DNA of 64,000 bases from Variovorax beijingensis (GTDB lineage Bacteria > Pseudomonadota > Gammaproteobacteria > Burkholderiales > Burkholderiaceae_C). The position numbers and the translations under genes were made by a program. The DNA is taken from assembly GCF_007828835.1 (NCBI RefSeq), contig NZ_VIVL01000001.1, positions 310,001-374,000 of the forward strand, given 5' to 3'. The notes beneath the pieces were generated by a model that saw nothing but the letters and a program-made list of their open reading frames with translations, was not told the DNA's origin and ran no database searches. Of the stretch, positions 1 to 64,000 are shown in pieces (position 1 is the stretch's first letter; each line of letters begins with the position of its first letter).

Positions 1-1
1 G

Positions 2-487
2 GTGGCCCTGCCGGCCTCGGAAGAGAACGCGCCGGCGCAAAGCATCTACCTGGCACCCTCGCAGGTGCCGCGGGAAGGCCCGGCGCGCGTGCTGCTCGGG
101 CGCCTGGGCGCGGCGCAGAGCCCCATTCCGGCGCCGGCGCCGATGAATTACCTGGCCGTGCAGCTGAAGGATGGCGAACACTGGCGCTACACGCCGCCCG
201 CCGGCCACACGGTGGGCTGGATCGCGGTCGACGCGGGCCGGCTCGATGCAGGCGACGGCGAACCGGTCGCCGCCGGTGAGCTGGCGGTGTTCGAGGAGTC
301 CGGCGCGGCCATCGACTTCGTGGCCCAGGGCGACGCGTCCTTCGTGCTGGGCTCGGCCGCGAAGCATCCGCACGAACTGGTGATGGGCCACTACTCGGTG
401 CACACCAGCCAGGCGGCGCTCGACCAGGGCGAGGCCGAGATCCGCCGCATCGGTGCGCGGCTGCGCGAGCAGGGCCGCTTGCGCTGA
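2..487 (+). CDS. Pirin family protein, C-terminal part (cut by window edge)
   Basis: This frame is open from the left edge, so the true start lies outside the window. The 161 visible residues match the C-terminal cupin half of pirins: a run of small beta-strand-forming segments and the characteristic ending in which a GHYSVHTS motif is followed by a Glu-rich helix. Complete pirins are about 230-300 residues, so roughly the N-terminal half, with the metal-binding histidines, is missing. Pirins are iron cupins, some of which oxidise quercetin; no role can be assigned here. The gene is followed by a strong hairpin and is probably not co-transcribed with the next gene. Confidence 0.8.
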   Translation: MALPASEENAPAQSIYLAPSQVPREGPARVLLGRLGAAQSPIPAPAPMNYLAVQLKDGEHWRYTPPAGHTVGWIAVDAGRLDAGDGEPVAAGELAVFEESGAAIDFVAQGDASFVLGSAAKHPHELVMGHYSVHTSQAALDQGEAEIRRIGARLREQGRLR

Positions 488-616
488 GAGCCGGGGCGCA
501 CGGCGCGTCGGCCCCTGCTGCAGCGCCGTGCCGATGCCCTGAACGGCACTTCGCCGGTGCATCCAGCGCCTTCATGGCGCGGGAACGGCCCCCAAGAAAC
601 CTCTTTCGGCCCTCCC

Positions 617-651
617 GCCGCGCGCACCCCGCACCGTGCGCGCGGCGTTTT
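617..651 (+). terminator. Probable rho-independent terminator after the pirin gene
   Basis: An 11-bp G+C-only stem (617-627 pairing with 636-646) with an 8-nt loop is followed by GTTTT. A second hairpin (657-664 with 670-677) follows directly. Apart from these and the palindrome at 760-771, the 357-bp gap between the pirin gene and the aldolase-like gene shows nothing that looks coding. Confidence 0.6.
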
Positions 652-759
652 GCTTGGCGCCAGCCCTTTGCTGGCGCGCCTCTGCGTGCTTCAGCCCGCA
701 CCACCGAGGGCTTACCCCATCACGCAGGCCTGCATATTGCTTAAGACTGTCGTCGGTTG

Positions 760-771
760 ACTGTCGACAGT
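760..771. promoter_or_regulatory. 12-bp perfect palindrome, candidate GntR-family operator
   Basis: ACTGTCGACAGT is a perfect palindrome 74 bp before the start of the first gene of the catabolic cluster. A partial copy, GACTGTCG, lies just upstream (about 745-752). GntR/FCD regulators commonly bind short GTCGAC-like palindromes, and a GntR/FCD gene is encoded in the same cluster at 11186-11914. The assignment to that regulator is inferred. Confidence 0.45.
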
Positions 772-844
772 TTTCACAGTCGATCCGATGAACCCCGAAC
801 ATGGCGCCGGCGCTCTCCCGCCGGGCCTGAAAAAGGAACGCGAC

Positions 845-1636
845 ATGCAATTGCAGGCAGTGGGCCGCAAGGCCCCACCCGTTTCCGAGGCCGAGCGCCA
901 GGTGCGCGAAGACCTGGCCGCCGCCTACCGCCTGGTAGCGCACTACGGCATGGACGACAGCATCTACACGCACATCTCCGCGCGTGTGCCGGGCACCGAG
1001 GACCAGTTCCTGATCAACCCCTTCGGCATGCTGTTCAAGGACATCACGGCCTCGTCGCTGGTGAAGATCGACCTGGACGGCCGCATCCTCGACGACTCGC
1101 CCTGGGACGTGAACCCGGCCGGCTTCACCATCCACAGCGCCGTGCATTCGGCGCGCCACGACGCGGCCTGCGTGCTGCACACGCACACGGTGGCCGGCGT
1201 GGCGGTGTCGTCGCTGGCCGGCGGGCTGCAGCCGTGCAACCAGTGGGCGCTGCAGTTCTACAACCGCGTGGTCTATCACGACTTCGAGGGCATCGCGCTC
1301 GACGCCGACGAGCGCGAGCGCCTGGTGGCCGACCTGGGCCCGGCGGCGCGTGCGCTGATCCTGCGCAACCACGGCCTGGTCACGCTCGGGCGCACGGTGT
1401 CGGAGGCCTTCATCCTGATGCTCAACCTGGAGCGCGCCTGCCGCGTGCAGGTGGCGATCCAGTCGAGCGGCCTGCCGGTGTATCCGGTGCCGGCCGAGGT
1501 CTGCGAGAAGACCGCGCAGCAATACGAAAGCGGCGACAGCGTGCGCCAGCCGGGCCAGCCCGATCCGAACGCGCGCGAATGGCGCGCGCTGCTGCAGCGC
1601 ATCGATCCGCTTCCCGCCACCTCGTACCGCGACTGA
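845..1636 (+). CDS. Class II aldolase/adducin family protein
   Basis: The protein has about 263 residues with the class II aldolase/adducin fold, used by metal-dependent sugar-phosphate aldolases and related epimerases or decarboxylases. The zinc-ligand motif HTHT lies near residue 115 and a third histidine is in the RNHGLVT segment near residue 180. ATG at 845 is preferred over the in-frame ATG at 788 because AAGGAA lies six bases before it. It opens the long plus-strand cluster, 88 bp before the peptide-type binding protein. Members of this branch lacking the classical aldolase glutamate are often of unknown substrate, and the substrate is unknown here. Confidence 0.85.
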   Translation: MQLQAVGRKAPPVSEAERQVREDLAAAYRLVAHYGMDDSIYTHISARVPGTEDQFLINPFGMLFKDITASSLVKIDLDGRILDDSPWDVNPAGFTIHSAVHSARHDAACVLHTHTVAGVAVSSLAGGLQPCNQWALQFYNRVVYHDFEGIALDADERERLVADLGPAARALILRNHGLVTLGRTVSEAFILMLNLERACRVQVAIQSSGLPVYPVPAEVCEKTAQQYESGDSVRQPGQPDPNAREWRALLQRIDPLPATSYRD

Positions 1637-1724
1637 ACCTGGCGCCGCGCGCGGCGCCCGCGTTCTTCCGTTCCCGTTTCCTCGTCCCCACCCGCTCGCA
1701 CAGAGCCACAAGGAGTTTCCGCAC

Positions 1725-3293
1725 ATGAAACGTCGCAACCTCATCCAGATGGGCGCCGCCTCGGCCGCCGGATTGACGCTGGCGGGTGTCCCGCTGCATT
1801 TGCTGGCGCAGGGCAAGAAAGGCGGCGTCATCAACGCCGTCGTGCAGCCCGAGCCGCCGGGGCTGATGCTGGGCATCACGCAGAACGGCCCCACGCAGAT
1901 GATCTCGGGCAACATCTACGAAGGCCTGCTGCGCTACGACGAGAAGATCAACCCGCTGCCCTCGCTGGCCACCTCGTGGACCGTCAACAAGGAAGGCACG
2001 CTCTACACCTTCAAGCTCAAGCCCGGCGTCACCTGGCATGACGGCAAGCCTTTCACCTCGGCCGACGTGGTGTTCTCGGCCGACGTGTTCCTGCGCAAGA
2101 CGCATGCGCGCCTGCGCGCCAACCTAGCGTCGGTGGAGAGCATCAAGGCCATCGATCCGCTCACGGTCGAGTTCAAGCTCAAGTACCCCTTCGGTCCGTT
2201 CATCGGCATCTTCGAGGTCGGCAGCATGCCGATGATCCCGAAGCACATCTACGAAGGCACCGACTTCGCGACCAACCCGGCCAACGCCACGCCCATCGGC
2301 ACCGGGCCGTTCAAGTTCAAGGAATGGGTCAAGGGCTCGTACATCCAGCTCGTGGCCAACGACAAATACCACGTCAAGGACGTGCCGCTGGTCGAGAGTG
2401 TGTACTTCCACGTGATTCCCGACGCGGCCTCGCGCGCGGCGGCCTTCGAGTCGGGCAAGGTCGACCTGGTGCCGGGCGGCGCGGTCGAATACTTCGACGT
2501 GCTGCGGCTTTCCAAGCTGCCGGGCGCGGCGGTCACCACCAAGGGCTGGGAGTTCTTTGCGCCCCATTCGTGGCTGTGGCTCAACAACCGCAAGGCGCCG
2601 ATGGACAAGGTCAAGTTCCGCCAGGCCGTGATGTACGCGATCGACCGCGAGGCCATGGCCAAGATCGCCTGGCAGGGCTTCGCCAAGCCGGCGACCGGGC
2701 CGTTCAACAGCAACATCAAGTTCCACAGCACCGACGTCGCCAAGTACCCGCGCAACGTGGCCACCGCCAAGAAGCTGCTGGAAGAAGCCGGCTACAAGGG
2801 CGAGACGCTGCGCCTGCTGCCGCTGCCCTATGGCGAGACCTGGGCGCGCTCGGCCGAGATCCTGCGCCAGAACCTCGCGCAGGCCGGCATCAAGGTCGAG
2901 CTGGTGGCCACCGACGTGGCCGGCTGGAACCAGAAGCTCAACGAGTGGGACTACGATCTCGCCTTCACCTACGTCTACCAGTACGGCGACCCGGCGCTGG
3001 GCGTGGCGCGCAACTACACCACCAGCAATATCGCCAAGGGCTCGCCCTTCAACAACGTCGAGGGCTACTCGAACCCGAAGGTGGACGAGCTGTTCGACGC
3101 CGGCGCGAAGGAGAGCGACCCCGAGAAGCGCAAGGCCATCTACCTGCAGGTGCAGAAGATCCTGCTCGACGAAGTGCCCGTCGCCTGGCTGCACGAGCTC
3201 AACTTTCCGACGCTGTACCGTACCAAGCTGAACAACATCATCAGCTCGGGCATCGGCCTGAACGACAGCCTCGGTACGGCAACGCTCGCATGA
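1725..3293 (+). CDS. ABC transporter substrate-binding protein, family 5 (peptide/opine type)
   Basis: This 522-residue periplasmic solute-binding protein is of the DppA/OppA family. The N-terminus carries a twin-arginine-like signal (KRRNLIQ followed by a hydrophobic stretch to about residue 29). The body has the typical segments of the family, including the motif around WHDGKPFTSADVVFS and the lobe II region with the AIDREAM segment. It is followed at 37 bp by matching permease genes, so the system is complete. Substrates of the family include di- and oligopeptides, opines and nickel; the deacetylases and aminotransferases downstream suggest a peptide- or amide-like compound. Confidence 0.93.
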   Translation: MKRRNLIQMGAASAAGLTLAGVPLHLLAQGKKGGVINAVVQPEPPGLMLGITQNGPTQMISGNIYEGLLRYDEKINPLPSLATSWTVNKEGTLYTFKLKPGVTWHDGKPFTSADVVFSADVFLRKTHARLRANLASVESIKAIDPLTVEFKLKYPFGPFIGIFEVGSMPMIPKHIYEGTDFATNPANATPIGTGPFKFKEWVKGSYIQLVANDKYHVKDVPLVESVYFHVIPDAASRAAAFESGKVDLVPGGAVEYFDVLRLSKLPGAAVTTKGWEFFAPHSWLWLNNRKAPMDKVKFRQAVMYAIDREAMAKIAWQGFAKPATGPFNSNIKFHSTDVAKYPRNVATAKKLLEEAGYKGETLRLLPLPYGETWARSAEILRQNLAQAGIKVELVATDVAGWNQKLNEWDYDLAFTYVYQYGDPALGVARNYTTSNIAKGSPFNNVEGYSNPKVDELFDAGAKESDPEKRKAIYLQVQKILLDEVPVAWLHELNFPTLYRTKLNNIISSGIGLNDSLGTATLA

Positions 3294-3330
3294 CGGCCAG
3301 CCTGCGCACGCCACCTCACAGGAGCCGCCG

Positions 3331-4302
3331 ATGAAACGTACGCAGTTCATGCTGGGCCGCGTGATGCAGGGCCTGCTGGCGATCCTGCTGATCGCCACGG
3401 TCAACTTCATGCTGGTGCGCGCCGCGCCGGGTGATCCGGTGTCGGTGCTGGCGGGCGAGGCGGGCGCGTCCGATCCGCAGTTCGTGGCGCAGCTGCGCGC
3501 GCAGTTCGGGCTCGACCAGCCGATCACCACGCAGCTCGCCACCTACGTCGGCAAGGTAGTGCAACTCGACCTGGGCTTCTCGTACCGGCAGCAGCAGCCG
3601 GTGCTGAAGCTCATCATGGACCGGCTGCCCGCCACGCTGCTGCTCACGGGCACGGCGTTCGCGCTGTCGCTGCTGTTCGGCATCACGCTGGGCGCGCTCG
3701 CCGCGCGGCGGGCCGGCACCTGGGTCGACAGCTCGATCACTGTGGTGGCGCTCATCTTCTATGCCACGCCGCTCTACTGGCTCGCGCTGATGGCGGTGCT
3801 GGTGTTCACGGTGCAGCTCGACTGGCTGCCGGGCTTCGGCTTCAGCACCGTGGGCTCCGGCGCCACCGGCCTGGCGCTGGCCTGGGACATCGCGGGCCAT
3901 CTGGTGCTGCCGGCGCTGACGCTCGCGCTCTTCTACATGGCGGTGTATGCGCGCATGACGCGCGCCGCCATGCTCGAGGTGGCGCAGATGGACTTCGTGA
4001 AGACCGCCCGCGCCAAGGGCGTGAAGCCCGGGCGCATTTTGCGCGCGCACGTGCTGCGCAACGCACTGCTGCCGGTGGTCACGCTCGCGGGCATCCAGGC
4101 CGGCGGAATGATCGGCGGCGCGGTGCTGACCGAGACCGTGTTCGCCTGGCCCGGCATCGGCCGCCTGATGTTCGACGCGCTGCTGCAGCGCGACTACAAC
4201 CTGCTGCTCGGCGCCTTCCTCGTGACCGCGGCCATGGCCGTGTTGTTCAACCTCATCACCGACCTCGTCTACACGCTGGTCGATCCCCGCATCGAGCTAT
4301 GA
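3331..4302 (+). CDS. ABC transporter permease, DppB type
   Basis: This 323-residue inner-membrane permease of the peptide/nickel transport family has about six membrane segments. The N-terminal helix carries the typical VNFMLVRAAPGDP segment, and the conserved cytoplasmic loop that contacts the ATPase lies around residues 215-235 (KTARAKGV). Its stop overlaps the start of the next permease by four bases (ATGA), indicating translational coupling. Confidence 0.94.
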   Translation: MKRTQFMLGRVMQGLLAILLIATVNFMLVRAAPGDPVSVLAGEAGASDPQFVAQLRAQFGLDQPITTQLATYVGKVVQLDLGFSYRQQQPVLKLIMDRLPATLLLTGTAFALSLLFGITLGALAARRAGTWVDSSITVVALIFYATPLYWLALMAVLVFTVQLDWLPGFGFSTVGSGATGLALAWDIAGHLVLPALTLALFYMAVYARMTRAAMLEVAQMDFVKTARAKGVKPGRILRAHVLRNALLPVVTLAGIQAGGMIGGAVLTETVFAWPGIGRLMFDALLQRDYNLLLGAFLVTAAMAVLFNLITDLVYTLVDPRIEL

Positions 4303-5150
4303 CCCTGCTGCAAAGTCCATTCTGGCGGCGCTTCTGCCGCAACAAGGGCGCCGTGCTCGGCATGGCCGTGCTGGTGCTGGTGGCCGTCGTCGCCATCATC
4401 GGCCCATGGGTCGCGACCAACGATCCATGGAACATGGTCGAACAGCCGTTCCTGCGGCCGTGGACCGAGCCCGGCTTCGCGCTCGGCACCGACACGCTGG
4501 GCCGCGACATCCTCTCGGGCGTGATTTACGGCGCGCGCATCTCGCTCCTGATCGGGCTGGTGTCGACCGTGGTGGCGCTGCTGATCGGCGTGACGCTCGG
4601 CGCCATTGCGGGCTACTTCGGCGGCTGGATCGACGCGGCGCTGATGCGCTTCACCGAGCTGTTCCAGGCCGTGCCGAGCTTCGCGCTCGCCATCGTGCTG
4701 GTGGCGATCTTCCAGCCCTCGGTCAATTCGATCGTAGTGGCCATTGCCATCGTCTCGTGGCCGCCGGTGGCGCGGCTGGTGCGCAGCGAGTTCCTCACGC
4801 TGCGCCAGCGCGACTTCGTGCAGGCCGCGCTGCTCGCGGGCCAGTCGACGCCGCGCATCATCCTCACGCAGATCCTGCCCAACGCCATGTCGCCGATCAT
4901 CGTGATGGCCTCGCTCATGACGGCCACGGCCATCCTGCTGGAGTCGAGCCTGAGCTTCCTCGGCCTGGGCGATCCGAACCAGATGAGCTGGGGCTATATG
5001 GTGGGCGCGGCGCGCACCGTGCTGCGCCAGGCCTGGTGGATGGCGCTGTTCCCGGGCCTGGCCATCGTGCTGACCGTGCTCGCGCTCAACCTGGTGGGCG
5101 AGGGTCTCAGCGACGGGCTCAACACGCGGCTCGACGGGAGGGGCAAATGA
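4299..5150 (+). CDS. ABC transporter permease, DppC type
   Basis: This 283-residue second permease of the peptide-type transporter starts with the short cytoplasmic segment and first membrane helix typical of DppC. The periplasmic LGTDTLGRDILS motif of this family is present near residue 65, and the coupling loop follows near residue 170 (DFVQAALLAGQS). Four-base overlaps with both neighbours place it in one tightly coupled operon. Confidence 0.94.
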   Translation: MTLLQSPFWRRFCRNKGAVLGMAVLVLVAVVAIIGPWVATNDPWNMVEQPFLRPWTEPGFALGTDTLGRDILSGVIYGARISLLIGLVSTVVALLIGVTLGAIAGYFGGWIDAALMRFTELFQAVPSFALAIVLVAIFQPSVNSIVVAIAIVSWPPVARLVRSEFLTLRQRDFVQAALLAGQSTPRIILTQILPNAMSPIIVMASLMTATAILLESSLSFLGLGDPNQMSWGYMVGAARTVLRQAWWMALFPGLAIVLTVLALNLVGEGLSDGLNTRLDGRGK

Positions 5151-6805
5151 GCGCCACCGTCACGCCCATGAAGCCGGTGCAGCCGGTGCTCGACGTCGTC
5201 GGCCTGGGCATCCGCCTGCCCAGGGGCGCGGACCGCGCGCTGGCCGTCGACGGCGCCACGCTGTCGGTGCTGCCGGGGCAGACGCTGTGCGTGGTCGGCG
5301 AATCGGGCTCGGGCAAGTCGATGATCGCCAACGCCGTGATGGGCCTGCTGCCGCGCCCGCACGTCGAGCCCGTGGCGGGGCAGATCCTCTTCGAAGGCCG
5401 CGACCTGCTGCAGCTCAGCGAGCCGCAGATGCGCGAGCTGCGCGGCCGCCGCATCGGCATGGTGTTCCAGGAGCCGATGACGGCGCTGAACCCGGTCATG
5501 CGCATCGGCGAGCAGATCGGCGAAGTCTTCGACGCGCACGGCAGCGTGCCCGCGGCCAAGAAGCGGCGGCGCATCCTGGCCGCGCTGGCCGACGTGGGCC
5601 TGCCCGATCCGGAGCTGCTGATCGACGCCTATCCGTTCCGCCTCTCGGGCGGCCAGCGCCAGCGCGTGATGATCGCCTGCGCACTGGTGCTGGAGCCCGT
5701 GCTGCTGATTGCCGACGAGCCGACCACCGCGCTCGACGTGACCACGCAGGCGCAGATCCTCGCGCTGATCCGCGAGCTGCAGCAGCGCCGCGGCACGGCG
5801 GTGCTGTTCATCACGCACGACTTCGGCGTGGTGTCCGAAATTGCCGACCATGTGGTCGTGATGCAGACCGGCAAGGTGGTCGAGGCCGGGCCGGTGCGCC
5901 AGGTGCTCGATGCGCCGCAGCACCCGTACACGCGCAAGCTCATCGCAGCCATTCCCACCGGCAATGCCGAGCGCGACACGCCCACGGGCGAAGTCACGCG
6001 CGTGCTGCAGGTGCAGGACCTGTGCAAGACCTACACCTCGGGCAACGGCCTCTTCAAGCGCGGCCGCTCGGTGCAGGCCGCGAAGAACGTCAGCTTCGAG
6101 CTGCGCCGCGGCGAAACGCTGGGGCTGGTCGGCGAATCGGGCTCGGGCAAGTCGAGCGTGGGCCGCTGCCTGGTGGGGCTCTCGCCGTTCGACAGCGGCC
6201 GCATCCTCTTCAAGGGCCGCAGCCTGTCGCAGGGCCCCGCCTTCCGGCGCGAGGCCGCGGGCAGGATACAGATGGTGTTCCAGGACCCGTACGCCTCGCT
6301 GAACCCGCGCCACCGCGTGGGCGCGGCCATCGCGGGCGGGCCGATCGCGCAGGGCGTGGGCAAGGCCGAAGCCATGGCGCGCGCGATGGAGCTGCTCAAG
6401 CTCGTCGGCCTGGGCGCCGACGCGGCCGAGCGCTATCCGCACGAGTTCTCGGGCGGGCAGCGCCAGCGCATCGGCATTGCCCGCGCGCTCGCCATGCAGC
6501 CCGAACTGCTGGTGGCCGACGAGCCGGTGTCGGCGCTCGACGTGTCGGTGCAGGCGCAGGTGCTCGAACTCTTCGCGCAGGTGCGCGAGCAGTTCCAGCT
6601 CGCGATGGTCTTCATCACGCACGACCTGCGCGTGGCCGGCCAGATGTGCGACCACATCGCGGTGATGCAGCGCGGCGAAGTCGTCGAATACGGCGAGACG
6701 CACAAGGTGCTCGGCGATCCGAAGCATGCCTACACGCGCAAGCTGATCGAGGCGGTGCCGCGGCTGGTGTCCGCCGCGTCGCCGGCCGAGGCGCTGGTCG
6801 CGTGA
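5147..6805 (+). CDS. Peptide-type ABC transporter double ATPase (DppD-DppF fusion)
   Basis: This 552-residue protein has two complete ATP-binding cassettes in one chain. Walker A motifs (GESGSGKS) lie near residues 51 and 329. Each half has its own signature (LSGGQRQR and FSGGQRQR) followed by a Walker B ending in ADEP. The oligopeptide-type C-terminal extension of each half (HPYTRKLI and HAYTRKLI) is visible. Such fused ATPases are common in proteobacterial peptide and glutathione importers. The start at 5147 overlaps the permease stop. The protein would energise transport through the two permeases just upstream. Confidence 0.95.
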
Positions 6806-7767
6806 TGGCGCTGAACGACAAAGGCGGCACGCCTTGCGTGGCGATTCTGAGCGAGGTGCTGGACATGGAATACCTCGCCGCGGCCTTCCGCGAGGCCCAT
6901 CCCGGCATCGACCTGCGCCTGGGCGAAGAGCTCGGCGCGCTCGACCAGATCGAAGCGGCCGTGTGCTGGTTTCCGCCGCACGGCCTGCTCGCCCGGATGC
7001 CGAAGCTGCGGCTCGTGCAGTCGCTGGCCGCGGGCATCGAGCACATCACGGCCGACGCGGAACTGCCGCGCCAGGTGCCGCTGTGCCGCATCGTCGACAC
7101 CGGCATGGCGGCCGGCATGAAGGCTTATGTCTGCTGGGCCGTGGTGCAGCAGCATCGCGGCATGCGGGCCTACGTCGCGAGTTCCGCCGCCCGCCGGTGG
7201 GAGGAGCAGCCGATCGTGTCGCCGCGCCACCATCGCGTGGGCATTGCCGGCCTGGGCACCTTGGGCATGGCCTGCGCCGAAGCGCTGGCCGCCATCGGCT
7301 ACCCGGTGCGCGGCTGGAGCCGCAGCGCGAAAGAGGCCTTGCCGGCCGGCGTCGAGGGCTTCCACGGCGCCGCGCAGCTCGACGAATTCCTCTCGGGCTG
7401 CGACACGCTGGTGTGCCTGCTGCCGCTGACCGCAGAGACGCACGGCTTTCTCGATGCCGCGCTGTTCGCCAAGCTGCCGCGCGGCGCGCACCTGGTCAAC
7501 GTCGGCCGCGGTGACCACCTGGTCGAGGCCGACCTGCAGCCGGCGCTCGACGCGGGCCAGCTCTCGGCGGCCACGCTCGATGCCTTTTCGCAAGAGCCGC
7601 TGCCGCCGGAGCATCCGTTCTGGGGCGACCCGCGCATTCTCGTCACGCCGCACATCGCCACGCGCACCGACAGCCTCGTGATCGCCCGCCAGACGCTCGA
7701 CAACCTCGCGTCGCTGCGGCAAGGCCGCCGGCCCGCCAACCAGGTCGACCTGGCGCGCGGCTATTGA
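6805..7767 (+). CDS. D-2-hydroxyacid dehydrogenase (glyoxylate/hydroxypyruvate reductase A-like)
   Basis: This 320-residue NAD(P)-dependent oxidoreductase is of the GhrA-like branch. The nucleotide-binding motif GLGTLG lies near residue 149. The catalytic Arg (NVGRGDH), Glu (SQEPLPP) and His (TPHIATRTD) follow in the expected order. The start codon shares its first base with the last base of the ATPase stop. GhrA-type enzymes reduce glyoxylate, hydroxypyruvate and other small 2-oxo acids; in this cluster it may handle an oxo-acid made by the aminotransferases. Confidence 0.88.
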   Translation: MALNDKGGTPCVAILSEVLDMEYLAAAFREAHPGIDLRLGEELGALDQIEAAVCWFPPHGLLARMPKLRLVQSLAAGIEHITADAELPRQVPLCRIVDTGMAAGMKAYVCWAVVQQHRGMRAYVASSAARRWEEQPIVSPRHHRVGIAGLGTLGMACAEALAAIGYPVRGWSRSAKEALPAGVEGFHGAAQLDEFLSGCDTLVCLLPLTAETHGFLDAALFAKLPRGAHLVNVGRGDHLVEADLQPALDAGQLSAATLDAFSQEPLPPEHPFWGDPRILVTPHIATRTDSLVIARQTLDNLASLRQGRRPANQVDLARGY

Positions 7768-7793
7768 ACTCCCCACAAACCGGAACCGACTTC

Positions 7794-9164
7794 ATGAACG
7801 CCAGCACGCACGCGGAGAACGCCGCCAACGACATCGCCGCGCATCTCCATCCCTTCACCAACCTCGCGACCCATCCGCAGCTCGGCCCGCTGGTGATCCA
7901 GCGCGGCGACGGCATCTTCGTGGAGGACGACCAGGGCCGCCGCTATCTCGAAGCAATGTCGGGCTTGTGGTGCGCCTCGCTGGGCTTCAGCAACGCACGC
8001 CTGGCCAAGGCCGGCAGCGAGGCGCTGCACGGGCTGCCGTACTACCACACGTTCAACGGCCGCTCCAATCCGGCCGCGATCGCGCTGGCCGAAAAGCTCT
8101 TGTCGCTGGCGCCGGTGCCGATGTCCAAGGTGTTCTTCGCCAACTCGGGTTCGGAGGCCAACGACTCCGCGGTCAAGCTGGTCTGGTACTACCACAACGC
8201 CATCGGCAAGCCTGAAAAGAAGAAGATCATCGCGCGCCGCAACGCCTACCACGGCGTCACCGTCGCGGCCGCGAGCCTGAGCGGCCTGGTGCCGAACCAC
8301 CGCGACTTCGACCTGCCGATCGACCGCATCCTGCACGTCGACTGCCCGCACCATTTCCGCTACGCCGAGGCCGGCGAGAGCGAGCAAGACTTCGCGACGC
8401 GGCTGGCCGCTGCGCTCGAGCAGCGCATCCTCGACGAAGGCCCCGAGACGGTCGGCGCCTTCATCGCCGAACCCGTGATGGGCGCGGGCGGCGTGCTGGT
8501 GCCGCCGGCCACCTACTTCGACAAGGTCCAGAAGGTGCTCGCGAAATACGAGGTGCTGCTGATTGCCGACGAGGTGATCTGCGGCTTCGGCCGCACCGGC
8601 CAGATGTTCGGCTCCACCACCTTCGGCCTCAGGCCCGACATCCTGACCGCGGCCAAGGCGCTGTCCTCGGGCTACGTGCCGATCTCGGCCGTGATGGTCA
8701 GCGAGAAAGTGCATGCGGCGGTGGCCGCCAACAGCGGAAAGATCGGCACCTTCGGCCACGGCTTCACCTACTCGGGCCATCCGGTGGCCTGCGCCATCGC
8801 GCTCGAGACGCTCAAGGTCTACGAGGACGAGAACATCCTCGCGCACGTCCAGTCGCTGGTGCCGCAATTCCAGAAGGGGCTGCAGAGCCACGCCGCGCGC
8901 AAATACGTCGGCGAGGTGCGCGGCGTGGGGCTCATCGGCGCCATCGAGCTGTATGCCGATCCCGCGAAGCGCACGCCCTTCGATCCCGCGCAGAAGGCCG
9001 GCGCCCGCCTGGCCGAGCTCGCACTGGCGCAGGGGCTCATCGTGCGCGCGATGGGCGATTCCATTGCCTTCTGCCCGCCGCTCATCATCACGGCCGGACA
9101 GATCGACGACATGTTCGCGCGCTTCGGCCGCGCCATGGCAATCTTCGAGGAAAGCTTCGCGTGA
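7794..9164 (+). CDS. Class III aminotransferase (omega-amine/diamine:pyruvate type)
   Basis: This is a PLP-dependent aminotransferase of about 456 residues. The Schiff-base lysine is in AAKALSSGY (about residue 288), the DEVICGFGRTG motif holds the cofactor-binding Asp, and SGSEAND is the phosphate-binding segment. The layout resembles SpuC-type putrescine/polyamine:pyruvate and omega-amino acid:pyruvate aminotransferases. ATG at 7794 was preferred over the upstream TTG at 7764. It precedes a deacetylase of the acetylpolyamine type with a four-base overlap, which fits a route for acylated amines, but the substrate is not proven. Confidence 0.9.
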   Translation: MNASTHAENAANDIAAHLHPFTNLATHPQLGPLVIQRGDGIFVEDDQGRRYLEAMSGLWCASLGFSNARLAKAGSEALHGLPYYHTFNGRSNPAAIALAEKLLSLAPVPMSKVFFANSGSEANDSAVKLVWYYHNAIGKPEKKKIIARRNAYHGVTVAAASLSGLVPNHRDFDLPIDRILHVDCPHHFRYAEAGESEQDFATRLAAALEQRILDEGPETVGAFIAEPVMGAGGVLVPPATYFDKVQKVLAKYEVLLIADEVICGFGRTGQMFGSTTFGLRPDILTAAKALSSGYVPISAVMVSEKVHAAVAANSGKIGTFGHGFTYSGHPVACAIALETLKVYEDENILAHVQSLVPQFQKGLQSHAARKYVGEVRGVGLIGAIELYADPAKRTPFDPAQKAGARLAELALAQGLIVRAMGDSIAFCPPLIITAGQIDDMFARFGRAMAIFEESFA

Positions 9165-10219
9165 AGGTCTTCTTCACCGACGAGCAGCTGCTGCACGATC
9201 CGCAGCAGTTCATGCGGCTGGGCCGCCTCTGCAAGCCGACCGACCTGCCAAGCCGCGCGCATGCGCTGCGCGACGCGCTGGCCCTGCGCGGCATTGCGCT
9301 GGCCGAGCCGCGGGACTATGGCCGCGCGCCGCTCGAAGCCGTGCACAGCGCCGACTACCTCGACTACCTCGAAACCGCCTACGCGCTGTGGCGCGAACTG
9401 AAGGTGCCCGGCGTGGAGCCCGGCATCGAGGTGCTGCCGAATCTTTCGCCGTACTACAACGGCACGCCGGGCGTGGCGCGCGCGCCCTGTCCTTCGCCCT
9501 CGCTGGTGGCGCGCACGGGCTACTACATCAGCGACCTCTCGTGCCCGCTCGGCCCGCACACCTGGCGCTCGATACTGCGCTCGGCCCATACCGCGGTGGC
9601 CGCCGCGGATGCGGTGCTGGAAAGCGGCGACGCGGCCTACGCGCTGTGCCGCCCTTCGGGCCATCACGCGCACCGCGACCGCGCGGGAGGCTTCTGCTAC
9701 ATCAACAACAGCGCCATCGCGGCAGAGCGGCTGTGCGGGCGGCACGGCCGCGTGGCGGTGTTCGACGTCGATGCGCACCACGGCGACGGCACGCAGAACA
9801 TCTTCTATGCGCGCGGCGACGTGCTGACCGTGTCGACGCATGCCGATCCCTCGGGCTACTACCCGTTCTACACCGGCTACGCGCACGAGCGCGGCACGGG
9901 CGCGGGCGAAGGCTTCAACCTGAACCTGCCGCTTGCGCACGGCGCGGACAACGCGGCGTTCCTGCAGGCGGTGGATGAAGGCGCGGCCGCGCTGCGCGAA
10001 TTCGCGCCCAAGGCGCTGGTGCTCGCGCTCGGCTTCGACAGCTACAAGGACGACCCCATCAGCGTGCTCAAGCTCGACCTCGACGCCTACCGCCACATCG
10101 GCGAGCGCGTCGGCGCGCTGAAGCTGCCCACGGTGATCGTGCAGGAAGGCGGCTACATGGTCGAGGCCATCGGCCCCGCGCTCGACAACTTCCTGCGGGG
10201 CTTCCAGGCCGCGCGATGA
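9161..10219 (+). CDS. Histone-deacetylase-fold amidohydrolase (acetylpolyamine amidohydrolase-like), copy 1
   Basis: This 352-residue arginase/deacetylase-fold zinc hydrolase starts with GTG overlapping the aminotransferase stop. The paired catalytic histidines are in RPSGHHAH, zinc ligands are in DVDAHHGDGTQ and in GFDSYKDDP, and the transition-state Tyr is in EGGY. The length and the insert between residues 80 and 125 resemble bacterial acetylpolyamine amidohydrolases, which remove acetyl groups from small amines. It is a paralogue of the protein at 11933-12961, within the same cluster. Confidence 0.88.
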   Translation: MKVFFTDEQLLHDPQQFMRLGRLCKPTDLPSRAHALRDALALRGIALAEPRDYGRAPLEAVHSADYLDYLETAYALWRELKVPGVEPGIEVLPNLSPYYNGTPGVARAPCPSPSLVARTGYYISDLSCPLGPHTWRSILRSAHTAVAAADAVLESGDAAYALCRPSGHHAHRDRAGGFCYINNSAIAAERLCGRHGRVAVFDVDAHHGDGTQNIFYARGDVLTVSTHADPSGYYPFYTGYAHERGTGAGEGFNLNLPLAHGADNAAFLQAVDEGAAALREFAPKALVLALGFDSYKDDPISVLKLDLDAYRHIGERVGALKLPTVIVQEGGYMVEAIGPALDNFLRGFQAAR

Positions 10220-11142
10220 GCACCGCCGCCACGGCTCTCTCATTGCGTCCGGCGGGCTCCAGGCGCGCCGGCGTGGCGCTGTTCTTCTGCGCGCTGGTGG
10301 CCTTTGCCTCCTACGACGCGTTCTGCAAGTACATGCTGCAGTTCTACCCGGCGCCCTTCGTCAACGTGATGCGCTATGTCGCGGTGAGCGGCATTGCCTT
10401 CGCGATGCTGCTGCGCCATGGCGACCTGCGCATGTGGCGCACGCCGCACAAGCCCCTGCTGCTGCTGCGCGGCCTGATGCTCGCGACGGTGGCCACCTGC
10501 TTCATGACCGCGCTGATCTGGATGCCGCTGGCCGAGGCCACGGCCATCTACTTCACCGCGCCGCTCCTGATGGTGGCGCTGTCGCCGTGGCTGCTGGGCG
10601 AGCAGGTGCGGCGCAGCCGCTGGGTGGCGGTGACGGTCGGCTTCGGCGGCATGCTGCTGATCGTGCGGCCGGGGGCCGACCTGCCGCTGCTCGGCACGGT
10701 GCTGATGGCCGTGGCCGCCGTCTGCTACGCCATCTTCCAGCTGCTCACGCGGCGGCTCGCGGGCCTGGTCGCGGGGCCGGTGCAGTACGCCTGGACCGCG
10801 CTGGCCTGCTTCGTCGTCACGCTGCTGCCTGCGCCCTTCTTCCTGCCGGCCCAGCAGCCGCCCTGGGGCGACGTGGCGCTGCTGCTCGCGGGCGGCGCCT
10901 GCAGCGCGGCGGCGCAATGGCTGCTGCTGGCCGCTTTCGAGCGCGTGGAGGCCTCGACGCTCGCGCCGCTCAACTACTTCCAGCTGCTGCTGGCCGTGGC
11001 CTTCAGCACCTTCTGGTTCCGCCGGCCGCCCGACGCGATCGCGATGGCCGGCATCGCGCTGATCATGGCTGCGGGCATCTACCTGGCGCGCGCGGGGCGG
11101 GGCCTGAAGAGCGCACCGGCCGCGCCGGACGCCATCCGGTGA
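10216..11142 (+). CDS. EamA/DMT family transporter
   Basis: This 308-residue integral membrane protein has about ten hydrophobic segments in two EamA repeats. This is the drug/metabolite transporter family, whose members mostly export amino acids and small metabolites. It overlaps the upstream deacetylase by four bases. Its place in a catabolic operon suggests a role in moving the substrate or an intermediate; the direction of transport cannot be read from the sequence. Confidence 0.88.
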   Translation: MSTAATALSLRPAGSRRAGVALFFCALVAFASYDAFCKYMLQFYPAPFVNVMRYVAVSGIAFAMLLRHGDLRMWRTPHKPLLLLRGLMLATVATCFMTALIWMPLAEATAIYFTAPLLMVALSPWLLGEQVRRSRWVAVTVGFGGMLLIVRPGADLPLLGTVLMAVAAVCYAIFQLLTRRLAGLVAGPVQYAWTALACFVVTLLPAPFFLPAQQPPWGDVALLLAGGACSAAAQWLLLAAFERVEASTLAPLNYFQLLLAVAFSTFWFRRPPDAIAMAGIALIMAAGIYLARAGRGLKSAPAAPDAIR

Positions 11143-11185
11143 AGAATCGCCCCTGGCGCAGCATCCCAATGACGAGACAAGCAAC

Positions 11186-11914
11186 ATGGCAACTTCCATA
11201 ACAACTCCTCCTTCTGCCGACGCGGCCCTGTTCGAGTCGGTCGAGTCGACCGACCTCGTCGGGCTGGTCGAGGCCCAGCTGACGCGCGCCATCGTCGAAG
11301 GACGGCTGGCCCCCGGCAGCCGCATCGTCGAGGCCGACATCGCGCGCCGCATGGGCGTGAGCCGCGCGCCGGTGCGCGAGGCGGCGCGGCGGCTCGAACG
11401 CCAGGGCGTGCTGGTGGCCAAACCGCGCCACGGCTTCGCGGTGCGGACCATCAGCGTGCAGGAGATCGACGATTTGTTCGAGGTGCGCCTGAGCCTCGAA
11501 CTCACCTCCATCGAGCTGGCCTGCCGCAAGGCCGACGAAGCGGGCATCGCGCGCGTGCAGGCGCTGGTCGAGGCCATGGTGCGCGAGGCCAACACGCAGC
11601 CGCAGCACCACCGCATCGCCAACGACCTGGCGCTGCACACGCTGATCTGCGAGCTGTCGGGCAATGCGCACCTGCACCGCATCTTCATGAACACGCAGAC
11701 CGAGATGCAGATGATCATCGCGCTGATCGACGCGGTCTACCACGACCCCACCGCCATGGCCGAGACCCACCGCCCCATCGTCGATGCGCTGGTGCGCCGC
11801 GACCCCGAGGCCGCCAAGGCCGCGATGCGCGTGCACCTGGAAGACGCCTGGCAGCACGTGCGCGCGCTGTTCATGAAGCAGCACGGCGCCGCGCCCCTTC
11901 CCGCCCATGCCTGA
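11186..11914 (+). CDS. GntR family transcriptional regulator, FCD subfamily
   Basis: This 242-residue protein has an N-terminal winged helix (about residues 28-95) including the recognition segment MGVSRAPVREA, then an all-helical FCD ligand domain with conserved Asp and His residues that usually hold a metal and an organic acid. It lies inside the catabolic cluster and is the obvious candidate to control it, probably through the palindrome at 760-771. Confidence 0.92.
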   Translation: MATSITTPPSADAALFESVESTDLVGLVEAQLTRAIVEGRLAPGSRIVEADIARRMGVSRAPVREAARRLERQGVLVAKPRHGFAVRTISVQEIDDLFEVRLSLELTSIELACRKADEAGIARVQALVEAMVREANTQPQHHRIANDLALHTLICELSGNAHLHRIFMNTQTEMQMIIALIDAVYHDPTAMAETHRPIVDALVRRDPEAAKAAMRVHLEDAWQHVRALFMKQHGAAPLPAHA

Positions 11915-11932
11915 GACCGGAGAGACACACCG

Positions 11933-12961
11933 ATGAAAGTCGTCTACAGCGATACCCACAAGGACCACGACCCGCAGCTCTTCATGGTGCGCGGCAAGCT
12001 CAAGCGCAGCAACGAGCAGCCCGAGCGTGCATTCCGCCTGCTCGAGGCGGTGCAGCAGGAAGGCCACGAGATCGTCGCCACGCGCGACTTCGGCGCCGGC
12101 CCGCGCGCCGCCATCCACACGCCCGAGTACCTGCGCTTCCTCGAAACCGCCTACGCGCGCTGGCAGCTGCTGGACGACCCGTCGGAAGAAGTGATGCCCA
12201 ACATCCACCCCTTCCCGGGCCAGCCCTGCACCTACCCCGACAGCGTGGTCGGCCAGGCCGGCTTCCACATGGGCGACAACGCCTGCTCCATCGGCGCGCG
12301 CACCTGGGAGGCCGCCATCGCCTCGGCGAACATGGCCACGCATGCGGCGCAGCTCGTGCTCGGTGGCGAGCGCGCGGCCTATGCGCTGTGCCGGCCGCCC
12401 GGCCACCACGCGTACGCCGACCGCGCCAATGGCTTCTGCTACCTCAACAACGTGGCCATTGCCGCGCAGCACCTGCGCGGCGTGCACGACCGCGTGGCCA
12501 TCCTCGACATCGACGTGCACCACGGCAATGGCACGCAGGGGATCTTCTACCGCCGCGCCGACGTGCTGACCATCTCGCTGCACGGCGACCCGCGCAACTT
12601 CACGCCCTTCTTCATCGGCCACGCGCACGAGCGCGGCGAAGGCGAAGGCCTGGGCTACAACATCAACAAGCCGCTGCCGCTGGGCACTGACATCGACGGC
12701 TACCTGCCCGCGCTGCGCGATGCCTGCGACAGCATCCGTGCCTATGCGCCCGACGCACTCGTGGTGGCGCTGGGGCTCGACGCGCACGAGCGCGATCCCT
12801 ACAAGGGCATGAAGATCCAGACCGCCGGCTTCGCCGTGCTGCTGGCCGAGATCGCGCGCCTGGGGCTGCCCACGGTGCTGGTGCAGGAAGGCGGCTACCT
12901 TTCCGACGACCTGGGGCCGAACATTGCGAGTGCGCTGCGCGGTTTCGAGAGCGTCGCATGA
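11933..12961 (+). CDS. Histone-deacetylase-fold amidohydrolase (acetylpolyamine amidohydrolase-like), copy 2
   Basis: This 342-residue protein is close in length to characterised acetylpolyamine amidohydrolases. Catalytic histidines are in RPPGHHAY, zinc ligands in DIDVHHGNGTQ and in GLDAHERDP, and the Tyr in EGGY. It shares the N-terminal layout of the paralogue at 9161-10219 (a short strand, then DPQ and an R-G-K/R-L segment), so the two arose by duplication or parallel recruitment. It overlaps the kinase downstream by four bases, which links deacetylation to phosphorylation in one pathway. Confidence 0.9.
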   Translation: MKVVYSDTHKDHDPQLFMVRGKLKRSNEQPERAFRLLEAVQQEGHEIVATRDFGAGPRAAIHTPEYLRFLETAYARWQLLDDPSEEVMPNIHPFPGQPCTYPDSVVGQAGFHMGDNACSIGARTWEAAIASANMATHAAQLVLGGERAAYALCRPPGHHAYADRANGFCYLNNVAIAAQHLRGVHDRVAILDIDVHHGNGTQGIFYRRADVLTISLHGDPRNFTPFFIGHAHERGEGEGLGYNINKPLPLGTDIDGYLPALRDACDSIRAYAPDALVVALGLDAHERDPYKGMKIQTAGFAVLLAEIARLGLPTVLVQEGGYLSDDLGPNIASALRGFESVA

Positions 12962-14013
12962 CGAATGCAGAGTTCGCCGACGCGCAGGTGCTCAGCGAAG
13001 CCTCGCCCGCGCTCGACGACGCCTGGGTGCGCGAGCTCGCGCGCGAGCGCTACGGCATCGAAGGCGAGATGAAGCCGCTGACCGGCGAGCGTGACCGCAA
13101 CTACCGGCTCGAGCGCGCCACCGACGGCGCCCGCTTCATGCTGAAGATCTCGCACCCGGCCGAGACCGCGCTGGTCGCCGACTTCCAGACCCAGGCCCTG
13201 CTGCACCTCGCGACCACCGACCCCGGCCTGCCGGTGCAGCGCATCGTGCCGACGCGCGAGGGCGCCGCCTCCTTCATCTGCGACCCGGGCGACGGCCTGC
13301 CGCGCGTGGTGCGCCTCTTCAGCTACCTGCCCGGCCTGCCGCTGCCCGAGGCGCCGCGCACGCCGCGGCAGCAGCAGAACCTCGCGCGCATGCTGGCCCG
13401 GCTCGACCTCGCGCTCGCGGGCTTCGAGCACCCGGCCGGCGAGCTGCCGCTGCCCTGGGACCTGCAGCGCGCCGACAGCGTGCGCGGCCTGCTCGCGCAC
13501 ATCGCCGAGCCGGAGCGCCGCGCGCTGGCCGCCGCCGCGCTCGACCGTTTCGAGCGCGATGCCAGGCCGGTGCTGCGCACGCTGCCCGCGCAGCCGATCC
13601 ACAACGACTTCAACATCTACAACCTGCTGGTCGACCCGGCCGACACCGACCGCATCGCCGCGATCCTCGACTTCGGCGACATGGTGCGCGCGCCGTGCAT
13701 CAACGACCTGGCCGTGGCCGCCGCCTACCAGGCCGGCACGGGCGACGATCCGCTCGCGGCCATCGTGCCGCTGGTCGCCGCGTACCACGCGGTGCGGCCG
13801 CTGTCGACGGCCGAGGCCGGCGTGCTGTTCGACCTGATCACGGCGCGGCTCGTGATGGTGGTGGCCATCAGCGGCTGGCGCGCCGCGCGCTATCCCGAGA
13901 ACGCGCCCTACCTGCTGCGCAACAACCCGCTGTCGTGGGCGCGGCTGCAGGCCTGCGAGCGCGTCGGCAGTGCCGCGGCGACAGCAGCCTTTCGCCGCGC
14001 GCTGAAGCTCTGA
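12958..14013 (+). CDS. APH-fold small-molecule kinase, hydroxylysine-kinase-like
   Basis: This 351-residue aminoglycoside-phosphotransferase-fold kinase has an early GERDRNYR segment, the ATP-binding lysine in MLKIS, a catalytic loop HNDFNIYN (His about residue 215) and the metal-binding Asp in ILDFGDM (about residue 238). The ERDRN and ILDFGDM motifs resemble hydroxylysine kinase (HYKK/AGPHD1). The usual HGD of the catalytic loop is HND here. It is followed 10 bp later by a phospho-lyase-like class III enzyme, the natural partner of such kinases. An amino alcohol or hydroxylated amino acid is the likely substrate, by inference. Confidence 0.82.
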   Translation: MTNAEFADAQVLSEASPALDDAWVRELARERYGIEGEMKPLTGERDRNYRLERATDGARFMLKISHPAETALVADFQTQALLHLATTDPGLPVQRIVPTREGAASFICDPGDGLPRVVRLFSYLPGLPLPEAPRTPRQQQNLARMLARLDLALAGFEHPAGELPLPWDLQRADSVRGLLAHIAEPERRALAAAALDRFERDARPVLRTLPAQPIHNDFNIYNLLVDPADTDRIAAILDFGDMVRAPCINDLAVAAAYQAGTGDDPLAAIVPLVAAYHAVRPLSTAEAGVLFDLITARLVMVVAISGWRAARYPENAPYLLRNNPLSWARLQACERVGSAAATAAFRRALKL

Positions 14014-14023
14014 GAGACCGCCC

Positions 14024-15307
14024 ATGACTTCCCTCGCCCCTTCGACCCAGGCCCTCGTCGAGCGTCGCGCGCGCGTGCTCGGCCCGGCCTACCGCCTGTT
14101 CTACGACACGCCGCTGCACCCGGTGCGCGGCGAAGGCGTGTGGCTGTACGACGCCGAGGGCCGGCCCCATCTCGACGCCTACAACAACGTCGCCTCCGTC
14201 GGCCATTGCCATCCGCACGTGGTCGAGGCCATCGCGCGCCAGGCCGGCGTGCTCAACACCCACACGCGCTACCTGCACGAGGGCGTGCTCGACTACGCCG
14301 AGCGGCTGCTCGCCACCCTGCCGGCCGAACTCGCGCACGCGATGTTCACCTGCACCGGCAGCGAGGCCAATGATTTGGCGATGCGCATCGCACGCGCGCA
14401 CACCAAGGCCGAGGGGCTGATCGTCACGCGCTTCGCGTACCACGGCGTCACCGCGTCGATTGCCGAGGCCTCGCCTTCGCTCGGCAAGTTCGTGCAGCTT
14501 GGCGACGCAGTGCGCACCGTGCCCGCGCCCGACAGCTACCGCATCGCGCCCGGCGAGCTGGGCCGCGCGTTCGCGAACGGCGTGCGCGAGGCCATCACCG
14601 ACCTCAAGGCGCAGGGCATGCGCCCGGCCGCCCTGATGGTCGACACCGTGTTCTCGAGCGACGGCATCTTCACCGACCCGCCCGGCTTCATGGCCGAGGC
14701 GGTGGACGCGGTGCGCGAGGCCGGCGGCCTCTTCATCGCCGACGAAGTGCAGCCCGGCCTCGGCCGCACCGGCGACGCGTTCTGGGGCTTCCAGCGGCAT
14801 GGCGTGGTGCCCGACATCGTCACCATGGGCAAGCCGCTCGGCGCCGGCCATCCGCTGGCCGGCCTTGCGGTGCGGCCCGGGGTGCTGGCCGCCTTCGGCC
14901 GCGAGTGCCGCTACTTCAACACCTTCGGCGGCAACCCGGTCTCGATGGCCGCGGGCATGGCGGTGCTCGACGTGATCGAGCGCGAAGGCCTGATGGCCAA
15001 CGCGCAGCGCGTCGGCCGTTACCTGCGTGCGCAGATCGCGAAGCTCGCCGAGCGCCATGCGCTGATCGGCGACGTGCGCGGCGCGGGCCTGTTCGTGGGC
15101 GTGGAGCTCGTCACGGACCGCCGCGTCCGCACGCCCGCCACCGCGGAAACCGCGCGCATCGTCAACGGCCTGCGCGAGAGGCAGGTGCTGCTGAGCGCCA
15201 CCGGCGAACATGCCAGCACGCTCAAGATCCGCCCGCCGCTGGTGTTTTCCGAAGCCCATGCCGACCTGCTGGTCGAGACGCTGGACCAGGTGCTGGCCGG
15301 CCTCTGA
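14024..15307 (+). CDS. Class III PLP enzyme, phospho-lyase type (hydroxylysine/ethanolamine-phosphate phospho-lyase-like)
   Basis: This 427-residue class III PLP enzyme has its Schiff-base lysine in [11 protein letters not shown] (about residue 270). That motif, the [11 protein letters not shown] segment and the C-terminal VLLSATGEH...LKIRPP segment are the pattern of the AGXT2L1/AGXT2L2 phospho-lyases rather than of ordinary aminotransferases. Those enzymes eliminate phosphate and ammonia from phosphoethanolamine or 5-phosphohydroxylysine to give an aldehyde. Together with the kinase immediately upstream it forms a complete two-step route. The exact substrate is inferred, not shown. Confidence 0.83.
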
Positions 15308-15371
15308 CCGATCGCATGGCGCCGATCGCCGCCTTGCGCCAGAATCGTTCGCCCCCACGACCCTTGCCATC

Positions 15372-16577
15372 ATGAACATCGTCGATTCCTTTGCCGCCCA
15401 CGCCTCCCGCTTCGTCGACATCCGGCGCGACATCCACGCCCATCCCGAACTCGGCTTCGAGGAGCACCGCACTTCCGAAAAGGTGGCGGGCCTGCTTGCC
15501 GAATGGGGCATCGAGGTGCACCGCGGCATTGCCGGCACCGGCCTGGTCGGCGTGCTGCGCAAGGGCACCGGCACGCGCACCATCGGCCTGCGCGCCGACA
15601 TGGATGCGCTGCCGCTGCACGAGGCCAACGAGTTCGCCCACAAGTCCACCCATGCCGGCCGCATGCACGCCTGCGGCCACGACGGCCACACCACCATGCT
15701 GCTGGCCGCCGCCTGGCACCTGTCGCAGCAGGGGCCCGACGACTTCGACGGCACCGTGCATTTCATCTTCCAGCCGGCCGAGGAGATGGGCAAGGCCGGT
15801 GCGAAGAAGATGATCCAGGACGGCCTGTTCGAGCGCTTCCCGTGCGACGCGGTCTTTGCGCTGCACAACTTTCCCGTCGGCGACGTGGGCCGCTTCGCGC
15901 TCAACGAAGGCGCGCTGATGGCGTCGAGCAACACCTACAGGATCACCATGCATGGGCGCGGCACGCATGCCTCGATGCCGCACACCGGCATCGACCCCGT
16001 GGCCGCGGTGGTCACGCTCGCGCAGCAGCTGCAGACCATCGTGCCGCGCACCATTCCGAGCACCGAGCGCGCCCTGCTTGCGGTCACGCAGCTGCAGGGC
16101 TCGGATGCGCCCAACGTGATTCCCGATGTGGCCACGGTCGGCGGCACCATCCGCACCTTCTCCATCGAGGCGATCGACAAGATCGAGGCGCGGCTGCGCG
16201 AAGTGGCGGCCGGCGTGGCCGCCGCGCACGGCTGCACGGCCGAGGTTTTCTTCAACCGTTCCTCGCCGCCGGTGGTCAACCACCCGGCCGAGGCGCGCTT
16301 TGCCGCCAGCGTGATGCGCGAGGTGGTGGGCGACGGCATGGTCACCGACAACTTCCCTGCCGTGATGGGCGCCGAGGACTTCGCCCACATGCTGCTCGCG
16401 CGGCCCGGCTGCTATGCGTTCCTGGGCAATGGCGACGGCGACCACCGGCTCGACGGCCACGGGCCCGGCCCTTGCATCATCCACAACACCTCGTTCGACT
16501 TCAACGACGAGATCATTCCGATCGGCGCCAGCTACTTCGTGAAGCTGGTGCAGCGCTGGCTGCCGTCGGGCGGCTGA
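15372..16577 (+). CDS. M20 family metallo-amidohydrolase (hippurate hydrolase/aminoacylase-like)
   Basis: This is a 401-residue M20D-type peptidase/amidohydrolase. Metal ligands are visible in ACGHDGHTT and in the QPAEEMGKAG segment, with the late histidine near the C-terminus. A dimerisation insert follows near residues 185-290. ATG at 15372 gives the usual family length and the typical N-terminus ending in HAHPELGFEE. Members deacylate N-acyl amino acids. It sits 64 bp after the phospho-lyase gene and 27 bp before a Bug protein, and extends the amide-hydrolysis theme of the cluster. Confidence 0.92.
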   Translation: MNIVDSFAAHASRFVDIRRDIHAHPELGFEEHRTSEKVAGLLAEWGIEVHRGIAGTGLVGVLRKGTGTRTIGLRADMDALPLHEANEFAHKSTHAGRMHACGHDGHTTMLLAAAWHLSQQGPDDFDGTVHFIFQPAEEMGKAGAKKMIQDGLFERFPCDAVFALHNFPVGDVGRFALNEGALMASSNTYRITMHGRGTHASMPHTGIDPVAAVVTLAQQLQTIVPRTIPSTERALLAVTQLQGSDAPNVIPDVATVGGTIRTFSIEAIDKIEARLREVAAGVAAAHGCTAEVFFNRSSPPVVNHPAEARFAASVMREVVGDGMVTDNFPAVMGAEDFAHMLLARPGCYAFLGNGDGDHRLDGHGPGPCIIHNTSFDFNDEIIPIGASYFVKLVQRWLPSGG

Positions 16578-16604
16578 GCGAAGAAGTTTTCCACTGCAAC
16601 GACG

Positions 16605-17600
16605 ATGATGAAAGCGGCCAACCCGATGACCTCCACCCTGTTCACCCGGCGTTCGCTCGCTGCCCTTGCAGCCGCCGCGGCACTCGGCGCCCTTGCGCCC
16701 GTGCACGCGCAGCAGCGCGTGATCCACATCGTCGTGCCCTTCGGCACGGGCGCGGTGCAGGACACGGTGGCGCGCGCCTTCAACGCCGAACTGGGCGCGG
16801 CGCTCAACGCCAGCGCCATCGTCGAGAACCGCGCGGGCGCGGGCGGCACGGTGGGCGCGGCGGCGGTGGCCAAGGCGCCGCCGGACGGCAACACGCTGGT
16901 GCTCGCGGCCGCGAGCCACAACATCGCGGGCTTCCTGTACAGCAAGCTGTCGTACGACCCGCTGAAGGATTTCGTCGGCGTGGCCAACATCGGCAACGCG
17001 GGCTACGCGCTGGCGGTCTCGAGCGGGCTCAACGTGTCGAACACGGCGGACTTCATCAAGGAGGTCAAGGCCAATCCGGGCAAGTACAACTACGCCTCGG
17101 CCGGCAACGGCAGCGCCACGCACCTGGCGATGGCGTCGTTCCTCGCCAAGGCCGGGCTGCAGATGACGCACATCCCGACCAAGTCGACCGGCGAGGCCGT
17201 CAACGAGGTGCTCGCGGGCCGCGTGCAGGCCGTGATCTCGTCGAGCATCGGCGTGATGGGTTTCCAGGCCGATCCGCGCATGAAGCTGCTCGCCTCCACC
17301 GGCCAGGCGCGCAGCCCGTTCCTGCCCAGCCTGCCGACGGTGGTCGAGAGCGGCCTGCCGGGCTACGCCTTCGATTCATGGATCGGCCTGCTCGCGCCGG
17401 CGGGCACGCCCAAGGCCGAGGTCGAGCGCCTCAACGCGGCCACCAACAAGGTGCTGTCCGATCCGGCGATCCAGGAGCGCTTCAAGCGCCTGGGCGTGGA
17501 GCCGCGCACGCAAAGCGCCGAGGAGTTCCAGAAGCTGCTGCGTGCCGATTGGGATGCGATGGGCGCGGTGGTGAAGGCTTCGGGGGCGAAGATCGACTGA
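16605..17600 (+). CDS. Bug family tripartite tricarboxylate transporter substrate-binding protein
   Basis: This 331-residue periplasmic binding protein has a signal peptide with an RRS motif ending at AHAQQ-like residues near position 35. The Bug-typical IVVPFGTGA segment and the ENRAGAGGT motif follow. An alternative start is the in-frame ATG at 16626. No TctA or TctB membrane subunits are nearby, as is common for the many orphan Bug proteins in Burkholderiales. The ligand is probably a carboxylate linked to this cluster. Confidence 0.92.
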   Translation: MMKAANPMTSTLFTRRSLAALAAAAALGALAPVHAQQRVIHIVVPFGTGAVQDTVARAFNAELGAALNASAIVENRAGAGGTVGAAAVAKAPPDGNTLVLAAASHNIAGFLYSKLSYDPLKDFVGVANIGNAGYALAVSSGLNVSNTADFIKEVKANPGKYNYASAGNGSATHLAMASFLAKAGLQMTHIPTKSTGEAVNEVLAGRVQAVISSSIGVMGFQADPRMKLLASTGQARSPFLPSLPTVVESGLPGYAFDSWIGLLAPAGTPKAEVERLNAATNKVLSDPAIQERFKRLGVEPRTQSAEEFQKLLRADWDAMGAVVKASGAKID

Positions 17601-17620
17601 TCTTGTGCTGTTGTTCTTGG

Positions 17621-17665
17621 CGCTCTTGTTCGGGGCGCTCTTGTTCGGGGCGCTCTTGTTCGGGG
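17621..17665. repeat. Three perfect tandem copies of a 15-bp unit
   Basis: The unit CGCTCTTGTTCGGGG occurs three times without a mismatch at 17621-17635, 17636-17650 and 17651-17665. A degenerate copy precedes it. It lies 20 bp after the stop of the Bug gene and just before the inverted repeat at 17682. Confidence 0.95.
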
Positions 17666-17681
17666 CGCGTGCACAGGCCAC

Positions 17682-17891
17682 CGGGTACTCCCCTCCGCGA
17701 ATGTCCCCCGGCCGCGGCCTCCTCCTTTATTTCGCTGCGGGGAGCACCCGATGCCCTGTGCACAGGGCACGCTGTTGGTTCGCGGCTGATCAACCCGTGC
17801 TCTGAACACGAGCACGCCGATGGGGTGCCTTGCGCAGCGAAATAAAGGAGGAGGCCGCAGGCCGGGGGACATTCGCGGAGCAAGGTACCCC
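17682..17891. repeat. Large imperfect inverted repeat with nested palindromes (cruciform-like element)
   Basis: Arms of about 68-70 bp (17682-17749 and 17822-17891) are near-perfect reverse complements. The 72-bp centre contains a 16-bp perfect palindrome (17753-17768) and a 7-bp stem hairpin (17796-17802 with 17810-17816). No open reading frame in it looks like a gene, and no transposase is near. The 446-bp gap between the two catabolic clusters consists of the tandem repeat, this element and the promoter-like AT-rich stretch. It may be a dispersed non-autonomous repeat of the genome or a bidirectional transcription barrier. Confidence 0.85.
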
Positions 17892-17974
17892 GTCGGCGTG
17901 ATCGCGCCCCGAAGGTCCCGTCTGTGCCCCGATATCACAGAAGCCCTTAACTCCGAAAGAGTGCGTCCCCTACA

Positions 17975-18010
17975 CATATCTTGACGATATATCATTAATA
18001 TATTTAAAGT
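17975..18010 (+). promoter_or_regulatory. AT-rich promoter/operator region of the hydroxyproline operon
   Basis: A sharply AT-rich stretch stands out from the surrounding G+C-rich DNA. It contains TTGACG at 17981-17986, the palindrome GATATATC at 17986-17993 and the repeated ATTAATATATTTA segment. It ends about 37 bp before the first gene of the operon. The pieces suggest overlapping promoter and operator, with the GntR regulator at the end of the operon as the likely binder. A well-spaced -35/-10 pair could not be defined. Confidence 0.45.
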
Positions 18011-18046
18011 AGGACCCTTCCCCACCGCACATCCAGGAGCGCTCAC

Positions 18047-18961
18047 GTGACCCAACCCCGCTGGCAAGGCATCTTCCCCGCCATCACCACCAAGTTCCAC
18101 GCCGACGAAAGCATCGATGCCGAAGGCACCGCGCGGCATATCGACTTCCAGATCCGCAACGGCATCCACGGCCTCGTGACCTGCGGCTCGCTGGGCGAAG
18201 CCAGCACGCTCACGCTCGAAGAGAAGCTGCAGGTGGCGAAGATCGCGCTGGAAGCGGCCGACGGCCGCATCCCGGTGCTGGCCAATGTGTCGGAAACCAG
18301 CACGCGCGAGGCGCTGCGCTACGTGGACGGCGCCAACAAGCTCGGCGTGGCCGGCTTCATGGTGATGCCCTCGGTGATCTACGTGGCCGACGCGCGCGAG
18401 GCCATGCTCAATGTGCGCACCATCGCCAATTCGGCGCAAAAACCCATCATGGTCTACAACAACCCGGTGGCCTACCGGGTGGACCTGAAGCCCGAGCACA
18501 TGCTGGAGCTCGCGGACTGCGAATGGATCGCGGCCATCAAGGAAAGCTCGGACGACATCCGCCGCATCACGGATCTGCGCAACACGGTGGGCGATCGCTA
18601 CCAGCTGTTCCTGGGCGTGGACGACCTGGCCTACGAAGGCCTGGCGCTGGGCTGCGACGGCCTGCTGGCAGGCGTGGGCTGCGCCTTCCCGCGCGAGACG
18701 GTGGCGCTGTACGACCTGATGAAGGCGGGCAAGTTCGCCGAGGCGCTGAAGCTCTACCAGTGGATGACGCCGATGCTGCACCTGGACGTGTCGACCAAGC
18801 TGGTGCAGAACCTCAAGCTGATCGACGTGCTGGTGGGCGTGGGCAGCGAGCACATGCGACGCCCGCGGCTGCCGCTCATCGGCAATGAGCGCGCGGCCAT
18901 CGAGGCCATCGTGAAGAAGGCGCTGGCCACGCGGCCAGCGCAGTACCGGTCGGTCATGTAA
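18047..18961 (+). CDS. DHDPS-family lyase, probable 1-pyrroline-4-hydroxy-2-carboxylate deaminase
   Basis: This 304-residue TIM-barrel enzyme of the dihydrodipicolinate synthase/N-acetylneuraminate lyase family starts with GTG, with AGGAG upstream. The Schiff-base lysine is in AAIKESS (about residue 165) and the YNNP motif is near residue 138. In an operon with a 4-hydroxyproline epimerase and D-hydroxyproline dehydrogenase, the expected role is deamination of pyrroline-4-hydroxy-2-carboxylate to 2-oxoglutarate semialdehyde. The final dehydrogenase is not in the window. The specific function is inferred from the context. Confidence 0.82.
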   Translation: MTQPRWQGIFPAITTKFHADESIDAEGTARHIDFQIRNGIHGLVTCGSLGEASTLTLEEKLQVAKIALEAADGRIPVLANVSETSTREALRYVDGANKLGVAGFMVMPSVIYVADAREAMLNVRTIANSAQKPIMVYNNPVAYRVDLKPEHMLELADCEWIAAIKESSDDIRRITDLRNTVGDRYQLFLGVDDLAYEGLALGCDGLLAGVGCAFPRETVALYDLMKAGKFAEALKLYQWMTPMLHLDVSTKLVQNLKLIDVLVGVGSEHMRRPRLPLIGNERAAIEAIVKKALATRPAQYRSVM

Positions 18962-18998
18962 TAACCGCTCTTTTCATTGTTCCAACCCAGGAAGAAGC

Positions 18999-20141
18999 AT
19001 GAAGACAAAAGCAAGCATGGTTCCACTTCTCGGCGTCGTCGGCCTCGTGGCACTTGCCATCCCTGGCCTGGCGAATGCGCAGGAGCAGGTCGTCAAGATC
19101 GGCCACAGCGGGCCGCTCTCGGGTCCCAATGCCTTCGCGGGCAAGGACAATGAAAACGGCGTGCGCCTCGCCATCGAGGAGCTCAATGCGAAGAAACTCG
19201 TCGTCGGCGGCAAGACGCTGAAGTTCGAACTGGTGTCCGAAGACGACCAGTGCGATGCCAAGACCGGCGTGAGCGTGGCGCAGAAGTTCGTGGACGACGG
19301 CGTCAAGTACGTCATGGGCCCGTACTGCTCGGGCGTGGCCATCCCTGCCTCGCGCATCTATGCCGACGGCGGCACCATGGTCTCCACCGTGGGCACCAAC
19401 CCGAAGGTCACGCAGGGCGGCTACAAGAACCTCTATCGCATCATCGCGAGCGACAACCAGATCGGTTCCAGCATGGCCGTGTATGCGGCCAAGGAGCTGA
19501 AGGTGAAGAAGGTCGGCGTGATCGACGACCGCACCGCCTTCGGCCAGGGCCTGGCGGAAGAGTTCACCAAGGAAGCGAAGAAGCAGGGCCTCACGGTGGT
19601 CGGCCAGGAGTTCACCACCGACAAGGCCGTGGACTTCACCGCCATCCTCACCAACATGAAGGCCAAGGCGCCCGAGGCCATTTTCTTCGGCGGCTATGCG
19701 CCGCAGGCCGCCCCCATGGCGCGCCAGATGAAGCAGCTCGCCGTGCCCGGCAAGCTGCTGGGCGGCGACACCGTCTGCAGCCCCGCCACCGGCAAGATCG
19801 GCGGCGACGCGGTCAACGACCTGGTGTTCTGCGCGCAGGGCGGCTCCATGCTCGAGAAGGCGCAGACCGGTCCGGCCTTCAAGGAGAAATTCAAGAAGCG
19901 CTTCAATGCGGACCCCGATGCGTATGCCGCCTCCTACTACGACCAGGTGCTCTTCATCGGCGAGTCGATGAAAAAGGCCAACTCGATCGATCCCGACAAG
20001 GTGGGCGCGCAGCTCTACAAGGACACCTACAAGGGCGTGGCCGCCACCTACAGCTACGACGACAAGGGCAACATGAAGCAGGCGCCCATCACCGTCTTCA
20101 CCTTCAAGAACGCGGCCCCGGTGCCCATCGCCAGCTACTGA
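18999..20141 (+). CDS. Branched-chain amino acid-type ABC transporter substrate-binding protein (LivK-like)
   Basis: This 380-residue periplasmic binding protein has a signal peptide ending at ANA near residue 27. The LivK-type start of the mature protein ([12 protein letters not shown]) and the periplasmic-binding fold type I pattern follow. It lies between the deaminase and the epimerase with no permease or ATPase beside it, so it probably works with a Liv-type membrane complex encoded elsewhere. Hydroxyproline is the likely ligand, from context. Confidence 0.92.
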
Positions 20142-20155
20142 ACGGACGCCGCCGC

Positions 20156-21094
20156 ATGCAGCGCATCCAGATCATCGACTCTCACACGGGCGGCGAGCCC
20201 ACGCGCCTGGTCATCGGCGGGTTTCCCGACCTGGGCGGCGGCTCCATGGCCGAGCGCCGCGCGCTGCTGGCCGACCGGCACGACAAATGGCGCGCGGCCA
20301 CCGTGCTCGAGCCACGCGGCAGCGATGTGGTGGTGGGCGCGCTGCTGTGCGAGCCCGTGTCGAAAGACGCCGCGGCCGGCGTGATCTTCTTCAACAACAC
20401 CGGCTACCTGGGCATGTGCGGCCACGGCACCATCGGCCTGGTCGCGAGCCTCGCGCACATGGGGCGCATCGGCGCCGGCCAGCACCGCATCGAGACGCCC
20501 GTGGGCACCGTCACGGCCACGCTGCATGCCGATGGTTCGGTCAGCGTGCGCAACGTGCCCGCGTACCGGCATCTGCGCCAGGCGGCGGTGGAACTGCCCG
20601 GCCATGGCACGGTGCGCGGCGACGTGGCCTGGGGCGGCAACTGGTTCTTCCTGGTGAGCGAGCACGGCCAGCGCGTGGCCAGCGACAACCTCGACGCGCT
20701 GACCGGCTACGCCGCGGCCCTGCGCCGCGCGCTCGCGGCGCAGGGCATCAGGGGCGCCGACGGCGCGGAGATCGATCACATCGAGCTCTTCGCCGCCGAC
20801 GACGAAGGCGCCGACAGCCGCAACTTCGTGCTGTGCCCCGGCAATGCCTACGACCGCTCGCCCTGCGGCACCGGCACCAGCGCCAAGATCGCCTGCCTCG
20901 CGGCCGACGGCAAGCTCGCGCCGGGCGAAGTGTGGACGCAGGCCAGCGTGATCGGCAGCCGCTTCGAGGCCAGCTACGCGTTGGAAGATGGCGGCAGGGT
21001 CATTCCGACGCTGCGCGGGCGCGCCCACATCAGCGCCGAAGCGACGCTGCTGATCGACGGCAACGATCCTTTCGGGTGGGGAATCCGGCTCTAG
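20156..21094 (+). CDS. lhpA: 4-hydroxyproline 2-epimerase (proline racemase family)
   Basis: This 312-residue proline-racemase-fold enzyme has both catalytic cysteines: C88 in MCGHGT and C237 in SPCGTGTSA. Two cysteines separate epimerases/racemases from the Thr/Cys dehydratases of the family. It converts trans-4-hydroxy-L-proline to cis-4-hydroxy-D-proline, the first step of the pathway. It starts 14 bp after the binding protein and ends 11 bp before the dehydrogenase, within one operon. Specificity for hydroxyproline rather than proline is supported by the neighbours. Confidence 0.9.
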
Positions 21095-21105
21095 CGCCGG
21101 CCGGC

Positions 21106-22236
21106 ATGGATTCGGATGTGATCGTCATCGGCGCCGGCATCGTCGGTGCCGCCTGCGCGCATGCGCTGGCGCAGGCCGGCCGCCGCGTGCTGGTGCTCGA
21201 CGCGCGCATCGGTGGCGCCACCGGCGCGGGCATGGGCCACCTCGTGGTGATGGACGACAACCCGGCCGAACTTGCGTTGAGCCGCCATTCGATCGCGCAG
21301 TGGCGCGCCCTGGTGCCGCGCATGGGCGAAGACTGCGCGTACAGCGCCTGCGGCACGCTCTGGATCGCAGCCAACGAAGAAGAAATGGCCGAGGCCGAGC
21401 GCAAGCGGCAGCGGCTGCATGCACACGGCATCGACAGCCGCCTGCTCGATGCGCCTGCGCTCGCACGCGCCGAGCCCGCGCTGCGCCAAGGCCTCGCTGG
21501 CGCGCTCGAAGTGCCCGGCGACGGCATCCTCTATGCGCCGAACGCGGCGCGCTGGCTGCTCGCGCAGGGCGGCGCTTCGATCCGCGTCGAGCACGCGCAG
21601 GTCGATGCGATTGAAGACGACGGCACGCTGCAGCTTGCCGACGGCAGCCGCCGCACCGCGCCGCAGGTCGTGCTGGCCAACGGCATCGAAGCGACGGCGC
21701 TGTGCCCCGAACTCCCGATCCGTCCCAAGAAGGGCCACCTGTTGATCACCGACCGCTACCCTGGCACGGTGCACCACCAGCTCGTCGAACTCGGCTATGT
21801 GACCAGCGCGCACCACAGCGACGGCGATTCGGTCGCCTTCAACGTGCAGCCGCGGCCCACGGGCCAGCTGCTGATCGGCTCCTCGCGCCAGTTCGGCACC
21901 ACCGATCCGGCCGTCGAAGCGCCGATGCTCGCGCGCATGCTGCAGCGCGCAATCGGCTACCTGCCGGGGCTCGCGGACCTCAACGCGGTCCGCTCCTGGA
22001 CCGGCATGCGCGCCGCCACGCCCGACGGGCTGCCGCTGCTGGGCAAGCACCCGTGGCGCGAGAAGCTCTGGCTCGCGGTCGGCCACGAAGGCCTGGGCGT
22101 GACCACCGCGCCGGGCAGCGCGCACCTGCTCGCAGCGCTGATGACCGGCGCCGGGCCCGGGTTCGACGCGGCGCCCTATGCACCGCGCGGCCTGCTGGAG
22201 GAGCGCATGAGCGCAGCGCCAAGGGTGCACCAGTGA
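21106..22236 (+). CDS. FAD-dependent D-hydroxyproline dehydrogenase, D-amino-acid-oxidase-fold subunit
   Basis: This 376-residue flavoprotein has an N-terminal dinucleotide-binding motif GAGIVGAA (about residues 8-15). The C-terminal segment RPATPDGLPLLG-like (RAATPDGLPLLG) is typical of glycine oxidase/D-amino acid dehydrogenase folds. It overlaps the gene for a small [2Fe-2S] protein, followed by a second flavoprotein. This matches the three-part D-hydroxyproline dehydrogenase of hydroxyproline operons, where this subunit oxidises cis-4-hydroxy-D-proline to pyrroline-4-hydroxy-2-carboxylate. Confidence 0.88.
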   Translation: MDSDVIVIGAGIVGAACAHALAQAGRRVLVLDARIGGATGAGMGHLVVMDDNPAELALSRHSIAQWRALVPRMGEDCAYSACGTLWIAANEEEMAEAERKRQRLHAHGIDSRLLDAPALARAEPALRQGLAGALEVPGDGILYAPNAARWLLAQGGASIRVEHAQVDAIEDDGTLQLADGSRRTAPQVVLANGIEATALCPELPIRPKKGHLLITDRYPGTVHHQLVELGYVTSAHHSDGDSVAFNVQPRPTGQLLIGSSRQFGTTDPAVEAPMLARMLQRAIGYLPGLADLNAVRSWTGMRAATPDGLPLLGKHPWREKLWLAVGHEGLGVTTAPGSAHLLAALMTGAGPGFDAAPYAPRGLLEERMSAAPRVHQ

Positions 22237-22481
22237 GCGGCCAGACCCTGCTGCACATCGACGGCCAACCCGTCCGCGTGAAGGCGGGCAGCTCGGTCGC
22301 CGCGGCGCTGCGCGTGGCCGGCGGCATGGGCGTGGCGCGCACCTCCGTCACGGGCCAGCCGCGCGCGCCTTTCTGCGGCATGGGCGTGTGCCAGGAATGC
22401 CGCGTGCTGATCGACGGCCGGCGCAGGCTCGCCTGCCAGGCGGTCTGCGCCGAAGGCATGCGCGTGGAGACCTCGGAATGA
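22233..22481 (+). CDS. Small [2Fe-2S] ferredoxin-like subunit of the D-hydroxyproline dehydrogenase
   Basis: This 82-residue protein starts with GTG and overlaps the upstream stop. Cysteines in FCGMGVCQEC and a later CQAVC match plant-type [2Fe-2S] ferredoxin subunits of sarcosine-oxidase-like and hydroxyproline dehydrogenase complexes. It would pass electrons between the two flavoprotein subunits encoded on either side. Both overlaps are with complex partners, which suggests coupled translation in fixed stoichiometry. Confidence 0.9.
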   Translation: MSGQTLLHIDGQPVRVKAGSSVAAALRVAGGMGVARTSVTGQPRAPFCGMGVCQECRVLIDGRRRLACQAVCAEGMRVETSE

Positions 22482-23770
22482 CCGCTCTGGCGCTGGAGCA
22501 CTGCGACCTGCTGATCGTCGGCGCAGGCCCCGCCGGCATGGCCGCGGCGGTGGCCGCTGCGCCGAGCGGCGCATCGATCGCCGTGATCGACGACAACCCC
22601 GCGCCCGGCGGGCAGATCTGGCGCGACGGCCCCGGCGCATCGCTGCCCGTGGCTGCGCGCACCTGGCGCGATGCGCTCGAACGCCATGCCAACATCCGCG
22701 TGTGCAGCGGCACGCGCGTCGTGGCGGCGCCTGCGCGCAACGAACTGCTGCTCGAAGACGCCGAACGCGGCTGGCGCATGCAGTGGAACAAACTGATCCT
22801 CTGCACCGGCGCGCGCGAGCTGCTGCTGCCCTTCCCGGGCTGGACGCTGCCCGGCGTCACGGGCGCGGGGGGATTGCAGGCGCTCATCAAGGCGGGCCTG
22901 CCGGTCGAAGGCGAACGCATCGTGATCGCGGGCAGCGGGCCTCTGCTGCTGGCCGCCGCGGCCTCCGCACGCGCGGCGGGCGCCAAGGTCGTGCGCGTTG
23001 CCGAGCAGGCCTCGTTCGCGGCGGTCGCGGGCTTTGCAGCCAGCCTGCTGCGCTGGCCGGGCAAGGCGATGCAGGCGGTGACGTTGGCCGATGGGCAGTA
23101 CCGCACCTCATCGCGCATCGTTTCGGCGCACGGCGGGGCGCGGGTCGAGTCGGTCCGGCTTCTCCAGGGCGACCGCGAGGTGGAGATCGCCTGCGACCGC
23201 ATCGCCTGCGGCTTCGGCCTCGTGCCCAACACGCAGCTCGGCCGGATGCTGGGCTGCACCCTCGCGCCCACGGATGCCGGGGCACAGGCGCTGGCTGTCG
23301 ATGCGTTGCAAGCGACCAGCCTGCCCGGCATCTACGCGGCCGGCGAATGCACCGGTTTCGGCGGCAGCGAGCGCGCGCTGGTCCAGGGCACCATCGCCGG
23401 CCATGCGGCGGTCGGGAGCGAGCGCGCGGCGAAGCCGCACGAAGCTGAGCGCGCCCGCTGGAATGCCTTTGCGGCGCGGCTGCACCGAAGCTTCGCCCTC
23501 GGCCCCGCCATCAGGCAGATGCCGCAGCCCGGCACCCTCGTATGCCGCTGCGAAGACGTACCCTTCTCCGCATTGGCGGATTGCAGCGGCTGGATCGACG
23601 CCAAGCTCCATCGCCGCTGCGGCATGGGTGCCTGCCAGGGGCGCGTGTGCGGCGATGCGGCGCAGTTCCTGTTCGGCTGGACGCCGCCCGCGCCGCGGCC
23701 GCCGCTCTCGCCGGCGCGCATCGCAACGCTGGCCGGCCTCGCGGGCCATGAGGATGTGGACCGACAATGA
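22478..23770 (+). CDS. FAD/NAD(P)-binding oxidoreductase with C-terminal BFD-type [2Fe-2S] domain (dehydrogenase subunit)
   Basis: This 430-residue protein has an N-terminal FAD site GAGPAGMAAA (about residues 14-23) and a second nucleotide-binding GSGPLLLAAAA-like motif near residue 150. The C-terminal bacterioferritin-associated-ferredoxin-like cluster has cysteines in CRCEDV and CGMGACQGRVC (about residues 355-400). It is the electron-transfer subunit of the heteromeric D-hydroxyproline dehydrogenase, comparable to the alpha subunit of octopine/nopaline and sarcosine oxidases. It overlaps its neighbours by four bases on both sides. Confidence 0.9.
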   Translation: MTALALEHCDLLIVGAGPAGMAAAVAAAPSGASIAVIDDNPAPGGQIWRDGPGASLPVAARTWRDALERHANIRVCSGTRVVAAPARNELLLEDAERGWRMQWNKLILCTGARELLLPFPGWTLPGVTGAGGLQALIKAGLPVEGERIVIAGSGPLLLAAAASARAAGAKVVRVAEQASFAAVAGFAASLLRWPGKAMQAVTLADGQYRTSSRIVSAHGGARVESVRLLQGDREVEIACDRIACGFGLVPNTQLGRMLGCTLAPTDAGAQALAVDALQATSLPGIYAAGECTGFGGSERALVQGTIAGHAAVGSERAAKPHEAERARWNAFAARLHRSFALGPAIRQMPQPGTLVCRCEDVPFSALADCSGWIDAKLHRRCGMGACQGRVCGDAAQFLFGWTPPAPRPPLSPARIATLAGLAGHEDVDRQ

Positions 23771-24468
23771 GCCCGAAGCAGCTGCAGCAAAAGAAAACAA
23801 TGTCCGCCACGAAGACCGTGCCCCGCCCCCAGCCCAAGCGACGGGCTGCCGACCTCGCCTATGACGCGATCGAGACGCTGCTGTCCACGCTGCAGCTGGA
23901 GCCCGGCAGCCAGATCGTCGAAGCCGACCTCGCCGAGCGCACCGGCCTGGGCCGCACCCCGGTGCGCGAGGCGCTGATGCGCATGGTGTCCATCGGCCTC
24001 ATCGTGCAGCAGCCGCGCCGCGGCCTGCTGGTGTCGACCATCGACCTGGCCGACCACCTCGACGTGATCCAGACCCGGCGCGTGCTCGAACGGCTGATTG
24101 CGGCCTGCTCGGCGCGCCGCGCCACCGCGCTGCAGCGCAAGGAGATCGTGCGCTGTGCCGAGCTGATGGTGAAGGCCGCCCATCGCGGCGACCTGAACGA
24201 CTACATGCAGGCCGACCGCGCGCTCGACCTCGTCAACCACCAGGCGAGCCACAACGATTCGGCGGTGAAGGCCGTGATTCCGGTCATCGTGCAGTGCCGC
24301 CGCTTCTGGTACGCCTACCAGCATGAAGGCGAGATCGTGGAAGGCGCCAATGCGCACCTCGAGCTCGCGCAGGGCATCGCAACCGGCGACGAGGCCGCGG
24401 CCGTCGCGGGCGCCAACCGCCTGATGGACTACCTCGAGCTGTTCGCCCGCAAGGTGATCGACAACTGA
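23767..24468 (+). CDS. GntR family transcriptional regulator, FCD subfamily (hydroxyproline operon)
   Basis: This 233-residue regulator has a winged helix at about residues 25-90 (recognition segment TGLGRTPVREAL) and an FCD effector domain. Translation starts within the stop of the last dehydrogenase gene; an in-frame ATG at 23800 is an alternative start. Encoding the regulator at the end of the operon suggests self-regulation, probably at the AT-rich region at 17975-18010. A pathway intermediate is the likely inducer. Confidence 0.9.
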   Translation: MSPKQLQQKKTMSATKTVPRPQPKRRAADLAYDAIETLLSTLQLEPGSQIVEADLAERTGLGRTPVREALMRMVSIGLIVQQPRRGLLVSTIDLADHLDVIQTRRVLERLIAACSARRATALQRKEIVRCAELMVKAAHRGDLNDYMQADRALDLVNHQASHNDSAVKAVIPVIVQCRRFWYAYQHEGEIVEGANAHLELAQGIATGDEAAAVAGANRLMDYLELFARKVIDN

Positions 24469-24554
24469 GGCCCCGGTTTGCGGGCGCGTCCGCCAGGCGG
24501 CAAGCCCGGGGAATTCCGCGTGCCGCGGCGTGGCCATCGGCGCATACTGGCCCG

Positions 24555-25478
24555 ATGGCCGTCGCACCCCGCGCCCAACCCGAGGACTTCTTCAGCACCG
24601 AGGAGTGGCAGTCGCTCACCGCCCGCTCTTCATGGAAGGGCCTGTGCCTGGTGGCGCACTGCTGGGGCGTCATCGGCGCCGCGATGCTCGCGGGCATCGA
24701 GTGGCCGTGGACCGTGCCGCTCATGGTGCCGATCGTCGGCGCGCGGCAGCTCGGTCTCTTCATCCTCATGCATGATGCCGCGCATGCAGGCCTGCACCGC
24801 AGCCGCAGGGTCAACGACTGGGTGGGTTACTGGCTGTGCTCCTCCACGCTGCGCGACTACCGGCCCTACCACCTGCAGCACCACCGCTTCGTGCAGCAGA
24901 CCGAAGACCCGGACCTGGTGCTGTCCACGCCCTTCCCGATCACGCGCGATTCGATGTGGCGCAAGGCCGTGCGCGACCTGAGCGGCCAGACCTTCTACAA
25001 GCAGCGCTTCGGCCACATCGCCGAAGGCATCCGGCACCGCGCACCCGGCGAATCGGCGCTGAAGGCCTTCGGGCGCGAGCTGGCGAAAGACCGCCGCTTC
25101 CTCGCCGGCAACGGCCTCGGCCTGCTGGCCTTCGCGCTGGCCGGGCATGGGTGGGCCTGGCTCCTGATGTGGCTGCTGCCGATGGCCACCTGGCTGCCGC
25201 TCGTGAGCCGCGTGCGCAACATCGCCGAACATGCGCTGGTGGCGCAGAACGAGGCCGATCCGCTGCGCCAGGCGCGCACCACGCACGCCGGCTGGCTGGA
25301 GCGCGCGCTGGTGGCGCCCTACTGGGTCAACTACCACTGCGAGCACCACATGTTCACCAGCCTGCCCTGCTGGAGCCTGCCGAAGGCGCACCGCCTGCTG
25401 CAGCGGCGCGGCGCCACCGCGCGCATGGAAGTGCAGCCGGGCTACCTGAGCCTGCTCAAGCGCGCCGCGCCCGCCTGA
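24555..25478 (+). CDS. Membrane fatty acid desaturase-like diiron enzyme
   Basis: This 307-residue integral membrane protein has the three histidine boxes of membrane desaturases: HDAAH (about residue 74), HLQHH (about residue 112) and HCEHH near residue 264. About four hydrophobic segments surround them. The family introduces double bonds or hydroxyl groups into acyl lipids or carotenoids. The lipid substrate cannot be named. It is 86 bp downstream of the GntR gene and probably independent of it. Confidence 0.9.
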   Translation: MAVAPRAQPEDFFSTEEWQSLTARSSWKGLCLVAHCWGVIGAAMLAGIEWPWTVPLMVPIVGARQLGLFILMHDAAHAGLHRSRRVNDWVGYWLCSSTLRDYRPYHLQHHRFVQQTEDPDLVLSTPFPITRDSMWRKAVRDLSGQTFYKQRFGHIAEGIRHRAPGESALKAFGRELAKDRRFLAGNGLGLLAFALAGHGWAWLLMWLLPMATWLPLVSRVRNIAEHALVAQNEADPLRQARTTHAGWLERALVAPYWVNYHCEHHMFTSLPCWSLPKAHRLLQRRGATARMEVQPGYLSLLKRAAPA

Positions 25479-25497
25479 CGGGCGCCCGGCCGCTGCT

Positions 25498-25812
25498 TCA
25501 GTCCGCGGCCAGCTCGGGTCCGGGCCAGCCCAGCAGCTCGGCCAGCCGCTGCACGATCCAGCCGGCCTCGGCCGCCGACACGCCGGCTTCGGGCGCCGTG
25601 AGCCCGGCATGGATGCGCCGCAGGATCTCGCTCTCGACCGGCACCTCGGTGTGGTGCTGGATCTGCGCGTGGCCCACGAGGTGGCTGGCCAGGTCCTCGC
25701 ATATCTCGTAGCGCTCGCGCACCACGCCGATCGGCTCCGACAGGCGCTGGCGCGCATCGCTGTAGACCGCGAAGAACGAGGGCGGGATGAAGATCTGGTT
25801 GTCGTCGGACAT
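25498..25812 (-). CDS. Conserved small protein of unknown function
   Basis: This is a 104-residue acidic, soluble protein with no membrane segment. It starts with MSDDNQIFIPPSFFAVY, followed by a helical region with several histidines (HLVGHAQIQHHTE). I do not recognise a domain. The same frame is open further upstream, but ATG at 25812 is the natural start because the upstream part overlaps the small basic gene at 25899-26069 in another frame. Confidence 0.65.
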   Translation of the reverse strand: MSDDNQIFIPPSFFAVYSDARQRLSEPIGVVRERYEICEDLASHLVGHAQIQHHTEVPVESEILRRIHAGLTAPEAGVSAAEAGWIVQRLAELLGWPGPELAAD

Positions 25813-25842
25813 CGCGGATTGGATTTGTGGCTGCCCCAATGA

Positions 25843-25866
25843 CAAAACGCGCCCGGGGGCGCGTTC
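25843..25866 (-). terminator. Terminator after the small basic protein gene (minus strand)
   Basis: Read on the minus strand, ACGCGCCC pairs with GGGCGCGT across a short loop and is followed by TTTTGT. It separates the small basic gene from the 104-residue gene. Confidence 0.6.
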
Positions 25867-25898
25867 GTCGCGGCTCTTGCGAGCCTCCGGGGGCTGGA

Positions 25899-26069
25899 TC
25901 AGCCGCCCTTCTTGGCGCGCTTGCCGGGGTTCTTCTTGCTGCGCGTGGCGGTGCCGCGTTCCAGGCTGACCTTCTGGCCGCCACCGGACTTGGGCAGGGC
26001 GTAGCCGGGCAGGGGCGTCGGCTTCGGGGTGGCAACGCGGTCGGCTTCGGTACGAATTTTCTTGGGCAT
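25899..26069 (-). CDS. Small Lys/Arg-rich protein, 56 residues
   Basis: This short gene encodes 56 residues beginning MPKKIRTEAD and ending in a run rich in lysine (RSKKNPGKRAKKGG). The high net positive charge and lack of hydrophobic segments suggest a nucleic-acid- or ribosome-associated protein. It lies about 100 bp downstream of the DbpA helicase gene on the same strand and has its own terminator. The codon usage is G+C-rich like its neighbours, which supports real coding. No family is recognised. Confidence 0.6.
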   Translation of the reverse strand: MPKKIRTEADRVATPKPTPLPGYALPKSGGGQKVSLERGTATRSKKNPGKRAKKGG

Positions 26070-26168
26070 GAAAAGCTCGGGTAAAAAAGTGATGTTCGAG
26101 GCTCAATTAGGCCACAGCGGGGATTTTGCCTGCCGGAAGCCGAAGCAACCGGCACGGCGGGGTGACTT

Positions 26169-27599
<1,431 letters not shown>

Positions 27600-27621
27600 C
27601 GTTTTGCAGCCGGACGGCCGC

Positions 27622-27675
27622 AACAAAAACAAAGGCCTTGCCAAGCGCCCGCCGCGGGGCGCTTGCAAGGCCCTT
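27622..27675 (-). terminator. Rho-independent terminator downstream of infA (minus strand)
   Basis: On the minus strand a long interrupted stem (AAGGGCCTTG...CAAGGCCTTT) around a G+C-rich core is followed by a T-rich tract (TTTGTTTTTGTT). It separates infA from dbpA. Confidence 0.8.
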
Positions 27676-27688
27676 CGTCCGTCGCGGA

Positions 27689-27961
27689 TCAGCGGCGAGG
27701 TGCGTTGTTGTTGCCGGAGTTGGTCGGCGGCGGGCCGCGACGCTCCAGGTGGCGGAAGGTGATGCGACCCTTGGTCAGGTCGTAGGGCGAGAGTTCGAGC
27801 GACACCTTGTCACCCGCCAGGATGCGGATGTGGTGCTTGCGCATCTTGCCGCCGCTGTAGGCGATCAGCTGGTGGCCGTTGTCGAGCGTCACGCGGTAGC
27901 GCGAGTCGGGCAGGACTTCGGTCACTGCGCCGTTCATTTCGATCAGTTCTTCCTTGGGCAT
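27689..27961 (-). CDS. infA: Translation initiation factor IF-1 (longer paralogue)
   Basis: This 90-residue S1/OB-fold protein begins [13 protein letters not shown] and contains the conserved [10 protein letters not shown] segment and YDLTKGRI. Canonical IF-1 has 72 residues. The extra C-terminal tail (about 18 residues, ending in a polar and Arg-rich sequence) is typical of the second IF-1 copy found in many Betaproteobacteria outside the ribosomal protein operon. It binds the A site of the 30S subunit during initiation. Confidence 0.93.
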
Positions 27962-28022
27962 GTGTGATTACCTCTGAATTCTCGTTCGATGTGTGTTGGA
28001 GATGAAGATGGGCGTAATTGTT

Positions 28023-28283
28023 TCAGCCCGCGCACGGCAAGGCCAGCGGTGCGCTGCGGGGGTGGCGTTCGCGCACCCAGCCGAGGCCCTGGGCGACGGC
28101 ATAGCGTGCCGCGGCGGCGTGGCTGGCAAAGCGCGGCGTGAAACGCATCACGCGGTCGTGCATGCCGCTGCCCCGGCCGGAGCGGATCGAGACGGACGCG
28201 GCGAAATTGCCGTCGTCCTGGTGGCGAATGAGCGGGGAAACAAGGTACTTGCCCACCGCGATACTGTGTTGAATGATGTCCAT
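28023..28283 (-). CDS. Small conserved protein of unknown function, upstream of infA
   Basis: This 86-residue protein starts MDIIQHSIAVGKYLV and is rich in Arg, His and Ala, with a short strand/helix pattern and no membrane segment or signal. I do not recognise a family. It precedes infA on the same strand by about 60 bp and may be co-transcribed with it. The frame stays open further upstream, but ATG at 28283 is the most natural start. Confidence 0.6.
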   Translation of the reverse strand: MDIIQHSIAVGKYLVSPLIRHQDDGNFAASVSIRSGRGSGMHDRVMRFTPRFASHAAAARYAVAQGLGWVRERHPRSAPLALPCAG

Positions 28284-28670
28284 GAAGCCTTGGCACCCTG
28301 CGCGGAAAGTGTGCGCGGGATGCCGAAAAAATAATTGAAAACGGGCGTGGGCCGGCCGGAATGGCGCGGCGGACGCGCTATTCGCTTCAACAAGAACGAA
28401 GGCAGTGGTGGCAATCATGGGCGCCCGGTCTGGCGCTCCAACACACTGTGAAGCCGGCTTGAGGAAAAGAGGCCTGAAAAATCCAAGGGACGGTGCAGGT
28501 CAGCCGGCGGATGACGAAAAGTGCTTCGTCGTGGTATCGAAACGAACCCGGCATTATAGCCCGCGGGGCATGACAGTTGCTTGCCTTAAAAACAACGTAT
28601 CGATGAATCAGGCATCAAATGCCCGCCGGCCGAGCGTCTGGTGCTATTAAAAATATAGCAACAAGGCGCC
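28284..28670. other. 387-bp non-coding gap
   Basis: No convincing gene is seen. On the minus strand a TATAAT (plus-strand 28553-28558) could be the -10 of a promoter for the 28283 gene and infA, with no good -35. It would leave an unusually long leader of about 265 bases. A small hairpin at 28642-28660 ends the neighbouring gene. Short open frames here have no coding character. Confidence 0.5.
28642..28660 (-). terminator. Small AT-rich hairpin at the end of the isomerase-like gene
   Basis: TGCTAT and ATAGCA arms flank a T-rich loop on the minus strand, just past the stop of the gene at 28671. Similar TGCTAT...ATAGCA hairpins are common at gene ends in Comamonadaceae, from memory. It may act as a weak terminator or RNA 3' stabiliser. 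Confidence 0.5.
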
Positions 28671-29726
28671 TCAGCCGATCCCGAGCATCCGCTTGTTGGC
28701 CGCCACGTCCACGCCGCCCGCCGCAAAATCGTCGAAGGCCCGGTCGGCCACGCGGATGATGTGGTCGGCAATGAAGGCCGCGCCCTCGCGTGCGCCGTCC
28801 TCGGGGTGCTTGATGCAGCATTCCCACTCGAGCACCGCCCAGCCCGGGAAGTCGTACTGCGCCATCTTCGAGAAGATGGCCTTGAAATTCACCTGCCCGT
28901 CGCCCAGCGAGCGGAAGCGCCCCGCCCGGTTGATCCAGCTCTGGAAGCCGCCGTACACGCCCTGCTTGCCGGTCGGGTTGAACTCGGCGTCCTTCACGTG
29001 GAAGATCTTGATGCGCTCGTGGTAGTGGTCGATGTAGGCCAGATAGTCGAGCTGCTGCAGCATGAAGTGGCTCGGGTCGTACAAGAGGCAGGCGCGCGGG
29101 TGGTTGTCCACGCGCTCCAAAAACATCTCGTAGCTCACGCCGTCGTGCAGGTCTTCGCCGGGGTGGATCTCGTAGCCCACGTCCACGCCCGCCGCGTCGA
29201 AGGCATCGAGGATCGGGCGCCAGCGGCGCGCGAGCTCGTCGAAGGCCTCCTCGATGAGTCCCGGCGGGCGCGGCGGCCACGAATACAGGTACGGCCAGGC
29301 CAGCGCGCCCGAGAAGGTGGCGTGTGCCGTGAGCCCCAGGTTGGCCGAGGCCCTGGCCGCGAGGTGCAATTGCTCCACCGCCCATTGCTGGCGCCGCACC
29401 GGATCGCCGCGCACCTCGGGCGCCGCGAAACCGTCGAAGCCCGCGTCGTAGGCCGGGTGCACCGCGACCAGCTGGCCCTGCAGGTGGGTCGACAGCTCGG
29501 TGATCTCGAGGCCGTGCGCGGCCAGCGTGCCCTTGATTTCGTCGCAGTAGGTCCTGCTCTCGGCGGCCTTCTTCAAGTCGAACAGGCGCGCGTCCCAGCT
29601 CGGGATCTGCACGCCCTTGTAGCCCAGCCCGGCCGCCCAGCCGGCAATGGCGTCGAGCGAATTGAACGGGGCTTGGTCCCCGGCGAACTGGGCCAGGAAT
29701 ATGGCCGGGCCCTTGATCGTTTTCAT
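28671..29726 (-). CDS. Sugar phosphate isomerase/epimerase family protein (xylose-isomerase-like TIM barrel)
   Basis: This 351-residue cytosolic protein has the AP-endonuclease-2/xylose-isomerase-like barrel. Likely metal ligands are the Glu in YEIHPGED, the Asp/His in YDPSH, the His/Asp in FHVKDAEF and the Glu in VLEWE. Such proteins isomerise or epimerise sugars and inositol derivatives, or dehydrate them. The substrate is unknown. It is divergent from the amidotransferase-like gene at 29813, and the two may share a control region of 86 bp. Confidence 0.87.
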   Translation of the reverse strand: MKTIKGPAIFLAQFAGDQAPFNSLDAIAGWAAGLGYKGVQIPSWDARLFDLKKAAESRTYCDEIKGTLAAHGLEITELSTHLQGQLVAVHPAYDAGFDGFAAPEVRGDPVRRQQWAVEQLHLAARASANLGLTAHATFSGALAWPYLYSWPPRPPGLIEEAFDELARRWRPILDAFDAAGVDVGYEIHPGEDLHDGVSYEMFLERVDNHPRACLLYDPSHFMLQQLDYLAYIDHYHERIKIFHVKDAEFNPTGKQGVYGGFQSWINRAGRFRSLGDGQVNFKAIFSKMAQYDFPGWAVLEWECCIKHPEDGAREGAAFIADHIIRVADRAFDDFAAGGVDVAANKRMLGIG

Positions 29727-29812
29727 GGCTTGTCTTCCTTCTTGGTCGTGGCGGCGTTGAAAGCATACTTTGGCGTGTCGTCCGACCCCGTGCGAGAGGC
29801 CAAAGCGCCACA

Positions 29813-30742
29813 ATGGACTTTCCTTTCCGCACAGCACGCCCTGCTCGTCCCGCGATGCCGCAACCAGTTTCCGCCCGGCTGAAGATAGGCTTGTCCGCCT
29901 GCTTTTCCCATGCCGATCCGGCGCGTTCGCTCTTCACCAACAAGACGCTGCAGTACGTCGAGCAGTCCATCGCGCACTGGCTCATGTCGGCCGGCGCCAT
30001 GGTGGTGATGGTGCCCTGCCCCACGGGCGAAACCGCGCGCGGCGACACCAAGCTCTCGCACTACGCAGAATGGCTCGACGGCGTGGTGATGCACGGCGGC
30101 GCCGACGTCTGGCCCGGCAGCTACGGCGAGGAGCCGCTCAAGGATGCCTGGGTGGGCGACCGCATCCGCGACCTGTACGACCTGGCGCTGGTCGAGGCCT
30201 TCGAACAGGCCGGCAAGCCGATCTTCGGCGTCTGCCGCGGGCTGCAGCTGATCAACGTGGCCTTCGGCGGCACGCTCTACCAGGACATCGAGGCGCAGCA
30301 CGAGCACCCCGAAACCATCCGTCACCGCGATCCGGTGACCTACGACCAGAACTTCCACCAGATCGAGATCGTGGAGGGCACGCGACTGGCCAAGCTCTAC
30401 CCCGAGGTGAAGACCGCCAAAGTCAACAGCATCCACCACCAGGGCGTGAAAGACCTCGCGCCGGGCTTCGAGATCGAGGCCTGGAGCCTGCCCGACCGCG
30501 TGCCCGAGGCCATCCGCCGCCGTTCCGACAGGGGCCGCAGCTACATCGCCGCCACGCAGTGGCACCCCGAGTTCCACAAATACGGCAGCACCGAGACGGT
30601 GGACGACACGCCGATCCTGCACGACTTCCTGTGGGCCTGCGCCACCGCGAAGGTGGCGCCGCGCACCGTGCCCGATGCAGGGCACGGCCGGATCCGCGAC
30701 CGCGCGGCGCGGGTGCTGCGCCAGGCGCTGCTGCGGCGCTGA
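29813..30742 (+). CDS. Class I glutamine amidotransferase-like hydrolase (gamma-glutamyl-GABA hydrolase family)
   Basis: This 309-residue protein of the PuuD/peptidase C26 family has the nucleophile Cys in GVCRGLQ (about residue 141) and the His/Glu pair in QWHPEFH near the C-terminus. The family cleaves gamma-glutamyl amides such as gamma-glutamyl-GABA in putrescine breakdown. ATG at 29855 is an alternative start that would remove 14 residues. No other puu genes are adjacent, so the substrate is uncertain. Confidence 0.88.
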   Translation: MDFPFRTARPARPAMPQPVSARLKIGLSACFSHADPARSLFTNKTLQYVEQSIAHWLMSAGAMVVMVPCPTGETARGDTKLSHYAEWLDGVVMHGGADVWPGSYGEEPLKDAWVGDRIRDLYDLALVEAFEQAGKPIFGVCRGLQLINVAFGGTLYQDIEAQHEHPETIRHRDPVTYDQNFHQIEIVEGTRLAKLYPEVKTAKVNSIHHQGVKDLAPGFEIEAWSLPDRVPEAIRRRSDRGRSYIAATQWHPEFHKYGSTETVDDTPILHDFLWACATAKVAPRTVPDAGHGRIRDRAARVLRQALLRR

Positions 30743-30754
30743 CGCGCCGGCCGG

Positions 30755-30937
30755 TTAGCGCCGCTCGGAACGGTTCGTGCTGCCGCTGACGCCAGCGTCG
30801 ATGGTGCCGAACACCGTCACCCCGCTGCCGGACGACGTGGCGGCGCGGTCGCTGCCGCCGGCCGGCCCCGTGCCGGCGCAGCCCGCCGCCAGGGCGCCCA
30901 TCGCGATGGCAAGAACAGCTGCAATGAATGGCTTCAC
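30755..30937 (-). CDS. Small predicted lipoprotein
   Basis: This 60-residue protein starts with GTG, supported by GGAG six bases upstream. The N-terminus is a lipoprotein signal ending in the lipobox LAAGC (Cys 20). The mature part is only about 40 residues, Ser/Gly/Thr-rich and without known domain. It is too short for an enzyme; an envelope role is likely but unknown. It lies just past the end of the amidotransferase-like gene in the opposite direction. Confidence 0.65.
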   Translation of the reverse strand: MKPFIAAVLAIAMGALAAGCAGTGPAGGSDRAATSSGSGVTVFGTIDAGVSGSTNRSERR

Positions 30938-31034
30938 GGAAAACTCCAGGCAAGGGTGGGACTTGCGGCCACTATAGGCCGGCGCTTCCCGGGCCCTGCA
31001 ACAACACACGCGCCGGCGGCAGGGTTGTTGTCGA

Positions 31035-31907
31035 TCAGCGCGGATCGGTGGCCAGCAGCATCGCCACCATCGACTGCAGGTCCTGCCGCAGCCGCGCCGC
31101 ACCGGCCTCGTCGAGCGCCAGCGTGGCCTCGTCCATGTAGAGCCTGCGGTTGACCTCCACCTGGATGCTGTGCCGCTGCCCGGCCGGCCGGCCATGGCGG
31201 CGCACCAGTTCCACGCCCTTGTAGGGATGGTTGTAGTCCACGCTGTAGCCGCGCGCGCGCAGGTGCTCGCAGATGCTTTGCGACAGCGCCGGGTCAGCGG
31301 TGCTGCCGTCGCGGTCGCCGATCACGAAGTCCGCATGCACGAGCCCCGGAAAATCGGTGGCGTGGCTGCCCGCCACCGCCGGCATCGAGTGGCAGTTGAT
31401 GTGGATGCTGTAGCCGTGCCGCGCATGCGCCGCGTCGATGGCCTCGGCCACTGCGGCGTGGTAGGGCCGCCAGCAGTTGTCGATGCGCGCGCGCACCTCG
31501 TCCACGCCGAGCAGCCGGTCGTAGATCGGCAGGCCCTCGTCGGTGAGCTTCCAGATCAGGCCCTTGCCGAGCCGCACCTTGGCAAGCACACGCGGGTCGG
31601 TCGACAGGGGCTCAGTCCAGGGGCCGTCGAGCAGCGCGGTGTCCAGCTCGGTGGTGTCGCGGTTGGCGTCCAGGTAGCTGCGCGGAAAGTGCGCCTCGAT
31701 CCACGCCGCGCCCATGGCGGGCGCAAAGGCGTAGAGCTTTTCAACGTGCGTGTCCTCGGCCCGCCGCAGCGTGGCCAGGTCGCAGGCGGGCCGGAAGTCC
31801 TCGGGGTAGACGGTGCCGCTGTGCGGCGAATCGAGCACCAGCGGCGTGTGCCCGGCAACGCTGGTCACCTGGGCGCGGGTTTGGATCAGTTTCAGGACAG
31901 GATGCAT
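31035..31907 (-). CDS. N-formylglutamate amidohydrolase
   Basis: This 290-residue protein is of the N-formylglutamate amidohydrolase (HutG-like) family. It has the early VLDSPHSG motif, the PRSYLDANRD segment and the HSIQVEVNR motif near the C-terminus. The enzyme hydrolyses N-formyl-L-glutamate in one branch of histidine degradation. There are no other hut genes nearby. It is downstream of a Bug binding-protein gene, 14 bp away on the same strand, which suggests uptake and hydrolysis of an N-acyl amino acid. Confidence 0.9.
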   Translation of the reverse strand: MHPVLKLIQTRAQVTSVAGHTPLVLDSPHSGTVYPEDFRPACDLATLRRAEDTHVEKLYAFAPAMGAAWIEAHFPRSYLDANRDTTELDTALLDGPWTEPLSTDPRVLAKVRLGKGLIWKLTDEGLPIYDRLLGVDEVRARIDNCWRPYHAAVAEAIDAAHARHGYSIHINCHSMPAVAGSHATDFPGLVHADFVIGDRDGSTADPALSQSICEHLRARGYSVDYNHPYKGVELVRRHGRPAGQRHSIQVEVNRRLYMDEATLALDEAGAARLRQDLQSMVAMLLATDPR

Positions 31908-31921
31908 AGGCAGGTACCAGG

Positions 31922-32887
31922 TCAGTCCAATCGGATGCGGGCAAAGGCCGCGACCTTCTTCATCTTCTCGATCTCGCTGTCGATCTGCTTCGCGAACTCG
32001 GCCGGCGTGGTGCCCGACGCATAGAGCCCCTGCAGCGCCAGCCGCTCGCGCACCGTGGCGTCCTTGAGCGCCGTGGCCACGGCCTGCTGCATGCGCAGCG
32101 CGATGTCGGCCGGCGTGCCGGCGGGCGCCACCAGTCCGAACCACGACGGATCGTTGTTGGCCGGATAGCCGAGCTCGCGGTAGGTCGGCACCTCGGGCAG
32201 CACGTCGAGCCGGCCGCTCCAGGACACGGCCAGCGCCTTCAGCTTGCCCGCCTTCACGTGCGGCAGCGAAGAAGCCACCTGGTCGAAATACACCGGCACC
32301 TCGCCCGCGAGCACGTCGTTGATGGCCGGGCCCGCACCGCGGTAGGGGATGTGCACCATCGAGGTTCCGGTGCTGCTCTTGAAGAGTTCGCCCCACATGT
32401 GGCCGATGGTGCCGTTGCCCGGCGAGGCGTACGACACCTTGCCCGGATTCGCCTTCAGGTACTTCACGAGTTCCGCGAAGCTCTGCACCGGCAGCACGCG
32501 CGGGTTGATGACGACCACGCCCGGCGCCTTCACCAGTTCGGTCACGGCGACGAAGCCCTTGACCGGGTCGTAGGGCAGCTTCTGGTACACGGCCGGGTTC
32601 ACGCCGTGCGTGGAGAGCGTGGCCACGCCGAACGAGAGGCCGTCCGGCGCGGAGCGGGCCACCTCGGCCATGCCGATGGAGCCGCCGGCGCCGGCGCGGT
32701 TGTCGATGACCACGGGCTGCTGGAGGATCTTGGCCAGCGGCTCTGACAGCACGCGCGCCGTGATGTCGGTGGCGCCACCGGGCGGGAAGGGCACGATCAT
32801 GCGGATCGGCTTGCCTTGCTGGGCAAAGGATATTCCAGGAGCGACAGAAACTGCGGCCAGGGCGGAAAGAAGATGGCGACGTTGCAT
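31922..32887 (-). CDS. Bug family substrate-binding protein
   Basis: This 321-residue periplasmic binding protein begins MQRRHLLSAL with a signal peptide ending near AQQ (residue 22). It carries the Bug segments IVPFPPGGATD and DNRAGAGGS. ATG at 32887 was chosen because GGAG precedes it and the upstream frame has no signal peptide. It is divergent from the LysR gene and upstream of the N-formylglutamate amidohydrolase, so these three probably form one regulated unit. Confidence 0.93.
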   Translation of the reverse strand: MQRRHLLSALAAVSVAPGISFAQQGKPIRMIVPFPPGGATDITARVLSEPLAKILQQPVVIDNRAGAGGSIGMAEVARSAPDGLSFGVATLSTHGVNPAVYQKLPYDPVKGFVAVTELVKAPGVVVINPRVLPVQSFAELVKYLKANPGKVSYASPGNGTIGHMWGELFKSSTGTSMVHIPYRGAGPAINDVLAGEVPVYFDQVASSLPHVKAGKLKALAVSWSGRLDVLPEVPTYRELGYPANNDPSWFGLVAPAGTPADIALRMQQAVATALKDATVRERLALQGLYASGTTPAEFAKQIDSEIEKMKKVAAFARIRLD

Positions 32888-32999
32888 GGGGGTTTCTCCA
32901 ATGAGACGAAAGTAATGAAGCAAAAGTTGCTCCGCTACTTGAAGCAAAGGATAGACCAGCTAACATTCTGATTTGGAATGTTTTAATGGGCATCCAGCC

Positions 33000-33926
33000 A
33001 TGTCGCTCCGCCGCCTCAATCCGCCGCTGAACCTGCTGCGCGCCTTTTCCACCGTGGTGCGCTTCGGCGGTGTCTCGCGCGCCGCCGAGGCGCTGCACCT
33101 GACGCAGGGCGCGGTCAGCAAGCAGGTGCAGGAGCTGGAGCGCTGGATCGGCGTGCCGCTGTTCGAGCGCAGCCGCAAGCGCCTCGCGCTCACGCCCGCG
33201 GGCGAGCGCTACGAGAAGGCCGTGCGCGCCGTGCTCGTGCAGCTGGAGGCGGCCACGCTGGAGTTCATCACCAGCGGCGACGGCGGCGGCGCGCTGCACC
33301 TGTCGACCCTGCCCACCTTCGGCGCCAAGTGGCTGATTCCGCGCCTGCCCGAGTTCCAGCGCCTGCATCCCCAGATCACGCTGCATTTCGTGCCCTTCGT
33401 GCATGGCTACGACTTCGAGCGGCCCGAGCTCGATTGCGCGATCCTGTTCGGCGACGGCCACTGGCCCGGCGCGCGCTCGCACTACCTGGCGGGGCGGGAC
33501 GTGGCGCTGATCGCGCCGCGCGCGGAGCTGGCCGAAGCCGCCATCCGCACGCCGCAGGACCTGGCGCGCTGCACCCTGCTGCGCCACGTCACGGTGCCGC
33601 AATCGTGGCTGCAGTGGAGCGAGGCGCATGGCGTGCGCGGGCTCGATCCGCTCGCCGGACCGCAGTTCGACCAGTTCCAGACCATGATCCGCGCGGTGAT
33701 GGTGGGGATGGGCGTGGCGCTGGTGCCGCGCTGCCTGGTGCAGGACGAGATCGCCTCGGGGCTGGTGGACGAGCCGCTGCCGGGCGGCGGCTACCGCGGC
33801 GACCAGGGCTACTGGTTCTGCTACCCCGAGGGCCGCGGCCAGCTGGCCACGCTCGACCACTTCCGCCGCTGGCTGCTGGCCGAAGTCGACCGCGCCGCGG
33901 AGCCGGCGCCGCCCGCCCTGCCCTGA
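33000..33926 (+). CDS. LysR family transcriptional regulator (GcvA-like)
   Basis: This 308-residue regulator has an N-terminal winged helix-turn-helix (about residues 8-66, with SRAAEALHLTQGAVSKQ) and a C-terminal periplasmic-binding-like effector domain. The PPLNLLRAF start is typical of the GcvA branch. ATG at 33000 was preferred; another in-frame ATG lies at 32973. Its divergent orientation to the Bug and amidohydrolase genes predicts that it regulates them. Confidence 0.92.
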   Translation: MSLRRLNPPLNLLRAFSTVVRFGGVSRAAEALHLTQGAVSKQVQELERWIGVPLFERSRKRLALTPAGERYEKAVRAVLVQLEAATLEFITSGDGGGALHLSTLPTFGAKWLIPRLPEFQRLHPQITLHFVPFVHGYDFERPELDCAILFGDGHWPGARSHYLAGRDVALIAPRAELAEAAIRTPQDLARCTLLRHVTVPQSWLQWSEAHGVRGLDPLAGPQFDQFQTMIRAVMVGMGVALVPRCLVQDEIASGLVDEPLPGGGYRGDQGYWFCYPEGRGQLATLDHFRRWLLAEVDRAAEPAPPALP

Positions 33927-33944
33927 GCTCCGCGCCGCGGGCCG

Positions 33945-34940
33945 CTACTCGGGCTTGGCGCCCGAGGCTTTCACCGCGCCGCCCCAGCGCTGGATCTCGT
34001 TCGCCACGAAGCGGTCGAACTCGGCGCCCGTGGTGGGCGCGGGCTCGGAGCCGCGGTCGCGGATGAAGCGCGCCATCTGCTCGCTCTTGAGGATGTCGGT
34101 CACTTCCTGGTTCAGCCGCGCCGTGATCTCGGGCGGCGTGCCGCGCGGCGCCATCAGGCCGAGCCAACCGACAGCCTCGAAGTCCTTGGTGCCGGCCACG
34201 CCGCTTTCGCGCACGGTGGGCACCTCGGGCAACTGCGAGGAGCGCTGGGCCGAGGTCACTGCCAGCGCCACCGCCCTGCCCGACTTGATGTGCGGCAGCG
34301 CGGCCGTCACCGAGTCGACCATCAGCGGAATCTGGTTGCCCAGGAAGTCCGACTGCGCCGGCCCGCTGCCGCGGTACGGAATGTGGGTGATGAAGACGCG
34401 CGCGGCCGACTTGAACATCTCGCCCGACAGGTGCTGCGTGCCGCCGATGCCGGCGCTCGCGTAGCTGAGCCGGCCGGGCTCGGCCTTGGCGCGCGCGGCC
34501 AGGTCGGCCATGCTGCGGATGCCGCTTTCGGGCGTGGCCAGGAAGACCAGCGGCACCGTGGCGATGAGCGAGATGCCCACGAGGTCCTTGCGCGGGTCGA
34601 AGCCCGGCTTGGCGTAGAGCGTCTGGTTCACCGCCATCGCGCTGCCCGCCACCACCAGCGTGTAGCCATCGGCCGGCGAGCGCACCACGAACTCGGTGCC
34701 GATGTTGCTGCCGGCGCCGGCCTTGTTGTCCACGATCACCGGCTGGCCCAGCCGCTTGCCGAGCTGCTCGGCCAGTGCACGCGCGAAGATGTCGGTGGCC
34801 TGCCCGGGCGGGAACGGCACCACCAGTTTCACGGGCCGCTCGGGCCAGGCCGCGGCCTGCGCGCGGCCGGCCGCGCCGGCAAGCAACACCGCCGCGCCGG
34901 CCGCCAGGCCGGTGGCGAAATGCCTGCGCCCCGCCCTCAT
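33945..34940 (-). CDS. Bug family substrate-binding protein
   Basis: This 331-residue periplasmic binding protein has an Ala-rich signal peptide with an early RRH motif. The family segments are [11 protein letters not shown] and DNKAGAGSN. Its ATG overlaps the stop codon of the topoisomerase III gene by four bases, so it is translated from the same messenger. It has no membrane partner in the window. The ligand is unknown. Confidence 0.92.
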
Positions 34941-37885
34941 GGCGCCGACAGGTGCTTGCCCACGATGCCCGCGAGCTCGAACATCGTCACCTGGTCCTTG
35001 CCGAACACCGGCTTGAGCTTGGCGTCGGCATTGATCGCGCGCTTGTTGGCCGCGTCCTGCAGGCCGTTGGCCTTGATGTAGTCCCAGAGCTTCTTGATGA
35101 CCTCGGTGCGCGCCACCGGTTCCGCGCCGATCACCGCGGCCAGCGAGTCGCTGGGCTTCAGACCCGCACCGGGCTTGCGCGGCGCCGCGGCTTTCTTCGC
35201 TGCCGGCGCCTTCTTGGCGGCGGGCGTCTTCTTCGCCGCCACCTTCTTGGCCGCCGCCGTCTTGCCCGCGGGCGCGGCCTTGCCGAAGGTCTTGCGCGGC
35301 GGGAACTTGCTGCCGCCTTCGCGCGGCGCGAATTCGAAGGTCACCTTGCCCTCCTCGGCGTTCCAGGTCAGGAAGGCCTTGAAGGCGCGGCGCGTGCGCA
35401 TGCTCACGAACTTGTCGAGCAGGTCGGTCTTGCCGGTGGCGAGCAGCTTTTCCATCTGCGCGCGCTCCACCGGCTGCTGCAGGATGATCTTGCCAGTCTT
35501 GAAGGTGCAGCTCGGCGTCGGCTGCGCGGTGGTGGGCACCGACTTCTCGCAGACGTAGTTGCTGCCGTGCTCGAACACCGGCGCCCCGCAGATCGGGCAC
35601 GGGCCCACCGTGTCCTGCTCGCTGAAATCGACGATCTCGCCGGTGTCGGCGTTCTTGTCGTCGCCGAAGTCGAACTCCAGCTTCCAGTTCTTCGCCTCTT
35701 CGTCGAACTTCAGGATGATCTCGGAGGTGAAGGGCCAGCCCGCCTTGGAGCGGAAGCCCTCGAGCGGGCCGATGTGCTTGTCGGCCAGCAGTGCCTCGGC
35801 CTCGGCCACCTCGAAGGTGCGCCCGGCCGGCGACTTGCCGAACGAGAAGCCGCAGGCGTCTTCGCCGGTGCCGGACTTGCCGGTGCAGGCATAGCGGCGG
35901 TAGTTCTCCTTCACCACGCCGCCGCAGTTGGGGCATGGCGTCGACAGCGTGGCGTAGTCGCCCGGCACGGTGTCGCGGTCGTATTCCTTGGCCTTCTTGA
36001 CGATGTGCTGCGTCATTTCGGCGATCTCGCGCATGAAGGCGTCGCGGCTCAGCGCGCCCTTCTCCATCTGCGCGAGCTTGTATTCCCACTCGCCCGTGAG
36101 CTCGGCCTTGGAGAGTTCCTCCACGCCCAGGCCGCGCAGCAGCGTCATGAGCTGGAAGGCCTTGGCCGTCGGGATCAGCTCGCGGCCTTCGCGCAGCATG
36201 TATTTCTCGGTGATCAGGCCTTCGATGGTGGCCGCGCGCGTGGCTGGCGTGCCCAGGCCCTTTTCCTGCATGGCCTCGCGCAGCTCGTCGTCGTCGATGG
36301 TCTTGCCGGCGCCTTCCATGGCGCCCAGCAGCGTGGCTTCCGAATAGCGCGCCGGCGGCCGGGTCTTCAGCGCCTTCAGGTCGGCCGATTCGGTCTTCAC
36401 CGTCTCGCCCGGCTTCACCACCACCAGGTTCTTGCCGTCCTTCTCGTCGTCGTCGTTGATGGCTTCCTTGCCCCAGATCGCGAGCCAGCCCGGCTTGACC
36501 AGCACCTTTCCGTCGCTGCGGAAGGGATACTTCTTGCCGCCCGTTTCCACCGTGCTGATGCGGGTGGTCACCTGGAACTCGGCGCTCGGGAAGAACACCG
36601 ACATGAAGCGGCGCACCACGAAGTCGTAGAGTTTCTGCTCGGCCTCGGACAGGCCGCTCGGCGCCTGCAGCGTGGGAATGATGGCGAAGTGGTCCGACAC
36701 CTTGGCGTTGTCGAAGATGCGCTTGTTCGGCTTCACGTAGCTGCCGTCGACCGCCTGCTGCGCGAAGGGGGCGAGGTGCTTCATGCCGCTGTCGGCGAGC
36801 ATCTTCATGGTGTCCTTCACCACCGGCAGGTAGTCCTCGGGCAGCGCGCGCGAGTCGGTCCGCGGATAGGTCAGTGCCTTGTGGCGCTCATACAGGCTCT
36901 GCGCCAGCGCCAGCGTGGTCTTGGCCGAGAAGCCGAAGCGGCCGTTGGCCTCGCGCTGCAGCGAGGTCAGGTCGAACAGCATCGGCGAGGCCTGGGTGGT
37001 GGGCTTGCTTTCCTCGGTGACGGTGGCGGGCTTGCCGCGCGCCGCATCGGCGATCTCGCGCGCCTCGCGCTCGCTCCACACGCGGTCGGCGCGGATCTCG
37101 GCGTCGGCCGTGCCGTCGGGGCCCGGCGGCGGCTTCTTGAAGCTGGCGTCGAACCACTTGCCCGGGTACTGGCCGGCCTCGGCCTGGAACACGCCGTGGA
37201 TTTCCCAGTAGTCGCGGCTCACGAACTTGCGGATCTTCTCCTCGCGCTCGACCACCACCGACAGCGTGGGCGTCTGCACGCGGCCCACCGTCGTCAGGAA
37301 GAAGCCGCCGTCGCGCGAGTTGAAGGCCGTCATGGCGCGCGTGCCGTTGATGCCCACCAGCCAGTCGGCCTCGGAGCGCGAGCGCGCGGCGTCGGCCAGG
37401 CCCTGCATCTGCTTTTCGGTGCGCAGCGCCTCGAAGCCGTCGCGGATGGCCTGCGGCGTCATCGACTGCAGCCACAGGCGCTTGACCGGCTTGTTCAGGC
37501 CGGTCTTGCCGCCCGCGTACTGCTCGATCAGGCGGAAGATCAGCTCCCCCTCGCGCCCCGCGTCGCAGGCGTTGATGAGCTGCGTCACGTCCTTGCGCTT
37601 GGCCTGCTTGACCACGGCGTTCAGGCGCGTCTTCGTCTTGTCGACCGGCTTCAGGTCGAAGTGCGGCGGAATCACCGGCAGGTTCGCGAAGCTCCACTTG
37701 CCCCGCTTGACGTCGAACTCCTCGGGCGCCTGGATCTCGACCAAGTGGCCGACGGCGCTGGTCACGACATAGCTGTCGTTCTCGAAATGCTCGTCATGCT
37801 TGTCGAACTTGCCGGCCACCGGCGTGAGGGCGCGGACGATGTCCTGTGCCACCGACGGCTTTTCTGCGATTACCAAGGTCTTCAT
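34937..37885 (-). CDS. topB: DNA topoisomerase III with C-terminal SWIB domain
   Basis: This is a 982-residue type IA topoisomerase. The TOPRIM domain is N-terminal (VIAEKPSV; acidic motif DAGREGE near residue 112). The catalytic tyrosine is Y340 in LTYPRTDS. Two cysteine-containing zinc-finger regions follow near residues 650-790 (CPNCGG and CPICGA). A Lys/Ala/Pro-rich linker (about 865-905) leads to a C-terminal SWIB/MDM2-like domain ([10 protein letters not shown] to the end). E. coli TopB has 653 residues. ATG at 37885 was preferred over two preceding TTG codons. It decatenates DNA and resolves recombination intermediates. Confidence 0.93.
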
Positions 37886-37920
37886 CAACAATTCCTAAAA
37901 GTGTTCTCTGGCCGGCGCCG

Positions 37921-37990
37921 AGCCGCCTCAAGGCGGCCTGCGGCCCCCTCGGGGGGCAGCGACGACACGCAGTGCGGGAGCGTGGGGGCC
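37921..37990. repeat. Comamonadaceae-type intergenic G+C repeat
   Basis: The sequence holds GGCCTGCGGCCCCCTC, then GGGGGGCAGCGAC, then GCGTGGGGGCC, which can fold back on itself. I recognise this pattern as a repeated intergenic element in Comamonadaceae genomes. It lies between topB and the divergent SET gene. Confidence 0.6.
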
Positions 37991-38068
37991 ACATACAATC
38001 TGCGGCTTCCCGCGTGTGCGCACGCGCACACGCGCATGTGTGCATATTCAACCTAACAGACTTCGGCG

Positions 38069-38725
38069 ATGCCTTCCAAATCCCCACAATTCGCCGGCCG
38101 CCGCATCCAGATGCGGCGCTCGGATGTCCACGGCAACGGCGTGTTCGCCGTGGACGACCTGGCCGAGGGCGAGACGCTGATCGAATACAAGGGCGAAGTC
38201 ATCAGCTGGAAGGAGGCGCTGCGCCGCCACCCGCACGACCCGGCCCAGCCGAACCACACCTTCTACTTCCACATCGACGACGGACGCGTGATCGACGGCA
38301 ACGTCAAGGGCAACGATGCGCGCTGGATCAACCATTCGTGCGATCCGAACTGCGAGGCCGACGAGATCAATGGGCGCGTTTATATCAAGGCGCTGCGCAA
38401 CATTGCTGCAGGAGAAGAACTCAACTACGACTACGGCCTGATCATCGACGAGCCCTACACGCCGAAGCTGCTGTCCGAGTTTCCCTGCTGGTGCGGCTCC
38501 GAGAATTGCCGCGGCACGCTGCTGACGCCCAAGGACGAAGACGAAGAAAAGAAAAAGAAGAAAAAGGCCAGGAAGAAGGCCGACAAGAAAAAGGCCGAGA
38601 AAAAAGAAGCCAAAAAGGCGGACAAGAAAGCCGAAAAAAAGGCCGGGAAAAAGGCGGAGAACAAGGCCGAAAAGAAACCGGAAAAAAAGAAGTCCAAAAA
38701 GGACGACGGAGCCGGCAAGGGCTGA
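38069..38725 (+). CDS. SET-domain protein (putative protein lysine methyltransferase) with lysine-rich tail
   Basis: This 218-residue protein has a complete SET domain: the substrate/cofactor motif NHSCDPNC at 88-95, GEELNYDYG at 115-123, and a post-SET zinc motif with Cys 140, 142 and 147. Residues 156-218 are almost only Lys, Ala, Glu and Asp, like the tail of histone H1. SET proteins transfer methyl groups from S-adenosylmethionine to lysines. The tail could bind nucleic acid or be an automethylation target; that is inference. It is divergent from topB and followed by birA at two bases. Confidence 0.9.
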   Translation: MPSKSPQFAGRRIQMRRSDVHGNGVFAVDDLAEGETLIEYKGEVISWKEALRRHPHDPAQPNHTFYFHIDDGRVIDGNVKGNDARWINHSCDPNCEADEINGRVYIKALRNIAAGEELNYDYGLIIDEPYTPKLLSEFPCWCGSENCRGTLLTPKDEDEEKKKKKKARKKADKKKAEKKEAKKADKKAEKKAGKKAENKAEKKPEKKKSKKDDGAGKG

Positions 38726-38727
38726 GC

Positions 38728-39555
38728 ATGATGGGTACCCAGGCCGCCTGGTTCGAAGACCGGATCGCCGCGGCGGTGGCGCCGCTCCTGCCCGGCTTCG
38801 CGGTCGAGGCCGTGGCCGAGATCGATTCGACCAACACCGAGCTCATGCGCCGCGCGCGCGCCGGCCGCACCCCGCCGGTGCTGCTGGTGGCCGAGCGCCA
38901 GACCGCGGGGCGCGGCCGGCTCGGCCGCCCCTGGCAGAGCGCGCAGCAGAGCGAGGAACAAGGCGCCGCCTCCCTCACCTTCTCGCTGGGCCTGCCGCTC
39001 GCACCGCGCGACTGGGCCGGCCTCTCGCTGGCCGTGGGCGTGAGCGTGGCGGAAAGCCTCGATCCCACGGGCGCGGCCAAGGTCGCGCTCAAGTGGCCCA
39101 ACGACCTGTGGGTGGAGGACCGCAAGCTGGCCGGCATCCTGATCGAAACCGCCATGCCGCATGCGGGCCGCGCCGACGCGCCGGCCCCGCCGCGCTACCT
39201 GGTGATCGGCATCGGCATCAACATCGGCCCGCGCGAGGGCGATGGCATGCGCACCCCGCCGGCCTGGCTGCGCCAGTGGCGCCCCGATGCCACCGCGCCC
39301 CAGGTGCTGGCCGAACTGGCCGCGCCGCTGGTGCACAGCGTGCAGGCCTTCGAGGCACAGGGCTTCGGGCCGTTTGCCGAACGCTTTGCCGCGCGCGACG
39401 CCTTGCGCGGGCGCGAAGTCCAGCTCAGCGACGGCAGCTTCGGCCTGTGCGAGGGCGTGGCCTGGGGCGGCGAGCTCCAGGTGCGCACCACCGGCGGGCT
39501 GCAGCTGGTCTCGAGCGACGAAGTCAGCGTGCGCCCGAGCGGCATGGCGTTCTGA
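38728..39555 (+). CDS. birA: Biotin--[acetyl-CoA-carboxylase] ligase (monofunctional BirA)
   Basis: This 275-residue biotin protein ligase has the biotinyl-AMP-binding motif GRGRLGRPW near residue 65 and the KWPNDLW segment near residue 120, followed by a small C-terminal beta domain. It lacks the N-terminal DNA-binding domain of E. coli BirA, so it is not a biotin repressor. It attaches biotin to carboxylases. It begins two bases after the SET gene (ATGATG start), so the two may be co-transcribed. Confidence 0.92.
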   Translation: MMGTQAAWFEDRIAAAVAPLLPGFAVEAVAEIDSTNTELMRRARAGRTPPVLLVAERQTAGRGRLGRPWQSAQQSEEQGAASLTFSLGLPLAPRDWAGLSLAVGVSVAESLDPTGAAKVALKWPNDLWVEDRKLAGILIETAMPHAGRADAPAPPRYLVIGIGINIGPREGDGMRTPPAWLRQWRPDATAPQVLAELAAPLVHSVQAFEAQGFGPFAERFAARDALRGREVQLSDGSFGLCEGVAWGGELQVRTTGGLQLVSSDEVSVRPSGMAF

Positions 39556-39566
39556 GGCCGGCCACC

Positions 39567-39755
39567 ATGAAGCTGCGCCTGCTGCTGATTGCCCTGCTTG
39601 CCGCCAATCTGGGCTACTGGCTGTGGTCGCGCGGCGACCTGGCCGGCTTCGGCCTGGCGCCCGCGGGCTTCAACGAGCGCGAACCGCAGCGCCTCGCGCG
39701 CCAGGTGCATCCCGAGTGGCTCCAGATCCGCAAGGACGCCAAGGGCGCGCCCTGA
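39567..39755 (+). CDS. Small single-pass membrane protein
   Basis: This 62-residue protein has one N-terminal hydrophobic helix (LLLIALLAANLGYWLW, residues 5-20) and a polar C-terminus rich in Arg and Glu. It starts 11 bp after birA on the same strand. In related genomes such genes after birA often carry a SPOR-like extension; here only the membrane anchor and a short tail are seen, so a function cannot be given. Confidence 0.6.
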   Translation: MKLRLLLIALLAANLGYWLWSRGDLAGFGLAPAGFNEREPQRLARQVHPEWLQIRKDAKGAP

Positions 39756-39773
39756 CGAACCCGCCGCCGCGTC

Positions 39774-41219
39774 TCAGGCCGCGGCTTCTTCGCCTTCGAA
39801 GCGCACCGTGAAACGCGCCCCCGGCGGCTGCCGGCCCGGATGCGCGTCCTCCAGCTTCACCTGCGCATGGTGCTGGTTGGCGATCTCGCGCACGATCGGC
39901 AGGCCCAGCCCCGAGCCGTCGGCCTCGTTGCCGAGCACGCGGTAGAACGGCTCGAATACCAGTTCGCGGTCGGCCTCTGCAATGCCCGGACCGTTGTCCT
40001 CCACCTGCAGCAGCACCACGTGGCCGAAGGGGTCGGCCAGCACGCGCGCGGTGATCACGCCGGGCCGCTCGGCGGTCGAGGGCGTGTAGTTGATCGCGTT
40101 GTCGAGCAGGTTGCGCACAAGCTCCTTGAGCAGCGTCTGGTTGCCTTCGATCACCACGCCGGGCGCGCCCGCCTCGGCGCCGTCGTAGCCCAGGTCGATG
40201 CGCTTCTCGATCGCGCGCGGCACCGCTTCGCGCACCACCTCGATGGTGAGCCGCGCCAGGTCGCAGGGCTGGCGGCCGGTGCCGGCGCCGGTGCTTTCGG
40301 CGCGCGCGAGCGAGAGCAGCTGGTTCACCGTGTGGGTGGCGCGCACGCTGGCGCGGCCGATCTGCTTGAGCGACTGCTTGAGCTCGTCGGCATTGGCGCC
40401 TTCGCGCTGCGCCAGGTCGGCCTGCATGCGCAGGCCCGCGAGCGGGGTCTTGAGCTGGTGCGCTGCATCGGCCAGGAAGCGCTTCTGCGTGTGGATCGAG
40501 TCATTGAGCTTGTCGAGCAGCTCGTTGACCGACGAGACCAGCGGCACCACTTCGAGCGGCACCGACGATTCGTCCAGCGGGCTCAGGTCGCCCGGGCGGC
40601 GCTCGCGGATGCGCGCCTCCACCACCGACAGCGGCTTGATGCCGCGCACCAGCGCCAGCCAGATCAGCAGCACGGCCAGCGGGAGGATCGCGAACTGCGG
40701 CAGCAGCACGCCCTTGATGATCTCGGTGGCCAGCACCGACTGCTTCTCGCGCGTCTCGGCCACCTGCAGCAGCGCCGGCTCCGCGTCGCTGTCGGGGCCC
40801 GCGAGCCAGAGCGAGGCCACGCGGACCGACTTGCCGCGCATCTCGCCGTTGCGCAGCTGGACCACGCCGGGAACCGGGGGCTCGTCGGTGCTGGGGTGCG
40901 GCACGTCGGGCTCGCCGCTGAGCAGCGCGCCGTGGCTGTCGAGCACCTGGTAGTAGACGCGGTCGGCGCCGTCGGCCCGCAGGATCTCGCGCGCCGGCTG
41001 CGGCAGCACGAACTGCGTCTGCCCCTGCTGCACCGTGACCAGCCGCGCCAGCGTCTGCACGTTGTATTCGAGCGCGCGGTCGAACGGTGCATTGGCAATG
41101 CCCTGCGCCACCAGCCAGGTCACGCCGATGCTCACCGGCACCAGCAGCAGGAGCGGCGTGAGCATCCAGTCGAGGATCTCGCCGAACAGGGAGCGCTGCG
41201 CGCGCTGAAAGAGTTTCAA
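39774..41219 (-). CDS. Sensor histidine kinase, TctE-like
   Basis: This 481-residue inner-membrane kinase has two membrane helices (about 18-40 and 170-192) flanking a periplasmic 2CSK_N-type sensor domain. A HAMP-like linker follows, then the phosphoacceptor His 254 (DAAHQLKTP), the N box (NLLDNAINYT) and G boxes (DNGPGIA). The first 60 residues resemble TctE, the sensor of tricarboxylate uptake systems. The response regulator gene lies just upstream on the same strand. Confidence 0.92.
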   Translation of the reverse strand: MKLFQRAQRSLFGEILDWMLTPLLLLVPVSIGVTWLVAQGIANAPFDRALEYNVQTLARLVTVQQGQTQFVLPQPAREILRADGADRVYYQVLDSHGALLSGEPDVPHPSTDEPPVPGVVQLRNGEMRGKSVRVASLWLAGPDSDAEPALLQVAETREKQSVLATEIIKGVLLPQFAILPLAVLLIWLALVRGIKPLSVVEARIRERRPGDLSPLDESSVPLEVVPLVSSVNELLDKLNDSIHTQKRFLADAAHQLKTPLAGLRMQADLAQREGANADELKQSLKQIGRASVRATHTVNQLLSLARAESTGAGTGRQPCDLARLTIEVVREAVPRAIEKRIDLGYDGAEAGAPGVVIEGNQTLLKELVRNLLDNAINYTPSTAERPGVITARVLADPFGHVVLLQVEDNGPGIAEADRELVFEPFYRVLGNEADGSGLGLPIVREIANQHHAQVKLEDAHPGRQPPGARFTVRFEGEEAAA

Positions 41220-41264
41220 GGGAGTCGCCCCCGGGGGTCTTCGGGCACTACGTGTGGCGGCGCG

Positions 41265-41936
41265 TCAAGGAATCTTCTCGAGGCAGTAGCCCAGGCCGCG
41301 GACCGTGGCAATGCGCACCGGCCCCTTCTCGATCTTCTTGCGCAGGCGGTGGATGTAGACCTCGATCGCGTTGAGGCTCACCTCCTCGCCCCATTCGCAC
41401 AGGCGCTCCACCAGCTGGTCCTTGCTGACCAGGCGGCCGGCGCGCTGCAGCAGCACCTCCAGCAGGCCCAGCTCGCGCGCCGAGAGCTCGACCATCTTGC
41501 CGTCGATGGTGGCCACGCGGCCGGCCTGGTCGTACACCAGCGGGCCGTGGCGGATCGTGTTGCTGGTGGCGCCCATGCCGCGCCGCGTGAGCGCCCGCAC
41601 GCGCGCCTCGAGCTCCTGCAGGCTGAAGGGCTTGGCCATGTAGTCGTCGGCGCCGTGGTCCAGGCCCTTGACGCGTTCCTCCACGCTGTCGGCCGCGGTG
41701 AGCACCAGCACCGGCAGCTGCGAGCCGCGCGCGCGCAGCCGCTTCAGGATCTCGATGCCGTGCAGGTTGGGCAGCCCCAGGTCGAGGATCAGCAGGTCGA
41801 ACTCGCTGTGCGTCATGAGCGCGGTGTCGGCCTGCGATCCGTTCGCCACGTGGTCGACCGCCGCGCCCGAGGTGCGCAGGCTGCGCAGCAGGGCATCGGC
41901 CAGCACCTGGTCGTCTTCGGCAATCAGAATCCGCAT
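41265..41936 (-). CDS. OmpR-family response regulator, TctD-like
   Basis: This 223-residue protein has an N-terminal receiver domain with acidic residues EDD (7-9), the phosphoacceptor Asp 52 (ILDLGLP) and the conserved Lys in MAKPF near residue 101. A C-terminal winged helix follows (ending VRGLGYCL). It precedes the kinase by 45 bp and forms a classical two-component pair with it. Bug binding proteins in the window are plausible but unproven targets. Confidence 0.93.
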   Translation of the reverse strand: MRILIAEDDQVLADALLRSLRTSGAAVDHVANGSQADTALMTHSEFDLLILDLGLPNLHGIEILKRLRARGSQLPVLVLTAADSVEERVKGLDHGADDYMAKPFSLQELEARVRALTRRGMGATSNTIRHGPLVYDQAGRVATIDGKMVELSARELGLLEVLLQRAGRLVSKDQLVERLCEWGEEVSLNAIEVYIHRLRKKIEKGPVRIATVRGLGYCLEKIP

Positions 41937-42001
41937 GAGCCACCTCCGGCCGGTTCGGGCGCCGCGCCGGCGCCGCGTTCACATATGTCTCTTCGCCGAG
42001 T

Positions 42002-42487
42002 CTAGCCCCCCGTGTAGGCTTCCAGTCCGATGGTTACCACGGTGGCAATGTCGTTGCCCACGCTGGCGCGGAACTCGCGCTCGGCCTGCGTCACCGCGCT
42101 GCGGAAGGCGTCGAGCCACGCGAGCCCGTCGGTGGTGAAGAGCACGCGCCGCGCCCGTGCGTCGAGCGGATCGGGCCCGCGCGTCACCAAGCCCCAGGCC
42201 TCGCACTGGTCCACCAGCGCGCCCATCGCCTGCTTGGTCATGCCGGCGCGCTCCGCCAGCTCGGTGAGGCGCGAGCCTTCGCGCGCCAGGTGCCGCGTGA
42301 TGTGGATGTGCGCGGCGCTCACCTGCGCGCGCGCGGCGAGGTTCGACAGCGCCAGCGGCACGTCGACGTCGTGCGCCATGAGTTCGAGCACGCGCTCGTC
42401 GAAGCGGCGCATCGCATGGCCCAGCAGGCGGCCCAGGTGGGTTTGCCGCCAGGCGTCCGGGTCGGACGGAAAAGCTTGTTCGGCCAT
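42002..42487 (-). CDS. MarR family transcriptional regulator
   Basis: This 161-residue winged-helix protein has the MarR pattern: helix with LTELAERAGMTKQAMGALV (about residues 91-110), wing with DPLDARARRV, and terminal dimerisation helices. An AT-rich inverted repeat in the promoter suggests autorepression. It is divergent from recA by 146 bp. The ligand and target genes are unknown. Confidence 0.9.
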   Translation of the reverse strand: MAEQAFPSDPDAWRQTHLGRLLGHAMRRFDERVLELMAHDVDVPLALSNLAARAQVSAAHIHITRHLAREGSRLTELAERAGMTKQAMGALVDQCEAWGLVTRGPDPLDARARRVLFTTDGLAWLDAFRSAVTQAEREFRASVGNDIATVVTIGLEAYTGG

Positions 42488-42496
42488 CGGCTAGAT

Positions 42497-42529
42497 AGTA
42501 AAGCAAACTGACCAAAAAATGGGTTTACT
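42497..42529. promoter_or_regulatory. Candidate operator of the MarR gene
   Basis: AGTAAA (42497-42502) and TTTACT (42524-42529) form an inverted repeat in an AT-rich stretch directly upstream of the MarR start codon. MarR proteins bind such palindromes. The assignment is inferred. Confidence 0.4.
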
Positions 42530-42552
42530 CAAACCAACGAGCCCCTACACTA

Positions 42553-42568
42553 CTGTTCAAGCATCCAG
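42553..42568 (+). promoter_or_regulatory. LexA (SOS) box of recA
   Basis: CTGTTCAAGCATCCAG fits the CTG-N10-CAG LexA consensus of Betaproteobacteria, 66 bp upstream of the recA start. This matches the known SOS control of recA. Confidence 0.7.
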
Positions 42569-42633
42569 CCTGTAATTAAAAGCAGATGGACCGCAACCAC
42601 ACACAAACCGTTGATTTTCAAGGAGATTTCCAC

Positions 42634-43752
<1,119 letters not shown>

Positions 43753-43779
43753 GCAGGCGAGCACGCACGGAAGCGGCGC

Positions 43780-44232
43780 ATGGCTTTCGGCGCCCCCTCC
43801 CTCAAAGGCCGCGCGCTGCGGCTCCTGAGCCAGCGCGAGCATTCGCGCGCGGAACTGGAGCGCAAGCTGGCAAAGCACGAAGAAGCACCCGGCGAGCTGG
43901 CCCGCGCGCTCGACGAACTGGCCGCCAAGGACTTCATCAGCGAGCCGCGCGTGGTGGTTTCGGTGCTGAACCAGCGCGCCGCCCGGTCGGGTGCGCTGCG
44001 GGTGCGGCAGGAACTGCAGGCCAAGGGCATTGCGCCCGAGGCCATTGCACAAGCCGTGGCCAGCCTTCAGGACACCGAAGTGGAGCGCGCCACGGCCCTG
44101 TGGCGCCGCCGCTTCGACGCACCGCCCGCCGATGCGAAGGAGCGCGCCAGGCAAACGCGCTTCCTGCTGGCGCGCGGCTTTTCGGGCGCGGTAGTGGCCA
44201 AGGTGCTGCGCAGCGATTTCGACGAAGACTGA
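43780..44232 (+). CDS. recX: Regulatory protein RecX
   Basis: This 150-residue all-helical protein of the RecX family has the [12 protein letters not shown] motif and three-helix repeats. RecX binds RecA filaments and limits their extension. Its position directly after recA on the same strand, as in most Proteobacteria, supports the call. Confidence 0.92.
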
Positions 44233-44269
44233 CGGCCGGCCCCGCGGCGCCGGCCTGCCGGAGCCGGGC

Positions 44270-45193
44270 TCAGAGCGCCAGCATCAGCTTCAGGTTCTGG
44301 ACCGCGGCGCCGCTGGCGCCCTTGCCGAGGTTGTCGAGGCGCGCAATCACCACGGCGTGGCGGTGGTCCTCGTTCGGGAACACGCGGATCTCGAGATTGT
44401 TGGTGTCGTTGAGCGCCAGCGCGTCGAGCTTGCCGTCATCGGTCGGCGGCAGCACCTTCACGAACTGTTCGGGCGTGTTGCTCTTTGCGTAGTGCGCGGC
44501 CAGCGCCTCTTGCAGGTCGCCGGCCTTCGGCTTGCCGGGCAGCAGGTCGAGGTGCAGCGGCAGCTGCACCAGCATGCCCTGCTTGAAGTTGCCCACCGAA
44601 GGAATGAAGACCGGTCGGCGGGTCAGGCCCGTGTACTTCATGATCTCCGGGATGTGCTTGTGCTTGAGGCCGAGCGCGTAGGTCTCGAAAAGCGGCGCCT
44701 TGCCGTTTTCGTAGTCTTCGATCATGGCCCGCCCGCCGCCCGAATAGCCGCTCACCGAGGGCAGCGAAATCGGAAAGTCGGCCGGCAGCAGGCCGGCATC
44801 GACCAGCGGCCGCACCATGGCGATGGCGCCCGTGGCATAGCAGCCCGGGTTGCCGACGCGGTCGGCCGCGGCCACGGCCTGCCAATGGCCTTGCACCAGT
44901 TCAGGGAAGCCGAACACCCAGCCGGGCGCCACGCGGTGCGCGGTGGAGGCGTCGATGATCTTGGGCTTCCTGCCGGGCAGCTGGTCGATCAGCGCGACCG
45001 ATTCGCGCGCCGCATCGTCGTGCAGGCACAGCACCACGAGGTCGACGCCGGCCATCAGCTCGCGCTTGGCGGCCACGTCTTTTCGCAGCTCGGGCGCAAT
45101 GCTCACGAGTTCGATCTGCGGCATCGTCTGGAGCCGCTCGCGGATCTGCAAGCCGGTGGTGCCGGCTTCGCCGTCGATGAAAACCTTGGCCAT
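44270..45193 (-). CDS. argC: N-acetyl-gamma-glutamyl-phosphate reductase (short type)
   Basis: This 307-residue enzyme of arginine biosynthesis has the NADP-binding [10 protein letters not shown] near residue 9, the catalytic Cys in [10 protein letters not shown] (about residue 117) and a histidine in the [12 protein letters not shown] segment. This shorter form (type 2, about 310 residues) is the one found in many Proteobacteria. It reduces N-acetylglutamyl phosphate to the semialdehyde. No other arg gene is adjacent. Confidence 0.94.
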
Positions 45194-45399
45194 ATCGGAG
45201 TATGCGTAGGGGAGCTAGAAGAAAGTACGTATTGACCGCAAGGTCACGTCGAGTATTGGTGCGCCGCACCATGATACAGTCCGCGGTTGTTCGCCGCCCC
45301 CAGCCGTCAGGCTGCCGTCGCCCGCGAGCAACAGAGCCAAAGACGCCTCAGACCCCAGATCTCCCGTTCTCAACCTCCTCCTTCCGAGAGACATCCCTC

Positions 45400-46566
<1,167 letters not shown>

Positions 46567-46576
46567 GGAACAAGTC

Positions 46577-47470
<894 letters not shown>

Positions 47471-47510
47471 CAAGCCCCCGGCAGTTCTCCGCGCACCACG
47501 CAAAAAGAAA

Positions 47511-47544
47511 AAGCGCCCGCAATCTGGATTGCGGGCGCTTTTTT
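47511..47544 (+). terminator. Rho-independent terminator of sucCD
   Basis: A 13-bp perfect stem (47511-47523 with 47528-47540) and a 4-nt loop are followed by TTTT. It ends 27 bp before the TerC gene and closes the sucCD operon. A-rich flanks on the other side would also allow it to work in reverse. Confidence 0.95.
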
Positions 47545-47570
47545 CACTACAACACAGTGGAACAAGAGAC

Positions 47571-48257
47571 ATGGAACTCCTTCAAGGCGCCGATTTCTGG
47601 ATCGGTCTGATCAAGATTGTCTGGATCAACATCATTCTTTCGGGCGACAACGCCGTGGTGATTGCCATGGCGGCCCGTTCGCTGCCGCCAGCGCAGCAGA
47701 AAAAGGCCGTGCTGTTCGGCTCGGGCGCGGCGGTGGTGCTGCGCATCGTGCTCACGGTGGTGGCGGCCAGGCTGCTGGCGCTGCCCTACCTGCAGATCGT
47801 CGGCGGCCTGCTGCTGCTGTGGATCGGCCTGCAGCTGCTGAGCGAAGAAGACGAGGGCGATGGCGAAGCCAAGGAATACGGCAGCATGATGGCGGCCGTG
47901 CGCACCATCCTGCTGGCGGACCTGGTCATGAGCCTGGACAACGTGATTGCCGTGGCGGCCGCCGCGCAGGGCAACATGGTGCTGCTGGTGCTTGGCCTGG
48001 CCATCAGCATTCCGCTGGTGATCTTCGGCAGCACGCTCATGATCAAGCTGATGGAACGCTTTCCGATCGTCGTCATGCTGGGCGCCGCCCTGATCGGCTG
48101 GGTCGGCGGCGAAACAATAGCGAGCGACGTGTCGCTGCGCGAGGTGCTGGCCGCCAATCCGTGGCTCCTCCATGCGGCAGCCGCCGCCGGCGCCTTCTTC
48201 GTGGTGGCCGTGGGCCGCCTGCTTCAGCGGCGCGCGCAGGCCGCTGCGGGGCGCTGA
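47571..48257 (+). CDS. TerC family integral membrane protein
   Basis: This is a 228-residue membrane protein with about seven hydrophobic segments. Conserved acidic motifs in membrane helices, LSGDNAVV (about residue 22) and MSLDNVIAV (about residue 120), are the TerC signature. The family is linked to metal-ion export or to metal loading of secreted proteins. It follows the sucCD terminator and so has its own promoter. The metal is unknown. Confidence 0.92.
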   Translation: MELLQGADFWIGLIKIVWINIILSGDNAVVIAMAARSLPPAQQKKAVLFGSGAAVVLRIVLTVVAARLLALPYLQIVGGLLLLWIGLQLLSEEDEGDGEAKEYGSMMAAVRTILLADLVMSLDNVIAVAAAAQGNMVLLVLGLAISIPLVIFGSTLMIKLMERFPIVVMLGAALIGWVGGETIASDVSLREVLAANPWLLHAAAAAGAFFVVAVGRLLQRRAQAAAGR

Positions 48258-48288
48258 AACCGTCGCGCGTCCACGCTTCTGAAAACAT

Positions 48289-49089
48289 ATGGCAAGTGTC
48301 GGCGCGTCGCTTTTCTCCATCCGGCCCCAGCTCTCCTGGGACTTTGCGGGGCTGACCGACGTGGGCCGCGCACGGGCCCACAACGAGGACGACCTCCACA
48401 TCGACCCCGCGCTCGGCCTGGCCGTGCTGGCCGACGGCATGGGCGGCTACAAGGGCGGCGAAGTGGCCAGCGCCATGGCCGTGTCGCTGGTGCACGCCAG
48501 CTTCGCGCGCTGGTTCGCGCAGGCCGGCCTGCAGGCGCCCGCGCGCGTGGTCCGGCGGGCCCTGCAGGCGGCCACCGACGAGGCCAACTCCGCCATCCTC
48601 GAAGCCGGCCTGGCCAATGCCGAACTCCACGGCATGGGAACCACCCTGGTGCTGGCCGCGTTCCGGCCCCAGCGCGTGCTGGTCGGCCACATCGGCGATT
48701 CGCGCTGCTACCGCCTGCGCAACAACAAGCTCGAGCAGCTCACGCGCGACCACTCGCTGCGCCAGCAGCAGCTCGACGCCGGCGCCATCACGGCCGAGGA
48801 AGCGCTGATCTCCCCACACCGCAACCTGGTGACGCGCGCCATGGGCGTGGAGCCGCAGGTGGTGCTCGAGATGCACGAGCACACCGCAAGGCCCGACGAT
48901 CTCTATATGCTCTGCTCCGACGGGCTCAGCGAGATGGTCCCGGATGCGCAGCTTTTCACGCTTTTGAATCACGATGTCGAGCTTCAGCAGAAAGCCTCAC
49001 TTCTGGTGGCCGTTGCCAACGACAATGGCGGCCGGGACAATATTTCAGTTGTCCTGGCCAGGGCGCGCGTTGGCAGTGCGCCTGAATAA
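48289..49089 (+). CDS. PP2C-type serine/threonine phosphatase
   Basis: This 266-residue protein has the PP2C metal-binding motifs: RAHNEDD near residue 28, VLADGMGGYKGG near residue 45, GDSRCYRL near residue 139 and DNISVVLA near the end. It removes phosphate from Ser/Thr in signalling proteins. It precedes an FHA protein and a cyclase in the same direction; the matching Ser/Thr kinase is not in the window. Confidence 0.93.
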   Translation: MASVGASLFSIRPQLSWDFAGLTDVGRARAHNEDDLHIDPALGLAVLADGMGGYKGGEVASAMAVSLVHASFARWFAQAGLQAPARVVRRALQAATDEANSAILEAGLANAELHGMGTTLVLAAFRPQRVLVGHIGDSRCYRLRNNKLEQLTRDHSLRQQQLDAGAITAEEALISPHRNLVTRAMGVEPQVVLEMHEHTARPDDLYMLCSDGLSEMVPDAQLFTLLNHDVELQQKASLLVAVANDNGGRDNISVVLARARVGSAPE

Positions 49090-49113
49090 AAACATGCATT
49101 CAGGGAGTCGGCA

Positions 49114-49767
49114 ATGCCGAAGATGATCATTTCGATCGATGGCACTGTCATCGGGCAAATGGCGCTTGCCAAGGACCGGACCACGCTGGGGCGGCGCGCC
49201 TACAACGACATCGTGCTCGACAATCTCGCGGTCAGCGGCGAGCATGCCGTGCTGCACATGCGCGGTGGCGAAGTCGAAATTGAAGATCTCAACAGCACCA
49301 ACGGCACCTACGTCAATGCGATCGTCGTCCAGAAGCAGCAGAAGCTCAAGGACAACGACGTCATCGAAATCGGCGGCTGCCGCCTGCACTTCCGCGCGCG
49401 CAGCAGCGCGGCTTCCGATACCGGTTCCACCCGCGCTGCGCGCGGCGACTACGCGGCCTCCGTTCCACTGTCGGCTGCGCCCACCGAAGCCGGCGCGCTG
49501 CTCGAACTCGGCATACCCGTGCTGCGCGTTCTCTCGGGCACCGACCAGGGGCAGGAAGTGCCGCTGCAGAAGGTGGTCACCACCATCGGCAAGCCCGGCG
49601 TTGCGGTGGCGGTCGTCACGCGCCGCCGGCAGAGCTACCTGGCTTCCACCATCATGGGCGGCGTCACGCTCAACGACGCGCCGCTCGGCGCCGAGCCCGT
49701 CGGGCTGCAGGAAGGCGACGTGCTTGAGCTCGGCGGCGCCACGCGCATGCAGTTCGTGCGGGTCTGA
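49114..49767 (+). CDS. FHA domain protein
   Basis: This 217-residue soluble protein has an N-terminal forkhead-associated domain at about residues 5-100: LGRRAYND, the phosphothreonine-contacting SGEHAVL and NSTNGTYVN. A second beta-rich half (about 125-215) looks like a degenerate FHA repeat, with ISTIG-like VTTIGKPG and LEGGATRMQF-like LGGATRMQF segments. FHA domains bind phosphothreonine. Next to a PP2C phosphatase it probably reads a phosphorylation signal that feeds the cyclase downstream; this is inference. Confidence 0.9.
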   Translation: MPKMIISIDGTVIGQMALAKDRTTLGRRAYNDIVLDNLAVSGEHAVLHMRGGEVEIEDLNSTNGTYVNAIVVQKQQKLKDNDVIEIGGCRLHFRARSSAASDTGSTRAARGDYAASVPLSAAPTEAGALLELGIPVLRVLSGTDQGQEVPLQKVVTTIGKPGVAVAVVTRRRQSYLASTIMGGVTLNDAPLGAEPVGLQEGDVLELGGATRMQFVRV

Positions 49768-49803
49768 TTTCCGCGGCGCAGCAGCGCCAAGGGGGCAGCA
49801 CCA

Positions 49804-52074
49804 GTGACCGCGCTCAGGCGCCACTGGCCGCGCATTGCCATCACCCTGCTGCCGGTCCTGCTCGCGCTGGCGCATGCCACCGGCCTCTGGCGCCTGGATG
49901 CCATCGACCGGCTCGACCACCTGATCTACGACACGCGACTGCGCGCCACCATGCCGGGCACGCTCGATCCGCGCATCGTGATCGTCGACGTCGACGACGC
50001 CAGCCTCACCCGGCAGGGCCAATGGCCCTGGTCGCGCGACAAGCTGGCCCGGCTCACCCGGGAACTCACCGGGCGGCAGCAGGCGGCGGCGCTGGGCTTC
50101 GACGTGATGTTCGTCGAGCCCGACCGGAGCGCCGGCCTCGACAAGCTGCGCCAGATCGCACGCGGCCCGCTGCGCGACATGCCGGGCCTGTCTGAGGAAA
50201 TCGACCGGCTCGCCCCCACGCTCGACAACGACGCCATCTTTGCCGCCGCCATGCAGGGCCAGCGCGTGGCGCTCGGCTACTACTTCACGCGCACCGAAAA
50301 GTCCGGCGCCAAGGGCCAGCTGCCGCCGGCCCCCGTGCTGCAGGCCGGGGCCTTTCCGCCGGGCCGCGGCTATGCCACGGCCTGGAACGGCTTTGGCGCC
50401 AGCCTGCCCGTGCTGGCCGCTGCCGCGCCGGCGGCGGGCTTTCTCAACACCCTGGTCATGTCCAACGGCGACGGCGTCATCCGCGCCGTGCCGCTCATTG
50501 CCCGCTATGAAGGCGACCGCGCCCTGCCCGGCTACTACGAATCGCTGGGGCTCGCCGTCTACCGGCTCGCCAGCGGCACGCCGCCCGTGCGGCCGGCCTT
50601 TGCATCGGGCGGCGCCGCGCCCCCGCTCCAGTCCTTGCTGGTCGGCGGCCTGCGCATACCCGTCAACGAAGCCGCTTCCATGCAGGTGCCTTTCCGCGGC
50701 CCCGGCGGCGCGCACGGCGGCTCGTTCCGCTACGTGTCCGCCGGCGACGTGCTCGAAGGCCGGCTCGCCCCCGGCGAGCTGAAGGACCGCATCGTGCTCG
50801 TCGGCGCCACCGCCCCGGGCCTGCAAGACCTGCGCGCCACCCCCGTCGGCGCTGCCTTTCCCGGCGTCGAAGTGCATGCCAACATCGTCTCGGCCATGCT
50901 CGACCACCGCCTGCTCGCCGTGCCCGACTACGCCCCCGGCTACGAAGTGCTCAGCGTGCTGGCCGCGGGCCTGGTGCTGGCGCTGGGCCTGTCGCTGCTG
51001 CCGGCCCCGCGCGCGGTGGTGCTTGCCATTGCCACCGTCGCGGCCCTGGTCGGCGTCAACGCCTGGCTCTACCAGCGCCACAGCCTCGTGCTGCCGCTCG
51101 CTTCCGCGCTGGCCATGGCCGCGCTCGCCTTTGCCTTCAACATGGGCTGGGGCTACTTCGTCGAATCGCGCGCCCGCCGCGGCCTGGTGCGGCTCTTCGG
51201 CACCTACGTGCCGCCGCAGCTGGTCGACGAAATGCTCGCGACGCCCGGCCGCTACAGCATGCGCGCCGAGAGCAAGACCATGACCGTCATGTTCTGCGAC
51301 ATGCGCAACTTCACCCGCCTGTCCGAGCAAATGGCCCCGGCCGAACTGCAGGCCTTCCTGAACAACGTGTTCAACCGGCTCACCCACGTCATCAGCACCC
51401 ACCGCGGCACCGTCGACAAATACATGGGCGACTGCGTCATGGCCTTCTGGGGCGCCCCCATCGACACCCCCGACCACGCCACCCTGGCCGTGCGCGCCGC
51501 GCTCGACATGGCCGAGGCCGTGCGCGACATCAACAACATCCACCGCACCACCGGCCGCCCCGAGATCAGCGTGGGCATCGGCCTCAACAGCGGCGTCATG
51601 AGCGTGGGCGACATGGGCTCGGCCGCGCGGCGCAGCTACACCGTGGTGGGCGATGCGGTCAACCTCGCCTCCCGCCTCGAAGGCCTGAGCGTGCACTACG
51701 GCGTGGAGATCGTCGCCAGCGGCGCCACCCGCGAACTCGCGCCCGGCTTCGTCTGGCAGGAGCTCGACAGCGTGCTCGTCAAGGGCCGCGCCCAGGCCGT
51801 GGCCGTGTTCACGCCGCTGGGCGCCGCCACCGAGCAAACCGGGGCGCCCACGCCTGCCGCACTGCAGCAATCCGCCCAGCTGCAGCGCTGGGCCGAAGTA
51901 CTTGCCGCCTACCGCCGCCAGGACTGGGCCGTGGGCCGGAACTTGCTGGATCCGCTCCTGGCCGCGGATGCCAAAAAAGTCCTTTACCAGCTCTACGCAC
52001 AACGATTAGCCTCCATGGCATTGCGGCCCCAGGACCCCGAATGGGACGGCGCAACCCGGTTCGAAACCAAATGA
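49804..52074 (+). CDS. CHASE2-domain class III adenylate/guanylate cyclase
   Basis: This is a 756-residue inner-membrane protein starting with GTG. An N-terminal membrane helix leads to a periplasmic CHASE2 sensor (about residues 35-375), then three membrane helices (about 375-455) and a cytosolic class III cyclase domain (about 490-675). Metal-binding aspartates are D499 (MFCDMRNF) and D543 (KYMGD). The VKGR segment near residue 658 belongs to the catalytic domain. It would convert ATP to cAMP (or GTP to cGMP) in response to an external signal. A cyclic-nucleotide phosphodiesterase follows at once. Confidence 0.93.
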   Translation: MTALRRHWPRIAITLLPVLLALAHATGLWRLDAIDRLDHLIYDTRLRATMPGTLDPRIVIVDVDDASLTRQGQWPWSRDKLARLTRELTGRQQAAALGFDVMFVEPDRSAGLDKLRQIARGPLRDMPGLSEEIDRLAPTLDNDAIFAAAMQGQRVALGYYFTRTEKSGAKGQLPPAPVLQAGAFPPGRGYATAWNGFGASLPVLAAAAPAAGFLNTLVMSNGDGVIRAVPLIARYEGDRALPGYYESLGLAVYRLASGTPPVRPAFASGGAAPPLQSLLVGGLRIPVNEAASMQVPFRGPGGAHGGSFRYVSAGDVLEGRLAPGELKDRIVLVGATAPGLQDLRATPVGAAFPGVEVHANIVSAMLDHRLLAVPDYAPGYEVLSVLAAGLVLALGLSLLPAPRAVVLAIATVAALVGVNAWLYQRHSLVLPLASALAMAALAFAFNMGWGYFVESRARRGLVRLFGTYVPPQLVDEMLATPGRYSMRAESKTMTVMFCDMRNFTRLSEQMAPAELQAFLNNVFNRLTHVISTHRGTVDKYMGDCVMAFWGAPIDTPDHATLAVRAALDMAEAVRDINNIHRTTGRPEISVGIGLNSGVMSVGDMGSAARRSYTVVGDAVNLASRLEGLSVHYGVEIVASGATRELAPGFVWQELDSVLVKGRAQAVAVFTPLGAATEQTGAPTPAALQQSAQLQRWAEVLAAYRRQDWAVGRNLLDPLLAADAKKVLYQLYAQRLASMALRPQDPEWDGATRFETK

Positions 52075-52109
52075 CGGCAGCAGAAGACACAAGCAGAGGG
52101 GCTCTCACA

Positions 52110-52913
52110 ATGCAGGTTCGCGTGCTGGGTTGCTCGGGCGCCATTGCCAAGGACTGCCGGACCACCTCGTTCCTGATCGACACCGACCTGCTCGTCGATG
52201 CGGGCACCGGCGTGGGCGACCTCACCCTCGAAGAAATGGCCGGCATCGACGACGTGGTGCTCACCCACAGCCACCTCGACCACATCGCCGCGCTGCCCCT
52301 CATGCTCGACGCCGTGGCCGGCCGCCGCACCCGCCCGCTGCGCGTGCACGCCCTGCGCGCCACCATCGAGGCGCTGCGCGCCCACGTGTTCAACAACGTC
52401 ATCTGGCCCGACTTCGAAAGCATTCCCAGCCCCGAGGCGCCCTTCGTGAGCTTTCACGACATTGCCGTGGGCCAGGTGCTGCAGCTGGGCACCGCCGCCC
52501 CCAAGCGCATCGAGGTGCTGCCGGCCGTGCACACCGTGCCCGCCTGCGGCTTTGCCGTGAGCCGCGCCGAGGGCGGCGCCAACTGGGTCTTCACCGGCGA
52601 CACCGAGCGCAACACCCCCTTCTGGGACCGCCTCAACGCGCTGGACGTGGCCATGCTCGTCATCGAAACGGCATTCAGCAACCGCGAGCAGGCCCTGGCC
52701 GAACGCAGCCTGCACCTGTCGCCCCGGGCGCTGGCCGACGAGCTGGCGCATATCGACCCGGGCAAGCAGTTTCCGATTTACATCACCCACACCAAGCCGG
52801 CGGAAACCGAGGAGATCATGTGGCAGATCGAGGATCTGGCTGGGCACCAGGTGGCGGGGTTGGCGCAGCGGGATATTCGGTGGTTGAAGGCGGATGGGGT
52901 GCTGACGTTTTGA
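52110..52913 (+). CDS. Class II 3',5'-cyclic-nucleotide phosphodiesterase (metallo-beta-lactamase fold)
   Basis: This protein of about 267 residues has the metal-binding THSHLDH motif near residue 52, further histidines in AVHTVPACG and HTKPAE, and the class II cAMP phosphodiesterase pattern. It hydrolyses cAMP or cGMP. An alternative start at 52071 would overlap the cyclase stop (ATGA) and add 13 residues, suggesting translational coupling. Synthesis and removal of the second messenger are thus encoded together. Confidence 0.9.
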   Translation: MQVRVLGCSGAIAKDCRTTSFLIDTDLLVDAGTGVGDLTLEEMAGIDDVVLTHSHLDHIAALPLMLDAVAGRRTRPLRVHALRATIEALRAHVFNNVIWPDFESIPSPEAPFVSFHDIAVGQVLQLGTAAPKRIEVLPAVHTVPACGFAVSRAEGGANWVFTGDTERNTPFWDRLNALDVAMLVIETAFSNREQALAERSLHLSPRALADELAHIDPGKQFPIYITHTKPAETEEIMWQIEDLAGHQVAGLAQRDIRWLKADGVLTF

Positions 52914-52933
52914 GGCTGGAACGCCGCGGGCGC

Positions 52934-52947
52934 TGACAAAATTGTCA
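52934..52947. promoter_or_regulatory. TGACA-N4-TGTCA inverted repeat upstream of pilA
   Basis: TGACA (52934-52938) and TGTCA (52943-52947) form an inverted repeat about 100 bp upstream of the sigma-54-like promoter. TGTC motifs occur in binding sites of PilR, the enhancer-binding activator of pilin genes in Pseudomonas. It may instead help end transcription of the phosphodiesterase gene. Confidence 0.4.
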
Positions 52948-53042
52948 CGACTCGTAGCATTTGAGGGCCGTTTTCGTCACTCAATGTAACTTGTGTGGGT
53001 ATAAAGTACTCGATTTCGCCGCCACAGAGCCTCGGGACAGCA

Positions 53043-53057
53043 TGGCACAGATGCTGC
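53043..53057 (+). promoter_or_regulatory. Sigma-54 (RpoN) promoter of the pilin gene
   Basis: TGGCACAGATGCTGC has the -24 GG and -12 GC exactly ten bases apart, and nearly matches TGGCAC-N5-TTGC. It lies 59 bp upstream of the pilin start codon. RpoN/PilR control is known for pilA in Pseudomonas and other bacteria. Neither rpoN nor pilRS is in the window. Confidence 0.75.
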
Positions 53058-53116
53058 GGAAGTTGCTGCGCTCCGGGCTTGGTTCCCGGGCTCTACAAAC
53101 CAACCTGGAGTTTTGA

Positions 53117-53632
53117 ATGAACCGTCGTTCTATCGCACGTAACGTGCAAAAGGGTTTCACCCTTATCGAATTGATGATCGTTGTGGCGATCATTGGTATT
53201 TTGGCTGCTGTGGCTCTGCCGGCGTACAACGACTATGTGACGCGCGCTCAAGTTGCAGAGCCCGTGGAACTGGTGGGCGGATTGAAAGCTCCGTTGGCAG
53301 AATTTGGCGCCAATCAAAGCGCTTGGCCTACCTTGGTTCAGGCAACCGGAGCTCCCGATCAGGTTGTAGCCGCTACCGCAATCCCTGCCAACCTTACCGG
53401 CAAATATTCGACTTTGGCCACGACTATCACCGGAACTTACCCCGCCGGATCGCTGACGGCTACCATGCGCGCCAATTCGCGTGCATCCGGTACGACGGTC
53501 GTTTTCAACACGACGGACGGTGGCGCTAACTGGAGCTGCAACAGCGGAACCGTGGCAAATAAGTTCCTTCCCCAAGCTTGCCGTGAAGCAAGCGCCGGAA
53601 CTGCCGCTCCCGCTCCCGCTCCCGCTCCCTAA
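53117..53632 (+). CDS. pilA: Type IV major pilin
   Basis: This 171-residue prepilin has a 13-residue leader ending in QKG, followed by [10 protein letters not shown], with the conserved Glu at position 5 of the mature protein. The N-terminal helix carries a YNDYVTRAQ segment. A C-terminal disulfide loop (Cys in WSCNSG and in PQAC) is followed by an unusual tail of Ser, Gly, Thr and then four Ala-Pro units. GGAG precedes the start. A terminator follows. It would be the main subunit of type IV pili used for twitching, adhesion or DNA uptake; its composition is less G+C-rich than core genes. Confidence 0.95.
53606..53629 (+). repeat. Hexanucleotide tandem repeat in the pilin C-terminus
   Basis: Four perfect GCTCCC units encode the Ala-Pro repeat that ends the pilin, immediately before TAA. 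Hexamer repeats can expand or shrink by slippage without changing the frame, so the tail length could vary between strains. Confidence 0.9.
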
Positions 53633-53651
53633 TGGCCTGATGACTGGCAAG

Positions 53652-53674
53652 AGCCGCCTTCGGGCGGCTTTTTT
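53652..53674 (+). terminator. Rho-independent terminator of pilA
   Basis: AGCCGCC (53652-53658) pairs with GGCGGCT (53663-53669) across a TTCG tetraloop and is followed by TTTTT. It lies 20 bp after the pilin stop and limits transcription into the next gene. Confidence 0.92.
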
Positions 53675-53704
53675 ATTGGCATCAATACTGTTCTCGGTAT
53701 AAAA

Positions 53705-54874
53705 ATGCATCAAGCCAAGATTTCATCCCAACAAGAACGTAATTTGGTATCCCCAATGTGGGACTTTTTACTCTTGGGAGGAGGATCGGTCATAGCACTG
53801 TTGCTAATCAAGTTGATTTTTCTGACTTATGAAAAAGAAGAAGGAGTGGCGTTGTCGCTAATGCTAACCTTATTTCTTTCAAATCTCATAAATCATCCTC
53901 ATTTCGCCCATTCATATCAAATTTTCTATTCAAATTTTCGAGAGAAGATTGGGTCTTTGAAGTATGAAAGAAGCTTGCGGTCAAGGTATTTTTTTGTTGG
54001 GATTTTCCTTCCGCCTTTGATCATTGGTGGACTGCTTTGTCTACTTTTTTTAGAGCTGCCTCGAGTATTTGGACTCGCAGCGAACACAATGTTCTTCTTT
54101 GTCGGATGGCACTACGTAAAACAAGGCTATGGAATGGCAATGTTGGACGCAGCGCTGAAGAAGAAATTTTTCAATTCGATGGAGAAGAAATCTCTTCTCC
54201 AAAATGCATATGCCGTGTGGATTTTTTCTTGGGTATTGATAAATTTTAGCCTTCAAGGTAATTCTACAAAATACTTCGGAGTGTCCTATTTTGTCGTTCC
54301 AATCCCTGTCTGGCTTTTGGCGATTTCGGCCGTGGGATGCACTTGGTTCTCGTGCCGACTTTTGCTAGTGCTGGTGCGCCGCTTTCGTTCGGATGTGCCC
54401 TTGCCTGTCAATGGTGTGGTCGCGTATTTAGTGACCCTCTACGTTTGGTTGCTGTTTCGTGATCCCATTGCGATCCTGTGGATTCCGCTATTTCACTCCC
54501 TCCAATATTTAACGGTTGTTTGGCGGTTCAAGATAAATAAGATAACTTCGGAGAGAAGTTCGCCGGTGAGCCCTGTATATCGAATTGCCATCTTTGCTGC
54601 CATAGGGTTTGGGTTGGGTTATATGGCTTTTTGGAGATTCCCAGAATGGCTGGATGCTAATGTTTCTTATAATAAGGAAATTTTCGGACCCTCTGCCTTT
54701 TTTTATATTTCCTGGATATTTATTAACATCCACCATTATTTCATTGACTCCATAATGTGGAGGAAAGGAAACATGGATGTCATGCAATATCTGTTTGAGT
54801 CCCCCGTGCCTATTGTTGCGCCGAAGGGGAAGAAAGATTGTTCAAGTCCCGAAACGGGAGTTGTCACTACTTAA
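53705..54874 (+). CDS. AT-rich polytopic membrane protein of unknown function next to the pilin
   Basis: This 389-residue protein has at least eight hydrophobic segments. Histidines sit in conserved-looking places at helix ends: NHPHFAHSY near residue 62, GWHYVKQGYG near 135, PLFHSLQYL near 262 and NIHHYFID near 345. I do not recognise a family with certainty; the histidine pattern recalls membrane di-metal enzymes, but the spacing does not match desaturase or hydroxylase boxes. Base composition is very unlike the neighbours (one line of 60 bases, 53881-53940, has 17 G+C), which points to horizontal transfer. No clear ribosome binding site precedes ATG 53705; 53758 is an alternative. Accessory genes that modify pilin often lie at this place. 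Confidence 0.75.
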   Translation: MHQAKISSQQERNLVSPMWDFLLLGGGSVIALLLIKLIFLTYEKEEGVALSLMLTLFLSNLINHPHFAHSYQIFYSNFREKIGSLKYERSLRSRYFFVGIFLPPLIIGGLLCLLFLELPRVFGLAANTMFFFVGWHYVKQGYGMAMLDAALKKKFFNSMEKKSLLQNAYAVWIFSWVLINFSLQGNSTKYFGVSYFVVPIPVWLLAISAVGCTWFSCRLLLVLVRRFRSDVPLPVNGVVAYLVTLYVWLLFRDPIAILWIPLFHSLQYLTVVWRFKINKITSERSSPVSPVYRIAIFAAIGFGLGYMAFWRFPEWLDANVSYNKEIFGPSAFFYISWIFINIHHYFIDSIMWRKGNMDVMQYLFESPVPIVAPKGKKDCSSPETGVVTT

Positions 54875-54947
54875 GAAAATCTCGACTAGCAAACTCTGAC
54901 GCAGACGGGAAATGCTAAACCTGAAGCCTGTGCCAAGATTCAAGGGT

Positions 54948-55655
54948 TCACTTGAACCTATTGTCAAATACCACCTCTACTCGCACGCGCGATTTGACAT
55001 TTAGCCCCGCTAGTTGGCCCGGTAAAAAAGGCGCAGCGATGAAGGCTTCGCGCGCCACCTGCTCGAACATCGGTGGAAGCCTTGTTCCCTCCGCAGCCAC
55101 ATGCTTCACATGTCCCTCTTCATCAATGAAAAGGGACAGAACACCCACGTAGCGCTCAGCGGAGAATTCGCCCTCCGGCGTGTTCAGAACAATGGCCGTA
55201 AGCGCAGATGGTGAAATCGTGAGTTGCGAACGAGGAATGTAGTCACTGCCGTCGAAGTCGGCCGATGGCGTGTCTTCATCGGGCCGCGATTGGACGTCAG
55301 CCGCACTCGCCAACGCGGTTTGCTCAATGACGGGCTGCGACGATGTGCCGAGCTTGGATGTATTCGTACGAGCGCCTGCCGGGTTGACCACGGCTTCAGC
55401 TAGGGGAAAAAGCGCTGTCGATCCGACAACGTGCCGTGGTTTGCGTCGATCCGCGGTTTCGGCGATGGCAGTTGTCCTCCTTGGTCGCTCGGGAATCACC
55501 CGTACCCGCGTCGCTCCAGGCGCGGTGCCACCGACATCTCGAGCCCCGGGGTTCGAGAGCAATGCCGGCGAAGGCGTCACCCGATAGGCGAGCACTGCCG
55601 CGTGCAGTGACACGGAGAGGGCCACGCACAGCAGCATCGGTTGCATGCCAGGCAT
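54948..55655 (-). CDS. TonB-like protein with C-terminal TonB domain
   Basis: This 235-residue protein has an N-terminal membrane anchor (LLCVALSVSLHAAVLAY, about residues 7-23), a long polar periplasmic stretch and a C-terminal domain like the TonB C-terminus (VGVLSLFIDEEGHVKHV to the end, about 165-235). The middle part is not the Pro-Glu/Pro-Lys rich spacer of true TonB. Neither exbB nor exbD is nearby. It is the last minus-strand gene after pilY1, separated by 65 bp, and may belong to the pilus operon. It may serve in envelope or pilus function rather than iron uptake. Confidence 0.65.
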   Translation of the reverse strand: MPGMQPMLLCVALSVSLHAAVLAYRVTPSPALLSNPGARDVGGTAPGATRVRVIPERPRRTTAIAETADRRKPRHVVGSTALFPLAEAVVNPAGARTNTSKLGTSSQPVIEQTALASAADVQSRPDEDTPSADFDGSDYIPRSQLTISPSALTAIVLNTPEGEFSAERYVGVLSLFIDEEGHVKHVAAEGTRLPPMFEQVAREAFIAAPFLPGQLAGLNVKSRVRVEVVFDNRFK

Positions 55656-55720
55656 CCCACTCCCGCCGGCGCGGAACTCTGATGTGACCGCACTGCCACG
55701 CACTGCTGTCCCATTTGCCG

Positions 55721-58700
55721 TTAGTCGGCGAGCTCCCGCCACGAGGTGCGAAGCGGGTTGCTGCCGGAACCCGGTGGGTTGCCACCCGACTCTCCTCGCA
55801 AGGCGCCATCCGTCGTCGGCCGAACCACGATGGTGCTGCCGTCCTTCAGCTTGACCCAGCTCTGGCCGGCAATCAGCGAGCTGGCGCTCCAGAGTTCGCC
55901 CGCGTTCACGAGAGAGCCCGAACCGTCGGTTGCGTTCAGGAAGTAACGCCAGGAAGAGCCGCCCGAGCTGCAGGCGTCGCCGTTCGGGATGCCCGTGGCC
56001 ACCGAAAGGACGCCGAACTGAAGCGCGAGGTTGGTGAACACGCGCTCGCCGGTGTGCGGCAGGTCGGCCCACCAGCCGTTGTTGGTGGTCCAGTTGACCG
56101 GGTTCTTGGTGATCGTTGCCGTGTTGCCCGAGACGGTGAAAGTTTGTTTCACCATGCCGATGTTGGTGCGAACGTCTCCCATGCCGGTGTCGGTCAGCGA
56201 ATCCTTCACGGCGTAGATGGTTTGCTGTGTGGTGTCTTCCACGTCGGCAGCGCCGAGATAGCGGCCGGTCGCAACGATGATCACCGGCTTGCCCGAGACT
56301 TCAACGGTTTCAGGCCGTGTGGTGATCGGCTGCGGCGTGGTCGCATTGACCTGGAACTTCGCAAGCAGCAGCGCCCCTTGATTCGGCAGCACGAGGTTGT
56401 CGACATCGAAGCGCCAGAGGTTGCCTTGAAGGTCGCCCCCGTAAAAGCGCTTGGACGTGTTGTCCGACACATCGTCGATCCAGGTATTGATCTTCGCAAG
56501 GCCACTCGGATCGCTGGCTGTGCCGGCCGTGGTGGGAATGTCGCCCGTAATAACCTTGACGCCGGTATTCGCATTTACGACATAGAGGCGCCCCTTGCCG
56601 TCGCCACCGCCGCCATCGCTCCCGTTGTTGTAGCCCGAGGCGAACACCACGACCCAGGTGCCGTCCTTGCGCTTGGTAATGACGGGGTTGCCAAAGGTGA
56701 GGCCGAGATTGGCATCGGTGAACTCCCACAAGGCCTTGGGGCTTTCAGGATCCGTGATGTCTAGGGCGTAGTAGCCGCGGCCACCCTTGTTGAGCCCGCC
56801 GACGAGGATGGTCTTCCAGTCTGAGCCCACCTTGATGTCGCCAATGACTGGGGCGCCATCGACGAAGTACCGGTGCCTCGATTCGTAGCTCGTGTCCGCT
56901 AGCCTGTACATCTCGGGCATCACGATGCTGGGTACGTAGGCCCAGCGCTCTGTTCCGGCGTCAGTGCCGCCGGCAGAAAACGCATGCAGCATGCCGTCGT
57001 TGGCGCCCACGTAGACCATGGGCTTGCGGTCCTTCTTTGCAACCACGAAGCTGCTGTAGCCGGCATCGCTGTAGGTGAAGGGCGGCTTGCCCACATAGGC
57101 CGGGGCGCCGTTGATGATGTCGCCCAGAACGCCGCCGGCGCGGGGACGGTACAGCGCGCGGGTAGTTCCGTTGGCGGTACTGGCTGACTCGAAGGTGCGG
57201 TCGCCGCGCAGGAACTTGACGAGGTTGTCGCCGCTGTTGATTTTCGCTTTCTCGTCAGCCGTGGCGTCGTTCAGGCATTGCACCGCCACCAGGGTACGCG
57301 AGCACAGGTTGCTGAAATAGGTGCCATAGCCGTCCGCATCCAGGTTGGTCCACTCGAAAGCCCGCAGTGTGGTGGTGTTGGGCTGGCGATAGTAGATCTT
57401 GCGGTTGGCATAAGGTGTTGCATTGAGCTTCGCCTTGGCGGACCAGACCGCCGTTGTACCGATGGCACCTGTGTCGCCGTTAAGAGTGAAAGCTTCGACA
57501 TCGCCGCTCCACTTCTTGGTGGTGTAGCTGGCCTTGTAGACCTGGTTGTTGTCGCCGGCGACGAGTTCCAGCGCGCTGGTAGATGCAGCCGAGGAGGTGC
57601 CGGAGACTTCCTGGATGGTATTGACGACGCCGCTGATGGCCTCGGCCAACGCCGTAGCGTTGAGTGCCGAGTAGTACTGGCCGCGGCCGTTGACGGCGGC
57701 GTGCCAGAGGTCGTCGATGTTGGTGGCTTCACCGCCGCTGTCACTGATATCCGGCGCAGGCCAGTTTGCCGCGCCATTGACTAGGTCAACATAGGAGCCT
57801 GAGGTCTGCGTCAGGTAGTTGCGGTCGTAGTCGAGCGTGCCGTTCACACCCAGCCCGATGGTGAACGTGGTCATGTGCTGGCTGGTCGCGGTGTCGCGGC
57901 CTGCGGGCACGATGTTGTTGGAGCACACATCCTGTTCCGAGCCGGAGGCCGACGATTTGCAGTTGCCAAGACCCGTGGTGCGCAGGTCCGTGTTGTAGTA
58001 GTACGCAGCTACGTCAGCCAGCGTGTTGCTGGTACCCGCGTCTTTCATGGGGCGGGCCTCTGTGCCGTCCTGCTGGCCCACTTCGCTTGAGCCATCAAGT
58101 TGGAGCGGGCCGTAGCTGGTGGTTTCGCTGCCTGTATTCCAGTAGCCGTCCGTTGAGAGCAGCGCATAGTTGCGCTGGCAGGAGTACTGCATCGGATCGT
58201 AGGTCTGGCCGCTCATCTTTTTCGCAAAGTAGCGGCCGGCCTTGGAGAGCGCGCCTCTCAACGGCGTGTTGGAAGTGCCTGTGGCCGCATAGAGCTTTGA
58301 ATAGAACGTTTCCTTCTGCGTGTCACCGAAATCGTCGACGTCCTGAAACCCGGAGTTCGTCACGACGCCTGTATTGCTGATGGTCGTGAACCCGACGCGA
58401 TAACTTGAGTCGAGCGCCTGCATGGCTTTGCCGGTGGCGGTGCGCATCAGGAGCCGGCGGGTGCGGTAGTAGGAATACCAGTTGGCGTAGTTTTGCGCTT
58501 CAGCGGACGTGCTGGTTACAACCACTGGCGCGAAAAGAGCTCTGCCCGCCGAGTCGGTCACTGCGTAGTGGCATTCTGTATAGAAGGTGTTCTGGATGAC
58601 CGCAGTGCTGCTGTACTTCCAGTCCATCTTGGGTTGGCTGCCCTTGTAAACGTAGTAAATACTGCCAAGGCGCGCAATCGCCCAAGAGGTGGCATTGCCA

Positions 58701-59365
58701 CTGCCCGAAGAATCCGTGACGTTAACCACGAGGGTCTTTGTTCCTTGGCTCCAGTTGGTGCTTGAATTGGTCCACGCGGTAACGACACCGGTCAGCACTT
58801 TGGCATTTCTGCCGGAGCCCGAAGTTAATCTCAAGGTTTGACCAACGGCGAACATGTTCGCCGTATAGCTCGAATCCGTGAACTGAAAAGACTTGCTACC
58901 GGTGCCAACTGTGACCGATGCGGCGGTGATACTTCCGACGTTGGTGGAAACGTCGTTCAGATCATCGCTGCCTCCCGATCGCGCAAACCCGTCGGTCCAT
59001 GCGGACGCAAAAGAGGCGTTGTCGAATGCTTTGCCGGTGGAGTCTATTGGCGGCGAATAAGTCAGGGTGGGGTCATAGGCAACGCCATTACATTGGGCGC
59101 TGCGGTAGCCGAAGGCCCCCGTGCTGTTCATGTCGTCCGGCATGTGCGCACTGGCCATGCTGCCGGAGTTGTCCAGAATGAAAAGCAGGTTGGGTTTTGC
59201 CTTGACGTTGGGGCGCGTGGCCAGCGGCTCATCGAGGATCAGCGTATCTGCAGTGGCGGGCATTGATACCGCGCATGCGAGCACGGCCATGCCGGAGGAC
59301 AGCAGTACGGCAAACGCTCGGCGCGAGCCGGCGTGCCACCGGCGGTGGAAAGATGCATGAGACAT
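55721..59365 (-). CDS. pilY1: Type IV pilus tip/adhesin protein PilY1
   Basis: This 1214-residue secreted protein has a signal peptide ending near ATAD (about residue 40). A von Willebrand A-like domain follows, with MIDAS motif DNSGSM near residue 66. The C-terminal PilC/PilY beta-propeller (about 770-1130) contains the segments YVGANDGMLHAF, GYYALDITDP and FASGYNNGSDGG. GAGGAG precedes the start. PilY1 sits at the pilus tip, promotes extension, and in Pseudomonas takes part in surface sensing. The gene order with pilX, pilW, pilV and fimT upstream is the standard minor-pilin operon. Confidence 0.93.
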   Translation of the reverse strand: MSHASFHRRWHAGSRRAFAVLLSSGMAVLACAVSMPATADTLILDEPLATRPNVKAKPNLLFILDNSGSMASAHMPDDMNSTGAFGYRSAQCNGVAYDPTLTYSPPIDSTGKAFDNASFASAWTDGFARSGGSDDLNDVSTNVGSITAASVTVGTGSKSFQFTDSSYTANMFAVGQTLRLTSGSGRNAKVLTGVVTAWTNSSTNWSQGTKTLVVNVTDSSGSGNATSWAIARLGSIYYVYKGSQPKMDWKYSSTAVIQNTFYTECHYAVTDSAGRALFAPVVVTSTSAEAQNYANWYSYYRTRRLLMRTATGKAMQALDSSYRVGFTTISNTGVVTNSGFQDVDDFGDTQKETFYSKLYAATGTSNTPLRGALSKAGRYFAKKMSGQTYDPMQYSCQRNYALLSTDGYWNTGSETTSYGPLQLDGSSEVGQQDGTEARPMKDAGTSNTLADVAAYYYNTDLRTTGLGNCKSSASGSEQDVCSNNIVPAGRDTATSQHMTTFTIGLGVNGTLDYDRNYLTQTSGSYVDLVNGAANWPAPDISDSGGEATNIDDLWHAAVNGRGQYYSALNATALAEAISGVVNTIQEVSGTSSAASTSALELVAGDNNQVYKASYTTKKWSGDVEAFTLNGDTGAIGTTAVWSAKAKLNATPYANRKIYYRQPNTTTLRAFEWTNLDADGYGTYFSNLCSRTLVAVQCLNDATADEKAKINSGDNLVKFLRGDRTFESASTANGTTRALYRPRAGGVLGDIINGAPAYVGKPPFTYSDAGYSSFVVAKKDRKPMVYVGANDGMLHAFSAGGTDAGTERWAYVPSIVMPEMYRLADTSYESRHRYFVDGAPVIGDIKVGSDWKTILVGGLNKGGRGYYALDITDPESPKALWEFTDANLGLTFGNPVITKRKDGTWVVVFASGYNNGSDGGGGDGKGRLYVVNANTGVKVITGDIPTTAGTASDPSGLAKINTWIDDVSDNTSKRFYGGDLQGNLWRFDVDNLVLPNQGALLLAKFQVNATTPQPITTRPETVEVSGKPVIIVATGRYLGAADVEDTTQQTIYAVKDSLTDTGMGDVRTNIGMVKQTFTVSGNTATITKNPVNWTTNNGWWADLPHTGERVFTNLALQFGVLSVATGIPNGDACSSGGSSWRYFLNATDGSGSLVNAGELWSASSLIAGQSWVKLKDGSTIVVRPTTDGALRGESGGNPPGSGSNPLRTSWRELAD

Positions 59366-59402
59366 TGAACTGGACTCCTCGTGTCGCGAAACCGCGCACG
59401 TG

Positions 59403-60089
59403 CTAATAGAAATTGACGATGGTTTCGGTAAAGCCGGTGGTGCTGCGCGCACCGAGCACACGCACGACGATTCGGTAGTACGGTCCGCCCGTGGTGCTGA
59501 AGCGCGGCGTGGAATAGTCGATGAGTCCCCGCCCAGACGCCGCCGAGCCCCCCGCCATCGGCTGCGCGCAGCTGTTGTTGATGTCGTCGTTGGGATTGCC
59601 CTCACTGGCGCACAGCCGGAAGATCACGTAGCGCACGTTGTTGCTGCCGGCCACAGAGGCGGCCTTCACCGACTTCAGATCGCAGGAGCCAAAGGAGCCC
59701 GCTGCAGCATAGGAGCACTTCTTGTCCTGTTCATCGCTCCAGTCGACCAGTTTGCGATTCGCGACCGTTTGCTGCTGGCCGGTGACATCGACGGGTGCGT
59801 CCTTGGTCTTATCCGCCTTGAATTCCTTGGTGCTGGCGTAGTAGCCGCTTGCAGGTGCGTCGCTATTGAGACTGGCGGCGTTCGCTTTCAGCCATGCGAT
59901 GGCTTCACGGGCGGCCTGGTCGCCTGCCACAGTGGCGTCTTGCTTGAAGCCGATGTTGCCTAACACCAGGGCGCCGGTGTCCACAGAGCGAACCAGTGCC
60001 AGTGTTGCTAGCGACAGGGCCACCAGGGCCAGCAGCGCAAAAAGCAATGAGACGCCGCGTTGCGCGCGAAGGAGAGGTTGAAATTTCAT
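59403..60089 (-). CDS. pilX: Minor pilin PilX
   Basis: This 228-residue prepilin-like protein has a leader ending in AQRG (Gly 12) followed by VSLLFALLALVALS. Like other PilX proteins it lacks the Glu at position 5 that major pilins have. The C-terminal part has several cysteines. It overlaps pilW by four bases and lies 37 bp before pilY1. PilX forms part of the initiation complex at the pilus tip with PilV, PilW, FimT/U and PilY1. Confidence 0.88.
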   Translation of the reverse strand: MKFQPLLRAQRGVSLLFALLALVALSLATLALVRSVDTGALVLGNIGFKQDATVAGDQAAREAIAWLKANAASLNSDAPASGYYASTKEFKADKTKDAPVDVTGQQQTVANRKLVDWSDEQDKKCSYAAAGSFGSCDLKSVKAASVAGSNNVRYVIFRLCASEGNPNDDINNSCAQPMAGGSAASGRGLIDYSTPRFSTTGGPYYRIVVRVLGARSTTGFTETIVNFY

Positions 60090-61264
60090 GGCGTGGCTGC
60101 CGAGTTCCAGAGCATGTTGCGCAACGGCACGATGGTGTCGTAGACCTTGTATCGGTAGTGCTCCCAATCGGGAACGTGGCTGATCTTGAGTTCGACACAT
60201 TTGCTGGAGCCACAGGTTGTGGCACCGCTGACGGTGCTGTTGGGACCGACGTCCCACGAAGGCGCCTTGCTCGTGACAGCCTCCTTTTCGTACTGAGTAC
60301 TTCTCGTCACCACGGCAATGCGGATTGCCAAGACGTTCTTCCAGTCGGCAGCAGTGGTGGGTGCGACCGCGTCGTAACTGCTGACCTGGCCTGTTCCGGC
60401 CGCGGCCTTTCCGTACATCGCCTGCATGTTGACGATCTGCGGATAGAGCGACTCGGTTGCCGAAACAGCTTCGGCCGTGCGGGCCGTGACATCAAGGCTC
60501 TGCGCGGCGGCGTTGACCGAATATGTGTTGAACGACAGGCTTCCCATGTTCAACAGATAGCTCTTCTCGAGATAGCCGCTGTCCGGAAACACGCTGCCGC
60601 TGTTCCACTTGCTGGTGCCGCCTGCAACATGGGGCACGTGGTGTGAACCCAATGTGGTCTCGGTCGGTGTTGCCGCGCCGTCATCAGTTACGCTGAACAC
60701 CGAGCACCAGTTGTTGGCATCCCATTTGCCCTCGGCGGGAACGGCGATCATCAGGTCGCCGACAGCAACGCCGAAGGCCGACTTCACGGTGAACGAGTTG
60801 CCGGCCTTCGCGTGGTCCTTGGTCACTAACAAAGGCGCCGAGAAATTCGCCTTCCGACTTTGCAGCACGGTGATCTCGTCGGGCGCGCCATTGGCTCCGT
60901 CCTTGATCACTACTGGAGCGAGGATCGGGCTGAACGCAATCGCAGGAGTGGCGGCCGGTGCAGCAGGATCCTTGAAGCTGCCTTTGACCGCGCAGCCCAA
61001 GGCTTCGAGATTGCCGACGGCGCCATACCCTGCCATCTGGATGTCGCGCTGCAGCGTGTAGAGCGACAAGGCGCCGTTGACCTGGGCATCGCTACCCGAA
61101 GAAACAGTGCGTTTCTTGCCTTCGGCCAGCGAAGTCACTTCGGTGATGACGAGCACCGTGAGCATGCCCAGCACGAGTCCTACCATCAATTCGACAAGGG
61201 TGAAGCCGAGCGACGCGCGGGAAGTCTTCGAGCGAAAAAGGCGCGGAGGATGGATATGGGACAT
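60086..61264 (-). CDS. pilW: Minor pilin PilW
   Basis: This 392-residue prepilin has a 20-residue leader ending in SLG followed by FTLVELMVGLVLGM, with Glu at position 5. A long beta-rich C-terminal domain carries several cysteine residues. The length is typical of PilW, the largest minor pilin. It ends inside pilX and is preceded by pilV at two bases. Confidence 0.9.
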   Translation of the reverse strand: MSHIHPPRLFRSKTSRASLGFTLVELMVGLVLGMLTVLVITEVTSLAEGKKRTVSSGSDAQVNGALSLYTLQRDIQMAGYGAVGNLEALGCAVKGSFKDPAAPAATPAIAFSPILAPVVIKDGANGAPDEITVLQSRKANFSAPLLVTKDHAKAGNSFTVKSAFGVAVGDLMIAVPAEGKWDANNWCSVFSVTDDGAATPTETTLGSHHVPHVAGGTSKWNSGSVFPDSGYLEKSYLLNMGSLSFNTYSVNAAAQSLDVTARTAEAVSATESLYPQIVNMQAMYGKAAAGTGQVSSYDAVAPTTAADWKNVLAIRIAVVTRSTQYEKEAVTSKAPSWDVGPNSTVSGATTCGSSKCVELKISHVPDWEHYRYKVYDTIVPLRNMLWNSAATP

Positions 61265-61266
61265 GG

Positions 61267-61704
61267 TCAGCTCGCCGTCCGCAGTGCAATGGTGCTGCGT
61301 GTCACGTACCGGTGTGTCTCGCCGCCGGGCATAGACCACGACACCGTCACCGCCACGTCACCATTTGCAGCGACGGTGATGACGGCACCGCCGCCCGGCA
61401 GCACGCTTGTTACCTTGTTGCGCCATTCGAGGCAACTGGCCGCAGTGCAGGTGGTGGTACCTGCGAAGGACGAGAGATTGGCAATGTCCACCCACATGCG
61501 TCCAATGGCTTCACTGGCCAGGTTGGCAGCGTCCGCCCGCATTTTCGAGTCGGTTTGGGTGCGGGTCATGGTGCCTTGCAGGCCGACCAGACCAAGCACG
61601 CCAAGCATAAAGATCAGCATCGCAACGAGTACCTCGATGAGGGCCACGCCGCAGGTGCGGGAGGAGGGCTTTCGGCTCCGCCGAGCGTTGTGATGTACGT
61701 GCAT
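61267..61704 (-). CDS. pilV: Minor pilin PilV
   Basis: This 145-residue prepilin has a leader ending in TCG (Gly 19) followed by VALIEVLVAMLIFMLGVLG, with Glu at position 5 of the mature protein. Alternative starts further upstream would lengthen the leader beyond the norm. It lies between fimT and pilW. PilV works with the other minor pilins to start pilus assembly. Confidence 0.88.
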   Translation of the reverse strand: MHVHHNARRSRKPSSRTCGVALIEVLVAMLIFMLGVLGLVGLQGTMTRTQTDSKMRADAANLASEAIGRMWVDIANLSSFAGTTTCTAASCLEWRNKVTSVLPGGGAVITVAANGDVAVTVSWSMPGGETHRYVTRSTIALRTAS

Positions 61705-61711
61705 GGTGGTC

Positions 61712-62314
61712 TTACTTCGATTCAGCCGGGCACAGGCGCGGATCTGTGGTGGCTGTGCTGGGAACGCTGGGGTCGCACATGCGAACCGCCCCCGAGGCCG
61801 TGAGGTTGAGGCGCAGGTTGCGGTACCGCGTGCCATCCCGTGGGCCGGTCACGTCGATCTGCGTGATGAAGCTCCCTGCGGCGGAGACCACGCGGCCAAA
61901 GCTGTTGAAGGTGACGGTGTCGTTGTCCGCAGTGACCTTCACGCCGCCGCCGCCGTCTCCCAAGGCGCGTGTTTCGACGATCATGGGCGCGTCGGTCGTC
62001 GAAGGTGCACTGGCGCATTTGCCGACCGGAGAGGTCACGCTGATGACCCACGAGCCGCTTTCCGTGGAAAGCGCACAGGTGTTGTCCATTGCGCCCGAAT
62101 CGTTCAATGAAACGAGAAAGAAAGAGACGTTTTGGTTGCGCCGTATGGCTTCGCTGCGCGCGGCAAGGAGGCCGTTCTGCAGAGACTCGGTGGTGTTGCG
62201 GATGCGGCTGTTGTCCATCCATGTGCCGATGCTTGGCATGGCCAAGGCAAGAATCAATGCCAGCACCGCGATGGTGACGGCCAGCTCGACGATGGTGAAG
62301 CCTCGTTGCCTCAT
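61712..62314 (-). CDS. fimT: Type IV pilus minor pilin FimT/FimU (GspH family)
   Basis: This 200-residue prepilin has a very short leader (MRQRG) followed by FTIVELAVTIAVLALILA. The GspH/FimT C-terminal domain follows, with segments such as ARSEAIRRN near residue 55. FimT has been linked to DNA uptake and FimU to pilus initiation; the two cannot be told apart from sequence here. It is 7 bp upstream of pilV. Confidence 0.88.
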   Translation of the reverse strand: MRQRGFTIVELAVTIAVLALILALAMPSIGTWMDNSRIRNTTESLQNGLLAARSEAIRRNQNVSFFLVSLNDSGAMDNTCALSTESGSWVISVTSPVGKCASAPSTTDAPMIVETRALGDGGGGVKVTADNDTVTFNSFGRVVSAAGSFITQIDVTGPRDGTRYRNLRLNLTASGAVRMCDPSVPSTATTDPRLCPAESK

Positions 62315-62328
62315 GAAAAACCTGCTGC

Positions 62329-62820
62329 TCAACACGTGGTGCTCTTGGTGAGCCAGCAGGTCGCGGCTATCGTTGCACCCTTGAACTTCGTCGTGCCGCG
62401 TACGCCGGTTTCGTTGATGGTGTACACATGCCCGGTGACCGAACCGCTGATACCCGTCGCAGTGATGGTGTAGGCCTGGAAAGTCGCGCCGCTTGCCACG
62501 CAACTGAACGAAAAGTGCGTTCCGTCCACCGGGAATGTGTTCCAACCGGCCGCCGCCGCGTCGGACGCACATTTGTTGGCGGCGGTTCCATAGTTCCGGT
62601 TGTCCTGGTAGTACTGCTCCATCTTCGAGCGGTAGTCGGACAGGCGATTGAAGGCCTCAGGCAGCTGACCGCGGCGTACATAGTCGTTGTATGACGGCAC
62701 CGCGATCGCGGCCAGGATGGCAATGACTGCCACCACGATCATCACTTCGATCAGCGTGAAGCCGGACGAACCGCCCCGTGCCTGGACAGCGCGACGCAGA
62801 TAGCTTGCTTGTTTCTTCAA
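62329..62820 (-). CDS. pilE: PilE-like minor pilin
   Basis: This 163-residue prepilin has a 20-residue leader ending in SSG followed by FTLIEVMIVVAVIAILAAIAVPSYNDYVRRG, of which only the first ten residues are needed for recognition. The C-terminal region has a disulfide pair and ends in a Cys (KSTTC). This is the first gene of the minor-pilin operon and matches the PilE/ComP-type minor pilins at the end of pilY1 operons. It is divergent from the ligase gene by 157 bp. Confidence 0.88.
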   Translation of the reverse strand: MKKQASYLRRAVQARGGSSGFTLIEVMIVVAVIAILAAIAVPSYNDYVRRGQLPEAFNRLSDYRSKMEQYYQDNRNYGTAANKCASDAAAAGWNTFPVDGTHFSFSCVASGATFQAYTITATGISGSVTGHVYTINETGVRGTTKFKGATIAATCWLTKSTTC

Positions 62821-62977
62821 GAGACACCTTTCGGACCGATTCCGGGCCTTCCGCTAGAGGGCGGGCAACAGTTGTAGATAGTTGTCTAAGAATGTCTCTA
62901 AATGTGTTTTCCCGCAAAGCCGCTCGTCTCCCACCCGCCGCCATTCGTCGGCCCGCCCGTTCGTCACAATCGGCGGA

Positions 62978-64000
62978 ATGACTTCCCGCGCAGCGCCTGC
63001 CGAGGCCGCCGCTCTCTCGCCTAAAGCCGTCGGCGCCCTGCGTGCCGGGTTGGTCGCGTTCCCGTTTCTCTGCCCGCTCGTCGCCGGTCCCTCGGTCCAG
63101 GCTTGGCAGCTGCTGGCCACCTGGGTCTGCCTCGCGGCGATGCTTCTGGCCGTTCCTGTCGCCGTGCCGGCGCGCGGCATTTGGGCCTGGCTCGGCGCCG
63201 GAGCGGCAGCGGTCGTGCTTTTTTCCTCCCCGCATGCCACGGCCGCCGCATGGCTGCCCGCGGTGGTCGTGCTGGCAGCCATGGCGGCCGCAGCCTGCGT
63301 AGGAGCGGGCATGGCGCGCGGCGGGCCGGCCGTATCGGGGGCGTTGGCGGTGGGCGTGCTCGCAGCCGGCCTCGTCAGCGCGGTGCTCGGCCTGCTCCAG
63401 TACTACGGCCTGGCCGAGCCGCTGGTGCCCTGGACCACCACGCCCGCGCTGGGCCAGGCGTATGGCAACCTGCGCCAGCGCAACCAGTTCGCCACGCTGA
63501 TCAGCATGGCGCTGGTGGCGGCGCTCTGGATCCATGCGGTGCAGCCTTCGGCGCGCATTCGGCGCTGGCTGGCGGCGGCGGCGCTGCTGCTGTTGGTGGC
63601 CGCGGCGGCTTCCACCTCGCGCACCGGGCTGCTCCAGCTGCTGTCGATCGTGGGCGTTGCCGCCTTCATCGCGCGGCGGGAGCGCCGCGGCGTGCCGGCC
63701 GAGCACGCTGGCACGCTCTTCAGCCTGCCGCCGCCGCTGGTGCTGCTGGCGATGGTGCCGGTCTATTTCGCCATCGCCTGGCTGCTGCCGCAGCTTGCGG
63801 CGGGCGAGGTCGAGGGCATGATGCAGCGGCTGCAGGAGGGCGCGCCGGGCGACCACACGCGGATGATCCTCTGGCGCAACGTGCTCTCGCTGATTGCCGC
63901 GCATCCGCTCGCGGGCTGGGGTTGGGGCGAACTGGCCTTCGCGCACTACAGCACGCTGTACGACGGGCCGCGCTTCCCCGAGATCCTGGACAACGCGCAC
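62978..64000 (+). CDS. pglL: PglL-type O-oligosaccharyltransferase (cut at right edge)
   Basis: The frame is open from ATG 62978 to the window edge, giving 341 residues of a protein expected to have about 550-600. About nine hydrophobic segments are visible. The Wzy_C/PglL region has YGNLRQRNQFAT near residue 157, a TSRTG segment, and the HPLAGWGWGELAFAHY and DNAH motifs near the end. PglL enzymes move lipid-linked glycans onto pilin and other periplasmic proteins. It is divergent from the minor-pilin operon. Confidence 0.9.
   Translation, partial: MTSRAAPAEAAALSPKAVGALRAGLVAFPFLCPLVAGPSVQAWQLLATWVCLAAMLLAVPVAVPARGIWAWLGAGAAAVVLFSSPHATAAAWLPAVVVLAAMAAAACVGAGMARGGPAVSGALAVGVLAAGLVSAVLGLLQYYGLAEPLVPWTTTPALGQAYGNLRQRNQFATLISMALVAALWIHAVQPSARIRRWLAAAALLLLVAAAASTSRTGLLQLLSIVGVAAFIARRERRGVPAEHAGTLFSLPPPLVLLAMVPVYFAIAWLLPQLAAGEVEGMMQRLQEGAPGDHTRMILWRNVLSLIAAHPLAGWGWGELAFAHYSTLYDGPRFPEILDNAH

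What the first reader, a model, noticed from the sequence alone, without database searches (positions are those of the whole stretch)
12958..15307. Kinase plus phospho-lyase pair resembling the hydroxylysine degradation route
A hydroxylysine-kinase-like APH-fold protein is followed by a class III PLP enzyme whose motifs ([31 protein letters not shown]) match the vertebrate phospho-lyases AGXT2L1/AGXT2L2 rather than aminotransferases. Kinase and phospho-lyase act in sequence in animals on hydroxylysine or ethanolamine phosphate. In bacteria few such pairs have an assigned substrate. The catalytic loop HND instead of HGD in the kinase is unusual.
Basis: partly seen in the sequence, partly recalled or inferred. 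Interest (0 to 1): 0.72.

Follow-up and report, generated by a model that had tools for sequence, protein, structure and literature searches.

The report
Deacetylase, kinase, phospho-lyase amino-alcohol operon
A soil-type bacterium carries a gene cluster that probably imports an acetylated amino alcohol, strips off the acetyl group, adds a phosphate and then splits off phosphate and ammonia to leave an aldehyde it can eat; the enzyme pair is of a known kind, but its coupling to deacetylases and an importer looks new.

Summary
The two genes are real, at the stated coordinates. The PLP enzyme belongs to the phospho-lyases, not to ordinary aminotransferases (381 and 377 bits to two solved phospho-lyases, 203 to the next). 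The kinase is an APH-fold protein; its HND loop is the norm in its family (70 of 76). Kinase-lyase pairs are common in Pseudomonadota. What is new is the setting: an operon with an Opp-type importer and two HDAC-fold amidohydrolases, one overlapping the kinase gene. Among the 80 related loci kept, the 12 with such a deacetylase are exactly the 12 with the orthologous importer, and they fall in several PLP lineages. In 25 same-genus genomes, orthologues of deacetylase, kinase, lyase and importer protein are all present (10) or all absent (14), apart from one fragmented assembly. I read it as deacylation, phosphorylation, then phospho-elimination of an N-acetylated vicinal amino alcohol. The substrate is open: both deacetylases keep the catalytic residues but lack the acidic polyamine-binding residue, so 5-hydroxylysine stays possible. 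The one tested kinase of the permease-linked (ethanolamine-type) loci belongs to another family. Against a dedicated system: in a phylum-wide sample 65 of 71 matches to deacetylase 2 are not within 30 kb of a lyase match.

The parts
788..1636 (+). class II aldolase/adducin-like protein (PRK07044 family); first gene of the run
   Evidence: PF00596 175 bits; PRK07044 352 bits over cut-off 207; relatives (57-69%) at the head of the same importer genes in Achromobacter aestuarii, Bradyrhizobium (2) and Halotalea
1725..3293 (+). solute-binding protein, SBP_bac_5 type
   Evidence: PF00496 291 bits; NCBIfam NikA/Opp/GsiB models all below cut-off; best PDB matches are peptide/nickel-type binding proteins
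3331..5150 (+). two Opp-type ABC permeases (3331-4302 and 4299-5150)
   Evidence: PF00528 162 and 107 bits, OppC_N in the second
5147..6805 (+). Opp-type ATPase with two ABC domains on one ORF
   Evidence: ABC_tran twice, oligo_HPY twice
6802..7767 (+). GhrA-like D-2-hydroxyacid dehydrogenase (GTG start at 6802)
   Evidence: PF02826 150 bits; GhrA model 208 bits, below its cut-off 403
7764..9164 (+). class III omega-aminotransferase (AT1); TTG start, an ATG at 7794 is an alternative
   Evidence: PRK06105 712 bits over cut-off 517, PRK07480 529 over 510; PDB 6tb1/6g4b 574 and 573 bits
9161..10219 (+). HDAC-fold amidohydrolase 1 (APAH-like, gatekeeper motif PIS)
   Evidence: PF00850 241 bits; best PDB 3men 331 bits; motif
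10216..11142 (+). EamA transporter
   Evidence: PF00892 89.5 bits
11186..11914 (+). GntR/FCD regulator
   Evidence: PF07729 and PF00392
11933..12961 (+). HDAC-fold amidohydrolase 2 (APAH-like, motif PYK instead of PIS); overlaps the kinase by 4 bases
   Evidence: PF00850 235 bits; best PDB 3men 310 bits, 9gkz 310 bits; overlap; motif
12958..14013 (+). APH-fold small-molecule kinase (finding)
   Evidence: PF01636 95 bits; N-terminal part of PRK06148, 289 bits, below that full-length model's cut-off; model pLDDT 94.5, Foldseek to homoserine kinase 2ppq and aminopropanol kinase 6ef6
14024..15307 (+). class III PLP phospho-lyase (finding)
   Evidence: PDB 6tor 381 bits, 5g4i 377, next 203; C-terminal part of PRK06148, 510 bits, below that full-length model's cut-off; tree
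15372..16577 (+). M20 amidohydrolase, 64 bases after the lyase
   Evidence: PF01546 147 bits; amidohydrolase model 352 bits over cut-off 154 (longer ORF); start and gap; 97-98% orthologue beside the pair in 3 of 8 same-genus loci
16605..17600 (+). TctC-type solute-binding protein, last gene of the close-packed run
   Evidence: PF03401 213 bits

Best explanation
A catabolic operon for an N-acetylated (or otherwise N-acylated) vicinal amino alcohol, R-CH(OH)-CH2-NH-acyl. Inferred steps: the Opp-type importer brings the compound in; an HDAC-fold amidohydrolase removes the acyl group; the APH-fold kinase phosphorylates the hydroxyl; the PLP phospho-lyase eliminates phosphate and ammonia to give R-CH2-CHO; host dehydrogenases and the omega-aminotransferase take it on. 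Shown: gene identities, operon layout, recurrent linkage. Inferred: every chemical step and the substrate. Substrates in my order of likelihood: an omega-amino-beta-hydroxy acid such as 5-hydroxylysine or 4-amino-3-hydroxybutyrate; a small amino alcohol such as ethanolamine or aminopropanol; the diamine 2-hydroxyputrescine.
For: PLP enzyme far closer to two solved phospho-lyases than to any other PDB protein; it and both references lie on one side of a tree rooted on AT1. A kinase in the locus with 103 of 111 PLP ORFs: 2 on one ORF with it, 89 within 200 bases on the same strand. One strand, gaps of at most 88 bases from 788 to 17600, seven 4-base overlaps, three of them resting on GTG or TTG starts; deacetylase 2 overlaps the ATG-started kinase. 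12 of 12 deacetylase-linked loci carry importer orthologues, 0 of 68 others do. On the PLP tree the deacetylase label needs 8 changes, 6 when two rows on short contigs are not counted. Own genome plus 24 of its genus: all four orthologues in 10, none in 14, lyase plus part of the kinase in 1 fragmented assembly. Zinc-site and catalytic residues intact in both deacetylases.
Against: Deacetylase 2 is not dedicated to the pair: of 71 matches in 398 Pseudomonadota genomes only 6 (four genomes, the window's included) lie within 30 kb of a PLP match at E<=1e-110; of the best 34, 3. The importer and deacetylase occur without kinase or lyase in 5 of 20 loci fetched around such matches, so the pair looks like an add-on. 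No PLP residue is shared by all five deacetylase-linked lineages and rare elsewhere (the rarest is still in 49% of other rows), so the lyase itself shows no special substrate. The aldolase and GhrA-like dehydrogenase have no assigned step.
Confidence: 0.55

Rival explanations
1. Hydroxylysine route proper: kinase and lyase act as in animals on 5-hydroxy-L-lysine, giving 2-aminoadipate semialdehyde; the deacetylases release it from N-acetyl-hydroxylysine; with the hydroxyproline genes next door this would be a collagen-degradation island.
For: 4-hydroxyproline epimerase at about 20156-21094 (548 bits over cut-off 442), a DHDPS-type enzyme at 18047-18961 and an FAD oxidoreductase start about 450 bases beyond the run. 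Deacetylase 2 lacks acidic polyamine-binding residue 106 and the PIS motif, which would suit a carboxylate-bearing substrate.
Against: The hydroxyproline block (all four genes) accompanies the pair in 3 of 8 same-genus loci with full flanks; the epimerase is in no other of the 112 fetched loci, some with cut flanks. No aminoadipate-semialdehyde dehydrogenase was recognised in the operon. HYKK and PHYKPL could not be compared.
Confidence: 0.25
2. Ethanolamine or 1-amino-2-propanol route, fed by N-acetyl or N-acyl derivatives.
For: Both solved close relatives of the lyase are phospho-lyases (6tor is the ethanolamine-phosphate enzyme). The only sequence match of the kinase in the PDB is 6ef6 (33.5 bits), titled aminopropanol kinase.
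Against: A separate kinase family, one member of which (L117) matches 6ef6 at 299 bits, sits in loci with amino acid permeases; the one from L123 scores 633 bits on the ethanolamine permease model (cut-off 382). The window's cluster has neither.
Confidence: 0.2
3. 2-Hydroxyputrescine route: acetyl-2-hydroxyputrescine to 4-aminobutanal, alongside acetyl-diamine to 4-aminobutanal by deacetylase 1 and AT1.
For: Both deacetylases are nearest to enzymes named acetylpolyamine amidohydrolases; deacetylase 1 keeps the PIS motif; AT1 belongs to omega-aminotransferases. 2-hydroxyputrescine is made by the betaproteobacterium Ralstonia pickettii (PMC7857480, passages seen).
Against: The acidic residue that binds the distal amine in Mycoplana APAH (Glu106) is Val in 19 of 20 linked deacetylase-2 rows (1 His) and in 10 of 15 linked deacetylase-1 rows (the rest Ile, Leu, Ala); acidic in none of the 35. 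The module also occurs in genera of Alphaproteobacteria.
Confidence: 0.15
4. The deacetylases and importer serve a different compound, and kinase and lyase merely share the operon.
For: Importer and deacetylase occur without the pair in 5 of 20 loci; 65 of 71 deacetylase-2 matches are not near a lyase match.
Against: 4-base overlap of deacetylase 2 and kinase; recurrent joining in several PLP lineages; presence and absence as a block within the genus.
Confidence: 0.2

Closest known systems
Human ETNPPL (PDB 6tor) and Arthrobacter aurescens phospholyase (PDB 5g4i; species name recalled)
   Same: Same PLP subfamily: 381 and 377 bits over nearly the full length, shared catalytic lysine and FNT(F/Y)xGN motif
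   Different: Neither is tied to a deacetylase or Opp importer as far as I recall; the window enzyme's substrate is untested
Animal hydroxylysine kinase (HYKK) plus PHYKPL
   Same: Order of reactions and protein families, as recalled from Veiga-da-Cunha et al. 2012 (seen only as a reference in PMC8154272; the paper itself is not held)
   Different: Not comparable here: sequences not found in the tools. Deacetylases and importer are extra
Mycobacterium aminoacetone-microcompartment (S)-1-amino-2-propanol kinase (PDB 6ef6; Mallette and Kimber 2018, seen only in a reference list)
   Same: APH fold; only PDB sequence match of the kinase; second Foldseek match
   Different: 23% identity in the Foldseek alignment; the permease-linked kinase L117 matches 6ef6 at 299 bits and belongs to another family
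Acetylpolyamine amidohydrolases (M. ramosa 3q9b, Marinobacter 6phr, Pseudomonas sp. 9gkz)
   Same: HDAC fold, zinc ligands and catalytic Tyr kept; 253 to 310 bits for deacetylase 2
   Different: All three lie across a long 100%-supported branch from both window deacetylases; acidic residue 106 lost, and in deacetylase 2 the PIS motif too

Membership tests
AGXT2L1/2-type PLP phospho-lyase | Closer to proven phospho-lyases than to aminotransferases | tested here: met
   381/377 bits against at most 203 for any other of 187 PDB matches
AGXT2L1/2-type PLP phospho-lyase | Tree placement with phospho-lyase references, apart from an omega-aminotransferase | tested here: met
   Quick IQ-TREE, 114 rows; both references inside the 113-row set, AT1 on a branch of length 10; long branches warned of. 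PHYKPL absent
AGXT2L1/2-type PLP phospho-lyase | Releases phosphate and ammonia from a phosphorylated amino alcohol | not testable with these tools
   needs purified enzyme
Hydroxylysine kinase (HYKK) family | APH fold with H-x-D-x4-N catalytic loop and a DFG-type Mg loop | tested here: met
   AlphaFold2 model pLDDT 94.5, Foldseek E 5e-14 to APH-fold kinases; H215, D217, N222, D238, F239, G240 invariant in 35 rows
Hydroxylysine kinase (HYKK) family | Orthology to animal HYKK | not tested
   no HYKK sequence at hand in the tools
Hydroxylysine kinase (HYKK) family | Phosphorylates 5-hydroxy-L-lysine | not testable with these tools
   needs assay
Acetylpolyamine amidohydrolase | HDAC fold with zinc ligands and catalytic Tyr | tested here: met
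   H159, D195, H197, D284 kept in all 35 linked rows; Y323 in 34, the other being a gap (M. ramosa numbering)
Acetylpolyamine amidohydrolase | PIS gatekeeper motif of bacterial polyamine deacetylases (PMC11532494, passages seen) | tested here: inconclusive
   window deacetylase 1 PIS, window deacetylase 2 PYK
Acetylpolyamine amidohydrolase | Acidic residue at 106 that salt-bridges the distal amine (M. ramosa; His in 9gkz) | tested here: not met
   Val in both window deacetylases (against 3q9b; against 6phr); acidic in 0 of 35 linked rows
Bacterial ethanolamine/aminopropanol kinase-lyase module | 6ef6-type kinase and amino acid/ethanolamine permease beside the lyase | tested here: not met
   kinase is of the other family, no such permease match in the cluster
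Class III aminotransferase (for the PLP enzyme) | Passes a curated aminotransferase model | tested here: not met
   none of the 25 models shown (of 69) reaches its cut-off; outside the kinase-fusion families PRK06148 and PRK06149 the best is 247 bits against 608

The most novel reading that the evidence does not exclude
An undescribed catabolic route in Proteobacteria in which HDAC-fold amidohydrolases unmask an N-acetylated hydroxy-amino acid or hydroxy-diamine, and a kinase and PLP phospho-lyase then remove hydroxyl and amine together as phosphate and ammonia; the pair was added more than once to an older importer-deacetylase operon.
Probability: 0.4. Interest if true: 0.65.

Novelty: new variant of a known kind. 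Interest (0 to 1): 0.5.

Why it matters
As far as I know, bacterial fates of hydroxylysine, 2-hydroxyputrescine and acetylated amino alcohols have few assigned genes. If the reading holds, one operon, present in named genera of Alpha-, Beta- and Gammaproteobacteria, gives a direct growth-and-assay test. It would also give bacterial HDAC-fold enzymes a catabolic role outside polyamines.

Tried and rejected
Collagen island (hydroxylysine beside hydroxyproline): attractive, but the hydroxyproline block sits beside the pair in only 3 of 8 same-genus loci and its epimerase in none of the other fetched loci. Kept as a rival.

HND as a special feature: rejected.

A private residue signature of deacetylase-linked lyases: looked for, none found.

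Deacetylase subfamilies dedicated to the pair: suggested by the first deacetylase tree, where 34 of 35 linked rows fell in two groups (linked loci had been chosen for linkage), then rejected for deacetylase 2 by the unselected phylum-wide search. Not tested for deacetylase 1.

Acetylpolyamine as substrate of both deacetylases: my early idea (note), weakened by loss of the acidic residue and by the neighbours of a deacetylase-2-like gene in L234.

Papers: searches, seen as listings with starts of abstracts. One search asked for papers with at least two of hydroxyputrescine, phospho-lyase, acetylpolyamine amidohydrolase and hydroxylysine kinase: 7 papers, none with the amidohydrolase or hydroxyputrescine. 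Only open-licence papers and exact phrases were searched. Passages were read in PMC8154272, PMC7857480, PMC11532494 and PMC8007038.

The solved binding-protein search gave no ligand hint. The roles of the aldolase and the GhrA-like dehydrogenase stayed unexplained.

On checking, I mended: the M20 start (15372, not 15384), the count of tree changes (two of the 8 come from rows on short contigs), and the pairing of deacetylase and lyase matches, now over all 71 and 59 rows.
Full report
OBSERVATION. Pfam gives APH (95 bits) and class III aminotransferase (244 bits). NCBIfam places them as the N- and C-terminal parts of one longer family, PRK06148 (289 and 510 bits, both below the cut-off for the full-length protein). 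The window lies in a 6.9 Mb genome. The first two matches of the named-genome search are Variovorax (83 and 86%).

THE PLP ENZYME IS A PHOSPHO-LYASE BY DESCENT. In the PDB the best two of 187 matches are human ethanolamine-phosphate phospho-lyase (6tor, 381 bits) and a bacterial phospholyase (5g4i, 377 bits); the next are racemases and a decarboxylase at about 202 bits. In a quick maximum-likelihood tree of 114 rows both references fall among the bacterial rows, while the window's own omega-aminotransferase is on a branch of length 10. The program warned of long branches, the two references among them. PHYKPL was not available.

THE KINASE IS ORDINARY FOR ITS FAMILY. The model (pLDDT 94.5) matches APH-fold kinases, best 2ppq and 6ef6. 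HND is found in 70 of 76 family members. The only PDB sequence match is 6ef6 (33.5 bits). A second kinase family is found in other lyase loci; its one member tested (L117) matches 6ef6 at 299 bits. That family sits in loci with amino acid permeases, of which the one in L123 scores 633 bits on the ethanolamine permease model (cut-off 382). So an ethanolamine/aminopropanol branch probably exists, and the window is not in it.

OPERON. From 788 to 17600 all genes are on the + strand with gaps of at most 88 bases (M20 start mended to 15372, gap 64). Seven junctions overlap by 4 bases; three of these (GhrA, AT1, deacetylase 1) rest on GTG or TTG starts. Contents: class II aldolase, Opp-type binding protein, two permeases, double ATPase, GhrA-like dehydrogenase, omega-aminotransferase, HDAC-fold amidohydrolase 1, EamA, GntR/FCD, HDAC-fold amidohydrolase 2, kinase, lyase, M20, TctC.

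LINKAGE. By blastp to window proteins, 12 of 80 loci hold a linked deacetylase: Variovorax, Acidovorax, Achromobacter aestuarii, Curvibacter, Microvirga (2), Paracidovorax, Pararhodobacter, Bradyrhizobium (2), Sulfitobacter, Halotalea. All 12, and none of the other 68, hold importer orthologues (Fisher p 1.7e-14, which ignores shared descent; some loci have cut flanks). On the lyase tree the deacetylase label needs 8 changes; two of these come from rows on short contigs (L072, L074), and without them 6 remain. Within the genus (own genome plus 24), orthologues of deacetylase 2 (>=75%), kinase (>=58%), lyase (>=71%) and binding protein (>=79%) are all present in 10 and all absent in 14; one fragmented assembly (630 contigs) has the lyase and part of the kinase on a 3.4 kb contig. 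Among the 14, one genome only 62% complete has a 58% binding-protein match, and one has a 122-residue kinase match at 57%. In Acidovorax kinase and lyase are one ORF (L076).

RESULTS AGAINST A DEDICATED SYSTEM. A first tree of 51 deacetylases put 34 of 35 linked ones in two groups, but the linked loci had been chosen by linkage. In 398 Pseudomonadota genomes, 6 of 71 matches to deacetylase 2, in four genomes including the window's, lie within 30 kb of a lyase match at E<=1e-110; of the 34 best, 3 do. Of 20 neighbourhoods fetched around such matches, 1 has kinase and lyase, 5 have the importer (4 of them with the aldolase) but no kinase or lyase, 9 have a class III aminotransferase near the deacetylase, and 5 have none of these close by (one has an aminotransferase 7.6 kb away; three of the 20 stretches are cut by a contig end). 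The kinase-lyase pair therefore looks like an add-on to an older import-and-deacetylate operon.

DEACETYLASE CHEMISTRY. Zinc ligands and catalytic residues are kept in both. Bacterial polyamine deacetylases are marked by a PIS motif, and M. ramosa Glu106 salt-bridges the substrate's distal amine (PMC11532494, passages). Deacetylase 1 has PIS; deacetylase 2 has PYK. Residue 106 is acidic in none of 35 linked rows. Residues 17 and 117, which I recall as further acidic contacts, are also neutral in the linked rows. In one Rhizobium-like locus examined by profile (L234) the deacetylase-2-like gene sits with a class III aminotransferase, a BKACE-type beta-keto acid cleavage enzyme and a GNAT acetyltransferase. 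This recalls aerobic beta-lysine breakdown, where, from memory, a 4-acetamidobutyrate deacetylase is needed. Both facts point away from polyamines and towards neutral or acidic acetamido compounds.

READING. The best-supported mechanism is import, deacylation, phosphorylation, phospho-elimination to an aldehyde. The substrate class (N-acyl vicinal amino alcohol) follows from the enzyme families; the exact compound does not. 5-Hydroxylysine stays open. The adjacent 4-hydroxyproline genes hint at collagen, but they sit beside the pair in only 3 of 8 same-genus loci, and the epimerase in no other fetched locus.

NOVELTY. The enzymes are known kinds; I found no description of their coupling in the open-licence papers searched. 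New variant of a known kind.

Noticed in passing
window 18047-22236: 4-Hydroxyproline degradation genes (DHDPS-type enzyme, LivK-type binding protein, epimerase about 20156-21094, FAD oxidoreductase) directly downstream; all four beside the pair in 3 of 8 same-genus loci.
   Followed up: partly
L234:6340-10430; aminotransferase near the deacetylase also in L230-L232 and L235-L239: Deacetylase-2-like genes of Rhizobium-like genomes near a class III aminotransferase; in L234 also with a BKACE enzyme (520 bits over cut-off 430) and a GNAT acetyltransferase: a candidate operon for beta-lysine-type breakdown, with an HDAC-fold enzyme as the acetamido-acid deacetylase.
   Followed up: partly
12 loci labelled HADLrp; L066, L118, L119, L131 have the fullest set: Another class of kinase-lyase locus, with a HAD-family protein and an Lrp regulator, in four loci also an ornithine-cyclodeaminase-like and a threonine-dehydratase-like gene; nearly one group on the tree; substrate unknown.
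   Followed up: no
L123:8682-12755 and L069, L110, L114, L117, L122, L127, L135, L150, L151, L153: Lyases in loci with a second, 6ef6-like kinase family and amino acid permeases; the permease of L123 scores 633 bits on the ethanolamine permease model.
   Followed up: partly
L076:8669-11302 and L070:9331-12486: Kinase and lyase on one ORF (877 and 1051 aa).
   Followed up: partly
L079:2358-4055, L088:3928-5760: A TPP enzyme of the PRK08199 subfamily beside deacetylase, kinase and lyase in Microvirga and Pararhodobacter; role unexplained.
   Followed up: no
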